This document shows, one piece after another, positions 1 to 64,000 of a stretch of DNA of 64,000 bases; the first letter of the stretch is position 1; each line of letters begins with the position of its first letter. The notes under the pieces are model-generated. The model did no database searches and was not told the origin of the DNA. It saw nothing but the letters and a program-made list of their open reading frames with translations. The position numbers were made by a program, and so were the translations under genes. The stretch is from Symbiodinium natans (lineage: Eukaryota > Sar > Dinophyceae > Suessiales > Symbiodiniaceae), in NCBI GenBank assembly GCA_905221605.1, contig CAJNDS010000488.1, forward strand, positions 62,001-126,000, given 5' to 3'.

Positions 1-416
1 GCTCTTTAGCGACCCCTCTTCGAGTCTAAGTCTTTGAAGGTTACCTTTTCAGGCTTTGTCTAGAGCCTCAAAGACACCACCAAAACGGGCAAACTCTGTG
101 AAGCACTGAAGCACGCAGTTTCCAGCACGAGAAGCTCAAGTTTGCTGCGGACCCGGACACAGATGAACCCTGGACTTCTAACTTGAAGACATCATTCCAC
201 CCCCTGTGCACATAGCCGGTTTTCGTGCTGCTGCCAGAGCAAGTTGTTTACGGTGGCACGGATGTCTCTTGATGAGCCGGCTCTCTCTGGCAACCACTTC
301 TTTTGAATCTTGCTGCTAACTACTAACATAGGCCCAGCTGGTCCGACTTCACGAGAACACCCATGACTCAACAGTGTGCAAGCGCCGCTGATCACTTCCT
401 GCCGAAGACTTCTCCA
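1..416. other. No gene seen, 3' flank of the first gene
   Basis: This stretch lies downstream of the stop codon of the minus-strand gene at 417. No convincing coding frame, RNA gene or repeat was seen. It probably contains that gene's 3' untranslated region. Confidence 0.4.
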
Positions 417-1115
417 TCAGAACTGTGGGGGCATTCCTGGCATTCCGGGCATTCCTGGCATGCCCGGCATGCCGCCCATCTTGGGCATTCCACCTGGCAT
501 TCCACCTGGCATTCCGCCTGGCATTCCGCCTGGCATTCCACCTGGCATCCCACCTGGCATTCCGCCAGGTGGCATTCCAGGCATGCCGGGCATCCCGCCC
601 ATCTTGGGGTAACCACCACCTGGTGCACCGCCTGGCATGGGAGGCGCCATTCCTGGAGCCTTGCCGGGCATGCCGCCAGGCACCGTGAGACCTGGTAGGT
701 TGGGGAGGCTGGGCATCCCGCCAGGGAGGCCCATGCTGGGTGGTGGGGTTGCGGCTGGCATGCCGGGCTTTGGTGGGATGCCGGTGGGTCCTGCGGGCGA
801 AGTCGCTGCTCCTGGCATGCTGGGCATGCCGGGCATACCGGGCATGCCAGGCATTCCGGGCAGTCCTGGCAAGCTTGGCAGCTTGGGAAGCTCGGGAAGG
901 CCAGGCAAAGAGGGCAGCCCCGCCTTTGCAGGCACGCCTCCAGCTGCCGGGGTTGGCTCGGGCTTCTTTTCGGGAGGTGGGGCCTTTGGCCGCTTGGGCA
1001 TGACCGTGTGGTCCCGGCGGAACTTGCTGCCGGCACGCTTGCGCTGCGAAAGGGTCAACGTGATGCCATCACTGAGGTTGTAGTACGCGAAAGTGAATCG
1101 CTCCTTTGCGGAGGA
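417..1115 (-). CDS. Terminal exon: end of SF3A1-like ubiquitin-like domain plus Pro/Gly/Met-rich tail
   Basis: Open frame of about 233 codons ending in TGA at 417. The exon probably begins at 1115, just after a CACAG acceptor; no ATG is needed there. The first residues ([20 protein letters not shown], then TLSQRKRAG) resemble the last strand of the ubiquitin-like domain at the C-terminus of splicing factor 3A subunit 1 (family pattern: LAYYN, G, hydrophobic strand, L-x-x-R-x-R-G-G). SF3A1 is a U2 snRNP protein acting in the nuclear spliceosome. A basic segment, a PPPEKKPEP stretch and a long tail of PGMPGM and PGGM repeats follow. In known SF3A1 the proline-rich region precedes the ubiquitin-like domain, so a long tail after it is odd. 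The tail is low complexity and alone says nothing about function. Alternative: an unrelated protein whose exon mimics this strand. Confidence 0.55.
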
Positions 1116-1246
1116 CTGTGCCACAACAACAGCAAAACACTCAAATCAACCAGATATGCAATGGCTATGAGGGCAAGAAAATAATCTGGTTGTCTACATG
1201 ACTGCGAATTCTCAGGAGTGCTCTGCTGCTAGGCATGGAAACTCAC

Positions 1247-1256
1247 GCATCGGTCG
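1247..1256 (-). CDS. Candidate 10-nt micro-exon
   Basis: Ten bases sit between an acceptor-like ACGACAG and a strong donor GTGAGTTT on the minus strand. Added to the exon at 1665-1830, which ends with two spare bases, they restore phase 0 for the exon starting at 1115. The donor and the phase arithmetic are seen in the sequence; use as an exon is inferred. Chance occurrence is quite possible at this length. Confidence 0.25.
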
Positions 1257-1336
1257 CTGTCGTGTGTCTTGACGTCGGTTGGGTTGCACGGTGGTGGTGT
1301 TGATTTCGATGGTGATGACTACACTGTGTTCCTTAC

Positions 1337-1512
1337 CTGGCTGTCTGGTTGTCCCCATCTAGCTGACCTCGAGAGCTTAGCGTGGCGTTCGTCTTGGCCT
1401 GCTTGGTGTTCAATGCCATGTTGGAGCCGACGATTGCAGGAACATTGGGGTCTAGGTGCAGGTGGATGTTGTTCAACGATGTCGAGGGAGTGATTGTGGC
1501 TGGGAATGGATG
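1337..1512 (-). CDS. Exon-like segment, unrecognised
   Basis: A 58-codon open segment on the minus strand bounded by CTGAACAG (acceptor-like) at its 5' side and AG|GTAAGG (good donor) at its 3' side. The peptide includes LNNIHLHLDPNVPAIVG and is not low complexity. It lies between two exons assigned to the SF3A1-like gene, but has no counterpart in that family. Its phase fits the 10-nt micro-exon on the downstream side but not the exon at 1665-1830 upstream. It may be an alternative exon or a chance open frame. Confidence 0.25.
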
Positions 1513-1664
1513 CTGTTCAGGGGCAGTGGGGCCCATGACCTATTGTGCTAAAGGGGCCTCCGACCAAAATAGAAAGGTCCATGGGGCCCATGACGTCCTG
1601 GAACAGGCATTTGTTGCCGTGCGTTTGGGTTGATGTATCTCCGAAGTACACTCAACTCTGCAAC

Positions 1665-1830
1665 CCATATCCGCGCCCACGGCTGGGACAAAACAGCAGC
1701 TGCTCCTTCAAGAAGAAACCGACCGGCTCGTTGTGAAGCCTCAGCAAGACTTCTCCCAACGATTGGGCGCATGGGTTCACATGAAGGTAGCTTGTTAGCA
1801 GGTCCTGCTGGTACGGTACCACGTGCGAGT
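1665..1830 (-). CDS. Exon: middle of SF3A1-like ubiquitin-like domain
   Basis: Minus-strand exon between a TTGCCTCAG acceptor and a GG|GTTGCA donor. The peptide includes QQDLLTSYLHVNPCAQSLGE and continues VLLRLHNEPVGFFLKEQLLF. The pattern of a hydrophobic strand, then S-L-x-E-V-x-x-R-L-H-N-E and P-V-G...K-x-Q-L, parallels the second strand and first helix of the SF3A1 ubiquitin-like domain. The exon starts with two bases completing a codon. The exon ending at 5075 leaves one spare base, so the two join in frame. Codons are GC3-rich, unlike the flanking DNA. Family assignment rests on short motifs; that it is coding is more certain than what it encodes. Confidence 0.45.
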
Positions 1831-1870
1831 CTGAGGCAAGAGCATCATGCGATTCGCTGGAATCGAGCGA

Positions 1871-2850
1871 ACTCCCATGGCGACAAGCTTCGCCTGGCAT
1901 CAGGGTATCTGAGGTGCCACAGAAAGGCTTATGCCCTGGGTGTTTTTCAGGTGTTTGGAACTTCGACGGCTTGGGGCAACAGCAGTGAAATGGCTACAAC
2001 AACCCCCCCCCCCCCCCCCAAGCTTCAAACTCAAACCTACGCCCCGTAAACCTTGATATGTCACGAGACAGGACTGCAGTGCAGTCAAGCTAGCTAGGGC
2101 CCTAGGGCCCTTTGCGCAGGCACCCTCGTATCTACTTGGCCGTTCCAAGGGCTTGAGGCTGAGCCCTTTTGTCTTGGACCAAACACGTAGTTGAAGCCCG
2201 AGCAACCGGAACCCTAACATAGTAAAACCATGTAAGACCTAAGATCTCGAGCCCGAAGTACAGTAGCCTATGTCAGAGGAAGCGGCCTTTACCGCAGCGC
2301 AGGTCTCCGTGAGGGGCAGCTCCACAGTCACGCTGTTCCTTTTCCAATCTTTGGGCTTGAAGCCTTAAGCTTCTGAGGTTTCTTAAGTTAGCTTAGTTTC
2401 TTTTCGTGAGGCCAACGGAAGGAAATCAAGTCCGAGCTCTGACACTTTGGGACAAGCAGCATAATGCAAAATCCGTCTGAAGTGCCTTCAACTTCAGTGT
2501 GGCTAACCCTTAGGCACACGCTAAACCTTGAACACGGAGCCTCCAAGAAGCTTTAGGGCTCTTAGCATCTCTGTTTTGACGAAGCTTCATACCGAGCTCG
2601 CTCTCCACGACGCTCCTGGGCAAGTTACGGTTTGGTTAGGGCTTTGGGGTGGAAGCTGCTCATGGGCTCCAGGGTTTAAGGATAGAAGAACACAAAGGCC
2701 AAACCTCAACCCCCTTTTTTTTAATGCTTCGGAGCTAGTTCCTTTAGGTTTGAGCGCCGGGCAATCTAGCCACGTTCCCAGATGGGCTACAAGAGCCGTA
2801 AACCTTCAACGGGCGAAACGACTTTTCCACACATCGCCACAGGTTTTGAA
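1871..2850. other. No gene seen (intron or intergenic)
   Basis: Probably intron DNA of the SF3A1-like gene if the exons on either side belong together. It holds a poly-C run near 2006-2019. No convincing exon was recognised. Confidence 0.35.
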
Positions 2851-3096
2851 GGGAACGGTCGTCCTCATTCTTGCTTAAGCTATTCTGAGGAGTTTGGGTG
2901 CACCGGCATTGATCCGAGTAGAGTCTGCCGTTAAAGGGAACGGTCGTCCTCATTTTTGCTTAAGCTATTCTGAGGAATTTGGGTGCACCGGCATGGATCC
3001 AAGTAGAGTCTACCGTTAAAGGTCCTCATTCTTGCTTAAGCTATTCTGAGGAATTTGGGTGCGCCGGCATGGATCCGAGTAGGGTCTGCCATTAAA
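2851..3096. repeat. Three tandem copies of an ~85-bp unit
   Basis: Three near-identical head-to-tail copies start at about 2851, 2936 and 3021. Each has the core TTGCTTAAGCTATTCTGAGG followed by TTTGGGTGC and a CGGCATGGATCC-like segment. The third copy lacks the initial GAACGGTC. Differences are single bases, which suggests recent local duplication. No coding potential was recognised. Confidence 0.85.
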
Positions 3097-4148
3097 CATT
3101 TGCCCTAGACCGCTGCTTAATTGCACACAAATGCACACGTAAGACATTCTCATGCTATCAGTGTAAACCCTTTCTGCTTAAAGCATATTAATGGTGATTA
3201 ACACTCTACACGGTGAACATATTTCAAGGGCGATTTTTTGAAATCTCCATTTAAAGGGTGTTGATAACAACTCTACACGATGGATCTTCCATTTGCAGAT
3301 TCCCGTGTAGACTAGGCCATGTCTCTAAAGCTTGAGATTCCCACACTAATGCCGCCGCTCTAAATGCAGATACACTTCTCAAGCCTTGCTCGCAACTACG
3401 ATATGCCCTGATAAACGTTGTCGCATGAGGCATACTACTTTTCATCTCTGTAGATAGACATGGCTACTCGGTGGTAGAGTTATCTCACCTCACCCGGTGA
3501 GAACATATGCAGCAGCCCAAGTAGACAGAAAACGCGCATCAATCGCAGAAATATGCAACAGGGAATACGAATCCCCAAGTAGACGCTGCGTTGGAAGCAT
3601 GCAGAAACCGCATAGGTGGCAGACGCCAAGGTATTTACGCATTTTTTATGCAGTTCTGCTTCCGCGTCAAGCAGGCATCCCCCAAGAAAAATTCATGAAG
3701 CCACCGCGAAGTATGTAACGCTGTTCCGTTATATAAGAACCCAGATTTGTGGGTCAGGCCACTTCATCAGGGCTATACAGATCACTAGAGTCTCGACACA
3801 AACCGCTCCTACTTCTGAGGGGTGGTGCGGAACAAAGCGCACCTAGCGTTTTCAAGCAGCCGTGTTCAAGTTGCTGGTGGTGCTGGTCCGTGGCATTCCG
3901 TTGGTACATGAGTCTGCTCTTGACCAGATAAACAGTGCGACCGAAAAGAAATTGACAAAGAAAAGGTAGACACTCTTCACATGTGAATGGAGCAACTTGT
4001 CCCGGCTGTAAAGTGACCACGCCGGCCAAACAGCTGATTGTGCACGATACTAGCAGCTAGCATGAAACCTGGTTTCTGCAAGTAGACGCTGCGCACTGCG
4101 CGACGTACAAAAAACACGCGCCACGTGAGATAAACCCACCCCTTGTAT

Positions 4149-4150
<2 letters not shown>
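3097..4150. other. No gene seen
   Basis: AT-richer DNA than its surroundings with several AGTAGAC-like words. No coherent coding frame or RNA gene was recognised; a tRNA-like look at about 3465 was examined and rejected. Confidence 0.35.
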
Positions 4151-4182
<32 letters not shown>

Positions 4183-4214
4183 CGCACAGACACACACACA
4201 CACACACACACACA
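4151..4214. repeat. Compound (CT)n(CA)n microsatellite
   Basis: About 28 bases of CT repeats, a short CGCACG link, then about 25 bases of CA repeats. Simple sequence with no coding meaning. Confidence 0.95.
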
Positions 4215-5074
4215 CTCGTTCTCACTCTTCGTCGTCGTGTTCTTCTGCATGCCTAAGGTGCCCGAAGCCCTGGGCTCTTTCAGCAGGGTGCCCTGGTGTA
4301 CGAAAATCACAGATGAAACTGTGAGCCGCTGTTGACCACGACCGGCACTTCAGTTTTTGACATTCCACGATACAAGCTTAGCCGCCCTTGTGCCAATCGT
4401 CTTCCCTGTGGGGAGGGAAGACTGAACCCCAAACGTAACTCTCACCCATGCCAGACAACCTCCTGCACATGAGGCTTTGCCCCACCTCCACCTCGCCTCA
4501 ACCCAACAACCCTTGCCCACTCACTGCCTGCAGACCTCCCCTCACCTCGAAACCCATGTGTAACACCTCGCTCTTTGGAGGGCACTGTGACGCAGCCTGT
4601 AGGTTGGTAAGCCCCTTTCTGCTTGTGGTGTGGACATCTCCTTGTTGCCCATGGAGATATCCCGGCAGGTCTTGTTATTCCAGATTCCGCGTAGAGCCTG
4701 AATCATGTCCGTAATCCTGTGTGCAACTGCTCAATCGACGCCTTCATTGCTATGGAGGTTCTGGAATCAACCCATTTCATGTTGAGATTCTCCAATAAAT
4801 CGCTTGCCGAGGTGTGGGGCATAGAGACGCCCGGTCCAGCCCCCAGATGTAATGATGCCTTCCCTCTCCTCCCCTGCAACCCCATTCCAGATCATACAGC
4901 GTCTCATGCTTCAGGTCCTTTCAACTGCTTCTTCTATGCCAGGAAAGTTTGGAAATGAAGTCGAAGAGACACAAACACCTGGTGACCTGGCGTGAGGAAG
5001 AACAGGGGCCCCACCACAGCATCACACCCCGAACAAGACCCTCAAGGACCCCTGGATCCTACAGCAGACAAGAC
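4215..5074. other. No gene seen
   Basis: No convincing exon. If the exons at 5075-5215 and 1665-1830 belong to one gene, this is part of an intron of roughly 3.2 kb. Confidence 0.35.
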
Positions 5075-5215
5075 CTGCAAAGGCGAACACATCAAACCGT
5101 CCTAAGATTCTTGGGCCCAGCGGCACGTCCACATTGATCTTGATAGGGGTCTCACCCTTCTCGTCCAGCCAATCCTCCCCGGTGCCCGGCCCACCCCTGT
5201 CCAGCAGCTGGTGGT
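5075..5215 (-). CDS. Exon: start of SF3A1-like ubiquitin-like domain
   Basis: Minus-strand exon between CACTCTCAG and TTTGCAG|GTCTTG, 141 bases. The peptide runs from HQLLDRGG through EDWLDEKGETPIKINVDVP to a short hydrophobic end. The stretch E-D-W-L-x-E-K-G-x-x-P-I-K-I-N-V-x-V-P matches the entry to the SF3A1 C-terminal ubiquitin-like domain, where an acidic segment and K-G precede the strand I-K-V-x-V-P. Codons are GC3-rich. It ends with one spare base, and the exon starting at 1830 supplies two. An earlier donor (GGACG|GTTTGA, exon end 5098) is possible but breaks that phase match. Together with 1665-1830 and 417-1115 this is the basis for the SF3A1-like call. The SURP domains expected further 5' were not found. 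Confidence 0.45.
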
Positions 5216-6619
5216 CTGAGAGTGGAGCAGGGTACTGTACAAGCCTATAGAAGTGGCCTTGAACCTCAACCCTGAACGAGCCTGATCCCCTACATGTTCC
5301 TTCAAGCCTTGGAAGCCCGCAAGCAAAGGGTCCCAAAGTTCTCAAGTTCACAACTTTTCGCAAGACTTTAGGCGGCTGGGTCTCTTCACACCTACACCAA
5401 TCCCCCCCCCCCCCCCCCCGCCCTGCGCCGGCATGCTGGCTGCTCCGCCTCCTTTGAGGGTCAAGTCAAAGGGCCAAGGTTTCAGCGCTCCTGTTCGCTC
5501 TTGAGCTCAATTTGCCTCTGCTTCGGCGTGGCCATCCTTGGGAGGCTTGCTTTGCCTAGTGGAGCAAGGGTGCATGGAAGTGCACAAGCTCTGGGGCTTG
5601 CAGAGGTGCCTCGGTTTACGGTTTCTATCTTCAAGCCCAACCTCAATTCCTGCAGATTCCTGCACCGACAAGTAGCGCCACGAGGGCTGTGCGCCACGGG
5701 TCGATAGCTCCTGCCCCACCATGGCCAAACTCCAATTCTCACGCACTGCCTCACTACCCCCCTCAGCACCCCAAAGGCCAAAGCCAAGAGCAACAACACT
5801 CGCAACAACACTCGTTCAGATAGTCGCCAGGGCCGTTGGGGCCCCAAGCAGTTCTGGTGTTGTTGATGGGTTTTGAAAGCTCAGGAAATCAGAAAGCTTT
5901 TGGAATTCGGGTAGCTCGTAGCTAGTGTAGCTGCAGTGTAGCTTGGGGCTTTGAGCTGGTAAGTTTCCTGTAGAGGTCTACAGGCGAATTAGCCTACTTT
6001 GGAGATCGTGACGCTCTTAAAGGGCGAGCCTGGACAGGCATTTGCGTGCAACATCCCGACTGTGAGAGAGTTGCGCAGAGTGCAGACCCAGGGCTCCTAG
6101 ACCCCGTGCATCGAGACAGCCAGTCTTGGCTTTGTCGCCTGAGCTAAGGAGCATACCAAAGGGTTTTGGGAACAAAGCGAGGAGGACGAAAGCGTTTGAA
6201 GGGCCGGGGACGCGGAGTGGATGCATTGTCGTAGGAGCTGAGGCACGGCGTGGAGAGTTGAAATGTGTGTTGCTAGGCTTTCTCATGGTGCTGTGTGACA
6301 TGACTTCCCATTAAATTGCAGATCCCCATCCGAAGCTCCATTTACGTGTGGCATGGATGACAATCGAGGCCTTACGAACTCCGAAGATTGTCTGAGACCA
6401 TGCGGCCCAAGTGGCATGTGGCAATCAAAAACCCACTCTTTGAGCGGGCATTGGCCACCTGAGAGATGAAGCCCAATGCTCAAACCTTTGGCTAGACCGC
6501 GACGTTAACCTACGAATTGAAGGACCTTTGCTGGCCTCAAGAAAGGCACTCTGTGAAAATGCCCGAAGACACAATGCCTATTCAAGGTCAGTGTCCCCTG
6601 CCTAGGCCTCAGAGCAAAC
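5216..6619. other. No gene seen; poly-C run
   Basis: Holds an 18-base poly-C run at about 5402-5419. No exon was recognised. It is either an intron of a longer gene or the space between two minus-strand genes. Confidence 0.35.
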
Positions 6620-7616
6620 CTCCTGCCAGTGTTTTCCTTCCACTAGGTATCTGGCGTAAATTCGCTCCGTCTCCATATGGTTCAGGACCCGAGACTGAAG
6701 GTTCTCGTTCAGAGAGGCAAAGACCGTAATGGCACCTTGGTCGAAGGCAAGTCAACACCGAGCGGTTCAAGGGGAATGCGAGTGACTGAGGTGAAAGCAC
6801 ACTTTGGCACAACCCACAGAGATCACCGCGCACGGTGCAGTGTTAGCCCCATAACATGCGCTTAATGTGGCTCTGTGTCTTCTCTCAACACAAGATCCGA
6901 CAGAGCATGCTAAAACCTTGTAAGGGACCGACAGCCGAGTCCCGAGAGTTCGGAGCCCCAATCCGAAAACTCAGAGCACCCGAATGCGGCTGTGCGACGG
7001 AGATCAAGGTCACCTTCCTTCAGCAGGCCTTCTTCGAACAACTTCTCCAAGCCTTCACAAGAGGAGAACCAAGTTCGCGAAGAAGGCATCCCGTACTCAT
7101 GAGGCTTCTGGAGCGTTTTTTTCATTGGGGTTCAGATCGTCGGGCTTCGTTCAAGTGGGGTTTACGATCTACATCACGAAGCCGGAGAAATTCGGAAGCT
7201 CTTGGGGGCAGATTTTGCAGAAATCGCCCCTGAACCTTTCCACTCGGGAAGACAAAAAGCAATCGACCAAGCCACAAAAGTCCGAAGAAAGGTTTTGGGT
7301 TTCGGGCTTCGTATGATTCAAGCTTCTATCTGAGACAGCCCCACCACTGAAAATGCAAAGTGGCGAGATTCATTAGTGCAACAGGGACCAGCGAGCAAAA
7401 GTTGAAGTCCAGGCTGGTCTCTGGGCTTTGTTTGATGGGCTTGGTGGGTTCCGGGTCCACTGGATTCGAGCCGCGTTCGCGGATGTCTGTTGGCAGCTGC
7501 TTGATGGCCACTGCGACAATCTCCTGCTCGCCTTGACAAAGCCGAAACAGAATCTGCTTGCAGAAAAAGCAATGCGTGTGCATGACCTGTGCGTGCTGCA
7601 GATTCTGCAGCTCCAA
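6620..7616 (-). CDS. Three exons of an unrecognised minus-strand gene
   Basis: Three exons read in order on the minus strand: 7616-7389 (after ACAAAACTAG, ending CTG|GTCC), 7095-7014 (after TCATGAG, ending GGAAG|GTGACC) and 6735-6620 (after GACCAAG, ending GGAG|GTTTGC). Phases fit: the first ends in phase 0 and the second starts in phase 0; the second leaves one base and the third supplies two. The peptide has a CFFC motif in the first exon, then GLEKLFEEGLLKEG, then SLNENLQSRVLNHMETERIY. Composition and codon use are those of a real soluble, largely helical protein. The family is not recognised. The gene continues on both sides; whether it is the upstream part of the SF3A1-like gene or a separate gene cannot be told here. 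Confidence 0.5.
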
Positions 7617-8906
7617 CTAGTTTTGTCAGGTTGCCACTTCGTACTGTTGATTCTCCAACCCGACCCTCCCCTTATCTCCATGCCCAAAACGCTGGAAACA
7701 AATACCTGGCCCGTTGAAAGGCGAAGCAGTCCAAGGTGCTGTTTCCTGCCTTAGCGGCCGAGGAAACATCCTTGGGACCATCGCGAGATCGAGATCCTCA
7801 GAGCAAGGATCGGGGGAAAGCTACTGACGTTGCCGTTTGAAGCTCTAAGGCCCTGCACTTCCAAATTCCAAACCCTTGGAGCCTTCTTTAAGGGTTTGGC
7901 TGGAAGGAGGGGACATCTTTCTCAAGGCAAAACCTGTTTTTTCATTCCAAAGGCTACTATATGTCACGAGAAACCATCTCAACCTATCTCAAACGCTGCA
8001 ACCTCAAGCCCATCAATGCGTCACTGGTGCGACTGCGGTCTCCCATGGCTGCAGCAGGTGACGGGCCCCTTTCCCTAAGCGTCTTGAGGCCGATCTGCTG
8101 CGTCGTCGTGGAGGGTCGAGACTTCTTGGTTTGGGGTTGTGGTTCGGCCCAGGGCTAAAGCATCTGTTCAGTTTCTCAGGATCTCTTTCTCAGTATCTCA
8201 TCGTTGCCTCCTTCTTTCTCGGCTGAAAGGCCACAGGGATCTGAAAACAAGTGCATTGTGTGAACGGCCCAACAGCCACCCCAAACGAAGCTCCAAAAAA
8301 ACGACCTTGTAACAACTCGCGACATCCAGCGCACAAGAGATGCCTCCAACACATCGTTTTGCGTGTCGCAAAACGGGCTGCAAGTTGTGGATCTGCACCC
8401 GTTTGCCCGAACCCCGTAAAGCCATCCTAACACCCCAAAAACTTAGACTCAGACCATGAACGAAATTCATGTTACCTCTCCGGCCTTGAGCATGCAGCGA
8501 TCGAAGCGTTGTATGTCACCTCTGTCTGCAGAAAAAGGAGTGTTCGGCGGAGGTGTTTTCTCCCGAACTTGGCGCCCCTTTGTTTTTCCCGAAGGCCCAA
8601 CTGCTATTCAACACCGCGAGTTCAAAGGCCCCACATGCTGTAAATTACAGAATTCTAGGTGCTGGTGTACAACACTATTGGCTGCGCACAAGATTACTGT
8701 GCACAAGATCAGAGGCAAACAAAAAGAGCTTCCAAGTGTTGGATTTCTTCGAACTGACTATCTAGGGTATATGAACTTAGGCTTGAACACAGGATTCGAT
8801 ACTGATACCAGCAGCATCAATAAGCAAAAACAACAAAAACAACTTTTTCAGAGAAATGAGAAGGATCTAGAAAAAGTCATTTTTTGATGCTTTTTGGGTT
8901 CCTTTT
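7617..8906. other. No gene assigned
   Basis: A possible short minus-strand exon with an ATG lies near 8010-8055 (MGDRSRTSDALMGLRLQRLR after CCTGCTGCAG) but nothing else supports it. The rest shows no recognisable feature. Confidence 0.3.
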
Positions 8907-9137
8907 GGGTTTCCGCAGTCAGAAGATGGTTGTCTGACCGAAACTAACTTTTTACTGGGGACAAGCTGGTATTTCTCAGCGAAACCAACTTTTCACTAGG
9001 GAAAAGTTCGTACTCTTCACCAACAAAAAGTACGCTTAAAATTTCCCGAGTAAAGAAGATTTTTCCGAATCCCTAGTAACAACGTTGGTCTTGGTGAAAA
9101 AACCAACTTTTCCCTAGCAAAAATTGGTCACAAACCC
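8907..9137. repeat. Left cluster of short CTAG-centred palindromes
   Basis: Begins with TTTCCGCAGTCAGAAGATGG, which recurs almost identically at 11538-11560. Several copies of a ~22-bp near-palindrome of form CCAACTTTT-nn-CTAG-n-AAAAGTTGG follow. It marks the left edge of an AT-rich island. Confidence 0.65.
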
Positions 9138-9592
9138 ACCCTTTTTTAAGGAAATCCAAATCGCAACATTGCTCTGTAAACCCTTTCTGTTTTGTAGTCC
9201 TCATAACCCCGAGGCATACTCAATCAATACACAAGACAAGAAAGCGTGATAGATATCTGATTATAGGTCTATGATCATGTCTTCGGCCGAGGTGGTGTAC
9301 TATATCTTTCTCGCAATGTGAAGATCAATCTCCAGCAACGATGTCTTTTAAGGACGTGCATGCAAAACACATTATCTCACGATATTCGACCAGTAGGATA
9401 AACCTTTCTTTCGTCACCGCGAATTCGTCTTGCAAGTGCCATTATGCGTTTCCAAAGAAATGATTTTCCAGGCAGAGCATAGGATATCATATTATGTATT
9501 TAAGTAACAGCTTTTTAGACTCGTTTCGAAATGTATATTTCGTTTAATATATTGGTTGCACTCAAGAGTCTTGTAGCTAGTACTGAAATACT

Positions 9593-9821
9593 GTGGATGG
9601 ACAAAATCTTGCACCGCTTTTCAGAAACGTCTTTTTGCGTTCCCCGTGCACCCTTTTTAACATTGGCTGTGAAAAGCTACCGGCCGGATTTGCTCCACTG
9701 GCCGAAATCTTGCACCGCTCAAAGAGTCCCAGCCGCCAACGTTAAGCAGGGGGTGCGGGGTTTGATGCCTCGATCGTTTCAAGTACGCATGTACTGGTGG
9801 TGCAAGATTGCGTCCATCCAC
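9593..9821. mobile_element. MITE-like element, copy 1 (complete)
   Basis: 229 bp with terminal inverted repeats of about 23 bp. The left end GTGGATGGAC-nn-AATCTTGCACC is matched by its reverse complement at 9799-9821, with two mismatches. An internal AATCTTGCACCGC repeats the terminal motif near 9706. It has no coding capacity. A second copy lies at 10422-10642. No clear target-site duplication was seen, so the superfamily is unknown. Confidence 0.65.
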
Positions 9822-10021
9822 CGAAGGGCAAAAGTCGATCTTTTGCGCACCTACACTAACTGGAAGCTGAGAGCGCGCGCCCACCCATTTCTAGGGTGCC
9901 TGGGCTCGGGACACACGACACAGCCATTCATTCCATCTACAATCGACGCTACAGTCAACGCTGCGAAAAGCTGTTCTTGACATTAAGAAGCTTAACGACA
10001 CTGTATTTCCTGCGAATGCAG

Positions 10022-10312
10022 CAAATGCATGCAAAATGACAGTCAACACTCAGTCAACACTCAGTCAACACTCAGTCAACACTACAGTCAACACGACAGT
10101 CAACACTGCCAAAATGCTGGAATATCCAGCATTTTGCCGTTCTGGGCATTAAGAAGCTAAAACAACGCATTTTTCCTTTAAAACGAGTGAATTGTGGAAT
10201 CTGCTGGTTTCCCAGGGTTTTCGTCGTGTTGACTGTAGTGTTGACTGTAGTGTTGACTGTAGTGTTGACTGAGTGTTCACTGAGTGTTGACTGTAATTTT
10301 GCACGCATTTGA
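10022..10312. repeat. Long foldback of AGTCAACACT tandem units
   Basis: The left arm (about 10022-10098) is a tandem array of AGTCAACACTC/TAC units preceded by AAATGCATGCAAAAT. The right arm (about 10221-10312) is its reverse complement (GTGTTGACTGTAG units, then ATTTTGCACGCATTT). Inside the loop is a perfect 11-bp inverted repeat, CAAAATGCTGG at 10110-10120 and its complement at 10126-10136. The transcript or single strand could form a long hairpin. Confidence 0.8.
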
Positions 10313-10421
10313 GGCACCTTGGGAATGCAAAACTGCACCCCAGCAAAGTAAAAGTCGTTGAAGCCATAGCTAATCACTCACGCTCGTAGAGCATACCTGG
10401 CAACACTCGCCGAAAGGGACT

Positions 10422-10642
10422 GTGGATGGACAAAATATTGCACCGCTTTTCAGAAACGTCTTTTTGTGTTCCCCGTGCACCCTTTTAAACATTGGCTGTG
10501 AAAAGCTACCGGCCGGATTTGCTCCACTGGCCGAAATCTTGCACCGCTTAAAGAGTCCCAGCCGCCAATGTTAAGCAGGGGGTGCGGGGTTTTGATGCCT
10601 CAATCGTTTCAAGTACGCATGTACTGGTGGTGCAAGATTGCG
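10422..10642. mobile_element. MITE-like element, copy 2 (right end eroded)
   Basis: Same sequence as 9593-9821 with roughly ten differences and small indels. The left terminal repeat is intact except for one base. The right end stops matching after GCAAGATTGCG, so the outer part of the right terminal repeat is lost. Both copies are in direct orientation, about 600 bp apart, with the foldback between them. Confidence 0.65.
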
Positions 10643-11517
10643 CACTGAAAAAGCATTGGACGATTCAATATGTGTTCTATGAGTGTTAACTCCGCATGTA
10701 CTGAGTAATGACTCTTTCGTTTGACGCATAGGCTGTTTTCTTTGTACTTATATACTTCGCTACTGCATGCGATTCATGTTGAGTATTCGATCATATTATC
10801 ATATTTGATCAATGTTTTGCCTGGTGGAAGCACTACTTGCTCAAACAAGGAGTTCCAAAAACCAACAACCAGAGCTGTCTGTCCGTAAAACAAATCCAAT
10901 GCTGGCTTGTCAGCCTCTGACGTGGGTGTCCCAGTAGCTGTCCTTCATTACCCGGTGAGCGACTCTGAGATAAGAAAAGAAGAGCCCACACGAAAGGACA
11001 TAACCCAAGCAATTCTTAAGTGACATGAGTTTAAGTCTTCCCGCATATGCTGTTTTGTTTACATTCACCTAATCGGCATTTATCTTGTACCTCTTTCTAT
11101 ATCTACCTTATACCTTTGTGTTTAATTTAAGTAAGACTTAGTTCATGTATTAATTGTATTCAAGGTCCTTTTCAATCAGTAATGAAATCGCATTGGATGT
11201 AGAACGCAAGAAGTGTATACTTGGTACTTCCTTAGTATATCCAATTCGCAATTAGTATTAGATCAGTATTTGCTTGGTGCAAGCAGTACTTTATCCAGAA
11301 GAAGCACTGTTTGCCTAGATGACCAAACAGCTACGGGATGTCTATACTGGTTGATTTCAAACAATATGTGAATATGTAAAGAAAGATGTCTATTTTCCGA
11401 GATACATCGCCTCCCGCTAGGTCAGGGGGGAGGTGAGCTATATGACCCCCGCCCCTCCCACATGACCGTGGTCTGTTTCGGTCGTAAGGCCGTTTAAAAC
11501 CCACCCGTTCCATGTAC
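10643..11517. other. AT-rich island, no gene seen
   Basis: Clearly AT-richer than the rest of the window. Two related segments (about 10810-10850 and 11262-11310, sharing TTGCYTGGTGSAAGCA-like text) suggest old duplication. No coding frame of interest was found. Confidence 0.4.
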
Positions 11518-11725
11518 AAATGAGGAGGATCTAGAAAGGGTTTCCCTAGTCAGAAGATGGACTTCTGACCAAACTTTCTACTGTACTTGGGAAAGGTTCA
11601 AATCCATCTTTTTACCAGGGAAAAGCTTTTCTAGGAAAAAATTGGTTTTCCTCTTAAAACCAACTTTTTACTAGGGGCAAGTTGCTTTTTCTAAAGACAA
11701 CTTTTTCCTAGGGAAAAGTTGTCGT
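11518..11725. repeat. Right cluster of short CTAG-centred palindromes
   Basis: Starts with GGAGGATCTAGAAAGGG and TTTCCCTAGTCAGAAGATGG, matching 8854-8872 and 8907-8929 in the same orientation. Near-palindromes such as AACTTTTTCCTAGGGAAAAG follow. Together with the left cluster it frames the 2.4-kb AT-rich island as a direct repeat. Confidence 0.65.
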
Positions 11726-12140
11726 TTTGAACAAGTTTCACCACCGAACGGAATTCATCTCCCATCTTGCAGCTTAGCAGCAGTGTCCTTCCGAACACTC
11801 CTCTCCTCCATGAGACCTGGTTGCAGAGTTGTACGTGTTCAGGGACTTGATCCATGCAACACCCAGTCCTAAAACCCCAATTTCCGCACCACCTACAATT
11901 CAAACCCCTAAAGAATTCCAACGTTTAATTCTCGAAGCTTTGGCTCAGGTGCGGAAGCACTCTTGCGAGAGCTGCCAGTGACTGGAGCGACCCAGGGTGC
12001 TGATGCTGACCTCATGCGCTTCGGCGGTAGAACCATGCAGAGCCGTGGTGCTGCGCGTTTTCTTCAGCGGTGGGAGGGGCGTTTGATTGGCTTGTTGGTT
12101 GAGGCCTTGCAGAGCTGCCGCGCGCGCACAGGGAACTCAC
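11726..12140. other. Likely continuation of the PPR gene, exons not resolved
   Basis: The plus strand also has a coding-looking segment here (about 11961-12130, with GADADLMRFGGRTMQSRG), while the minus-strand PPR gene should continue. The two readings conflict and were not resolved. Confidence 0.3.
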
Positions 12141-12583
12141 ATCTTCCACGGCAATGTGTTTGCAGCTGGGCCAGAGTCCAAAGCCCAAAAGGGTCTAGCA
12201 TTCAACCTTTCAACCCTCAACCGCATGCCGGCAGGATGCATTGTAGTGCTGAACGTTGGGCTCCAGCTTCTCATCCAACATAGTCTGAAGCATGGCGACC
12301 TTTCTGACTGGTTATGGCTTGGGGGATTTTCAAAGCGGCCTACACAAACCTTTTGCAACCTTCGAAAAGCCTTTAGAAGCTGGGCGGCGACACCCTCGCC
12401 GTGCTGCCGCTTGAGTGCCGTGGTCGCCTGAGCGTAAGCTTGCTGTATACGGTTTTCATTTGAATCCTTGCGTTTTGTGATTGCTGAATGCCTGAAAGAG
12501 GCGACGGCAATCGCTCAATCGCTCACACGTTTGCAGGCGTCGCTGTAAGGGTCCAGGGCTCCAGGCCCGCTGCTGCTAGGCTT
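12141..12583 (-). CDS. Four small exons of a PPR (pentatricopeptide repeat) protein
   Basis: Minus-strand exons 12583-12529, 12442-12360, 12303-12215 and 12165-12141 (55, 83, 89 and 25 bases). Each is bounded by AG acceptors and GT donors, and all are phase-compatible in series. The joined peptide runs AAAGLEPWTLTATPAN, QAYAQATTALKRQHGEG, a basic link, then MLQTMLDEKLEPNVQHYNAS and CRHAVEAANTLPWKM. The spacing of x-L-E-P-x-x, x-Y-x-A and the following helix is that of PPR repeats (helix-turn-helix units of about 35 residues that bind organellar RNA base by base). PPR proteins are usually targeted to plastid or mitochondrion; the N-terminus is not visible here, so location is unknown. The final donor GTGAGTTCC is near consensus. 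The gene continues in both directions. Chance is unlikely because of the four-exon phase agreement plus the motif. Confidence 0.55.
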
Positions 12584-15174
12584 CTTTGCAATGCAGGGGC
12601 AGAAGGCTCTCCTCTAAACCTTGCAACCAGCGCATTGCGCGTGTCCCACCTTGCGCGGGTCCGAGGCTGAGCTGGAGAGCCTTAGCCATGTCCGGCAGCC
12701 TAACAAGAACCACCTTTTGGGAATTTGTTTTTGCAACAGAGCATGAAGGGGGGAAGGAGTAGCAGTGAGTAGCAGCCTACATCCTCGCACATTCTCAATC
12801 TGATTTCCGGACTTCTCCCATTTCGAAACTGACCCGCAGGTGCATGTAAAAACATTGTTCTGATTGGCTACCTCCTCCCGCCCACCTGGCGTGCACTGCG
12901 CGGGAGACTGCACCCATGGAGGATGCGGCTGGACATGAGGCAAGGATTCGGGCACTGCTCAGCTGGAAAAGTTATTGGATACGCGCTGAGGGTTTTGGGA
13001 TTGCAAAAGAGGTTGCGGGGATGGGCATGTGTCCGTAGGAGGCTTGCCGCAATGATTACTGGTCTTCGGCTTCGAGTATAGTGCAGGTGTGACTGTGTTA
13101 GCTCTCGCAACTTGACAAACCCAGCAAACATACTAACTTCATGCTGGCTTCGTGCTGGCTTCGTGCCTCACTCAACTGGACCGAGAGTGAAAGTTCAGGC
13201 CCTGGGTTTTGGTGTGGATAACAAGGCTGAGGCTCCGCTCTCTTCGTGTGTCAGGCCTCAAATCCGAAACTCAAGCCTCGGCAAGCTGAAGCCACGAAAG
13301 GCCCATGAAAGGTCCCCTTAACCGTCTGAGAACCCTGAGACCGAGTCAGACCCAAACTCGCTTTCACGATCAACTCCTGGGTCTCGCAGATCTCGCTTGC
13401 CGACTTTGGGCTCAGCAACGTCTCCTGCGAAGGGCCATCGTGATTTCAACTTGCGGACACTCAGGAGCCTCAGCATCTTGCAGCTTTTATGCACCTTCTA
13501 CTCCTCAGTCGGCTTAGAGGTTCAATCCAGCCCTCGATCTGACCCCACCCCAAAGCCCCAGACCTTCTGGCCCTGAAAAATCATTCGGCGAAGAACCTCT
13601 AACCCTCGACCTGGGCCTCCTCGATGCTGGCCCTAGATTTGTGTAACAATGACCGAAGCTGAGGTCTCAGGTGCCAGCCTGAAAGCTGAGTTGAGGCTTC
13701 AAAAGCCGTCGAAAAGAGACAGCACGATTCGTGCCTACCTGGGACGCCCGCGGGTGCGGTTTAGGGTTCAGGTGGCAACACGATACATGATGCAACAAGG
13801 CCTTGCATCGAAAACAGGTTTGGAGGGCCGCGGCTTGAAGCTGAGAGATGTGAGAGTTGACAGATGATGACACATGTTGACAGGGAACAGGCTCGAATTT
13901 CAGCTCTTGAGTCTTCTCTTTCGGGCAAGGACTTCATTGGGCATTGCTGGCTAAATCTGCGAAGTAGAGGTGCTTCATAGCCATCCTGCTGTAGACGTTT
14001 CAGTATCGGATTTCGGGGTTGTATGCAGGATGCGTGCAAGCTGCAAGCCTGAACCTGACCCGATTCGACTTGAACAAGTACCTGTGGCACCCCTGAAGAC
14101 CTTAAGAGCCCGTGCACCACACAATGTAGAATCTCCAACGCTGTTCCTGTTCGCGGCTGGAACTTGCTGCTCCAAGAACCCGCCCGGGCGCATCGTCAGA
14201 GCCGAGGACCGCGGCAGTGAGCTCCGGCGGCTGCGCAGGTTTTTTGAACAAGATTTGCCCTACTTATCCCTACTTTGAACCATCTTTCCATCCTTAGGGA
14301 GGCTCTCTACAATCCTGAAGGCTCAAAGCCAACAGCTGATTCATGGTTCCCACTGGCATGCATGCATCGCAAAACCTGCCCTGGGAACGGAACAGAAGGT
14401 ATCAGAAGTGACCCTTTACAATCTACTCGCAGCTCTATGGAACCTCACATCCACGAGCCCCTTAAAAAGTTAAAACATGCCACATCAAGTCGGCAACCCC
14501 TCCGCAACATATTTCTTCAATTCTTCTGCGCCATCCTAAACAGTCAATGCCGCAGCACAAACACAGAAACGGCCAACAACAAAAAACAATCTGATCTGGA
14601 GATCTTCGGAGGCCTAAACCCTAAACCCGATGACCCGGCAATGGACTTAAACTCAAGCGGTGATACTGGATGCAAATACTGCAATCTTCATCGTCGTTCT
14701 TCTGTTCCTAGCCGTGTTCAGAGCAGCATAATAAGAATCTATGAAATGCGCACGCGAGGACCACAAGCTCCGCCCTTGAAGCTTTCAGTAACCCACATGG
14801 CCACAAGGCCGCATGGCATCGCACGGCATTGCACTCTCACACCTGACAACACAGGATACGGCCTTCGACCAGAAACACCGAACCTGAACCCCTAGAAGCC
14901 CCAAAGCCGCTGAAGAGTTAAACCCAGAGAAAGCCTCCACGCGTGTCCAGCCCTCCGCTTCGTATTTGGGCGCTTCGAGGACGCGGCCGCGGGACTTAAA
15001 AGCCTCGGGACCTGACATTTCCATGAGCCGAGGGCTCAAGGGCTTTGAGAGTTCGGGGAGCCAACCAGTCACCAAGAACAATGCTTGTGGGGACGTCCAT
15101 GACCCGATTAACCCTCACCTGGACCAAGTCATCTCCACCAGATCTGCAGATTCAAACGCTGACACACACTCCCA
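12584..15174. other. No gene assigned
   Basis: Further PPR exons may lie at 12.6-12.7 kb on the minus strand (MAKALQLSLGPAQ before a GTGGGA donor) but phases do not fit as read. A plus-strand exon-like segment at about 14173-14239 (NPPGRIVRAEDRGSELRRLR, between CTCCAAG and CAG|GTTTTT) is isolated. The rest is unassigned. Confidence 0.3.
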
Positions 15175-15255
15175 CACACTCAGACAGACACAGACAGACA
15201 CAGACAGACACAGACAGACACAAACAGACACATACACACACAGACAGACACAGGC

Positions 15256-15303
<48 letters not shown>
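15175..15303. repeat. (ACAG)n tetranucleotide microsatellite
   Basis: Long run of CAGACAGACA units with a few ACACAG and CAGGCAG interruptions. Open frames through it are artefacts of the repeat. Confidence 0.95.
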
Positions 15304-15308
<5 letters not shown>

Positions 15309-18300
15309 CGCACACTCACTCACTTACGCGTTGATGGGTGCTAGGGGGTGGTGCATGACTACAAAATGGAAATGGTCTCCGCTAACGTAATCTCCCCGCC
15401 CACACGCCCACACCCCCCCCAACCCCCCAACCCCCCTCCCCCAAACAAAAAAGAAAGCAAAAAACGATGCAGGGCACGGCCTCCCCAGGTGTGGCTCAGG
15501 CAGCCGCTCCTGCGGTGGATGGGGTCAAGGGAACGTGGCGACCTTGGGCTTTACAACAAAGCATGAAGTGTTTTCACCGAAAGAAGGATTCATAATCTTG
15601 GTTGTCCTAAAATTCAAAAAACAACTGTTTGGATTGCTTGGGGTTCGGGCCTTCTGGGGCTTAGATCACAGTGTTGGGGGTTGGGTGCATGATGCGGTCG
15701 ACCTACTAGGGAGGAGGGGAAGCTAAACGGAGTTTAAAAGGGCAGCCACGTTCCGTCCTTCTCATCAAAACCTGTGCTTTGAGTGGCTGCCTTCTGCCTT
15801 TCCTGATTATCTTCGTCCTGCCTTGTTTTCACGTTTGAGTCTTCGTGTTGAGGAAGACAATACCAAATCCCCTTTCGCCATGTTCGTGAAATGGAAACAA
15901 GACAATGATTATCAGAGGGGGTGCCGTTGGCTAAGTCGAGAAAAAGAACGAGTTTAGAGAAACGTCTTCCGAAGAGGGGGGGAGCTGTTAGCGAAATCGA
16001 AACTAGGCAATGAGTTTAAGTGGCGGGGGAGGGAGAAGCTAAATTGAAAACAATAGGATGTTGTTCAGAACTTGGTTTTTCATGTTTTTCGAGCATCGCA
16101 CGGGAGATGCGCCAGTCCTGTCCGAGTCAGCAGGTCCAACGAGCAAATACTCCAGCACACCTCACATGGGGAGGTTATGTGAAGCAGTATTATGACCCCG
16201 CGTGACTCACGAGTTTGGCACCTCAAGCCGCCGGCGCGGCCCTTGTCTACGTGTCAACTTCACCGGCCCGTAAATATGCCCATGGTTTCGGAGGCGACTT
16301 GAAGCCCTTATAACACACTTAAATCTTTCTTAAGCCCTGCTGGTACCTTCCTGAGCCTGTGGCTGCTAGCCCGTCGGAAGTGGAGAGACCAATCGACTTC
16401 TGGTGGCATGCAAACCTGGCAGAAGTTGCTGTAGGAATTGGGAGCAAGTCAAGCTTGGTGGCGCCCTGACGTGTTCCATCTGAGTCTGGAAGTCTCAGCG
16501 CAGGGCGCAGATCACCAACCTCGGAGCATAGGCCTGCGACAAGGAACACGGTTCAGACAAACCACTTATCGGAGAGTCTTTGGACCACTAACCGAATCAT
16601 GGAAGCAAGCGAACCTTCAAGCTCTGCACCAGGATGTTGCACATGTAACATGTAAAAACCTCTCAAAGAGCTAAGCCCTTACATGGGGAGGGGGTACCAC
16701 AGCTTCTTTTCGCCTTGCTTAGCTGGCCTTCCCAAACAAGCGATGATTGCTGCCCCCCCCTCCCCCTACCCCTGCCCTGCTCCCCCCCCCCTCCCCCTTC
16801 CTAACCCCCTCCTACCCACCTCAAAAACCTCGGAGTGGGACCCCCCAACCGCGTTGATAGAAGCCCCCGTGTGCGCCAGTGGTTTCGCTGCCTCCAAGGC
16901 CTCCGGCAGAGTATACCCGGCCTGCTTTGCTTGAGCATCCAGGATGTCCAGGACTTAGGAAGATATGGTGGTGGATCAAAATACCCGTTCCCAAATAAAC
17001 CGTTTGTTCCCCTTATAAACCCATTGGAAGCTTAAACATCTCCATACATCTCCCCAAGATCAACCCCCATACTTGAGAAAGCCGAGGCGGAGCTAGCCGA
17101 AATCCGACAACAAAAAACTGATTCCTGTATCCGACAACAAAAACAAACGGTTGATCCCGCCAATCCTGTGATTGCATTAATATCTCGCAGCTTTGCGGAC
17201 CTTGTCCCTACTATTCCCTACTCAAACAAGACTACACTCAATCCTAACTCCGTCAGCTTTCGTGATCTGCTCTCCGCACGGAGTGAAGTTATCAACCTCA
17301 GAAATGGCAGCCTTTGGTGCTTTGGCGGCAAGTGCTTGGCATGGTTCACGTTCGGCTTCCTACCGCGAAGTTCCAAACCGAGTTCAGATGGGCATCTAAA
17401 ACTCTTAGACTCTTAGACCATAAACGGCCAACATCAGCGCCCGCCTCCGCTGGCAGGAACTGCTCCTGCGCCGCGGCAGTCAAGGGTTAGAAAAGTTAGG
17501 TCAGGTCTCCAGGGCTTGAAGTGCTTGCGTTTCATCTTGTTGAATCCCTTGTGGCCTCTGAGTTAGCTACGCGGCTGGGTGAGCTCCGAAACCACGGCAT
17601 ATGTTCCGCATTCAACGTCTGTTTGTTTCCTCCTCGGGACGGTGCAAAACACGAAACAGTGCGTGTTCAGGCTAGGAACACTGCAAGCACTTCTCCCTTC
17701 CTTGTGAAAGTCGGTGCTCTCGATTCTTGATTGCTACCTGGGAGTTGCATTCTGCATGACTTGTTCCTTCCTTTGCCCGCATCAACATGTGATGCTTGCC
17801 TTTTTGGCTGTGGAAGTTACGTGCCTTTGCCTTCATGATTGTGTGAGTTGCAGACAAGTCTTCTGCTAGAATAGTTTGGGGCTGCAAGAAAGGTAGTGGC
17901 ATGGAAAGCCTACTCAAGCTAAGCAGCGGCGTTGCAAGGCTATGAGGGATCAACAGCCTCGAACAACCCCAGAAATTCTGAGATGCGCCTCATTGTGCTT
18001 CCTTCTTTTAGGCTTTTGGCACTTGTTCGCCCCATGAATGCCCTATCCCCACCCATCTAAGCCATCTAAATTCCCAAAGACCATCTGAACCAAAAGCTAC
18101 GGACAGGAACCGTCCAAAAACAGACCCCTCCTCCCTCGAAGGTGGCGGCGGCCAGCGAGCAGGCCTCAATGCTACGAATGAGGGCTCTGATGAAGTCTGG
18201 CTGGCTGGGGACAGTTTTGCTTCATCCTCGCTTTCAGTGCACCTCCTGTAATTTTAACGCATGGACCGCCACCTTCTTGGAAGACCAATCGCTTACCATA

Positions 18301-19324
18301 GGAGTTTGTCTTGAAGCGAGCGGCAGATTTGAATGCAAAGACAACTTTACGGTAACTTTCTACTTCCGTCAGCCGCAAAGGCGAGCTCAAAAATAGCACG
18401 ACAGGGGTCATGCAAGGCACTACGCTCGGCTTGCCCAAGCCGCAGGTTAAACAACCATGGTGCAAGACACATCAATAACGACGGCTCGAAATCACGCATA
18501 AAGCTGCGAGAAAGATGACGCGGAGTCAAGCATATATAAACACAAGTACAAGCAATATCGTGGCGACGTAGATTGCGCCCGGCTCTGCTGTGGTGCGAGA
18601 ACTAGCCACTGAACTATGGTAGTGAGCTACTGCGCACATCTTGCCTGAACGTCGTAAAGATGGACAGATCAGTATTATCTTGGCCGCGGCTGAGGGCGAG
18701 CAACATCCGATCTTGGATGACCTGAGCGGGTGCGAACGGAATCGGTGGCCCTTTTGAAAAAACCCTGAGCCCAATCACGAGGCTGTTTCATGGTACTTCA
18801 GGCTGAGTCTCGTTCAAAGGCATCCTCAAAGCTTCATTTTTAGCCCTAGGCCCGTGGCGCTCTGGAACAATTGCCGCCACCTGAGCTGGAGCTCAGGGTG
18901 TTAACTGGTTCTGGCATTCAGGACTTCGGAGCTTGGCGGTTCGGTTCGGCCGGGTTTGAGATCCTGCGGAGGTTCTCCGCTGCTTGGAGCCATGAGATGC
19001 CATGAGGCTGTCAGGGTTGGAACTGACCTCTTCGTAACAGCTCGCACAGCTTGGCAAACCGCTTCACAGGGATGCCTGCTGACATGACTCTTTCTCTGAG
19101 GGTTCAGTTCAAAATAGGTCTGCAATGTCTGCAGTTTTCGCAAGTGGACGTGAGAAAGCCCATCCTTGGTTCTGCACACGCAGGTCCTCCCGTCGGAACA
19201 CCTGCCAGTCGGAAGTGCAGAGCGTCGAAGGTTTTTTGGTTTTCTCTGTCAGGTGCCGGGTGGCCACATGCGAGCCCAAACCCTGATTACAAGCTGGCTT
19301 TTGCACACACACACACAAACCTGC
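15304..19324. other. No gene assigned
   Basis: Contains C-rich runs (about 15410-15445 and 16756-16815). A weak plus-strand exon-like segment lies near 18142-18215 (VAAASEQASMLRMRALMKSG). Nothing else was recognised. Confidence 0.3.
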
Positions 19325-19533
19325 CCACCACCACCACCACCAGCACCACCAGCACCACCAGCACCACCAGCACCACCAGCACCACCAGCACCACCAGCAC
19401 CACCGGCACCACCAGCACCACCAGCACCACCAGCACCACCAGCACCACCAGCACCACCAGCACCACCAGCACCACCAGCACCACCAGCACCACCGCCGCC
19501 GCCGCCGCCACCACCACCACCACCACCACCACC
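19325..19533. repeat. Trinucleotide-based minisatellite (ACCACCAGC)n
   Basis: About 17 copies of a 9-bp unit CACCACCAG, ending in CCGCCG and a pure ACC run. It is open in several frames on both strands only because the unit is a multiple of three. One unit carries CGG in place of AGC. Confidence 0.95.
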
Positions 19534-21649
19534 TTTTTGACGAAACTGCTTCTGGCATTTTCGATCCTGCATCCAAGCCACGACGCCTGCTGGGCCCCTT
19601 TGGAAGCCTAATTCTTGTTGAGAGTTTAACAGGGCCTGCCCGACAAGTGGCATTGTTAGATGTATAATGTCTCGCTGCGTAGTCAAGACAGCAGGCCAGA
19701 CAGTATTCAGGTCACTGTCAGGGAAGCTCAGGCGTGCAACTGTGGCCAGGGAGGCTTAGGCGGGCAACTGTACCAAAGTGGTTAATAAGCAGGCCATGGA
19801 AGCTCCGGCAGACAACTGTGCAGAATGTTGCCTTCATACGCAGGATGGGGAGGCTCAGGCGGGCAGCTGTCCCGAATGTTGCTTTAAGGGGTGTGATACA
19901 CCTGTTGACGTGGGCTGCTGGCGGGGCCTGGAGCCAAGGCCACTGGCCCACTGATTTAGTCCCACGATCAGAAGGGTTCGAAGCTCAAGGGCGATTGGCT
20001 GCTGCTAGGCTTTGGCTGCACAAGTTTCATCTCACTGTTTTTTTATAAGGAGGATCGAAAGGCTTCACGGTTGCAATGGTCTGCGCTTCAAGCCCCATCT
20101 CGGTGGTCACAAGGGATTCCCAGGAAAGGTTTCACTGCTGGCGGGTCCGACTCGGCGAGGTACTCCAATAAAGTTAAGAAGTTATGTGGACTTTCTAAAT
20201 TGAAGTTCAGGAACTCTTCTTTTCAGGTTTCATTTACAACAGCGAAAAGCGATCAAGCCCAAAACTTCAGCATTTCAGATGTTTCGGGGGCAGGGTGGGG
20301 ATGCTCGAAATGGCAATTCTGTAGCCTTTTGGGTACGAGTCTAAGGATCCATAGAGTCACCACCGTAGTTTCAAAGCCTCGGCTGCGAATGGCTAAACAG
20401 CCCTGGACTAGGCATGACTCCAACACCCTTGGCCCGGCCTTCTGGAGGATGAAATGCAGATAGTGGCCTCAGAAACCGAGACACATCTGCGATTGCTCAT
20501 GTGAGATGGAAATCGAAACAGGACTTCGTTTGGTGTTGCTTGCCCGGAAACCTTTTGACGTACCCACGGCGTAGCTCCTGAGACCGCCAAGGTTAGATGC
20601 AAAAAAAAGCTAGCGAATGCGTTTGCTAAGCTTGCGGCAAACGGTTCAGGATCACAAAACCCTGGCCATGTCTCGGCCTTGAATCTGGGGCCTGGACGAA
20701 GTCGCGAAGCCCCGCTCCCCACCTTTCCGGTTTACGATCGAAGCTGAAGGCCTACCGGTTGGGCTTAAGAGTTTTGAGAGCAGCAAGCGTCTACAGCTTT
20801 GCAGTCGAAATGTCGTTGTTGTTGTGCATCACTGCGTACCTGGCATGCACATGTCTCATGCAATGTGCTACTAAGATCAGGTGCGCTTCCATTTAGGTCC
20901 CACGCAACGACCTTGCACGGCTCATGGAAAGCTGTGTCACGTCGTTGTATGCATCATGCGTCCACACTCCATCAAGCTCTGCCAAAAACGCAGACTGAAC
21001 CTTATGAGCTCAAAAGGAGCAGGGTATTTCCAAAGCCTACAATCATTTGTCAAGTCCTCGGTGACCAAACCACGTAGTCATAGCACAAACACCGCAGTGG
21101 GCTTGCAGCCCACCCAAAAACCAAACCAGAACAAGTTGGGGACGCGGCGCACAGAATCCGAAACGGCGAAACCTTGAGCAAGTCTCAAGGAAGCTCACGC
21201 ATCTCTTGCAAACTTGTTGACGCAGTTGTAAGGGGATCCTGTATCTCGAAGAGATGAGAGTGAGATATTGAAAGCCATTCGCGCGGCGCGCTGCTTTTGA
21301 AGGAAAGCGTGTTGCCCCCTCCACCACTCCACTTGCAAACCGATTGACATAGATACAACGAAGAACGAAGGTATCAGTTGCAGTGGGGCGGCGGGGGGAG
21401 GGTTGGCCGGCGGGGGGGTGGGAGTGGCGCGGGGGAGTGAGGGTGTTGGGGGCACCCCCTGCATTGAAAACCCAATGTCGAAAACTCAATGATGCGAAGC
21501 AAACACGACTTAAGGGCAGATGGCGCAACCGCCCCATTTGACCGCACATGGCTTCAGGCAGGCACGTCAAACAGTGTCACCCCGGACCACTGAAGCCATA
21601 TGAATTTTGGTTTGAAGGGGTCGCCCAGTTCGGCCATCAGACAAGCATC
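19534..21649. other. No gene assigned
   Basis: Two related segments near 19721-19776 and 19846-19886 share GGGAGGCT-AGGCGGGCA-CTGT-like text, an old local duplication. A G/C-rich patch lies at 21380-21450. No gene was recognised. Confidence 0.3.
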
Positions 21650-21850
21650 AAGTCCGGTCGACCGGATGAACCAGGACTCCTAACTGAGGAGCTCATAAGT
21701 CATCGGCTGAATCGCTGCTTGTCTCTCTGATTCTGACTCTGACATACTCTGAACGCATCAAACATCAGGTCCGATGGAGTCGATCGTGCAGGACTCCCAT
21801 CTAGGAGTCCTGCATCATCGGCTCAATCGCTTCTTGTCTCTCTGACTCTC
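21650..21850. repeat. Imperfect ~110-bp direct duplication with a perfect hairpin
   Basis: Two copies share GTCCGRTSGA, AGGACTCC and then CATCGGCTSAATCGCT followed by CTTGTCTCTCTGA. In the second copy GCAGGACTCC (21788-21797) and GGAGTCCTGC (21804-21813) form a perfect 10-bp stem with a 6-base loop. The corresponding stem in the first copy is imperfect. Confidence 0.75.
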
Positions 21851-23308
21851 TTGGGTTAGGCCTGGTCTTGACACAAAGACGGCTATGGGGAGCGTGCCAG
21901 TTTTGCCATATTATAATGAATATCCCGAACAACTGTCCTTGGATTCTTTTCAGGACCTCCCGCTTCATCCAGGAAAGTGCAAAAACGCGATTGCATGAGG
22001 GCGAAAATTCATCGAGGTTGGAGACGGGTTTGTTCACAAGGGGGCTCGATTGCAGCCCCTATTGCCCAGCCCATTTTACATTCGGATTGCGAGAACAACC
22101 CACCGAGCCCACCTCGACTGGCAGGGCCCCAGGCAAGGCATCAATTTGCTGAAGCCCTAACTCCGGAGTCTTTTCTGAAAAGCTCCACTGAGCTAGTTCA
22201 CTTGTTCCTTCAAGTTCAAGTTGTGGAGTTTCTGCACTGGCTCAAACTTTAAACTTAGACACGGCTTCAGACACGTGAGCTGGTAGAGAACTTCGAATCC
22301 GGAACTGACCACTTTAATTAGAACCTCAGAGGGTGGCATCGCTGCTGCTTCTGCCAGCATGCGCTGCGGCGCGGAGAGCCTGGCCGACAGAGGGGCTGCA
22401 AACCATCAGGGCTTAACAAGGCTACGAGAGGTTAAGCAGTTAAGCAGCCAGTGGGTTTCGATGGTCTCGATTTACATCTTCGCTCCTTGCGTATGGTGGC
22501 TCTTGTGACCCTCGAAACATTAACTTGCCGATTCAGCATCTCCAGCCAGTGCCAAGGAAGCCTCGGCAGCGTAGCTGCTGATTTGCTGCACGAGCTCGCG
22601 TGACCTTCGAGGTGCCCGCTTTGCTTTTGAGGTTTTATTCCCTTGCCCAAAGACAATCCCCAGGGTTCCTGGTAAGCACTTTTCTTGGGCATTCTCAGCC
22701 TGATCTGTCCAACCCAGTGCTACGAGGTGAGGTCATCAGTATTTAGGTGAGCTCCGCACAAGCCCTGAATGACTCGCGTCTTGTCTAGTCGCTATTTGGT
22801 CAAGTAGATTTTTGACCTGGCTAAAAAGATATTACAAGTGGCTACGGATCATACAACTGATTAAGATCATAACCTCGGACAAAGGACCATAGCACGTGGA
22901 GGACAGGCTGCTCTGCAGGCACCTGGTCGTACCACAGGCGCAACCTGACACTGAGACAGAACGCACAGGTCTGCAAAAAGCAAAAACTTAATGATACTTA
23001 ATGTCATCTTTCAACGCTAGCTTATAACTTATAACCATCGACAATCACATCATCCAGTGTCGCGCTAGGCCCATCAGGCTCTTGAAGGATCAGCAGGCGC
23101 TGAATCACTCATGCTTACGCCGGTCATGGCTAGACAAAGGTCGAGGATAGTGCCCAACCTCACACATCGACCAAATCGCAACCTTTCCTGCCAAATACTC
23201 TCTGAAACCAATTGGCCGTGCCCCGCCGCGCCCTGCTTGTAGGCCCCAAATTGCAAAAAAAAACGGCTAAAACGACGAAAACCTGGACCTGGCTCAACTC
23301 CTTGGGAC
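21851..23308. other. No gene assigned
   Basis: A minus-strand exon-like segment ends at 22525 with GGCAA|GTTAA (peptide ELVQQISSYAAEASLALAGD), but its 5' border was not resolved. Nothing else was recognised. Confidence 0.3.
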
Positions 23309-23448
23309 CCTTGGGATCGCACAGAAACTCCTCCTCTTGATGCAGATCCGAGAGCATGCACCCGAATGGCCTTTGACGCAGAGCCGATGTACTGGTTTGC
23401 CGGCTGTCTCCCCAAAAGCACGGCTTCAAAAGCTTTCTCTTCAAGCGT
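23309..23448 (-). CDS. Exon-like segment, unrecognised
   Basis: A 140-base open segment on the minus strand between ATGCTAAAG and CAAGG|GTCCC. The peptide begins TLEEKAFEAVLLGRQPANQY and continues through IGSASKAIRVHALGSAS. It is coding-like in composition. No family was recognised, and a second frame over its 3' half also looks coding-like, so the frame is uncertain. Confidence 0.3.
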
Positions 23449-23922
23449 CTTTAGCATTCACATCAACACGGGAATGGTTTTGCACGAAAATCAACTAGCT
23501 TGTGGGCATGTTCACGCTGAAGAACCGCCGGAATCTGAACCGTGGGAGAAGCAAGTCCTCTTCATCGTTATGACCAGACGCTGTCCCCTACGTGGTCGCC
23601 AAATATGCAAGAAGCTATTCAAGGCCGCGGTGACTCAGAAAAGATTCCGGCAAACCAAGGACGATGAGGGTTAAGGGTATAAGGCCTGCTTCATTATTCC
23701 AGCGGGAATTCAAGAAAAATACTTGTCACATACCTCATCCCCCCCAACCAAAAAACACTGACTTGCCTACATCCAGCAGACTTAAGCCTAGGAAAACTTG
23801 CGTCCTATGTCTAGGCACGAGGCACGGAAACCCCATGACAACATCGACTCCTTACAGGCTGCAGGATTCGTATGGAAGCATGAAGCATCTCTTAACCAGG
23901 TAAGCCCTACACATAGACGCCG
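23449..23922. other. No gene seen
   Basis: No recognisable gene, RNA or repeat. Confidence 0.3.
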
Positions 23923-24001
23923 TCAACAACTTCAATCACATCTCTTCTTTCTTGGGGCGACGCAGTCAACAACTCAACCACATCCCTTCTTTCTTGGGGC
24001 G
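23923..24001. repeat. Two tandem copies of a ~40-bp unit
   Basis: The segment GTCAACAACT-CA-CACATC followed by TTCTTTCTTGGGGCGAC occurs twice in a row with two or three differences. Confidence 0.8.
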
Positions 24002-26396
24002 ACTTCTTAAAAGCACGCCACTGGCACAGTTTAGGGCTCAAATGCGTGCCTGCAAGCAGAAAAGGCACGACTGCCGACCTAAACTATATAGCCTCACCAC
24101 CATCCGAAATCCCAAAGATACAGAGTCTCTATATATATATATATATATAAGGTTCCGAGAATGCCAACGCCGCCAAACTGTTCAAAAACCTAAATCTGCA
24201 CCGCTGCGCTCAGTCAGCCGCATGATAAGGTTAAGATTTCAGGATGGAATCAATACCCCCTAGTTCCTCTACTTAGATTTGTTGTGCGGTGTGACACAGT
24301 CCACTGTTACAGACCCATAACATGCGCCAAATCGGCCGTGGTTCGTTGCAGAACATCTCTCCGGACATCTCCGGACCTTTGGCTCCTTCTGCCACAAGGG
24401 GTCAATCTCCCCAGCAGAAAGACTGCGGCTTGCTCGGGAGATCGTTTGATGCCCTGCCATATGGTTTGGAGTGTGGCATGCGTGGCGCAATTTTGCAATT
24501 TTGCACGTTTCCGAGCAAAGGGGTTTCAAGCAGGAGTTCCGAGCAGGAGGTACACTTCGACATTTCGGCATGGGCATCAATGTCAAGTCGAGCCAGGCGA
24601 GGCTGAAAGGCTGAAAGCAGCCGCAGTTGTGGACAAAATGGCAAGAGCCAGACTGCAGGTCCTTGGGGGCCTTCAGCCGCCAAAGAGAGAAGCCTCTAGG
24701 AAATTGCGCGGCCGCCGGAACATGTGGGCAAATGGAGGCACTAGAACCAACTGAGTTGGTGAAGCCACCAACGGTCAACATAACCAACTCTAGAATTGCG
24801 AGTGCCCAAACCCCGAGTTCCGACTGCATCATCGTGACATGCTCCAAAGCATTGCAATGGATCTTGCCATGAGCTAGGGTCCGACCAAAAAGGCACCTCT
24901 GTTTTCAAGGTGTTATCTGGAATCTTGTCAGGTGTCATCTTGGTTCGGTTTGTTAAGGGATTCGCCCAGTCCGAGCATCGACGTCGGCTTCGTGTCTGCC
25001 AGAAGCCGTCAGATTTCAACCTCAACAAGCCAACCCTTCCTTACAACGGGAGAGTAGCATGTGTATGCTGGAAGAGGTGTGACGTCTGCGAGTGCATGCG
25101 TTCTTCGCTGAGCAGCTGTCGGCTCTGCAGCTCCCCCCTGTCTGACATTGCAACTCAACACGTACAAGTGCCTCTTAGAAGCGATTGTGCTGTTTATACA
25201 TTCATGTTCCGTTCAGGGCACTGCAGGCATCTGCAGTTGTGGAGAAGCTGACGTCTTCCATTCTCAGGACTGTGTAAGAAGGAATGCTTGCAGGAAGCAG
25301 TCATCTATGCAATCCAACTGGCTGCTGCAACTCCCGGCGTTAAGAGGATCAAGGCTTTTGGGGCCTAGATGGCAGGACTTAGAATCACGAGAATGTCTTC
25401 AGGGTCCTGAGCCTTCAGCTGGAACGTTAATACAACATGAGATCATGACACGACACGACACGGGCTTCATACTTGGCCCTGACACCGACAAAGAATGCAA
25501 AGCATCTGAGTGTCTTGGATGCAAAGTTGCAGCAAAAGCCGCCGGGGCAAGGTTGGCAAAGTTTAGGAGCTTAAGGGTGTGCATATGCTTACATCTGTTT
25601 ACATCGCGCATCATGTTGGGTTCAGGGCCTTCAAGGTTCCAAGTCTAGGAATGTAAGGCTTGGTGACTGGCTTGGAGTCATCAGCCGGGTTGGAGGCCCA
25701 GGAGGGCTATGATATGAGACACGCATATATACGCAGTCCGTGCGGACTCCTCTGAGACTTTTCCCGTGCTGCTCCCCTGTTTCTGTGAGGCACACTGTGG
25801 GGGTTGTGAGGCCTTGGAAGCCTGGAATTCCATTTGAACCCCTAAACGTTGTGAGCTAGGAACCTGTAGCTGTTCGAAGCATGTGCCTCAACGCAAGACG
25901 AAACCTTCCGAAGTTTTGAACATTCAACGCTTAGATTTGAAGCGATGGGCGGCCTCAGATTTAAGCAACAGTATGTCGATCTTCTGATGCTAGTCTGAGC
26001 TACAGCTGAATGTCTGATGTTTCATTCGAGCGTTGGCGGCCATTAGGCTGCCCAGCTTCAGGGTGCAGCAGAAACTTCTACTGCACGAAGTTGCACACGA
26101 AGGGCTTCGGCTCTTCGAGTCCCCGAGCAGCATGTAGCTGAGTCTCAGAAGAGAAAAGCCAGTCTTTCTCAGCACTGGCTTAAAAAATATGTGTGGTAAC
26201 AGATGGGTGCCCGTTACAAACAGATAGCACCGTCCAACTCCAGCCATAAGCCCTCAACTCGGCTTCCAAACATGGTTGTTATGCTGGCAAGAGAAAAGGC
26301 TGCGAGCATGATCACTGTGACTGTTGCTGGCTCTATTTGCGTTGTTGCTTTTTTGTTTTTGTTGCCGTTGTCGTTGCCGCGGTCGCCGTCGATGCA

Positions 26397-26397
<1 letters not shown>
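24002..26397. other. No gene assigned; (TA)n at 24130-24149
   Basis: Contains a 20-bp TA run. A 192-codon minus-strand open frame at 24269-24847 lacks coding character and was rejected. No other feature was recognised. Confidence 0.3.

Positions 26398-26459
<62 letters not shown>
26398..26459 (+). repeat. (GTT)n array at the 5' edge of the LINE
   Basis: About 20 uninterrupted GTT units, preceded by degenerate GTT/GTC/GCC units from about 26340. Same strand orientation as the larger array at 32792-33317 on the other side of the element. Confidence 0.95.
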
Positions 26460-26475
26460 AAGATTCTGGCCCAAG

Positions 26476-28560
26476 ATGAGGATTTTATTTCTCGTAGCCG
26501 TAGCGAGCTTTCTTGGGTGCCTGGGTCCCAAGTCCCAGGGTCCAGCCATGGATCAGAATCGAGGGTTTCGGGAAGTAGCGCCCCCCGATGAAGCTGAGCA
26601 GCATGCGCAGCGAAGTCAGCTAACCATGAACAAAACCGGCAAGCGAAGCTACCAAAGAGCTTGTAAAGTTGCCCTGGCGAAGGGAGCAGCACTTTACAAA
26701 GGCCGTCTTCTGACAGCTCAGGCTCTAGGAGCTCATGAAGGACAATTCGCGTCTCCTGCGAAAGCGGAGAGGCGTTCTTTTCAACCGAACAGACAGATCC
26801 ATCACAAATTTGACATGGAAGTCCTTACTTGGAACGCAGGCTCAATTACAAGTCGAGTTTGGAACGAGATTCTGGCCCTTTTGGCAACAACAGAGTACAA
26901 GAACATCAAAATCGTTTTCCTGCAGGAATCGCATTGGCAGCAGGACCAGGTCTACAGCTCAGGCCCGTGGTCAGTCCTAACCTGTGGCTCAACAAGCAGA
27001 CACAAGGCTGGCCTGGTTGTCTTGGTGCATAGCTCACTGGCTCCTCTTTCAGAAATTCGCAGCACTTCCATTGTTCCAGGGCATTTGCAGCACGTCATGA
27101 TCCCGTGGCAGAGATCCAGAATACATCTCCTGAACCTGTACCAGCACGTCTGGGATTCAAAGCTCTCGAAGACGGAAAACAGAGGCAGGAGAAAGGACGT
27201 GATGACACAGCTCGAAAATCGAATACAGAGAGTCCCACAACGTGACTTCTTGATTGTGGCTGGGGATTTCAATGCGCATGCGGTGACTGAACGTCCTCAT
27301 ATCGGACCAAGTGTGCCTCATCGAGTACGGTTTGCAAATGCGGATGTGAAGACACTGCCCTCGCTCTGCAAATCCTGTGGACTAACTGCGCTGAACACAT
27401 GGGCTTCTGGCCATCGCAGTACGTATGCTAACAGTGATGGCACATATTCCTCTCAGATCGATTTTTTGCTGGTCAGACTGCACGATGCTCGGAGGAGATC
27501 CAAGGAGGCCTACTCGGATAAGAACTTTCCTGTGGCTGCCTACAGAGATGGATCAAAACACTTTCCAGTGCGAGCCACTCTGTTCATTCCTCCTTACAGT
27601 CCTACACCCAGCAAGCCACGGCCGTTTGATGCCACAGCCCTGGATGCGAGCTTTCGGCGGAAAGATGACAACTGGCAGGCATACTCACATCGTCTGACGG
27701 AAGCAGTGGTGAGGACAATGCAAGTGAGACCGTCTTGGCAAGAACTGGATGAAGTGATGGTTAGTGTATCAGCTGAGCACTATCCTCCTCCACGCAAGTC
27801 TCAGCCAGTAGCAGGTCCAATTCATCAGGAATATTGGAAGAAAGTGCGGCAAATCCAGGCGCACAAGAGGGCTGGAACCGAGCATAATTCAGAATGCCAG
27901 AAGCTTGTGGAGGACATCAAGGAGGAGGCGCGGACTTTCAAAAAACAGCAAAAACAAAGAAAGCTAGAGAAGCAAGAGCAGTTGCTTCTACAAGCCCAGG
28001 AAGATAAAAGGCAACAATCCCACAAACTGGCTCATACTCTCAGGAAACTTGCTCCGTGGCGCCCAGTGCAGAGAGTCAACCTAAGGGATCAAGCAGGTGA
28101 GCCGCTTGATACGGAGGCCTCACTAAAAACTATGCGCGAATACTCGAGTCAAATCTTCTCCAAAAGTCCTCCTTTGCACTCAGTAGCTGCTGTGCCCAGA
28201 GCAGCGATCACCGCCTTGCAGGTATCCTCACAAATCAAGACAGTGCCAGTGGGGAAAGCAGTCCCCAGCACCTCAGCCCCAGTATCAGCTTGGAAGAGTC
28301 TAGGTCCTGAAGCCCACGAACACATAGCAGGTCTAATCAACTCTGAGGTGTCCCAATCAGAAATTTCCCCTTATCTAAAGGACCCTCGAATTGCATGGAT
28401 CCCCAAGCCGGGCAAGCCAGCCACCGCCATGCAAAACCTGAGGCCCATAGGAGTCATCAGCGTGCCAGGCAAAGTGCTAGCAGGCGCAGTGAAGACTCGC
28501 ATTGCACCAGCACTGCAGGTGAGCTCACAGCTTCAGCCTCAATTTGCGTACATCGGCAGA
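26476..28560 (+). CDS. LINE polyprotein, 5' part: AP endonuclease and start of reverse transcriptase
   Basis: Start chosen at ATG 26476, the first inside the element; the frame is open upstream only through the (GTT)n array. A hydrophobic start (MRILFLVAVASFLGCLG) and a basic linker precede the endonuclease (26815-27582). This nicks target DNA to prime reverse transcription. Endonuclease/exonuclease/phosphatase motifs in order: WNAGSI (Asn), FLQESHW (Glu), GDFNAH (Asp, Asn), IDFLLV (Asp) and SKHFPV (His). In the last motif the usual SDH has Lys for Asp. A Lys/Glu/Gln-rich coiled segment (about 27830-28030) follows. The RT then begins with AWIPKPGKPATAMQNLRPIG, the usual K-P-G...RPI entry. The frame runs to a stop at 28710, but RT similarity leaves it at the G6 run 28561-28566 and continues in the next feature. 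Confidence 0.85.
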
Positions 28561-28562
28561 GG

Positions 28563-31295
28563 GGGGTGCGGGACGCTATCGCGAAAGCATGTCAGCACCT
28601 TGATTTCGCGCAGCAGCTCCGTCAAGAGCATCGCAGGGACCTGCACAAGTCCCAACGCGGAGCCAGGCAGGCTCAGCTGTCAGGGGCACTTACTATTTCG
28701 GTTGATCTGAGCAAAGCTTTTGATTCTGTTAATAGACATGAGCTGCTAGCTGCCTTGGATCGCCTGGGAACAGACCCTGTTACGAAAGAACTGGTAGTTC
28801 AACTACACAGTGAGACCTCCTACAACATGGGCACAAGTGGACTAGAGATTCAAGTTCCCACTTCTTCAGGAATCAAACAAGGTTGCAAGCTAGCCCCGGC
28901 ATTGTGGTCTGCGCTGACACTTCTAGTCATGAGCAGAATGGAGCAGAAATGGGGCCCAGATAGCAAGCAAGCTAGGGACATCCTAACGGTCTTTGCAGAC
29001 GATTTCCTGCTCCAGGAAACCTTCTCGAGCTTTCCTGAACTTCAGAAAGTCCTGCTCAGAATAGAGGCTCTCTTTCAGTCTCTTGAGGACGTGGGGCTGG
29101 AAGTCAATCCAACGAAGTCCAAAGCCTTGCTAATGGTTCAGGGCACTCAGCAGTCCATCTTTCGCAAGAAGCACACGATGCGCAAAGAGAAGCAGTTGCA
29201 CATCGTCCTTCCCTCAGGACATAAGATTCCGATTCATCACAAACTAACATATCTAGGGGTGCAGCTCAGCTATGGATCCTACAAAGACCAGACTGTTGAC
29301 TATAGGATCGCCCAAGCTCAAGGCAAGTTTGAGCTACTTCGACACATCCTGTGCTCCACTAAGGCCTTGGAGGCTTCAAAGAAGTTGGAGATCTGGAGGG
29401 TCTATGTGGAATCCTCACTCTTGCATGGGCTTGTGGCCACTGGCATCACCTCATCAGGTCTTCAGAAGCTTCAGAGTAAATACTCGAGGATGCTAAGATC
29501 CATCTTTAAGCAACATCAGCACTACAGCCATATTGACACGAAGACTCTGTTCGAGCAATATAAGGTTCAGACTCCTCAAGCAGTTTTGATCAGCCAGATG
29601 AAAAACTATCAAGACGCACTAGATGCCTGTCAGAAGTACAACCCGGATCAGAACATACAGTGGTATCTGGGACTTAGAGGTAGGATTGTTGCGCTGCAAC
29701 AGGAGCTTCAGAGCATGCATTTGGACCTGACCGAGGCAGACCAGGAGGTACCGTGCTCTCTGTGCGATCGGAAATTTTCCAGCGCTAAGGGTCTTCAGCA
29801 ACATACTCTGGTGAAGCATGGAGGACAGCGTGCGAATCAGCTAGGCCCAAAATTTCAGGTCACTGTGCATAGCTGCAAAGGACTTCCGCAATGTGCGGCA
29901 TGCAACAGGCAGTTGCGCACAATGCATCAACTTCGCAGACATGTGGAGTCAGGCATTTGCCCTCAGCTGCACGAGCTGAAAGAACGAGCCAAATCCTGTA
30001 CAAGCTCAGAAAGCATAGCTATGATCTATCAGTCTAGCGTGCAGGAACAACTTAAGAAGGATCCTGATCTTCTACTAAAAAAGAGACATGTCACTCAGCA
30101 TCTATTAACGAACTGCAGTCTCTGTGGGCAATACATTGTTGGCCACAAAGGAGTGAAACAGCACATTCAGAAAGCTCATCCCGCTTTCTGGGCACAATCC
30201 TCGGCATCCATTCTTGCCAACATGCGAACACATAAGCGCCTCCTGCACAAAAAAGAAGAATGTAGGTATTGTCGCATTGTGGTAGATGCTCCAGTACGCC
30301 ATGCAGAGCAATGTGTGGTTCTGCTTCAGACATACGCCATGAGTGCAGCTTGTGCCAAGCCTATGGAACTGCCAGATCTCTTCAGTGCAGATCCTCCAAT
30401 TAGCCAGGTGAGAGGCAGGGAGGCTTCCTCCCAGGAGGCTTCCTCCAGCAGCCGAGCTTCTTTGCTGACATACACTGCACGCGTCTCGGGTCGTTCAACC
30501 ACTGCACCTCCCACAGCTTCCATGCAAGACGCTGCCTGGCGTCTAGCTTATCATAATCCGCATCAACTGTGCTATGCACACACGGTCGTTCATATCCTTA
30601 TCTCTCTCTTGTCAGACGGACTGTTCCCAGATCCTTCTTTAAATTCCATCCTAACGGAAATAGGTTCCCTGAATGGCAGATCCTCTCATGCGGATGTTCG
30701 GAGGTTGCGACATCTTCGTCCGCTGCTAGCAGGATGGCGATTACGACCCAGGCAGGAGGATGCATCTCAATTTCTGTTGCACATCTCTCAGCGTATTCCA
30801 GATCTTTCATCAGATAAATGGGAGGCGCGAGTTCATATCTCAGCACCGGAGGAACGCATAAGTGTTGAGGAAAAAGGTGGCTTGATTCTGTATCTACCCG
30901 AGCCGCCGGATGGACTCTCGACTCTTCAGCAATCAGTAACACAATGGACGAACAGGGGTAGTGTGTTTGCCTTGCTTCCAGAAACAAGACTCATTTGCTT
31001 ACAAATTCAAAGATTTGATCAGCAAATCAAAACTTCCCGCCCACAAGCGCTGGACACAGTCCTTGAGATGCCAATGTTTCTAGATAATGGAACATCAACG
31101 GAAGCAGTGTCTTTTCGTCTCTATGCATTCATTATCCATATCGGCGAAGACTGGAGCTCTGGACATTACCGAGCGGGGTTTTGGAGAGATGGAGTTGCGT
31201 ACCTAGCTGATGATAGTGATCCGCCAAGATGCACCATGCTCCTCTCGGATCAAATATGCCGAGGATCGTACTTGGCCTTCTATGTAAGAGATTAG
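28563..31295 (+). CDS. LINE polyprotein, 3' part: RT catalytic core, zinc fingers, USP-like protease
   Basis: About 910 residues, one base back in frame from the previous part. RT motifs: SVDLSKAFDSV (motif A), SGIKQGCKLAP (B), VFADDFL (catalytic FADD, C) and TYLGVQL (D/E). Four zinc fingers at 29754-30314: C-x2-C-x12-H-x4-H, C-x2-C-x12-H-x5-C, C-x2-C-x12-H-x4-H and C-x2-C-x9-H-x3-C. They probably bind the element RNA or target DNA. The last 250 residues (30537-31295) follow the peptidase C19 (ubiquitin-specific protease) plan: Cys box NPHQLCYAHT, QEDASQFL, RLICLQIQRFD, then SGHYRAGF with the catalytic His, YLADDSDP with the Asp, and the final SYLAFYV. The domain is shorter than typical USPs and lacks an obvious zinc-binding finger insertion. 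Substrate (ubiquitin or a ubiquitin-like protein) is unknown. Confidence 0.8.
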   Translation, partial: GVRDAIAKACQHLDFAQQLRQEHRRDLHKSQRGARQAQLSGALTISVDLSKAFDSVNRHELLAALDRLGTDPVTKELVVQLHSETSYNMGTSGLEIQVPTSSGIKQGCKLAPALWSALTLLVMSRMEQKWGPDSKQARDILTVFADDFLLQETFSSFPELQKVLLRIEALFQSLEDVGLEVNPTKSKALLMVQGTQQSIFRKKHTMRKEKQLHIVLPSGHKIPIHHKLTYLGVQLSYGSYKDQTVDYRIAQAQGKFELLRHILCSTKALEASKKLEIWRVYVESSLLHGLVATGITSSGLQKLQSKYSRMLRSIFKQHQHYSHIDTKTLFEQYKVQTPQAVLISQMKNYQDALDACQKYNPDQNIQWYLGLRGRIVALQQELQSMHLDLTEADQEVPCSLCDRKFSSAKGLQQHTLVKHGGQRANQLGPKFQVTVHSCKGLPQCAACNRQLRTMHQLRRHVESGICPQLHELKERAKSCTSSESIAMIYQSSVQEQLKKDPDLLLKKRHVTQHLLTNCSLCGQYIVGHKGVKQHIQKAHPAFWAQSSASILANMRTHKRLLHKKEECRYCRIVVDAPVRHAEQCVVLLQTYAMSAACAKPMELPDLFSADPPISQVRGREASSQEASSSSRASLLTYTARVSGRSTTAPPTASMQDAAWRLAYHNPHQLCYAHTVVHILISLLSDGLFPDPSLNSILTEIGSLNGRSSHADVRRLRHLRPLLAGWRLRPRQEDASQFLLHISQRIPDLSSDKWEARVHISAPEERISVEEKGGLILYLPEPPDGLSTLQQSVTQWTNRGSVFALLPETRLICLQIQRFDQQIKTSRPQALDTVLEMPMFLDNGTSTEAVSFRLYAFIIHIGEDWSSGHYRAGFWRDGVAYLADDSDPPRCTMLLSDQICRGSYLAFYVRD

Positions 31296-32302
31296 ATTCA
31301 GCCAGGCAGCCATGAGGCAGGCCTTTGCCCAATTGTCAGCACCCGCCAAGTCCAAGCACGCATGCGGAGGTTTCCTCCGGAGGCATCCTCCGCAGCAGTG
31401 TTCTTTCTTAAAGAAGACCTATCTGCCTGCTGTTGCTTAAGGCAACTCGGCATGAATGCTGCCCTGCGCGCAATAAAGCCATGATCTCGTGCTAAAAAGT
31501 ACAGTCTCTTGCATGAACCTTCACATGCGGAGGTTTCCTCCGGAGGCTTCCTCCCCGGTAGTGTTTCTTACAGTAGACCGATCTGCCTGCTGTAGCGTAA
31601 GGCCAAGCTTACCCATTTTTGTCCCTGAACCTGAAGCATCTGTAAGAGCCCTGTGCGCACTTCCTTTGACCCCAGCAAAATTCCCCCCCGAACATGTGAG
31701 GCCTCCTCAAGGACGGTGGGTTCAACTTAGAGTCACTTTTTCGGATGCAACCTGCCTTGTCGCAGCGCTGGCCCCGAGAGCCGTGCAAGGTGTCCCAGGT
31801 CAGGTGCTTCCCTCTTCGCAAAGTACTCGTATCTATGTGAGACCTCCTCCAGCATGGTGGGTTAAGTTCGGTTAGTTGGGGTCACATTTTCTCGACCAGG
31901 TATGAAATTTTGCCCTGTCGCAGCGCTGGCCCCAGGAGCCGCGCAAGGCGTCCCAGGTCAGGCTTCGCAAACTCAGCTTCCCTGCATCCAATTTGGGCAT
32001 CCTACTTGGAACGTGCAAGGCCGCCTTGGTGCGCTCTGCCTACGGCCCTCTGCCAGTTGTTTAGCGTTACCTGTGTGAGACGTCACTAGACAGGAACGCT
32101 GAGTGTCGGCCTCACCAGAGGTACGGCTCGCTAAACAGCTGGTGCGTGGGTGCTGGACGCAGTGACTCACAGTAGGGTGTCGGGGTAGCCGCGCTTATTT
32201 TTCACTCTTTTGCAGTGCTGAGTACTTGATATCGGAGGCTGCCTCCGTGCCAACTTCAATTTCTTCATTGATTCATTGCATCAGATTAGGAGGTTTCCTC
32301 CT
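30418..32302 (+). repeat. Seven dispersed GGAGG-nnn-CCTCC palindromes in the LINE 3' region
   Basis: Copies begin near 30418, 30434, 31366, 31379, 31529, 31542 and 32234, with a variant at 32288. Two pairs sit inside a diverged ~80-bp repeat (31361-31444 and 31524-31605) that also shares ATCTGCCTGCTGT. Each can form a 5-6-bp stem with a 3-base loop in RNA. The first two lie in the coding region, between the fingers and the protease. Confidence 0.75.
31697..31980 (+). repeat. Two diverged ~140-bp direct repeats in the LINE 3' region
   Basis: Both copies (starting about 31697 and 31838) contain GTGAG-CCTCCTC, a GGTGGGTT segment, GTCGCAGCGCTGGCCCC and GCAAGG-GTCCCAGGTCAGG followed by TTCGCAAA. 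They make the 3' untranslated region modular. Confidence 0.7.
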
Positions 32303-32414
32303 GAATATCCTTAAGTACTCTGCCAAAGCAGATTCAGTATAGCAGGTAGTGAGACCTGGCAATCTGGAGGAAGCGATCCTCTCGAAGTCCAAAAGGCCGG
32401 ACTGTGAAATAAAA

Positions 32415-32453
32415 AAGGCGGGTGAGACCTTCTATATCACACTTGCCCGCCTT
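32415..32453 (+). other. 8-bp stem hairpin near the LINE 3' end
   Basis: AAGGCGGG (32415-32422) and CCCGCCTT (32446-32453) form a perfect 8-bp stem with a 23-base loop. A role in RT template recognition is possible but only inferred. Confidence 0.5.
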
Positions 32454-32791
32454 AATCACACCAAACTCAGCTAGCGCACAGCTATAGCCTGCAACACAAC
32501 ATCGGGGCCAGCCGGCACTGCAGCAGTCGCGGGTGCAGGTGAGCCAGTAGGAAGCGGTCGTAGGGTGCCCAGCCAGCACAGCGCTATCGCAGCCCCGAGG
32601 GGCGGATGCATTCCACATACTCGAACATAGCTGTGCACAACAATCCTTTCAGCAGCCCTGAGGGGCGTGAAGTACGAACTAGCAAAGACTGCTGGAGCTC
32701 CCAAGGCGGATACAGAGTAGCCGACGTGCCGAGGATCCAAAGTGATCAGAGGTCCACATGCTGATTCTGGCAGTGAGTGCAATGCAAAAAT

Positions 32792-33317
<526 letters not shown>

Positions 33318-36300
33318 ACGTGATTTCTGCTGCTCACTTAAACTGTTTTTTGCACGGACATGCCGACACAAAAGAAAACTGGCAACAAGAATGGTTCAGA
33401 GCAAGAAGAACCACAGCTCCAGTTTCATTTCATTCCATATAATTTCATGTTCATTTCAATTCCTTTCTTGCGAGTCTGTCCCACGCCTTGAGAATGGGAG
33501 GTTCGGGAGGCAGCCTCGGGCTGTGGGCAAAAACTGGCGTGCCACATCGCTCCGAAGAGACTGCATGTCAGGCCAACGCCCCTGCTGGAATTGGGGGAGG
33601 GGGGACTCAGAAGCTTTCTTCTTTTAACTTTTGCAGCAGCAGCAGCAGCAGATCAGCAGCAGATCAGCAACCGGCCGAGCATAGTCGGGGCAAAGCCGCC
33701 CGCAGGAACTGAGAGTGATAATTTGATTCAATGCGCTGCTTTGTGAGCAACGCGTGTGCTGCATCCATGGGTCGACGAGTCCACGGACTGTCGTGCGGCA
33801 GCAAGTCTTGTCCGGCTTCTGGCATTTGTGTGAAAGTTTGGGTTTTTGGGGATGTTTTTGTTTTTGTGGCTTGTTGCCTTCGTCGAACCGGTGACTGCGC
33901 GTTGGAAGTGGTAACGCGTTCTTGTTCTTGTCATGTCTTGTCGTCGTGGCGGCGGGATGTGGGGTGTGGGTGGGTGTTGTGGTGGTGGCGGCGGCAGTGC
34001 ACTTGCTCCTCTCTTCATGCAGCTAGACTGATTTTCTTCTATTGGCGATCTTCCGGTTTGTTACGGGCCCCTTGCGGTGTTCTAAAATCAGCAACGACCT
34101 AAAGAGTTTGCGGCAAGACTCGGCGCATGACGAACTTGGAAGCCGCATCGGCTGACAAGAACAAAAGCATACCGTCGTTAGGCAGGGGGGTAGGCCGTAC
34201 TGAAAATGTGTTGCGAACCGCCCAAAGGGAAACCCTAAACTCGTCGCTGAAACCCTTTGCTGGATGCCTGATGTACGATTCATGCGACCTCTTTGAACCT
34301 GCATGCCCCAGCTGCCCTCCTGGACTAGAATCTTTGACCTATGCAGCCGTTAGTATGCAAAGGTCGGGGAACATTATCCAAACAGCGCGTACATGCTCAT
34401 ATCAACTCCGCAGGCCTTTGGATCGCAAAAAAAAACCACAGCCCAGCACAAAGACCCTCTAAAGAGGCTGACGAGAAGTGCCGCTTCCGCTTCCGCAGCT
34501 TGCAGGTGACATAATCCTCAAGTCCACGGCCTCGTGGGTGTCGACCACGAAAGCCCGGGGTCTGGACTCGAAAGTCAAGGCAGATGTCATGCTAGCGCCA
34601 AGCCTGGAGCTAGTGCCGGCACATCAGCGTCGAACGGTTCTACCTTCAAACTAAGTTGCGCTCAGTGGCACTCCATGTCCTCGACCTCAAGCCCGAAACA
34701 ACAATGCTTCAGGAGCAGATTTCGATGTGCACCCAACCGACATCTCGAAAAACAAGGAAGGCATGCTGAAGAGCGATGGTATCTACACTCTAAACCTTCC
34801 ACAGGGCTGAGGGATGCTCAATCGCAAGCTCAAGCAATCGGGGTTTACTTGTTCGGGGTAGCTTTGTGAACCGTCGTTGCCAACGCAGTCGTCGAACTGC
34901 CATGAGCAACAAAGAGAAGCCACATCAAAACCAGGTGAGCTATGTCGACAGCTGATGTCGCTGGCGCTCTCCACGCTTTCACATGTCTGTGTTGCAGTGA
35001 GGGCGGTTGTTGACCTCCCCTTGGACTGTCGCCGAAACAGGGCATGCTGGAACAGCCCATCATCCTTACTAATTAGAACGTATCGGCAGTTGTAGGCATC
35101 TTGAACCCTGAAATGTGCGTCTCTGCTTACTCTCCTGGAGGATGAAGGGGCATTTCCGCGACCCCTAATGGATCGCTTGGCGGCAGCCCTCAGTTAGCGC
35201 TGTGCCCGCTTTGACATTCCGCGCAACTCCATTCAGAGTTCAAATCTCCGCCAAACACGAACTTACAGCTTGACCTTCCTGCTAAGCGACCCTTCAAGCA
35301 CCTCCAATATGAAGGCACGAGGGAGCTTCGACATCTCGCCAGGATTTGTATAAGGAAACTTAAGAGGCTTAGGACATGACGTGGCAACACCCTAGCTAAG
35401 CTCCAATTTGAGAGTTTCGGGCTCAGCGATGTAAGGCGTAAGGATGCGCCCCCTTCAGGTAACTCATCGACCTAGCCCAGAAAGGTGAGGGTGTGGAAGT
35501 ACTCCGTAACAAAAATTGTGTTAATATCATCCTAGGAGTCCTAAGCGTGAACCAATCCCCCGTCGGTGCTACATCGGAAGACACCCGAAGTGGACTATTT
35601 CCCAAGGCCCCAGACCCTGTACAACCTGGTGACCGCAGCTGCGGTGGATCGCTTGCTGGTGATTTAAATGGCGAGTGCTACTTCAAGCATTGTCATGCGA
35701 GTCGTGGGTGGCCAAAGTATATAGCTGATCACTTCTGCGAAGCTCTTGATAACTGGCGGTGCAATCGGAGGGCAGTTGCCACTTCAGAGCGTTCTAAGAT
35801 AGACTAAGAGATTGAGATTCAGCTGCTTCTTCACAGGGTATGGCCTTCCTGGTCTGGAGCCTTCGGGCCTATGTCTACTGACTCAGAGGGCTCATGGGAC
35901 CTAGGTAAGAACCACGTCGGGCTTTACCATGTCGATGCTGTGTTTTGTGATATGATCCAGCGGCTCGAAGAGTTGTGTAGCAGGGCATGGTCTTGGCTGA
36001 GAGTGCCGGCCGGAGCACACGTCTACATCCCTGCCTGTGAGGCTTGGTTTCAGGGACAATAGCTACAGCTTGCCTCGAGCCTCGAAATCCGTAAAACAAT
36101 TGTCACCAACATATTCATGTCACAAACATATTCGTGGCACTCAACTTGTTATCAGAGTAGTGAGTAGTGCGAAGACCTGACAAAATATACCTAGGACAAT
36201 GTCCAGCCTTCACAGCACAGGGTTCACAAGCTCGGCCGCTTGAGCGCTCAGGCCAAGGTTCGGGGCTGATTGATGGATCGCCTGCCATGGCTCAGAACAA

Positions 36301-39300
36301 TGTAAGAGCTTGAGTTAGTCCATAGCCACAATCCTTGTAGGGTGCTGGGCACCTTTTTTGGGGCGAAGGCACTGAGCAACTCAGCTGGCAGTGCAACCTG
36401 CATTCTAGGAGTCTATTTTGCACGACATATGTTAGCACCGCAAGAAGCGAGACCTCAAGGGCAGCAGCACGTGCCGCAGATGCCAAAGCAGCAGCAGTCG
36501 TGGCGGCGGTAGCAGCAGGAGGAGGAAGCAGGAGCAGGAGGGTCGGAGTGGGAGTAGGAGTTCGAGCAAGAGTAGGAGTCAAGAGTACGAGTAGAAGTAG
36601 TAGTAGCAGTAGTAGCAGTCGTCCTAGTCGTCATCGTAGAACAGGTGTAGCAGTAAAAGGAGTCATCGTGGTGGCGGTAGTACGTAGTTGTTGCAGCAAT
36701 ATCAATCGAGAGCAGGACGAGGAGGAGCAACAGCAGGAGCAGGAGTAGCAGTCAAGTAGCACTAAAAGCTGCGATAAAAGCCAGCAGCATAGGAGCGCCT
36801 CCGTTCGTTCCAGGGATGCGCGCGCAAACTTGCTGCGGCGCCTTGCAACATCACAGCGAGCGTTGACTCGGACACAAATTCTCCGGGGAGTCCTAATTTG
36901 CATCGTAAGCCCAAGTAGACAACTCTGGTCCTGCCACTACAATACGTGGACTTTCTAACATTATGCCTCAGGGTTCACAGTTGAATGAGGGTTAAGTTTC
37001 ATTTTCAGGGGATGCCACGGCTGCTGCAAGTGAAGGCACGTCATCTTCAAAGAAGAGATATCCACGTTCAAGTTGCCCTGGTGCGACACCAGGCTACCTG
37101 GAGTGTCAAGACATCAGCAGAACGAGCCAAACACCAAGGCGCCTCTTTTTTTTGAAGGTGCAACTCAACTCCTGCCGAGCCTACTCCTGCCCGCCAGACT
37201 TCCAGACTTCCAGAGCCGAAGCCGGTCGGACTGCCGGTTTTGGGGAAAGGTGGGGACTTGATGTTCTTCCCAGAGATATTCTGCCGGACATGCTGTTCAT
37301 AAGGGTGAGGGATCAAAAGCACCAACAGCCAGGGATCAACACAAGTAATAAAAGGGTCAAAAACAAATCAAAACCCTAGGATTTAAATACAAATCCACGG
37401 TTGCAACATGTTTGATTTAGCTTTGAACAGGGAGCCGCCTGAAATTTCCTCGTGTTCAGAGGAGCGGGTGGCCTCCCCACCGCACATTGCTTGTAGGCTG
37501 CCATAGGAAAGTCGAAAGTCCCTCTATTCTTGGGGCTTCAAGGAAAGTGGGGTCCCTCCCACTTAACAGAAGCAGCATGGTCTGACGACCTTGTTTGAGG
37601 CAAGTATATACGGCAATGAGACTTTGCAAGCACAGGGACTGGACGGTGGCCCACAAATACATGGCAGAGGGAAGTGGCAAGGCGCTTAATAAAGGCCCTG
37701 AAAGGTGCCTAGGCGCTTCTCTCAAAATTCCGAAAATGATATAGGCGCTTGTCCATACAGGCACGCAGAAGTGCTTAAAGACGCTTGCGACGCTGGTTCA
37801 AAAGTTTGGTTGCCATGCGCACTTGTGCCAGGCTCTCGATTGGCTCGAAACTTGGGAGCCCGCCTCCCCCCCGCAGTGCACAAATAACCCTCCCTCAAGA
37901 CGACCCCCGACAGACCGAAAGTATGCGAAGTGCCACACCAAGGCATGAGACGAACGTGTGTGAGCCGCTGCCTTCGGATGCACAACAATTTCGTGGACAT
38001 GCACGCAGCCTTTGTGGAAGTGGCATGTTCCGACGGCCCTAGAGAACTGGATCATTCAACGCAGGGGCCAGGAACCTCGCAACAGGGGGGGCCCTCCGGC
38101 GTGTCCAGGCTGGGGCCTCTGGGTGGGCCTTTTCTGGGTCTCTCCCAAACGCCTGCAGAGCCTGGCTTGGCTACCGCAGGGAAGGGTCCTTTTTCATTCC
38201 TTATTGCCTTTCTAGCTCCTTCCTTTGAATCATTTGTTCATCCGTGGAAAGCTGTCTGGGTCCTTTAAATTAAAAGTTGTTCCTGATCCTTGTGATATGA
38301 GGTGCGTGCTGGGTGCCACATGTTTTCCCCTGGAAAGCATGAACCTTATCCTAGTTCTGGGGCGTCGGCGTCTTTGGCAATTAGACCACCCTGAACCAGG
38401 AATCAACCCTGAAGAACCTGAAGCCGAGCTGCACAAAGACGAGCAAAGCTGGTTCACCTGCTGCTGCAGCACTGGAATCGACGGCTGCAGTGAGAATCTC
38501 ACCTTGAGGGGCTGCTGGCTGATGAGCTGGCTGATGAGACTCTCATGAGACTGTAAAGCTCAAGGGCTGCAGGGCTCCTAGGAAGAACAAGGTGTCATGT
38601 TTGGCAAGGAGTCATGTTTGGCATGTTCATAAGGGGCTTGGGGTGATGATAGCTTAAGGTAAGGATCTAGTTGTGTGACTGCTTGGTCGGGCTACGCACT
38701 CCTTGATCAATTGTACTCAGCTTGTTGTGTGCATCGCTCTTGGCAGCTGCGTGTACACATCGGAGTTCTTTTGGAATGCCATCTCGAACCTGCAATGACC
38801 TGCATGTCTGCCCGTCCGATGTGATCTGCAGATCGCAGCACGCTTGAGCTTGGGCCTGGGTTCACAAGGATCGGACGGGGACGGACCTTGCGAGCTGGGC
38901 TCCCCAACAATCTTGCAGTGAGGCATTCCGCTCGCAGGCGTCTGCATCATGGAGCTCGCGCCAATGCCTGAACACCAGGCAGTACACAATGCCTTCAATG
39001 GCCCACAGCTGATGGCTTCGGACTTCAGGTTCGCAGCCAGGGATCTCCCCACCAATTGCTGAAGGGCGCAGTGCTCGATCTCGGAATCGCCAATGCCTGC
39101 TCTGCGACTTTTGTAAGTTTTAGGGCGGCTTGGGATTTAACATCACCGGCGGCTTTCCAGATTGTAAGGCCTACGCCCACACCCACCGTCAAAACCCCTC
39201 TATCCGCCCCTCGCGACTCTTTCTGTGCGTGCCGAGTTGCTGATGAAGCCTTTCACGTTTGCCTGAGGTTGCGCCGCTTCAGGTCGTGGCAGTTTTTTCC

Positions 39301-39470
39301 CCAAGCACGGCAACTTTATAGTAAAGCATAAAGTTCGACCGACTCTTGCAGCAACTGCTGCTGACACGGACACGCCTCGATGTGCGTTTTCGAAAGTTCA
39401 TGCAGCTGTCGGGTTTGGGACTTTCCATCCGACAGCACACAGGGCTACGTAGGCAGGCAGAAGTACATGT
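33318..39470. other. No gene assigned
   Basis: Includes a degenerate AGCAG/GGAGTAG purine-rich tract at about 36480-36750 and a GCAGCA run at 33630-33660. No exon with both splice borders and a coherent peptide was found. Confidence 0.3.
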
Positions 39471-40210
39471 GTGCATGTCGAACCGCTCTCTGGCAAGAAC
39501 AAGGTCCGCACCATAAAGCTCTGCATGCTTAAGGCCCTAGCCCTTAAGATCCATGAGCAGCATTTGCACAATCATCTTCAGTCCGAGCAAGGCGCTGTGT
39601 TCCCGAAGAGTTGCTTCACACAGCTTCTCATGGCATCCCGCTTTGCCCGTATGTACCTTAGGCTTCGCACATGTATGCTCACCGCCTACACATGTACTCG
39701 ACTCGGGTGACATATACGAAGATGGGCAAATGGCCGTTAACTCGTTGCAATGTCAATGGGCTCACAAGGGGTCCCTCTTGCTTGCATCTTTTGGGCTCGC
39801 TCTCATACTTTGGCAGAGCAGAGCACTGCTTCCAGGGTTCACTGTTGACAAGGTCGCTCACAGTCGGCTCAAAGTTTGCTGTTCGATTCCAAGTGTCTCG
39901 GTGTCAAAGAGGGTGGTATATCACATTCAAAGAATGTTCCAGACAACACTAAACATGCAAGCTATCGGAGCGACGCAGCCATGATCTACACCGCACCAAG
40001 AGTGCGGATGATGCCAGAAACATCGCGCATCGTTTGGCTCGCGGCGATGGCATTGTCAATTTGACACGCTTTGTAGCATGTGCGCTGATATGTTTAGGAC
40101 ACCATTTTAAACGATTTCAGACTGATAGGCATGCCGCAGAAGTGGCACGTGGGGCGGATATAGATTTGACCCAACGCCCCTGCACTGAACCCACAGCCAT
40201 ACACCTTAAA
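39471..40210 (+). pseudogene. Decayed coding remnant, unrecognised
   Basis: Coding-like peptide stretches occur in succession on the plus strand but in different frames. The first is NKVRTIKLCMLKALALKIHE through FPKSCFTQLLMASRFARMYL (frame of 39471). Then comes DIYEDGQMAVNSLQCQWAHK (frame of 39553). Later NIAHRLARGDGIVNLTRFVA (frame of 40034) appears. No splice borders explain the frame changes, so an old inactivated gene or retroelement fragment is the simplest reading. Family not recognised; composition is like that of dinoflagellate repeat-borne proteins. Confidence 0.35.
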
Positions 40211-40218
40211 GCTCCAGC

Positions 40219-40249
40219 GCGCACACGCACACGCACACGCACACGCACA
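40219..40249. repeat. (CACACG)n short tandem repeat
   Basis: Five CACACG-type units in a row. Confidence 0.85.
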
Positions 40250-43200
40250 TCAACATCCAAGGCCATAGTTTCTCTGATAGCTGAAAGCAATGCAGCTCCC
40301 GGGTGCTTAGGTTTCGTGGGGTTGCTTGCCAATCATGTAGGGTTTAAGATAGAGTCTATGATGCTAATTGTTACCAGTCGTCTTGACGCAGTCCTGGTTC
40401 ATGCAACCGTTCCTTTCTTGCCACGGCGCGCTCCAGGGGATCCCATGTTCGCGACTGCCATGGGCACATGCTCTCTTGCATAGAGCACGGGGATCCTCAC
40501 TCAAGGAGGTTGGGGCTTCAACCTCTCCCTAAGGCATGTGTGACTTCAGTGTATGCTCAGCATGATGCTTGCTGCATTCGTTCTGAATGCCCTGGCCACT
40601 TCAGTGTGTGTGGCCATTGGCGGGTGCAGCATTTTGGGATTCATCGAAAACCCCCAAACCTCCAGGATTTAAAGTAACAGCTGTTGGTTTTTTGTGTCAC
40701 GTGGAGCGGAGCCTTGGCTTTACACAAAGGCTTTTCCTGCTGTGTTCTAGGCTGAGTGTTAGAGGATGGGCTTTGGATTCTGTGGGCTCTTTAGCTTCAA
40801 CTCTGGGAGATGTCTCATATCTGCCCGTATCTACCCTCAAAGCCCGGTCACTGGAATCGTCCAGCAAAACGACTAAGACCTGGTGAAACCATGTGAAGCC
40901 CCATGACCCCATGAGAGCCCCTAGAGCATACCCTGGCATGGGACAAGCGGCTGCAATTCCGTTAGCAGGCTCGGAAGATTGAGGCCAGGAAGACAGGCCT
41001 CGTGAGAGCGTTGCTTACCCCCAAAAGGTCCTAAAGCTCTGTTGCTTGGGAGGGAGGAGACATGTACTACCCAGTTTTCGGGCTGAAGCAAAGCAAGCTC
41101 AACTAGCGGGCGCCTCACACCCTTGATGGCATCTCCGAGCCGTAAAGCATAAACCCCGATGCTCAGGTGCCTCCGAAACATCGTTCAGCCATGGTCTTCG
41201 CGCCAAAGTGATAATGGCCACGGAGGCAAGCTTCTTTGCAGCACCTTGTTTCGGGAATTGAGGATTCAGTTCGGACCACCTCTAACTGGCGAGCCAGCCG
41301 AAGTGGGGTCGAGGGCATGCCCGGAAATTATGCCCTTCTCGCAGGAACATTTCCCTTCGCAATCAGGCTGTAAAACCTTGCCTGGACTCGAAGATATCAG
41401 CCCTCTACCACCAAACCGAGCTGTCTGAGCCCTCAACCCCGAAACCTTGAAGACTTGACTGCTAGGATGGAGGCGTTAGGGTCTTAGGTGCAAAGGCTTC
41501 AAGGGCTTTTTTAAGTCTCGTAGGTTTAGGTTGGGTAGGTCTGGGCGGACGGGAAACATTTTAACGAGTGTGTGTTGAAGTTTCGGAGTTCTTTGCTGTA
41601 GGGTGCTGCGGGTTTGGAACTAACGCTCAGGCCTCAATGAGGTTTGTAACGGTTTAGGGCTCACGTTTAGTGCTTCAGCTCCAGGGATAGTGAAGTTATA
41701 AGTTCTAAGGGCTTAGTGCTTCACGGGTCAGCGCTGAAAATTTAAGGGCTGTAGACGTTGCGGGTGAGGTTTTGGGGCTCATGGGATTGAGGGCTTCGCG
41801 CTTAGAGTTATTTTTGAAGGGATCAGGGTTCACGGTTTGGGTGTACGAGTAGTCGTCATGCTGGTTGGGGTCTAAGGGTGAAGGGTTGCATCTCTATAGC
41901 GAGTTGTGCTGGAAGGGTGCAAGGGCCACAAGAGGGCCACAAGAAAGCAACCGCATTCGTCTGAGAGTCATGAGATGAACTGCTCTGTGCCAAGTGTCGT
42001 AGGACCTCCTCAATCAGCTTGGCTGTAGCTGCGAGTTCCTCGTAGAACCTGCAGCTGCGCATTCGATGTCAAGTCGCTGGCCTGCTGAAAGATCAAACTC
42101 ACGACACACTAGGGGTACTTCGGAACACATACGGAACCATACACCAGTAGCCCAACCTTCAAGCCCAAACTTTGAGACACGAGCAGCATGACACCCTGAA
42201 GCGCCGCAATGGCTACACAACCAACAGAAGCGAAGTCACAAACACACCACTGCCGAGCAACGGGTTCTCCTTACGGATTCGTGGGAGCTCTTGCCCTGGG
42301 ATCTGTGGCAAGCCTGGAGTGCTGCGTTGCGGGCCTTAACCGACTCAGGGCTTAAGGTTTAATTGAGCTGTGAAATTTGTGATGGTCTGTTCAATCTCTC
42401 ACTGCGTCTCTCCTTCTGCCCATCCGCCACCGTGCTGGATGCCTGCTCGGGCTGCTGAACTGGTCGCCCATCGGCTGTGTTTGCTGTGTGGCGTTCCCTC
42501 CTGTGATCTTTCTTTAGTCTGCTCATCCGCCTCTCCCTCCTTGCACTTTGCAGCCACCGTGCCCTAGTACCTTTGTGCGCCCTGTGTTCGCTGTCGATGT
42601 GTCTCCAGGCTTTTTTGGCTGGGTCACAGATGCCCCCTGCCCCAGCAAAATCCGCCCGGGTGGGGGAGGCCTGAAGCCTGCCACGGGACCCCTCCCCTCC
42701 GCGTATCTCTGATTAAACTAACCGAATGTTAGCCCTAAACCCTACCAGAAAGGTATGCAGCACTCCGCCCTCCAGAAAGCCCCCCCGCCGCCCCTTCATG
42801 GTCTGTATGTACCCCGGTGGTTCATGGTGGGTTTTTGCCACCCGCCCAGCAGACTTGCCACCTGCAGAGCAACTGAGAGAGGCTTAAGGTTTAGGGTTCA
42901 GGGGTGTGTTGAAGGCTTGGCTTCAGGTTAATTAGTGTTTCCTTGTGGTTCGCTTAGCTTGTGGGGGTAAGGGGGGTACAGGGGGTGGGGGAGAGGGTGG
43001 GGGGGGGGGGGGAAGTTGTGGACGCTTTTCAACCCATGCCTAAATCCTATGCTATAGCATGACTATGAACCCTCCCCCAAACCTTACATCTGGAAGCATA
43101 AGCCTAAACTCATTAACTCAGGCCAAAAAACCCAAAGCTTAAGCTCAAACCAACCTCAACCTTTAGGGGGATCCCACCCGCACAAAACAGGAGGAGGGGC

Positions 43201-44249
43201 CAAGGCCACATGAATGGGAGGGGGGGGGGGGGGACGGGCGGGGGAGTGCGAAACAGGGCTTGCGCCAGAAGCTAGACAAATCGCCAGAGCGCGCCATGAA
43301 CTCAGCGAAACTGCAACCTGCCAAAACATGACAAGCCAGATGCGTGGGAGAAAAGAAGGGAAAAGAGCGAACGCCCGACGAGACATCTAGGAATCTCGTA
43401 GCAGGCACCTCGCGACCAAAGATAGGCAACACCATGCAACAACTTGAGCATCTGAGGGGCATGGCAGCACCACTTGCTGTAAGAAGGACGTCGGGCATAG
43501 CGTGTCGTCCCAATCGAAGAAGATGCAGCTTCGAGCCTTTCTTTTGATTTCGGAAGTTTCGGGCAATTCCCTTTTCGGGGCTATTCGCTGGAAAGCACTT
43601 AGTGACCAGTTTAGTGACCAGTTCTCCTATGCTCCTATGGTTTTGTGCTGCTTTGGGTCAGACAATGGTTCTGCGGATGCCCCAACCTTTTTTTATGGAG
43701 TACCGCGGACTTTCAGCTCCAAAGTCACCCACTCTTTCATATCAAGATTTGCTTCGGAATAGAAAACTAAATGCCCAAAGTAGGAGGCCCTCTCTGTTCT
43801 GCTTGTTGGGCACCAGATTGGGAAGGCCTGTACATTTGGGCTGCAAGCGCTTGAGCATCAGTCGCCTGACTAGTCTGGATGTCCGGGATAGCCACCTGAG
43901 GGACTCAAAGGATGTTGCGACTCTCCTCACATTTCGCACACCGCGAGGCATGGCAACGGAAAGTCGTTTTGCGCTTCGATTCACTGGATGGCCCCCTTGA
44001 GTCTGCATCCACCCACATCAGTCTCCTTCACCACGAACCCCATTCCCGGGCTCACCAGTCAGAATCTCCCCGATCATGTCTTGGACTTGCACCTCCATGC
44101 ATCTCCTCATTGTGACACCCTTTTCTTACTTAATCTGTGGTGGGGAAACCCTGCTGCCACGCGATTCCTGAACACAGCGCATCTACGTATCTGCACAGGG
44201 TTGGCGTTGCTGCTTTCCCGGGTGTCCCAACGGAGCACTCTTCCTCAAC
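40250..44249. other. No gene assigned; G-rich telomere-like text
   Basis: Between about 41480 and 42910 the plus strand is full of irregular GGGTTTAGGG, GGGCTTAG and TTTAGGGTTCA words. A G-run is at 42998-43011 and another at 43218-43232. No gene was recognised. Confidence 0.35.
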
Positions 44250-44421
44250 CGTATTTGATTTCCCTTTGCTTCCCGCTGTCTAGCGGCTTCATGGGACTTC
44301 TTTTCTGCAGTAAGCAGGCCAAAGCAGCACGCCGCTCCGATGCATCCAGCTGAATCCCTCCGTAAACCCCATCGTTGTCGAGCATCGGCGGGTACCACCC
44401 GCCAAAAGTTTCTGCGAGAAT
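44250..44421 (-). CDS. Exon-like segment, unrecognised
   Basis: A 172-base minus-strand segment between CTACTCACAG and ATACG|GTTGAGG. The peptide begins ILAETFGGWYPPMLDNDGVY, continues GGIQLDASERRAALACLLQK and ends SGKQREIKYG. Third codon positions and amino-acid mix are those of real protein. The frame is also open 5' of the acceptor, so the exon may be longer. A second frame on the same strand is open too, but reads less well. No family was recognised. Confidence 0.4.
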
Positions 44422-45971
44422 CTGTGAGTAGCTGCTGGAGCTCAGCGCTATCGCGAAGAATGCGTTGGTCTGGGGGAGTTCGTTTTTGGCGTTCCGGCCT
44501 CGGCTGTTGGCGACTCTGCTCGCCGGGGCTGCGCTGCGACGACCTCGGCCTCGGGACCAAGGGCAAACGGGATTCCGACTTGGGATCTTCGGGCTTGAGG
44601 TGCGAATTTTGGGCTTCGTTTAGAAGTGGGTGCTGCCAGTCGAACGGAACCTTGGATGGAGATTGGTTGCAAGCTTCAAGTTTCAATTTCAGTGAAGTTT
44701 CTGTCAGCTCTTTCTTCGAACAAATTCCCCCACACCATTTATCCAAGTCAGTCTACTTGAACCCCTTTACCTCCGAACCACCTTGGCTTTCCCGCAATGT
44801 CCATGCTTACAGCCTCCTGGACCTAGCACAGCTACTTGCTTACGAAGCCCCCCACCACCATCCTAACTAACATCAAGCCTAAACCAAAAACCCTTGGACC
44901 TGGATAGGTCAACTGCCTGGGTCCCCGGTCTGCCAGGACTCGGCCGGACTCATCCCAAACCTTCTCTGGTTGAGGGTTTGGATGGGTTTGGGGTGCGCAG
45001 TAGGGCCTTGGAGACGTTCACTTCGACTCTCATGACTTGGCCGGTCGGGATCAGGTACAACTACACTTCAAGTAAAAGCAGAACACTTCAGATCTCAGCA
45101 TCTTCTACAGTCTACACGTATACAGCCCGACTCCCAGCTTGGACCATGCTCCTTGCTCATGGCAGGGGAGGTTAAGCCGGTTAAGCTAGTCTGCGCACCC
45201 TTTGTATGCTCACACGTCGCCATGTCACCCGTACTTGTCAATGGGCGCAGCTGTTTGTCCAATTATTCATGCCTTCAGGAGTACACCGCATCACCCAGCC
45301 CACACATCGGCCACGGATTTGGCAGTGCCACACTGATCCTAGCATGGAACACAATAGCAGAAACTCTTTGAGCCGGGAACTCGCTAAACTTGTTGAATCC
45401 CGCGAATCCCCTGTGATGAGCTTCATGCAGCGCAACACGCATCAGCCAAGATGGGCTAACTGTAGTGGTACGGGTTTGGGGGCATTGCTGCGCGTGTGCG
45501 TGCAATTTCGGATTGTCAGTTTGCAAACCCTAGGGACGATCCATGGTTTCCTGTGGCCATGACATGTGGTTTTTTTAGGACGAAGTGCTGAACATCCCCT
45601 CCCAACCAAAAGTTTGCGCTGAAGACCCAGGACCTGGCAGGCACAAAAGCGACCACACTCGCGACCACACTACCACACGCGCCTTTAACCGAATCCCAAG
45701 AGAACTGCCCTAGTTACTGATTTAACTCAGAACCCCCTCCCGCAGAATCACTAAAGCACGCAAACTCCTGATATGAAACGCCTCGAAAAGCCACCAAGGT
45801 TACTAAAGGCCCACCTACCTACAGGCCCTGACTGATGGCCTTGGTCACGCGGTTGCGGCCCATTGCCTCTCAAAACTTCAACAAAGGAGTGCCAGTCTGG
45901 TGGCGCCCAAAGGATTTCCGTCGTCGGGTCCATGCGTTTTGGGGGCGGGGCACATTTCAACACCAGATCCC

Positions 45972-46028
45972 CAGTATGAGAAGTATGAGAACTATGAGAA
46001 GTATGAGAAGTATGAGAAGTATGAGAAG
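45972..46028. repeat. 9-bp tandem repeat AGTATGAGA
   Basis: About six copies of AGTATGAGA, one with ACTATGAGA. Confidence 0.9.
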
Positions 46029-48266
46029 TACCGCTTCAGAAAGCACAACAAGTTTTACCATTGGCCTGCTGTGGAAGGCATGGAGACTTGCACAAACATG
46101 GCGAGCCTTGGACTGGAGAACTTTTGAGTGCTGATTGTTGCTCTTAACAGAGAAAGCGATGCAACGAGGGCACAGCAGTGGGCAAATCAACACGCTTCCG
46201 CTCGTGAAGCCGGAAGCGAACTCGAACGAAACCTTCTGCTCATCTAAGCTTCTTCCTCTTTTTTGAACCTATTGCTCAACAACCATCGGCAACCTGTAGT
46301 GCGAAGCCTCCCGTGTCCAGCGCTTGATCTCGTTGCCATCCCCCTGAAAGTACTGCTTGCTCGCAGGGCCTGAGAACCAATTCTTCGGCAAACGGACGAC
46401 AAACGCTTCAGACTCTATGCACACATTTCACGACGCATGCGTCGAGCATCATGGAACGATGCAGCGCGGCTACGTCGGCTACACGCATGTGCATGCAGGA
46501 GGCATGCTGCTCAAATACACACAATCCCTGTGCAATGTGTCCTGCATCAAAATTGTTCCGAAAGAGCCGCAAACTAGCAAAAAACAAACTTATCTGAAGG
46601 GATCTTTGGCCACATGTTTCACAAATAATCCACCTAAAGCACATACGCAAAATTATGTTTTGACTCTCCAGATACATCAGGCATTTCTTGAATGCATACC
46701 AATGCAAATCGCATACACCGCCAAACTAAACAGGAGAGTGACAACAGCACAAAATGTCTTAAATCGATGCCAAAGTCTTCCAGCCGAGGCTCGAAGCTCC
46801 GGCGCGACCGCAAGTTGGCTCCGCATCACGCCGGCGACTTCCTTCCGCCACGGTGAGGGGTGCGGAGGAGTGTAGGCGTCTGGGGGCTATCAGCAGCTGA
46901 TGCCCTGAAATGGCCGGGCTTGACTCATATCGCTGCCAGGGGAATCCAGGCAAACGAGAACCACTTACCCGACGCGCCGAATTGAGAGGATGGTTTGAGG
47001 TAATGTGAAAGGCTCAACATCTAGAGGGACAGGTTTCTGCAATGAACGCTCCGGCTTGACAGTCTTGTTTCGCCCAATTGAAGGTGGGTGCCAGAAAGCG
47101 CAAAATCCATGCGAAAGAGCCCACACTTCCGACCCATCAACAACGGTCATTACTCATTAACGCCCACTTGTTTCACTTGTTTCAGCCCCCTCTGAGCCTC
47201 CAAATGAGACGTGCTTTGGCTTCCTCGGCTCGCGTTCTTTGTGAAGCTCCGGGGCTGGTTGATTGTCGTTTTTGTACGGGCATGCGGCATGCGTACTGGC
47301 CTGTTGTAAGATCCATTGCTAACTTATGGGTCAAGAGATGTCAAGAGTCTGGGGCCTCATCAGGGCCGCAAAGTTGGTTTCGGGCCGGGGTTTTGGGAGT
47401 AGCACAACGTCACCTGAGCCAGTGGCGGCCCATCGGGGGAATGCTCGGAATGACCTGCCCAGGTGATTTCAAGCCCAATTGACGGTTAACACTTCACAAA
47501 GCAGTTTCTGATGTGACATGGGACCTTTGGGGGTGCCTGTTCAACCATGGATGTACCAAGACCCACTGCCGGAAGAAGGGAAAGGGATTGTTCATGAATG
47601 CTTCACGTGGCTCCGCTTCCTCTTTTACCCGAGCGCCTCCGGCGTCTCTATGATCCGGGCAGCAGTGGCACACCGAGAAGGAATGTTCCTCTCGCTCAGA
47701 GGCACTGGCTCGCAAAAGGATGCGAAGTCTGCGTGTGCAACTTGACGATGCTTGGGCCGAACAAATCAAGGCAAACCCAACAAAGCAAACATGGCTGCAG
47801 CACTTTTTGGCCTCACCGCCGCGGATTTCGCTGCAGCTTTTTCCACAAGAAGCCTACTTCCTGGTTTGTGGGTTGCTCCAGAACCTATACCCTCAACGCC
47901 CACGCCCTCAAATCCTAGGTATCATTGCCAGAGCTGCCAGAGGCAGCAGGGCTGGAAGTGGCCTGCAACAAACAAGGGCCACCCTCAAGGCGAAAGACTT
48001 TGTGAAAGGGGGGGGTGTTGAATGTTGGTCCTTGGTGGGTACAGCAGCAAGTTTGCCGGCCCACGCTTTTGGCAAAAGAAAGATCGCAGAGCGACGTTTA
48101 CTACAGACATGCCATATCGTGTGTGTGTGTGTGTTGTTGAGAGGTCCTATGGTTGTCTCGTTGTGTTTCTACTCAGTCTTGCAAAGCCAGTTCGCACTCA
48201 GTCAGTGTTGTTTGCCTTTGCTTGTATCGCTTTTCTGTACCCTATGCGAGCAACATCGGGGAGAGA

Positions 48267-48327
48267 GGCGAGAGGCGCAGAGGGGGAGAGAGAGCGAGAG
48301 AGCGCGGGAGAGAGAGAGAGAGAGAGG
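48267..48327. repeat. GA-rich simple repeat beside the Copia insertion
   Basis: Irregular GAGAGA/GCGAGAG run ending about 18 bp from the Copia target site. A short (GT)n lies at 48120-48133. Confidence 0.85.
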
Positions 48328-48344
48328 CCATTTAAAAACCGATG

Positions 48345-48349
48345 ATTTC
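48345..48349. repeat. Target-site duplication ATTTC (left)
   Basis: ATTTC directly outside the left LTR, identical to 62022-62026 outside the right LTR. Five bases is the usual duplication for Copia integrases. Confidence 0.9.
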
Positions 48350-48494
48350 TATAGTTTGGGAAATCCACCAGTTGTTATCCGTTAAGCCATGAGCAGGGGC
48401 GCGCCTAACCTTTTACTCAGAGGGCTTGAGCGTCACAGGTAAGTGCAACATACATGGAAGCAAAAGTGGAGGGAATGCACAGATATAAAATACA
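48350..48494 (-). repeat. 3' LTR (145 bp)
   Basis: Identical to 61877-62021. In element orientation it starts TGTATTTTATATC and ends CCAAACTATA. The 3' end does not have the usual CA. Confidence 0.93.
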
Positions 48495-48502
48495 CCCCCC
48501 TC
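48495..48502 (-). promoter_or_regulatory. Polypurine tract
   Basis: On the minus strand GAGGGGGG lies directly against the TG that starts the 3' LTR. This is where the plus-strand DNA primer is made during reverse transcription. Its position independently confirms the LTR boundary. Confidence 0.85.
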
Positions 48503-48789
48503 GTTGAAGCGTGAGAATGCTGAAACGCAGTCAACGAATCCACGGCAAGCACTACGTGCTGCGTTTTGCTCCTCTACTGTATGTTCAAAGTGCGCTCACC
48601 CGAGTTTTAATTCAGGTTCAACGCCACAGATCACCGCGCACCAGCTTAAGAAATTTGAAACGCTGGCGGGGATACAAAGGTGGCTCGTGCAAAACAGTGG
48701 TTCACTCAGCACCGACCTCAAAAGAAAGGAAAACAGAGCGACACGGTCAAGATGCTAAGCTACTCCAGCAGAGTTGCGGAACTCAGGAC
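48503..48789 (-). other. Copia 3' untranslated region
   Basis: Between the end of the possible tail frame (48790) and the polypurine tract. No feature was recognised. Confidence 0.5.
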
Positions 48790-48989
48790 TCACCAGCTGC
48801 GATCTCGATGGTCGTAGCGCCAAGGTCCACGGGAGTGCTCCGTAGTGCGACTCCCTGAGCTCCACCAGGATCCTTGATCCTGCCACTGGCGATCACGCCA
48901 GGAACTTGAGGAATGCCAGTCGCCCTGCGACCAAGAGTTGTCGCTCCACGACCAGCCACGATTCGTGTCACGATCGGCCTCCCCAAAAC
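48790..48989 (-). other. Possible Trp/Ser-rich C-terminal tail in the next frame
   Basis: Just after a C7 run (minus strand; 48990-48996), where the long frame soon stops at 48968, another frame reads RFGEADRDTNRGWSWSDNSW and continues rich in Trp, Ser, Gln, Arg and Asp to a stop at 48790. It looks like a genuine low-complexity tail. A one-base change in the C run would attach about 66 residues to the polyprotein. Confidence 0.35.
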
Positions 48990-51900
48990 GGGGGGGCATT
49001 TTGCGATGTCCTTCTTGCATCCGCCCGCGCCTGAGCGGCCCGGGACGCTTCTGCCGATTCCTTCATCCTTCGGCACGTCTCCTTTGCCCCACCATAATTC
49101 TCAGAGAGGATCTCGGCCAAAAAGACTGCCAGATGCTCTTCCTCATCGAAGTCCGGGATGCCAATGATGCCCTCCGTAAAGGTGAGGATGTGGGAAACCG
49201 CACGGGTGACGCGGATGGTCCGGGCGAATTCCTTCACGCCCATGAAGTTGCCGAGCCAAGCGTAGCCCATAGGTTCGAGGTTGGGGTCGTCAATGAGGCC
49301 GGCCAGGACGAGATCGTCGGCATTCTTGTCGAAGAACACCATGCGAGCCAGTCCCTCATGATTGACCTTTTTGTTCTCCCAGGCTTTGTTGGAGCCGTAG
49401 CCCAACTCACGTTGTTCGCGGGAACGACCTTGATTGGGAAGATAAGCGCATGCCACGCAGTCCTGAATAGTGAGCCGCCTTCTCGTCCAGCCGCCCTTGA
49501 TAGCGTGGATCGCGTAGGTGTCGTCCTGGTCGAACTTGTCTACCATCGACGTGTAGCCGTGCTTCATGAAGCCTTTGAGATTCTGGCGTGCTAACATGAT
49601 AGCTCGGCCATCTACGCTCTGCTGTCCCCTCAAATCATGCGTTCCAGCGGCCTGGCGAATCTTCGCGGCATCCAACTCCCAAAGGCCCTTCCCAAACTGC
49701 TCCGCCAGGGCGTCCAAGACATGGGAGCGCTCACGCGCCATCCACATTCTGAAGGCGCTCTGGGTGGCCCCACGGGTGACGTAGTAGCCACAGTGGAAGC
49801 ACTTGTGCTGACCTTCGAGACGGAGCTTGCCACAACTGACGCACTGAACCTGCGTGATTCCCCTGTTCCATCCAGGACGCGGCGCCTGGGTTGCCGGTGC
49901 CGTAGAGCGGGTAGCCATTCCTTCATCAGGGACCACTTGCAACTGACCTTCAGTCAAACGGTTCCTTCCTGAAGGTGACACCTCGATGACATCGGCGTCA
50001 GTGTTGAGGCGAACGCGTAGATGTGGAAGTTCAGGAACGGTGCTCTCGACCTCCTCAAGGATGGGAACATCGAACTCCTCCTTGACCAACGGGGCTTCTT
50101 CATGCTCGACATCAGGCTCCTCTTGTGCTTCTTGGAGAGGTCCCACGGCTTCAACAACCATGCTTCCGGAAGATTCGGCCTCCTCTACCTGAGGGGCATT
50201 CTCTTCCTCCTCCCGTCCTTCGGACCCATCCGTGGCGGACCACAAAATTTCATCGGTCCTTGTGTCACGAATATAAAGGACCGTGGACCCGGAGATAGCC
50301 TCTCGGCAGAGGACGCCGTCTGATCGGGAGTAAAACAGTCCGGCGCCCTGACTGAGGGCCTCCATGGTGTTGATGACGATCTCGACGGGACGATCGCTCC
50401 TCACGCCAGGGACGTTTTCTCCCGGCCCTACCTCCCGGTCGGCAAAATACACAAAGGCATTCGCGGTGTGGTGCCCGGGGATAAAGCAGGAGTCCAAGAT
50501 GGCAAAGGCTCGATCCTTGTAGGTGCGGTGGTAGAGCCTGCGTGGAATCTTCTCCAGGGGCAAAACCGGCCGACCTTCCCAGGTGGCAGAATGCACATCC
50601 ATTTCTGCTTCTGGGATCATGCTGAACCAGGCCTCAGCAAGGATCGAGTCGGGCACCCCTTTCATAGCATCCTTGGAGATGCCTTGGTTCGCCCTAATAA
50701 GGGTAGGGTACCCTCCTAGGCCGTAGTACTCGGCGAGGGGGTGGTTGCGGTCGATTCGCAGCTGGAACCTGCTGCGATTGTCGTTCTTGACGACAGTGAG
50801 GAGCATCCCGAGGCCATAATCCTTGTTCGTCTTCTTGTTCCAGGCCTCGAGAATCCTCCTCGTAGAGCACCACAATCCATCGCCCTGCAGGCCCGGGACG
50901 ATCTTGCCACGAACAATGCCGGACAAGGCAGTCTTGTGATGCTGGGGAATGTTGACATACTTGAAGTTCGGCATCTCGTCCTGAAGGATGTCAACCCACT
51001 CGGCCTCACCTTCCGGTGGGCATAAATGGATTGCGTCCCAATCGAGGCCCAGCATGTCGACGAGGCACCAATCGTCATCGGTTGTGTAGTAGCCGGACTT
51101 GATGGGCTCGTCGTAGTCAGCCTCGTGTGGGCCCTTCTTTGCCCGTTTGGGGGCACTGGACTCAGGGTCGGTCCGCTGACGACTGTAGACCTCCCCCCTG
51201 GCCAAAAGCTTCTCCTTAGTCTCCCGCGCCGTTGACGACGATGACGGAACAACGACGGCCTCCCCTGGACGGGGGGCATTTTCCTCGCTCTTCTTGATCA
51301 TCTCGTCGTAGTCCTCGCGGGTAACATATTCCCCATCTCCCAGGTGAACGTGGTCCTTGAAGTCCCGGTGGACAAAGTGGTTCGGCGCGGTGTCGGGGAA
51401 CTGCTCCTGGGGTCCTTGGAAGTAGATGTCGTCCCACGGGTCAGCCTCGACAAGCGGCTGATATGTGGGCGCTACTCTTCCTTTACGGAAGTGATTCAGG
51501 AGCTTCTCCTCCACCTGCACGTCCACAGCGAACTTGACGTTAGGCTTTGAGACGTGGCCGTAGTTTTGCAGGATCAGGTCGATGTCGGCTTCCTTGAAGA
51601 AGGAGCATTGGTGACGAAGGACCATAATCCTGGCGGTAAAACCCAACCACCTCAACAGCTGCAAACGATAGGCGCTGTCCTCCTGGAAGTGAAAGTGATC
51701 GAACTTGCGGATCTGGCTTGCAGGCGTATTGAAATGCTTGACGGCCAGCCCAAGTTGGGCGGCATAGTCGAGCAAATCCGCCATGATGGTACCCCAGTCG
51801 CGCGGGAGGCAGTAGCTGGCAGCGTCGGTCGCAGACGTGAGCAGCACAGTACCCACTGACGCCCGTGACTGTAGATCCGCCAACTTGCCTATTTCCCGGA

Positions 51901-54900
51901 GAACCTTTGGTCCAATGAACTCCCAGCTCCCCTTTGCCATGTGCGGGTAACCACGAAGCCACTCCGTCTTGCTCTTGAAGCCTGGGTCCAGAAACAGACC
52001 TCTTTCGCCGACGAACTCGTTCCCGTTCCAGATCATCATGAGGTCAATGCTCACCTGACCACTGGCGCCAGTTTCACGCTCCAGTTGGGTGACTTTTCCC
52101 ACGGCGAGCTCTACGAGCCGCGTGAGATTCGCACCCCATGTAGGAATGTACTCAACGCCAAGATGATGTGGGAAGGCATTGCCGCGGTTGGCCTTGATGT
52201 CTGCCAGCAGATCTGTCTTCCAATTTCCTTCAGTGAGGAACGTAGTTGTAGAGTCTGCGACGATGACAAGGTAGCGCAAACGGCCTCGAGTAGACTCGGG
52301 CTGGAGCATGGCCAAACCTTGATCGGTGAGCTTTCCGATTTTGGCCACCAAACCAGCCTCCCTGACGTCACTGAGGGCATATTCGCATGCCAGTGGCCGC
52401 GGCAAATACTTGTAAAAGTTATTCACGCTGGCTTCATCCTCCTGGAAAGGCGCCATGGTGCGGTATTCGGAAGACAATGAAGTCTCCCATAACCGGCGAT
52501 CCCACCACTGGCGCAGGACCTCCGTCGGAGCAACGATTCCAGCGTTGGTGGCTTCCATGTCCGGCGCGCAGAACTCTGCCGCGAGAATGCAGCAGGCAGC
52601 TAATGCGTTAGTTTGTTCAGCTTTGCGAGTGCAAACGTGTTTGTGGTCACACGAAAATTGTTGTTGTGCACAAGCTGCATAGTTAGAACGCCTATCGCAA
52701 AAGCTTTTCCAATCAATGTGGATGCAATCAGTCATGGCATGTGAATAATTCTCACTGTCCTTAAGGTCCTGGCCTCTAGACTCGCCATGAACATGACTGC
52801 GATCACACTTGTGCGCTGCCAGCCGCTGCAATGGAATCGACGACGCAATGGTCCAAGCTTTCCTTAGTGGTAATCCTTGGTAATTCGTAATCCCCAACAT
52901 GCAACCATCGCAACGGTAGAACTCAAGTCCAAAATCATTAACCATATGCTGAACATGGTCCCACTTCCAATAGTCGCAATCCTTAGGGAGTTCGAAGGCA
53001 ACCTGTGGTTTGTACTCTTTGAGCTTCCTAATGAATTTTCGGAACTGCTTGAGGAGTCTGCAAAACAGTTCCTGATGCTGTTCCCACTTTGGGCTGTCAG
53101 GCGTCATGCGATTCCACGGACAACCACCAGTACACGGAAGCGACGCATAAACTAAAATTGGCTTAGATGCTCCCCCCTCGTCGCAGAGGGTACTAATTTT
53201 CTGAACAACTGAAGTCAATGTAGAGTCTTTCAAGACATCATCCTCACTGGTGACTCGCAACACATAACATCCTTGACTTGCGCTACGATCCTGCCCTAGT
53301 TTGCTGTTGGGGGAGCAACAAAACTCGACTATGATTCGTTTGAACCCCAACGGCCTCGAGTATTCTCGGGCAGAAGCAGCGCTGGCCGCACGTGGGGGCA
53401 GCCTGAATCCAAGCGTCTTCAAAGAATTGAGCTCTTGATCTTGCAGTGCGTCTTGGGATCGGGAGGTGTACGCAACAATGGAGAAACGTGTTCCAGTGAA
53501 AGGTAACACACAGTGTAATTTTCGCGGATCAAAAATGATGGCTTTGTTCAGGGTGGACACAGCACGACCCCTAAGGCGCTTACCATTTGGCCCGACCCTA
53601 ACAATAGCATTTTCAGATGGAACAAGGGGGTCCGCAAACCACAGTTCACCATCCTTGAAATCCCCGACACTGAGGGCAAAGCTCATGCTATCCTTAGCAT
53701 TCCCATGGTCCTTGTGCACAGAGGCACTAGTACAGCTATTAAGCAGCACCGAGTTCCATGTGAAGTCCTTAGGAGCATGGGCTTGCACAACTCCATTTAG
53801 GAAGCGGGCAATCTGAGGCCACCGACGTGTTGCCTTAGTCACCCCTTGCATTCCTCCGTAAGACCACTGCCCAAAGATATGGTAGTAGCTGCGATTGTCA
53901 AGCTTAATCATCTTTCGCTTGGTTTTGTTGGGGTACATGATCTGGGCTACACGCAACAAAGCCTTAGTACTGAAGTCACGGTCCTTGGTAAGCTCAGCTG
54001 CGACTGCGCAAGGATCGCCCGACGGCTTCACCACAGGGTGAGCATGAACGACAGGCTTGTTGATGAGATGAGCATCGGACTCGTGTGCCTTAGATTGCCG
54101 TCCCCCCTGAAGAGGGGCATCGACGTGCGCGATGAGCCTTAGAGCATGTTCCCATTTACCTCGGTCAGCGAAAGGTTTGGTAAAGATATCAGCTACTTGC
54201 TCTTTGGTGTCAACATTAATCATTTCGAAGAAGTTACGCTCGAACTGTTGTTTGATCCAAGCAAACGAAATGCGTTGAGTCCGATCGGTGTGACGTAGTT
54301 TTTCGCTGTCACCTTTGAGGAGAATAGTGATGGTAGCTTGGTTGTCCTCAAGGAGTTGAACAGCAAACTTGGGGCTAAGGTGGACCTTGAGACCGTTTAA
54401 ATCGGAAACGCTTTGTCCATCCGCCCTACACTCACCATAACGGATCTCATCAAGTTCAGGATCAATTCGTGCGATGATGTCGTTTTCCCTTTGGTTAGGT
54501 TTGGTTTTCGGCCTAGCTTGGTAGCTGGCGGTCCTACTCGCAACCTCACGCCACAGGAAAATCCAAAGACTGAGGCTGGGCAGACCCTGGGCACGAATAC
54601 CTTGGTTGGCAGCCACAACCTCGCTCTCCGTACTTGAAGTAGTGATGCTGGTCTGTTTCTTGGAAAAAGCATTTAGGGGAAAGTAAGTATTGGGGCCAAC
54701 CAAGTAAAGGGCACAGCCTGAAGTGGATTTACTGTCGTGGCTACCAGCGTGGTCAGCATCGCAGAACATCCACAACTTACAATCCTGAATGCGATCCCCT
54801 ATGAATCCCCTCATCCGAACTTCAAGAGAAGAGTTTATGTAACTGATCAACCTGTGCAAAGCAACGTCACAGTCGCGAGACCACTTGGTGACTCTGGATG

Positions 54901-56005
54901 CCAGTGCCTGAGTGGCGCGTAACAAGTCCCACCTGGCCATTCTCGCAGCGAACAAAACCTTCATGAGTACACGGCTAGCAATAGGTTGCAGCTTACCACT
55001 AGGTTCATTGTTCTCCAGAACTTTTGCTACCCGGTTCTCATGAAAAGGAGTCGCTACGTGCTTCAGGGATTTCTTGTCGACCTTGGCCAACTCACAGTAC
55101 CTATCAACACAGGACACCAAGAAATCTCGCATGTCGTAGTACACAACGTTCACGGGCACAGTCATGGAAGGGGTTTTTCCCTGACTGATTGATTCAGTGC
55201 TCTTGAACTTACTCTGTCGTGCTTCTCGTTTAGCTTCGGCTTTGGACCGCTTGGGTTTATTGTGCTTAGCTGCGAGAGCATGAGAAAAGTCCTCGTCACT
55301 GACCTCAGTGATGGGGAAATATGTTCTCCCAGTCCACCAACCTGATTGGTCCGCGGGGCCCCCCTGATTCAAGTCATCATGGATAGGGTCCCTACCATCA
55401 TCAAACACCGTGATTCGTTGACGGCTTATGTGGGGGAATTTCGACACGTCGTCCTGCGTAGGCACATAAAGTTTCCTACGAGGATATATGTGATGCCTAA
55501 CGACTGCAGCTAACTCAGCGTCGACCTCCCAGAAGTCCTCTTTGCGGTTCGGCCGGACTTGGTAGTCGGCAGCTGGGCTAGCGTGCTTCTTGTCGAAGAC
55601 GTAAGCAAATGGGTGGTCCTCCCGTGAAAGCTGGACCTGATTTTGCTCAACGTGATGACACCCGAAGTACCGCCCCAAGACCTCGGCTGGTTCCATGTCA
55701 ATCACCTTAGCTATCAACTCCCAACCTTTGTTGATTTTGTCTTGGGGGCCGGCCATCTTGAAGTCATCAACGTACACAACAAGCAACAAATCTAGTTCAG
55801 CATGGTAGAAAACAGAATGCCAAATGTCGGGTAGAACTGCAGTAAAACCAACACTCTCTAACTGTTCTGTACAGTACCTCTCCCAGATACCACCTGAGTC
55901 AGGGTGGCCGTACAAAGCGAGCCTGAGTGGGCAAACAGGATCTTCATACCCAGACCATTCTTTAGGCCATCTGTTTCGAGGGAGACGAACCCATGTTTCA
56001 ATGCC
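48968..56005 (-). CDS. Copia pol C-part: RT core, RNase H and cargo domains
   Basis: One frame of about 2,345 codons; residues below are numbered from the ATG at 55915. The frame is open upstream to 56005 and includes the RT strand TWVRLPRNRWPKEW. RT YVDD is at 48-51. RNase H (about 375-595) has CDADHAG, STESE, LEDNQA and VADIFTKPF. Then follow: a 2OG-Fe(II) dioxygenase-like domain (675-815; H734-x-D736, H801, R810), a C5-methyltransferase-like domain (858-1030; PC at 927-928), an SGNH-like hydrolase domain (1210-1430; S1222, G1261, N1299, D1406-x-x-H1409), an acidic/charged linker, a Tpt1/KptA-like domain (1660-1830), another acidic linker and a zinc ribbon (C2025, C2028, C2039, C2042). The last 250 residues are unrecognised. 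It would be made as part of a Gag-Pol polyprotein and cut by the element protease. No stop interrupts the cargo, which argues for recent selection or very recent insertion. Confidence 0.85.
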   Translation of the reverse strand, partial: GIETWVRLPRNRWPKEWSGYEDPVCPLRLALYGHPDSGGIWERYCTEQLESVGFTAVLPDIWHSVFYHAELDLLLVVYVDDFKMAGPQDKINKGWELIAKVIDMEPAEVLGRYFGCHHVEQNQVQLSREDHPFAYVFDKKHASPAADYQVRPNRKEDFWEVDAELAAVVRHHIYPRRKLYVPTQDDVSKFPHISRQRITVFDDGRDPIHDDLNQGGPADQSGWWTGRTYFPITEVSDEDFSHALAAKHNKPKRSKAEAKREARQSKFKSTESISQGKTPSMTVPVNVVYYDMRDFLVSCVDRYCELAKVDKKSLKHVATPFHENRVAKVLENNEPSGKLQPIASRVLMKVLFAARMARWDLLRATQALASRVTKWSRDCDVALHRLISYINSSLEVRMRGFIGDRIQDCKLWMFCDADHAGSHDSKSTSGCALYLVGPNTYFPLNAFSKKQTSITTSSTESEVVAANQGIRAQGLPSLSLWIFLWREVASRTASYQARPKTKPNQRENDIIARIDPELDEIRYGECRADGQSVSDLNGLKVHLSPKFAVQLLEDNQATITILLKGDSEKLRHTDRTQRISFAWIKQQFERNFFEMINVDTKEQVADIFTKPFADRGKWEHALRLIAHVDAPLQGGRQSKAHESDAHLINKPVVHAHPVVKPSGDPCAVAAELTKDRDFSTKALLRVAQIMYPNKTKRKMIKLDNRSYYHIFGQWSYGGMQGVTKATRRWPQIARFLNGVVQAHAPKDFTWNSVLLNSCTSASVHKDHGNAKDSMSFALSVGDFKDGELWFADPLVPSENAIVRVGPNGKRLRGRAVSTLNKAIIFDPRKLHCVLPFTGTRFSIVAYTSRSQDALQDQELNSLKTLGFRLPPRAASAASAREYSRPLGFKRIIVEFCCSPNSKLGQDRSASQGCYVLRVTSEDDVLKDSTLTSVVQKISTLCDEGGASKPILVYASLPCTGGCPWNRMTPDSPKWEQHQELFCRLLKQFRKFIRKLKEYKPQVAFELPKDCDYWKWDHVQHMVNDFGLEFYRCDGCMLGITNYQGLPLRKAWTIASSIPLQRLAAHKCDRSHVHGESRGQDLKDSENYSHAMTDCIHIDWKSFCDRRSNYAACAQQQFSCDHKHVCTRKAEQTNALAACCILAAEFCAPDMEATNAGIVAPTEVLRQWWDRRLWETSLSSEYRTMAPFQEDEASVNNFYKYLPRPLACEYALSDVREAGLVAKIGKLTDQGLAMLQPESTRGRLRYLVIVADSTTTFLTEGNWKTDLLADIKANRGNAFPHHLGVEYIPTWGANLTRLVELAVGKVTQLERETGASGQVSIDLMMIWNGNEFVGERGLFLDPGFKSKTEWLRGYPHMAKGSWEFIGPKVLREIGKLADLQSRASVGTVLLTSATDAASYCLPRDWGTIMADLLDYAAQLGLAVKHFNTPASQIRKFDHFHFQEDSAYRLQLLRWLGFTARIMVLRHQCSFFKEADIDLILQNYGHVSKPNVKFAVDVQVEEKLLNHFRKGRVAPTYQPLVEADPWDDIYFQGPQEQFPDTAPNHFVHRDFKDHVHLGDGEYVTREDYDEMIKKSEENAPRPGEAVVVPSSSSTARETKEKLLARGEVYSRQRTDPESSAPKRAKKGPHEADYDEPIKSGYYTTDDDWCLVDMLGLDWDAIHLCPPEGEAEWVDILQDEMPNFKYVNIPQHHKTALSGIVRGKIVPGLQGDGLWCSTRRILEAWNKKTNKDYGLGMLLTVVKNDNRSRFQLRIDRNHPLAEYYGLGGYPTLIRANQGISKDAMKGVPDSILAEAWFSMIPEAEMDVHSATWEGRPVLPLEKIPRRLYHRTYKDRAFAILDSCFIPGHHTANAFVYFADREVGPGENVPGVRSDRPVEIVINTMEALSQGAGLFYSRSDGVLCREAISGSTVLYIRDTRTDEILWSATDGSEGREEEENAPQVEEAESSGSMVVEAVGPLQEAQEEPDVEHEEAPLVKEEFDVPILEEVESTVPELPHLRVRLNTDADVIEVSPSGRNRLTEGQLQVVPDEGMATRSTAPATQAPRPGWNRGITQVQCVSCGKLRLEGQHKCFHCGYYVTRGATQSAFRMWMARERSHVLDALAEQFGKGLWELDAAKIRQAAGTHDLRGQQSVDGRAIMLARQNLKGFMKHGYTSMVDKFDQDDTYAIHAIKGGWTRRRLTIQDCVACAYLPNQGRSREQRELGYGSNKAWENKKVNHEGLARMVFFDKNADDLVLAGLIDDPNLEPMGYAWLGNFMGVKEFARTIRVTRAVSHILTFTEGIIGIPDFDEEEHLAVFLAEILSENYGGAKETCRRMKESAEASRAAQARADARRTSQNAPPFWGGRS
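49790..49843 (-). other. Zinc-ribbon motif in the Copia polyprotein
   Basis: CVSCGK and CFHCG give C-x2-C-x10-C-x2-C, a classic zinc ribbon. It probably binds nucleic acid or protein; the target is unknown. Confidence 0.7.
50426..50938 (-). other. Tpt1/KptA (RNA 2'-phosphotransferase)-like domain
   Basis: Residues about 1660-1830 of the C-part. A winged-helix-like part (ALSGIVRGK, then GDGLWCSTRRIL and LLTVVKNDNRSRFQLRIDR) is followed by IRANQGIS and, further on, LYHRTYKDRAFAILDSCFIP and FVYFAD. This order and spacing follow Tpt1/KptA, which moves a 2'-phosphate from RNA to NAD+. Known members have LRH, I-R-A-x-Q-G-H-S, H-G-T and R-x-H-V. Here the first His is Gly, the GHS His is Ile, and the last Arg-x-His is missing. 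It may bind RNA or NAD without the classic activity. Confidence 0.6.
51626..52288 (-). other. SGNH-hydrolase-like domain
   Basis: Residues about 1210-1430. VIVADSTTTF (Ser block), TWGANLTRLV (Gly block), MIWNGNE (Asn block) and KFDHFHF (Asp-x-x-His) occur in the order of SGNH/GDSL esterases. These blocks are short and the first lacks the usual Gly before Asp-Ser, so the call is moderate. Substrate unknown. Confidence 0.45.
52826..53344 (-). other. Cytosine-methyltransferase-like domain
   Basis: Residues about 858-1030. IIVEFCCSPNSKLGQ sits where a SAM-binding loop would be, followed by VYASLPCTGGCPWN (cf. the catalytic Pro-Cys of motif IV), VAFELPKDCDYW (cf. ENV, motif VI) and LGITNYQGLPLRKAWTIA (cf. 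motif VIII). The order matches C5-DNA methyltransferases, but the glycine loop and ENV are altered. It may be a distinct branch or not an active methylase. Confidence 0.45.
53471..53893 (-). other. 2OG-Fe(II) dioxygenase-like domain
   Basis: Residues about 675-815. The iron-binding facial triad is visible: HKD (H734, D736) and LHCVLPFTGTRFSI (H801), with Arg nine residues on (R810) as the 2-oxoglutarate ligand. Core strands MSFALSVGDFKDGELWF and RAVSTLNKAIIFDP lie between. The family hydroxylates proteins or nucleic acids; the substrate here is unknown. Confidence 0.65.
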
Positions 56006-58403
56006 TTAAAAGGGCTTGTGTGTATGCGGCGATGCCATCAGCCTGCTGTTTCACGTACCCGGGTTGGCTACCAAACACATCGATGATTTTCCCGGCCTCC
56101 ATGCTAGCGGGGCTTGATCCTAGTTCGGCGAAAATGGCGTGATCGTGGTTTTCGTCCTGGACATTATTGCCCTGGAAGACACTACGACCCTTCCATTTCT
56201 TCTGGGGGTGCCCGTCCGGGAGTTCATCCCCCTTGACCGAACAAATCTCAAAGATTTTCCCGAAATGGGCCTTGACATTCTTGTGTTTGGCTTCCGCGGC
56301 AACATCCCGGTACTCTCGAACCTTCTTTTCGAGCCAGCAAGACTTATCGGCAAGTTTCTTCCACTCTCGGTCCATGGCTTCTTTAGCAGCGGGAGTACTT
56401 TCGATCTCTTTAGGCCCGACAACCCTGGCAACAACAGCAAACATCTCACTCGCAACCTGACCAAGTTTGGCCCAATACAAGGACGCCATGCGGTCCCTAT
56501 GGGGCTCGGGGTCAGGCTCGGCGATGACAGGCATGGCCGGGGAGTCTCTAAGGGCCTTGCGAGCATCTTCCTCGGCTTCACGAGCCTTTTTGCGTTCGAA
56601 TCTTTCAATGTCAGCCTCCCGTTGTGCCTTGGAATACATGTGCCAAAATTCCGAAGGGGTATCAGGTGGCCTTTTGGAACCTTTCTTATCTCTAACCAAC
56701 CTCACCCCGTCCCAGTTATACCCTTTGGGGACTTTCTTCCCGTCAGGCATGGTTTTGGGGTCATGTCTTGGTAGAGTAGATGAGGCCTTAGGCGTGGATG
56801 TTGCTTCCTTAGAAGATCCAGGAGCATCCCTCCCCAGCCAGTCCTCCACAGCTCCGACATCTTCGGGAACATAGTCCTCGTTTTCCTGGGCCACTTGGTC
56901 CAAGTACTCGGACAAACGATCCTTCAAATCGGAGCCGTCCAAATCAGGCACACCGGGCGGAGGCAAAGGCTCGTCCGGCGAATCCCCAGGCGGGGCGCGT
57001 GTTCCGGCACCTTCTGTGTCTCCCCACGAGCAGTCCTGATCTGCGAGGGTCGGCTTACGGAGGCTCTCCTGCAGTGCGAGCTGTTCGGATCTCATTGGGA
57101 ATGTGAAATCCCCGGGCAACAGCTCCATTCGCTTCGACCTCAGGATGGGAAAGTTTCCTATTTCGAACGCAAAGTCACAACCCTTGACGGGGGTAACGAG
57201 GTATTCCTCCTTCCAAACGAAGCCAGGTTGAATGTGGTAACCAAGAAATATTCCCTCAACACCAGTCGGCGCAAACTTGGAGCTCGCAGGAATGTTCTGT
57301 TTGGGGTTGTTCCAGTACAACACACGTGCACCAAAAGGAATCATTATCCCTGAAAACGGTTCCCCATACCTGGCCTCCCAGGGAACAATCCCGTTGTCAA
57401 GCCTCTTAGTTGCATTAAGTGCCATCGCATGGTGTTGGGCGGCCAACGGCCAAAGCTTGTCGGGGAGACCCGCCTGAACAAGGTTGGAGCGGGTACCCTC
57501 CAAGATCGTCCGAATTTCTCTTTCGATTACCGACTTGTTGGTGTCCACATATTCGCGGGATGTAACATGTCGGACACCTAGGCTTTTGATAGCGGCATGA
57601 AGTTCAGGTGCGTTGTCTGAGTAGAAAACGCCGACTGCATCTTCTTGACCTAGGAAGTGAAGAAGGTCTTCAAAACACTGATCGCTTGACTTAGTCGGAG
57701 AGGGGTAGACGTAACGAAATTTGGTGAACACGTCCTTAACAACAAGTGCGACCCTTTCGTCCTGGAACCCATGATCACGAAGGTCACGAGTGATGATATG
57801 GTCAACCGTGATGTGATCCCCAAAGGCCTTTGACACAATGGTACTTGAGCCCCCCTTTTTGCGGGCTTGGGGAGCCAACATCTTTGCACGCTGACATACC
57901 TCGCAGAACGGATTCTTGGGCCTGTGCGAGAACAAGTGCTCAACAGATTTGGCTTCAGCTTTCAGATCGGCCTCTGCAAGACTGCGGGCGTTTCCTTCGT
58001 TGTCACTGTCAGGTTCAACATCGGGGTCTTCGAAGATAGTGAGGCTCAGGATTGGATTACCCTCCAGTCGGGCAACTTTGTTGTCAAGCTCCCTGACGTT
58101 CACTTTATCCTCAACCTTGACCCAAGAACCTTCCCTGAACAACCAAGTAGATCTGACTTCGCATCTTGGAAACCTTGGTGTAGCAGTACGAAACGTCTTT
58201 GGTTTGTGTCCGACAATCAAGTACTTAGCATTTGGGTGCGAAACCCAACCTGTTCTTTTGAGCTTCTCTTTGGGGATATCTATCGGCGGCACCTCATTGA
58301 TGGCTGCGGAGATCTCAGGATCGGGGTGCTCGACCACTGGGTCTCGTTCCTCTGCTGCTCCTGCGAAAGCCTCGGCCGGCCCTATTGGGCGGCAGTTTTC
58401 TGA
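55998..58403 (-). CDS. Copia pol N-part: integrase and start of RT
   Basis: About 802 codons, entered by a -1 shift at 58403-58409; an independent start could be the GTG at 58335-58337, but the frame is open upstream. Residues below count from 58337. Integrase HHCC zinc motif: H134, H138, C145, C148. Catalytic Asp179 (ITVDHI), Asp241 (YSDNAPEL) and Glu272 (VIEREIR), with 30 residues between the last two instead of the usual 35. A linker rich in Pro, Asp and Lys (about 420-600) precedes the RT entry (KLADKSCWLEKK, GRSVFQGNNVQDE, ADGIAAYTQALL). The frame stops at 55998 while RT similarity continues one base over, in the next feature. Confidence 0.85.
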   Translation of the reverse strand, partial: SENCRPIGPAEAFAGAAEERDPVVEHPDPEISAAINEVPPIDIPKEKLKRTGWVSHPNAKYLIVGHKPKTFRTATPRFPRCEVRSTWLFREGSWVKVEDKVNVRELDNKVARLEGNPILSLTIFEDPDVEPDSDNEGNARSLAEADLKAEAKSVEHLFSHRPKNPFCEVCQRAKMLAPQARKKGGSSTIVSKAFGDHITVDHIITRDLRDHGFQDERVALVVKDVFTKFRYVYPSPTKSSDQCFEDLLHFLGQEDAVGVFYSDNAPELHAAIKSLGVRHVTSREYVDTNKSVIEREIRTILEGTRSNLVQAGLPDKLWPLAAQHHAMALNATKRLDNGIVPWEARYGEPFSGIMIPFGARVLYWNNPKQNIPASSKFAPTGVEGIFLGYHIQPGFVWKEEYLVTPVKGCDFAFEIGNFPILRSKRMELLPGDFTFPMRSEQLALQESLRKPTLADQDCSWGDTEGAGTRAPPGDSPDEPLPPPGVPDLDGSDLKDRLSEYLDQVAQENEDYVPEDVGAVEDWLGRDAPGSSKEATSTPKASSTLPRHDPKTMPDGKKVPKGYNWDGVRLVRDKKGSKRPPDTPSEFWHMYSKAQREADIERFERKKAREAEEDARKALRDSPAMPVIAEPDPEPHRDRMASLYWAKLGQVASEMFAVVARVVGPKEIESTPAAKEAMDREWKKLADKSCWLEKKVREYRDVAAEAKHKNVKAHFGKIFEICSVKGDELPDGHPQKKWKGRSVFQGNNVQDENHDHAIFAELGSSPASMEAGKIIDVFGSQPGYVKQQADGIAAYTQALLRH

Positions 58404-58409
58404 AAACCC
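58375..58409 (-). promoter_or_regulatory. -1 ribosomal frameshift signal between gag-protease and pol
   Basis: The minus-strand heptamer G-GGT-TTT is in the gag frame (58403-58409). After a 9-base spacer comes a stem GCCGCCC / GGGCCGGC with one bulged C and loop AATA (58375-58393). The gag stop TAG lies within the stem-loop. Slipping back one base joins gag-protease to the integrase frame exactly. Confidence 0.65.
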
Positions 58410-61400
58410 TCGGACAAAACTGGTCGTCCGAGAGAACCTGAGGCTTCCTCCTTAGCGCTTGGAGCGGCCATTGCTCCTCCCCCTAGCACAGGGACCATAA
58501 CTCTCATCCTACACCTTAGTCTTTGACCATTGGGCGCAACAAAGTAAGGCGGCCTTTTGGGGTACCAGTGGAACTCATAACCGTCCTCCATGCACCTTCT
58601 GCCTACGGAGCAAACAGGAGGGGTGCTGTTGAGAACATAGAACTCTAGCTCTTTGCCAAACTCCGGGAAGTCGATCCTAACCGACTTGTCACCTTTGACG
58701 TTACCATTAGCAGTGATGAGATTCACTTGTCGTAATGCGTTGCCTACTGGCTCTTCGCCGAAGTACATAGCACGATCGGCTTCGCTGATAAGGTCCTCCT
58801 CGCTTCCTGTGTCAGCAAGGAATTCTAAGGGCGTGGCGATCCCTGGACAAGCGATCTCTGAGCTCTCAACAACGTGCTTGCACATCCCACACATGAGAGA
58901 ATCAGGCTCATCACACTCTAAGTGGCAATCGGTTTTCTCTCCCCCCTCATGCCGGGCAAGAAGCATCTTGAGTTCCCTTGCGTTCCTAATTGCAACCTGA
59001 AGGTCATTAGCGTCAGGCTTAGGGCAGTTTTCCGCATCAGCATAGCAAGTATTGTACCTGCGAACTTTGTAGGAATGTTTGTACCCCTTTCCCTCAAAGG
59101 GGATTTCCCTGACTTTGGGTTTGTCAGAAAACCTGACCTTCTTGTTTTGTTCTTTGATCTTGAAAATAGTCTTGCCGGTCCACGGCGTCCTATCGCCGGT
59201 TCCCCCTCTTCCCTCTTTCCAGTCCCAGTTCTCCTTTGCAGTGTACGGAGAAATGGGAAGCGTCTTGATCACTTTGGCCTTACCCTTCAACCTTTCAAGA
59301 GCAACAGGACATGACACTTCGGGCTTGTACATAGTACTTCTGTACTTCAAATGGTGCCTAACAGCTTCACCCCTTTTGAAGTCTACTTCCCAGTAGTCTT
59401 CGTCCCCATCTTGTGGTTCACTCTCCTCAGGACCAGCTGAGGCTGCAGCCGCAAGCGAGATGCAGCATGCGGCCTTCCTGTCCTTTTCCTTAGAGCGTCC
59501 ACGGCTTGATTTCCTGCGCGTTGGCGCGGGTGACGGGGACCTTGGTTTGTCTGGGCCCTTAGGGGCCGGGGCTGCGTTTTCACCACCTGAGGGAGTAGGG
59601 CTCGGTTCCCTATGCAAGAAACGACACTTATCTCCCCTAGTGCACTTTCCCTTCTTCCAAAACGTGCAGACCTGTTTCTTCTTCGGGGCAGTGCGAACAG
59701 GGGATTGCGAACGGGGTTTGTGCGAAAACTTGCACTTGTCACCCCTGGTGCACTTACCCTTTTGAAAGTCGTAGCAAACTGGCTTTGGGCTTTGTGATCG
59801 GCTAGGTGATCTAGATCTGGATGGGGTCCTAGAGCGAGACCTGGACTTTGAATTAGACTGGCTACCGGCAGAGCGGTCCCTTCCGCGGCCACTCCTCGAC
59901 GGAGGGCGTGTCGGCCTTCCGCCTTCAACAACAGGAGCACCAAACTTGTCCCCATGAGACTTGGCGATTCTATCCCTGTTCTTGCGCATCCTTTCACGGG
60001 TCAACAAATCCCGGATTGACTTCAACAAGAACGCATAGGAGTGTGAGGCAGAACCCTCTTTCGCCCTGTCGTAGATTTCCAAATCATACTTCATTCTTGA
60101 GGACTTTCGGATTTGCCGAAGAAGGATGTCACGCAGAACCATTTCTTCTGGGACATGACTCATGCCAGCAATGACTGATTCCCAATTGTGCAGAAATGTG
60201 GTTAGATCGTCACTATGCAGCGTAACCTTCAAAAGGTCTTCTACCGAATAGAGCGATCCTACCTCTTCATTTGTTTTGAAGTACTGGTCAAACATGAGCA
60301 AGACCTGGCGTCCTCGTACGGCACGTCCTTGAACCGCCTCGGTTTCCTTGAAAGTGAGTACCTGCCGAGATAACTCACCTTTGGCGACCTTAGTGAGAGC
60401 GGCTAGGATTTTGGTATCCAGCGTGAGAAACTTACCGGGTTCACGAAGCTTTTCATGATCAGCATTCTTAGAATACACCTCTAGAATCCAAGAGAAGGCT
60501 TCATCTGGTCTATCTGAAGCTGCCCTAACTGCCTCCCGTGTTGCGGTTTTCCATGCACGGTAGGTTTCGGGGTTAGGGAAATCCGGCAGGCGGATGGTTT
60601 CAGCTTCTTTATCCTTTGGTTTGTCATCTTCACCGCTTTTGTCTCCTTTAAGAAGCTTGGCGGCTTCAAGCAGCGCTTGCTGCGTCTGTGCGATTAAATC
60701 GGCTCCAGTAGCTGCCGGACCTCCCGGCGTGCCTGTTGGGGCCGCAAGACCAGGGGCTCCGGCGTTCAAACCACCACTAGAGGATCCTAGATTTGGGACG
60801 TTAGCTGATGCTGTTGGGGTCCCTGGGGCAGAAACCGGACCCTGTGGTCCCGTTGGAGTGGCAGTAGTTGCCACACCGCCAAAACTGAAGTTTGGAAACA
60901 ATGCCCTGATGTTCATCGGAATCACACTCGGATCTGAAAACTGAGGGGCACACGGAGCACTAAGCCCGGCGCTTGGCGCTGGAGCAACTGGGGCAGTGGC
61001 GCTGGGAAACTGAGCTTGCTGCGAGGGATTGATACCTAAATTCCTGTCCTGTTCGAGCTGGAGCGCGCGCTCCATTGATGACAATTCATCTTGGAGGGTC
61101 ATGTTTTGAATCCTCATTTGCTCTTCAGTTTCCAGGGCTATACTGCGGTACCTTTTCATTGCCTCATCATGCTCTCTCCCAAACCATTCCCCAATCTCGT
61201 TAATGCTTTCCCTCTTGTTTTGTTCAGCCTCTTCAACCAGAGTTGTCCTGAGACGAGTGATTTGCGAACCAACATCGGAAAAATGTTCTGACTGAAAATT
61301 GATTATCTGGTTTTGTTGCTGGAGTTCTGAAAAGAGACCTTGGGTCCTCGCGACAAAGCTATACCTTTGGCTAGCAATTTCAGACTCAAGTCTAGCAACG

Positions 61401-61813
61401 ACTTCCTCGTGCTGCCTGTTAGCCCTTTCTTCAACATCTGCGATTTGTTGATCGTGGGCTTCTTCAGCAGCTAGGCGGAACCTCTGGTGCCTGGACTCTG
61501 CTTCGTTCTCTAACTCAGTGAGGAGAAGTCTTGTTTGTTCAGGTGTTTCACCTATCGTGATGTTCTGCTGAAACTGTTGTCGGTACATGTGGATCTGCGG
61601 AGCTCCTAGTCCTACGAAAGGAGAAGGTGCGTTTGGCGCAAACACATTAGCTGCTGCTGCATTCTCTTCCAGCACTAGGCCACGGCCATCCGTAGACGGT
61701 GGCATAGCCAAAGTGCCTGAGAGGTCCATCTCCGCGGATTCTGCGTCTGTAAATCCGTCTGTACCGAGATCAGTTGCTACCTCGGTGGGGACCAGCTCGG
61801 GGCTGTCACCCAT
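58382..61813 (-). CDS. Copia gag and aspartic protease
   Basis: 1,143 codons from ATG 61813, 64 bp inside the 5' LTR. Long coiled coil at about 90-255, then a Pro/Gly/Ala linker, a capsid-like helical region (about 405-615; TYRAWKTATREAVRAA, LLMFDQYFKTNE, LHNWESVIAGM). An Arg-Ser-rich stretch (634-678) follows, then two CCCH zinc fingers (C680-x7-C-x5-C-x3-H698 and C716-x7-C-x5-C-x3-H734) in place of the usual CCHC knuckle. The module DYWEVD...VRHH (806-883) is repeated in pol. Protease active site FLADTGSEEDL at 999-1008 (Asp1001). Gag packages the RNA; the protease cuts the polyprotein. The frame ends TAG within the frameshift stem-loop. Confidence 0.88.
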   Translation of the reverse strand: MGDSPELVPTEVATDLGTDGFTDAESAEMDLSGTLAMPPSTDGRGLVLEENAAAANVFAPNAPSPFVGLGAPQIHMYRQQFQQNITIGETPEQTRLLLTELENEAESRHQRFRLAAEEAHDQQIADVEERANRQHEEVVARLESEIASQRYSFVARTQGLFSELQQQNQIINFQSEHFSDVGSQITRLRTTLVEEAEQNKRESINEIGEWFGREHDEAMKRYRSIALETEEQMRIQNMTLQDELSSMERALQLEQDRNLGINPSQQAQFPSATAPVAPAPSAGLSAPCAPQFSDPSVIPMNIRALFPNFSFGGVATTATPTGPQGPVSAPGTPTASANVPNLGSSSGGLNAGAPGLAAPTGTPGGPAATGADLIAQTQQALLEAAKLLKGDKSGEDDKPKDKEAETIRLPDFPNPETYRAWKTATREAVRAASDRPDEAFSWILEVYSKNADHEKLREPGKFLTLDTKILAALTKVAKGELSRQVLTFKETEAVQGRAVRGRQVLLMFDQYFKTNEEVGSLYSVEDLLKVTLHSDDLTTFLHNWESVIAGMSHVPEEMVLRDILLRQIRKSSRMKYDLEIYDRAKEGSASHSYAFLLKSIRDLLTRERMRKNRDRIAKSHGDKFGAPVVEGGRPTRPPSRSGRGRDRSAGSQSNSKSRSRSRTPSRSRSPSRSQSPKPVCYDFQKGKCTRGDKCKFSHKPRSQSPVRTAPKKKQVCTFWKKGKCTRGDKCRFLHREPSPTPSGGENAAPAPKGPDKPRSPSPAPTRRKSSRGRSKEKDRKAACCISLAAAASAGPEESEPQDGDEDYWEVDFKRGEAVRHHLKYRSTMYKPEVSCPVALERLKGKAKVIKTLPISPYTAKENWDWKEGRGGTGDRTPWTGKTIFKIKEQNKKVRFSDKPKVREIPFEGKGYKHSYKVRRYNTCYADAENCPKPDANDLQVAIRNARELKMLLARHEGGEKTDCHLECDEPDSLMCGMCKHVVESSEIACPGIATPLEFLADTGSEEDLISEADRAMYFGEEPVGNALRQVNLITANGNVKGDKSVRIDFPEFGKELEFYVLNSTPPVCSVGRRCMEDGYEFHWYPKRPPYFVAPNGQRLRCRMRVMVPVLGGGAMAAPSAKEEASGSLGRPVLSEGFQKTAAQ
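59612..59776 (-). other. Tandem CCCH zinc fingers in Gag
   Basis: Two C-x7-C-x5-C-x3-H fingers with near-identical cores (GKCTRGDKC), 17 residues apart. This is close to the spacing of RNA-binding tandem CCCH proteins such as tristetraprolin. They probably bind the element RNA. Confidence 0.8.
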
Positions 61814-61860
61814 GCACTGAGTCGAAACTCCAGGTCAGTGGTGCCGCAAGCTCCGGGGAG

Positions 61861-61876
61861 CCTACGGCTGATAACC
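61861..61876 (-). promoter_or_regulatory. Candidate primer-binding site
   Basis: Minus-strand GGTTATCAGCCGTAGG directly follows the 5' LTR. It resembles the Met-tRNA-type Copia site TGGTATCAGAGC only in part. A tRNA ending CTGATAACC(A), or an internal tRNA fragment, could prime here. Confidence 0.5.
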
Positions 61877-62021
61877 TATAGTTTGGGAAATCCACCAGTT
61901 GTTATCCGTTAAGCCATGAGCAGGGGCGCGCCTAACCTTTTACTCAGAGGGCTTGAGCGTCACAGGTAAGTGCAACATACATGGAAGCAAAAGTGGAGGG
62001 AATGCACAGATATAAAATACA
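61877..62021 (-). repeat. 5' LTR (145 bp)
   Basis: Identical to the 3' LTR. It should hold the promoter; an A/T-rich TGTATTTTATATC start is the only promoter-like element seen. On the opposite strand it carries CACAGGTAAGTG, a perfect splice-donor match. Confidence 0.93.
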
Positions 62022-62026
62022 ATTTC
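62022..62026. repeat. Target-site duplication ATTTC (right)
   Basis: Matches 48345-48349. Confidence 0.9.
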
Positions 62027-64000
62027 AGCTAGGATGCCCAATAGTTGTATTGTTCGTCCTGTAGGTTTGGGTGACACACATACATATGGATATGGGTATG
62101 GATATGTATATGTAGACTAAACCCTAAACACTGTAAGCCCTATCTTGTTCCTCATCCTTGTGAAATCCGAGTTGACCAGGTCCTATACTTCCCCTACAAT
62201 CAGTCCCATATAGCCGCATTGATGCCTGATTTGGGAGAGAGGGAGAGAGGGAACATGCAACACCTGTGACTGTGAGGCTCTGGGCATTGAAATGGCTCAG
62301 GTCTTGTGCAGCCAAGGCACAGCCCAGAACAACCGGACTTCTCCTCCGTGCCCTTCTCGTGGGTCTCGTTGGCAGGCCCTATTGTTGCTGTCGCCTTGGT
62401 TGACATCATTGTCCTGCTATTCTTGATGGCTGTAGTGGAAAAATGCGTGTAGTCGTAGGTGCTATAACTTAGGTTTGGAGGTGCCCCCTTCACCCTTCCT
62501 TGTTCAGTCTTTCAATGTCTAAACACGTTTCACGGACCCCACGTCATGATTTGTAACCCCACTCCCCCTTGCCCGCGCTTTTCCCCCGGCCTCCTCACCC
62601 TGTGTTGCTTTGAAGTCTTGTTATGGGTGTTGTAAAGCGTTCCAAAAGCAAGAGGGGGCGCAGCACGACCCAGGCATACTTCAGATGATGACACCGTAGA
62701 TTCGGTGATTGAACAGTGAGTTGCTTGAGCCTGCCTACTTCCACTGTGCATCGCGGAGGCGCGAGCATCCTCGACCATTCGTTTCTCCCAATGGTTTTTC
62801 AAGCATCAACTGGAGCCATCCCGTTCCTAAACAGATGAGAGTTGAGGAACTGCTCAAGGCTTTGATGCTGCGGGTGTTGGGGGTACACTTCTTGCCTGCC
62901 CTGCAACGCATGCCGTCTGATCGACTAGACCTTAAATCAGCTGTGCTGCGGTCGTGGGTTGTGGAGTTGTCACGATCTTCTCAGGCGAGAGAGGGCTGGA
63001 CGACTCGCTGGGCGGCGGGAGGGGCTGCTTGCCTGCGACTGCATTGTCAAGAGACATAACTTGCACAACAACTGCGAGGACAGAGTCGACAGATCGAGCA
63101 GGCATGCGCCACCAGAAAGCCCATTTTGCACAAAGCCTGAGCAATGAGGAGGTGCATGCTAGCTCGATAGACTCGACCTTTTGACAGCACCCCACGATCC
63201 AAAAGACACAGACATAAGGCACCCTGAAGCCGCGACAACGCAAAGTCACCAAGCTGTGAAGCCAGGTGCCCAGATCTTGCACATCCTCAGTCTCGACTAT
63301 TCTGAACCGAAGGGCGAATTACACCTCAACTCCCTGTGAGGTCGAAGGACGTCTTCCGGCTGTCATTTGTCCAAAGGACGCAATGTCTATGCAAGTCAGA
63401 AATCATTCATGAGTCTTGAGAAGACCTTACACAACTCACGGTGCCTCCGATGCTGTGGGAAGTCGCCGCCTGTGGCTGCAGCAATGAAGGGCCTTGGGGC
63501 GGCTGCGGTGTCTCGCATGCCTCCTCGGAGCATTTGGGGCTTGCCAAGTAGGTTGGGAAAAGGCTTGAAGGCTTAGGGCCTGGAGTTTCGACTCGCCACT
63601 CAGGCAAGCCGAGAGTTCAGGTTGAGAGTATGTCGAATTGGTCGCAAGCCCCTTAAAAGCAAGATGATATTTGCACGTGCTTTCAGCAGTGCTTTCGCAA
63701 CCTCGGAGGAAGCGACGACCAAGGCCGCCAGTGCTGACACCACCACTGCAAAGGCGCGGAGCATCCTCGGTGGTTTCGCAAGCATCATGAGGGCCAAGAG
63801 TGGTGCAATGCGTAGAAGGCTCTGTTGGGGCTAGCGCTCAGGCATTCGGAGTTCCAAGTAAGGAAATTGATCGATGGGTTGATTCATCCAAAATCTTAGC
63901 TAACTTGCGGCGATGATTGGAAACCCGAGAGAATCGATGAACTGACCATGGAGAAGCCGGAATCAGCACACATCCTTGAACTCCGAGGGCCGAACCTTGA
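62027..64000. other. No gene assigned
   Basis: Short ATATGG-type repeats at 62080-62115 run into CTAAACCCTAAACAC, a telomere-like word. Plus-strand coding-like pieces near 62830-62990 (EELLKALMLRVLGVHFLPAL) and 63672-63815 (ARAFSSAFATSEEATTKAAS) lack clear exon borders. Confidence 0.3.

Follow-up and report, generated by a model that had tools for sequence, protein, structure and literature searches.

Proteases of the OTU and Ulp1 types are carried by several kinds of mobile elements, and their role there is not agreed. A LINE in the dinoflagellate Symbiodinium natans raises the question of whether retrotransposons have also acquired a ubiquitin-specific protease (USP) and, if so, what they use it for. 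The element runs from 26460 to about 32790 in a 64-kb stretch (the window) of contig C488 of the 759-Mb genome. A first-pass annotation had proposed that this LINE ends in a USP-type domain; the UCH profile, the predicted fold, the catalytic residues and a tree of USP sequences confirm this.

The LINE body occupies 26460..32790 on the + strand; it begins with AAGATTCTGG... and ends with ...GCAAAAATG, which leads into a TGT tract (last base +/-2). The same two ends are found at a tandem junction in locus L033. The probable target tract is a (TGT)21 microsatellite that abuts the element on its 5' side (26397..26459, +), its boundary being set against L031 and L033; the 3' end is followed by a (TGT)n stretch of about 176 units (32791..33317, +), either a tail or a target tract. 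Near the 5' end, 13 bases (26463..26475, +) match the dinoflagellate spliced leader's 3' end at all but two positions, and the first ATG (26476) comes directly after them. The element reads ATTCTGGCCCAAG and the leader, as given in PMC8045281, ATTTTGGCTCAAG. Chance alone predicts 2.75 leader-like matches in the window, and there are three; only its position gives the match at 26463-26475 any weight.

The coding region (all on the + strand) contains an APE-type endonuclease (26824..27519; Exo_endo_phos, Pfam E 4.3e-7, over cut-off; residues 209-440 of P0002), a frame with the N-terminal reverse transcriptase (RT) motifs (28393..28710) and the RT itself (28575..29267; RVT_1, Pfam E 5.4e-18). The FADD motif of the latter (28992-29003) is invariant in seven of seven aligned RTs. 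A Cys/His zinc-finger block (29754..30314) comprises four motifs: 29754-29819, which matches zf-C2H2_jaz over cut-off, 29892-29960, called by eye, 30114-30179, a weak Pfam match (E 0.016), and 30261-30314, also called by eye. A variable Ser/Ala-rich linker (30426..30527) joins the zinc fingers to the 255-residue USP (peptidase C19) domain (30528..31292), in which N10, C15, H213 and D228/D229 mark the active site. The stop codon TAG (31293..31295) and a 3' untranslated region (31296..32790) complete the element. The window copy is broken, with the endonuclease and the first RT motifs in one frame and the remainder in another; comparison with L031 places the loss of the RT frame near 28.55 kb. 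A single frame encodes the entire protein in L031 (subfamily A, to which the window copy belongs) and in one L033 copy (sister subfamily B); both proteins have 1606 residues, counted from the Met common to both.

The element has the features of an APE-type LINE: dispersed copies (122 places) and defined ends, the absence of LTRs being judged from the L033 junction. The 3' end leads into TTG-type repeats in 11 of 11 distinct copies with the exact 3' end string; in two of these, L009 and L013, the repeat is visible for a few bases only. In L033, about four TTG units alone separate the 3' end of one copy from the 5' end of the next (L033:2593-2625). The window LINE sits in (TTG)n tracts, and head-to-tail arrays have formed. 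Elsewhere in the window, the - strand carries a 2345-aa open frame with a match to Tpt1/KptA RNA 2'-phosphotransferase (48971-56005, E 1.3e-8) and, at 58385-61834, an open frame of 1150 aa that matches CCCH zinc fingers. An 817-aa frame beside the latter (56001-58451, -) matches nothing in Pfam at E <= 0.001.

USPs share a hallmark layout, a Cys box with an oxyanion Asn and the catalytic Cys, His and Asp. The terminal domain is almost certainly a USP, since profile, predicted fold, catalytic residues and tree agree. The UCH profile (PF00443) matches all nine LINE USPs, with a best E of 2.7e-19; the window domain, which is short (255 aa) and diverged, matches on its own at E 6.9e-5; its score of 23.0 bits falls 0.9 bits short of the curated cut-off. 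The Pfam scan of the full window frame (P0001) does not list UCH, and a single-sequence search of the PDB gives weak matches. No Pfam family besides UCH, hence no OTU or Ulp1 profile, matches the nine domains at E <= 0.01. N10, C15, H213 and D228/D229 are invariant in the nine. The fold that the first-pass annotation anticipated is present in the predicted structure, where the best model has a moderate pLDDT of 71.8 and the other four 58-64. Matches of the domain include Ubp8 of SAGA, USP1, USP12 and USP46, at 12-21% identity; the structural comparisons with known USPs are Foldseek's own matches.

The fusion was also expected in related LINE copies, and it is present in many copies and in several families. 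P0003 covers the protein from the zinc-finger end through the USP and matches the genome at 122 places, chiefly in groups at about 92-100%, 71-72% and 64-65% identity, besides partial and lower ones. A genome search with the UCH profile gives at least 149 matches, all over cut-off and including host USP genes. The stretches examined from this search are L035-L042, L043-L050 and L052. Eight of them are LINEs (L044, L045, L046, L047, L048, L049, L050 and L052). An RT was aligned in L046, L047, L049, L050 and L052; RT pieces are visible by eye in L045 and L048, and the L044 stretch contains zinc fingers and USP only. L036, L037, L039 and L041 are shorter exons. Within the stretch examined, no RT is seen by eye beside the USP frames of L035, L038, L040, L042 and L043. 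Some USP genes are themselves multi-copy: L043 (C1823), C1057, C2320 (two places) and L042 (C1423, two places). Across the domain their frames stay open for about 705 and 630 aa, and the L043 and L042 stretches show no RT by eye.

Two distant families carry the RT and the USP in a single frame, with both profiles above cut-off: L052 (1776 aa; RVT_1 63.8 bits, UCH 58.5 bits) and L050 (1473 aa; RVT_1 55.2 bits, UCH 53.1 bits). The 5' end of L052 is cut, and its Exo_endo_phos match reaches only 16.8 bits, under cut-off. The L052 frame has 26 genome matches; 19 span residue 138 or earlier to 1753 or later, 18 of these are stop-free, and the long matches form sets at about 100, 36-38 and 29-30% identity. 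The open-frame lengths listed beside these matches are no evidence, as runs of N are read as open (L032, L034). The L050 frame has 44 matches, mostly partial. Relative to RT-covering matches (49 of the 70 matches of the two frames), 24 of the 149 listed UCH hits lie downstream, on the same strand and at most 2.5 kb from the RT end; none of the nearby hits lies on the wrong side or strand.

An exact-word check of 13 database proteins (P0012, P0014 and P0016 were left out) shows that P0004 and P0006 match loci of this genome exactly and that P0007 and P0017 share 60-residue ends with such loci. The other nine have no match in the loci examined, which places none of them in another species. A section of PMC8045281 describes Symbiodinium LINEs as highly divergent and likely remnants of an ancient expansion. 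Near-identical open copies argue, from identity alone, that the USP-LINE group may have been active recently.

Most of these families contain a second gene. An open reading frame (ORF) of about 300 residues lies between the zinc fingers and the USP in eight families, L044-L050 and L052 (e.g. L050:2662-3642, +; L052:1051-1929, -); the window family does not have it. The USP frame is -1 relative to this embedded ORF in all eight (the ORF is thus +1), and the L049 ORF is broken. A basic Gly-Lys stretch and scattered invariant residues are common to the seven products aligned; that these all begin at a shared Met reflects how their starts were chosen, as the earliest Met in every frame. The L050 product has a close database counterpart in P0017 (Symbiodinium natans, unnamed protein product): both start at the same Met, and they are 97% identical over the full 327 residues of P0017. 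No Pfam family matches the embedded ORF in the eight proteins scanned (best E 0.05), and its structure model is poor (pLDDT 41.5).

The USP frame is stop-free across the entire embedded ORF in seven of seven families, where synonymous shuffles expect 4.1-9.8 stops. The share of 20,000 shuffles with zero stops is 0 in L044, 0.00055 in L045, 0 in L046, 0.0066 in L047, 0.0051 in L048, 0.00005 in L050 and 0.00065 in L052. L049 is outside this test, since a break splits its embedded ORF between two frames and its USP frame does not become open until position 2683. The third frame, used as a control, is also stop-poor in two of the seven families (L045, 5 v 10.3 stops, share 0.006; L050, 9 v 13.6, share 0.022), so the shuffle null is imperfect. 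Within the L050 overlap, substitutions at third positions of the embedded ORF number 14/29, 15/31, 129/201 and 188/475 in four relatives of growing distance. From this pattern, it is the embedded protein whose sequence is conserved, and the fusion frame seems to stay open yet free in sequence. Translation restart at a conserved USP Met was considered and is unsupported: a Met at most 75 bases before the oxyanion codon is found in L044, L050 and L052, and there is none in L045, L046, L047, L048 and L049 (five of eight families).

In the tree, ten LINE USPs lie on one side of a branch and eight non-LINE USPs on the other (support 96/99). The non-LINE set comprises five USPs from this genome and three from the database; because this outgroup is small and the branches are long, a single capture of the USP by a LINE ancestor is likely rather than proven. 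With the A/B pair in the data set, RT and USP identities correlate at r 0.92, a value reached in 110 of 5040 permutations; without B the correlation is absent (r -0.11; 441 of 720 as high). Co-divergence is not demonstrable beyond the A/B pair. Modules are evidently exchanged among these LINEs. A chimeric copy in L032 (L032:5636-6625) and P0004 both combine an A-type body with a B-type USP, the switch falling within the linker. Over the first 109 ORF residues (L031, L033), dS between A and B is 0.13-0.17, versus 1.2-2.6 elsewhere where estimated; this low value suggests a recent exchange of the 5' part between the two subfamilies.

Judged by its substitution pattern, the USP is under purifying selection, with an overall dN/dS range of 0.12-0.19. 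Across 253 codons, the A and B domains share 70% identical residues, with dN 0.22-0.23 and dS 1.2-1.9; the RT gives dN 0.12-0.13 and dS about 1.7, from the single method yielding a value. These A-B dS values are near saturation, and some estimators gave none. The 30-codon linker is under far weaker constraint and less conserved than any other part. For the USP, mean dN over mean dS is 0.18 among 27 distinct near copies (351 pairs). All 30 copies compared retain the N, C, H, D and D residues, and 29 of them are stop-free; these are the best 30 of 122, a choice that favours intact ones. In the L050 family, 15/18 and 14/16 USP substitutions fall at third codon positions; the bias is weaker against two more distant relatives (78/146 and 151/390), one of which has a broken frame. 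Purifying selection implies that the predicted activity probably matters to the element. The presence of a USP in several distant relatives in the genome suggests a role in element persistence, to which removal of ubiquitin may contribute.

We lean, for the statement as a whole, towards an APE-type LINE whose ancestor captured a cellular USP as its last domain, kept the catalytic residues and uses the enzyme in cis on its own ribonucleoprotein. Established here are the fusion, the predicted USP fold, the invariant catalytic residues, the purifying selection and the occurrence in several distant families of one genome. Ubiquitin stripping from the element's own or from host proteins, as the first-pass annotation had proposed, would fit the selection data. 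The mRNA would start at the spliced-leader site, because leader-like ATTCTGGCCCAAG directly precedes the first ATG, and this 5'-complete mRNA would be translated into the endonuclease-RT-zinc finger-USP protein. Zinc fingers and endonuclease would bring the protein to a (TTG)n tract, where the RT would copy the RNA. Insertion into such tracts, including the tails of older copies, would produce head-to-tail arrays such as the L033 junction. The USP would remove ubiquitin in cis from the element ribonucleoprotein, which would then be protected against degradation by the proteasome while the lengthy integration proceeds. It is probable, if only just, that the LINEs described here form a broad, old dinoflagellate group with the USP as a standard part, most families adding the ~300-residue +1-frame protein, and that one RNA encodes the fusion and the embedded protein, which would jointly counter ubiquitin-dependent host control.

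The main rival, and the second most likely use of the USP, is removal of ubiquitin in trans, from host proteins that are present where the element inserts or that belong to silencing pathways, such as chromatin, repair or restriction factors. This is possible, at distinctly lower probability. Some of Ubp8, USP1, USP12 and USP46, which are among the matches, act on chromatin or repair factors, and the fused zinc fingers and endonuclease would place the USP on DNA; however, identities of 12-21% reflect general USP likeness only. That the USP processes a polyprotein, cutting the product of the long ORF, is improbable. There is one long ORF with a cysteine protease at its terminus, but USPs cleave behind the last residue of ubiquitin, conservation is lowest in the linker, and neither the window frames nor the L052 and L050 ORFs have a ubiquitin-like domain among their Pfam matches; self-processing is unlikely for this last reason, and autoprocessing was rejected as the main reading. 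A captured USP without function, either passenger or dead, would match the broken frame of the window copy and the stops in some copies. This is very improbable and appears largely refuted, as the catalytic residues are invariant across LINEs only 20-27% identical to the window element and dN/dS is 0.12-0.19. That the likeness is due to chance, or that the domain is a cysteine protease with a different fold, has in its favour only the weak single-sequence searches and is ruled out by the UCH profile and predicted-structure comparison, with which tree and catalytic residues concur.

The preferred cis-acting USP can be set beside several known systems. Cellular USPs (USP12, USP46, USP36, USP35, Ubp8) share the profile match, fold and catalytic residues with the LINE domain; they are host enzymes outside mobile elements, whereas the LINE domain is part of an element. 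Dualen and other LINEs carry OTU proteases; Dualen-type LINEs thus resemble the window LINE in having a deubiquitinase-type cysteine protease, but of the OTU rather than the USP fold. NeSL and Utopia-1_TSP are also non-LTR elements with a ubiquitin/SUMO-type cysteine protease, according to passages in PMC4640811; unlike that of the window LINE, this protease has the Ulp1 fold, is N-terminal, has other targets and accompanies a restriction-like endonuclease. Passages in PMC2836005 report OTU or Ulp1 proteases in Ginger1, Helitron and Mutator, and a Trichomonas transposase_11 with Peptidase C19. The latter likewise joins C19 to a mobile-element enzyme, but it is a DNA transposase, mentioned for one protein, and the window element is a retrotransposon.

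Full-text searches of the open-licence PMC literature returned no LINE with a USP among the matches listed, and none appears in the accessible portions of PMC11453091, PMC6338049 and PMC12014239. The closest parallel within the genus is SymbioLINE-Dnmt, described in parts of PMC5890265, likewise a dinoflagellate LINE with an acquired host enzyme under purifying selection. Its enzyme is a cytosine methyltransferase, encoded by a separate ORF that precedes the RT ORF, in contrast to the C-terminal USP of the window LINE; the words 'ubiquitin', 'protease' and 'peptidase' are absent from the main text of that paper.

The overprinted ORF adds an overlapping-gene arrangement to LINEs; to our knowledge, none such has been described for them. 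In hosts whose chromatin is unusual, USP-LINEs also make it testable whether retrotransposons fight ubiquitin-dependent control by the host. As far as the cited sources extend, OTU and Ulp1 proteases in mobile elements, C19 beside a DNA transposase and a Symbiodinium LINE with a methyltransferase are already known, and the USP in a LINE is new; kept through several deep LINE families, it would be a further, separate deubiquitinase-type acquisition by a retrotransposon.
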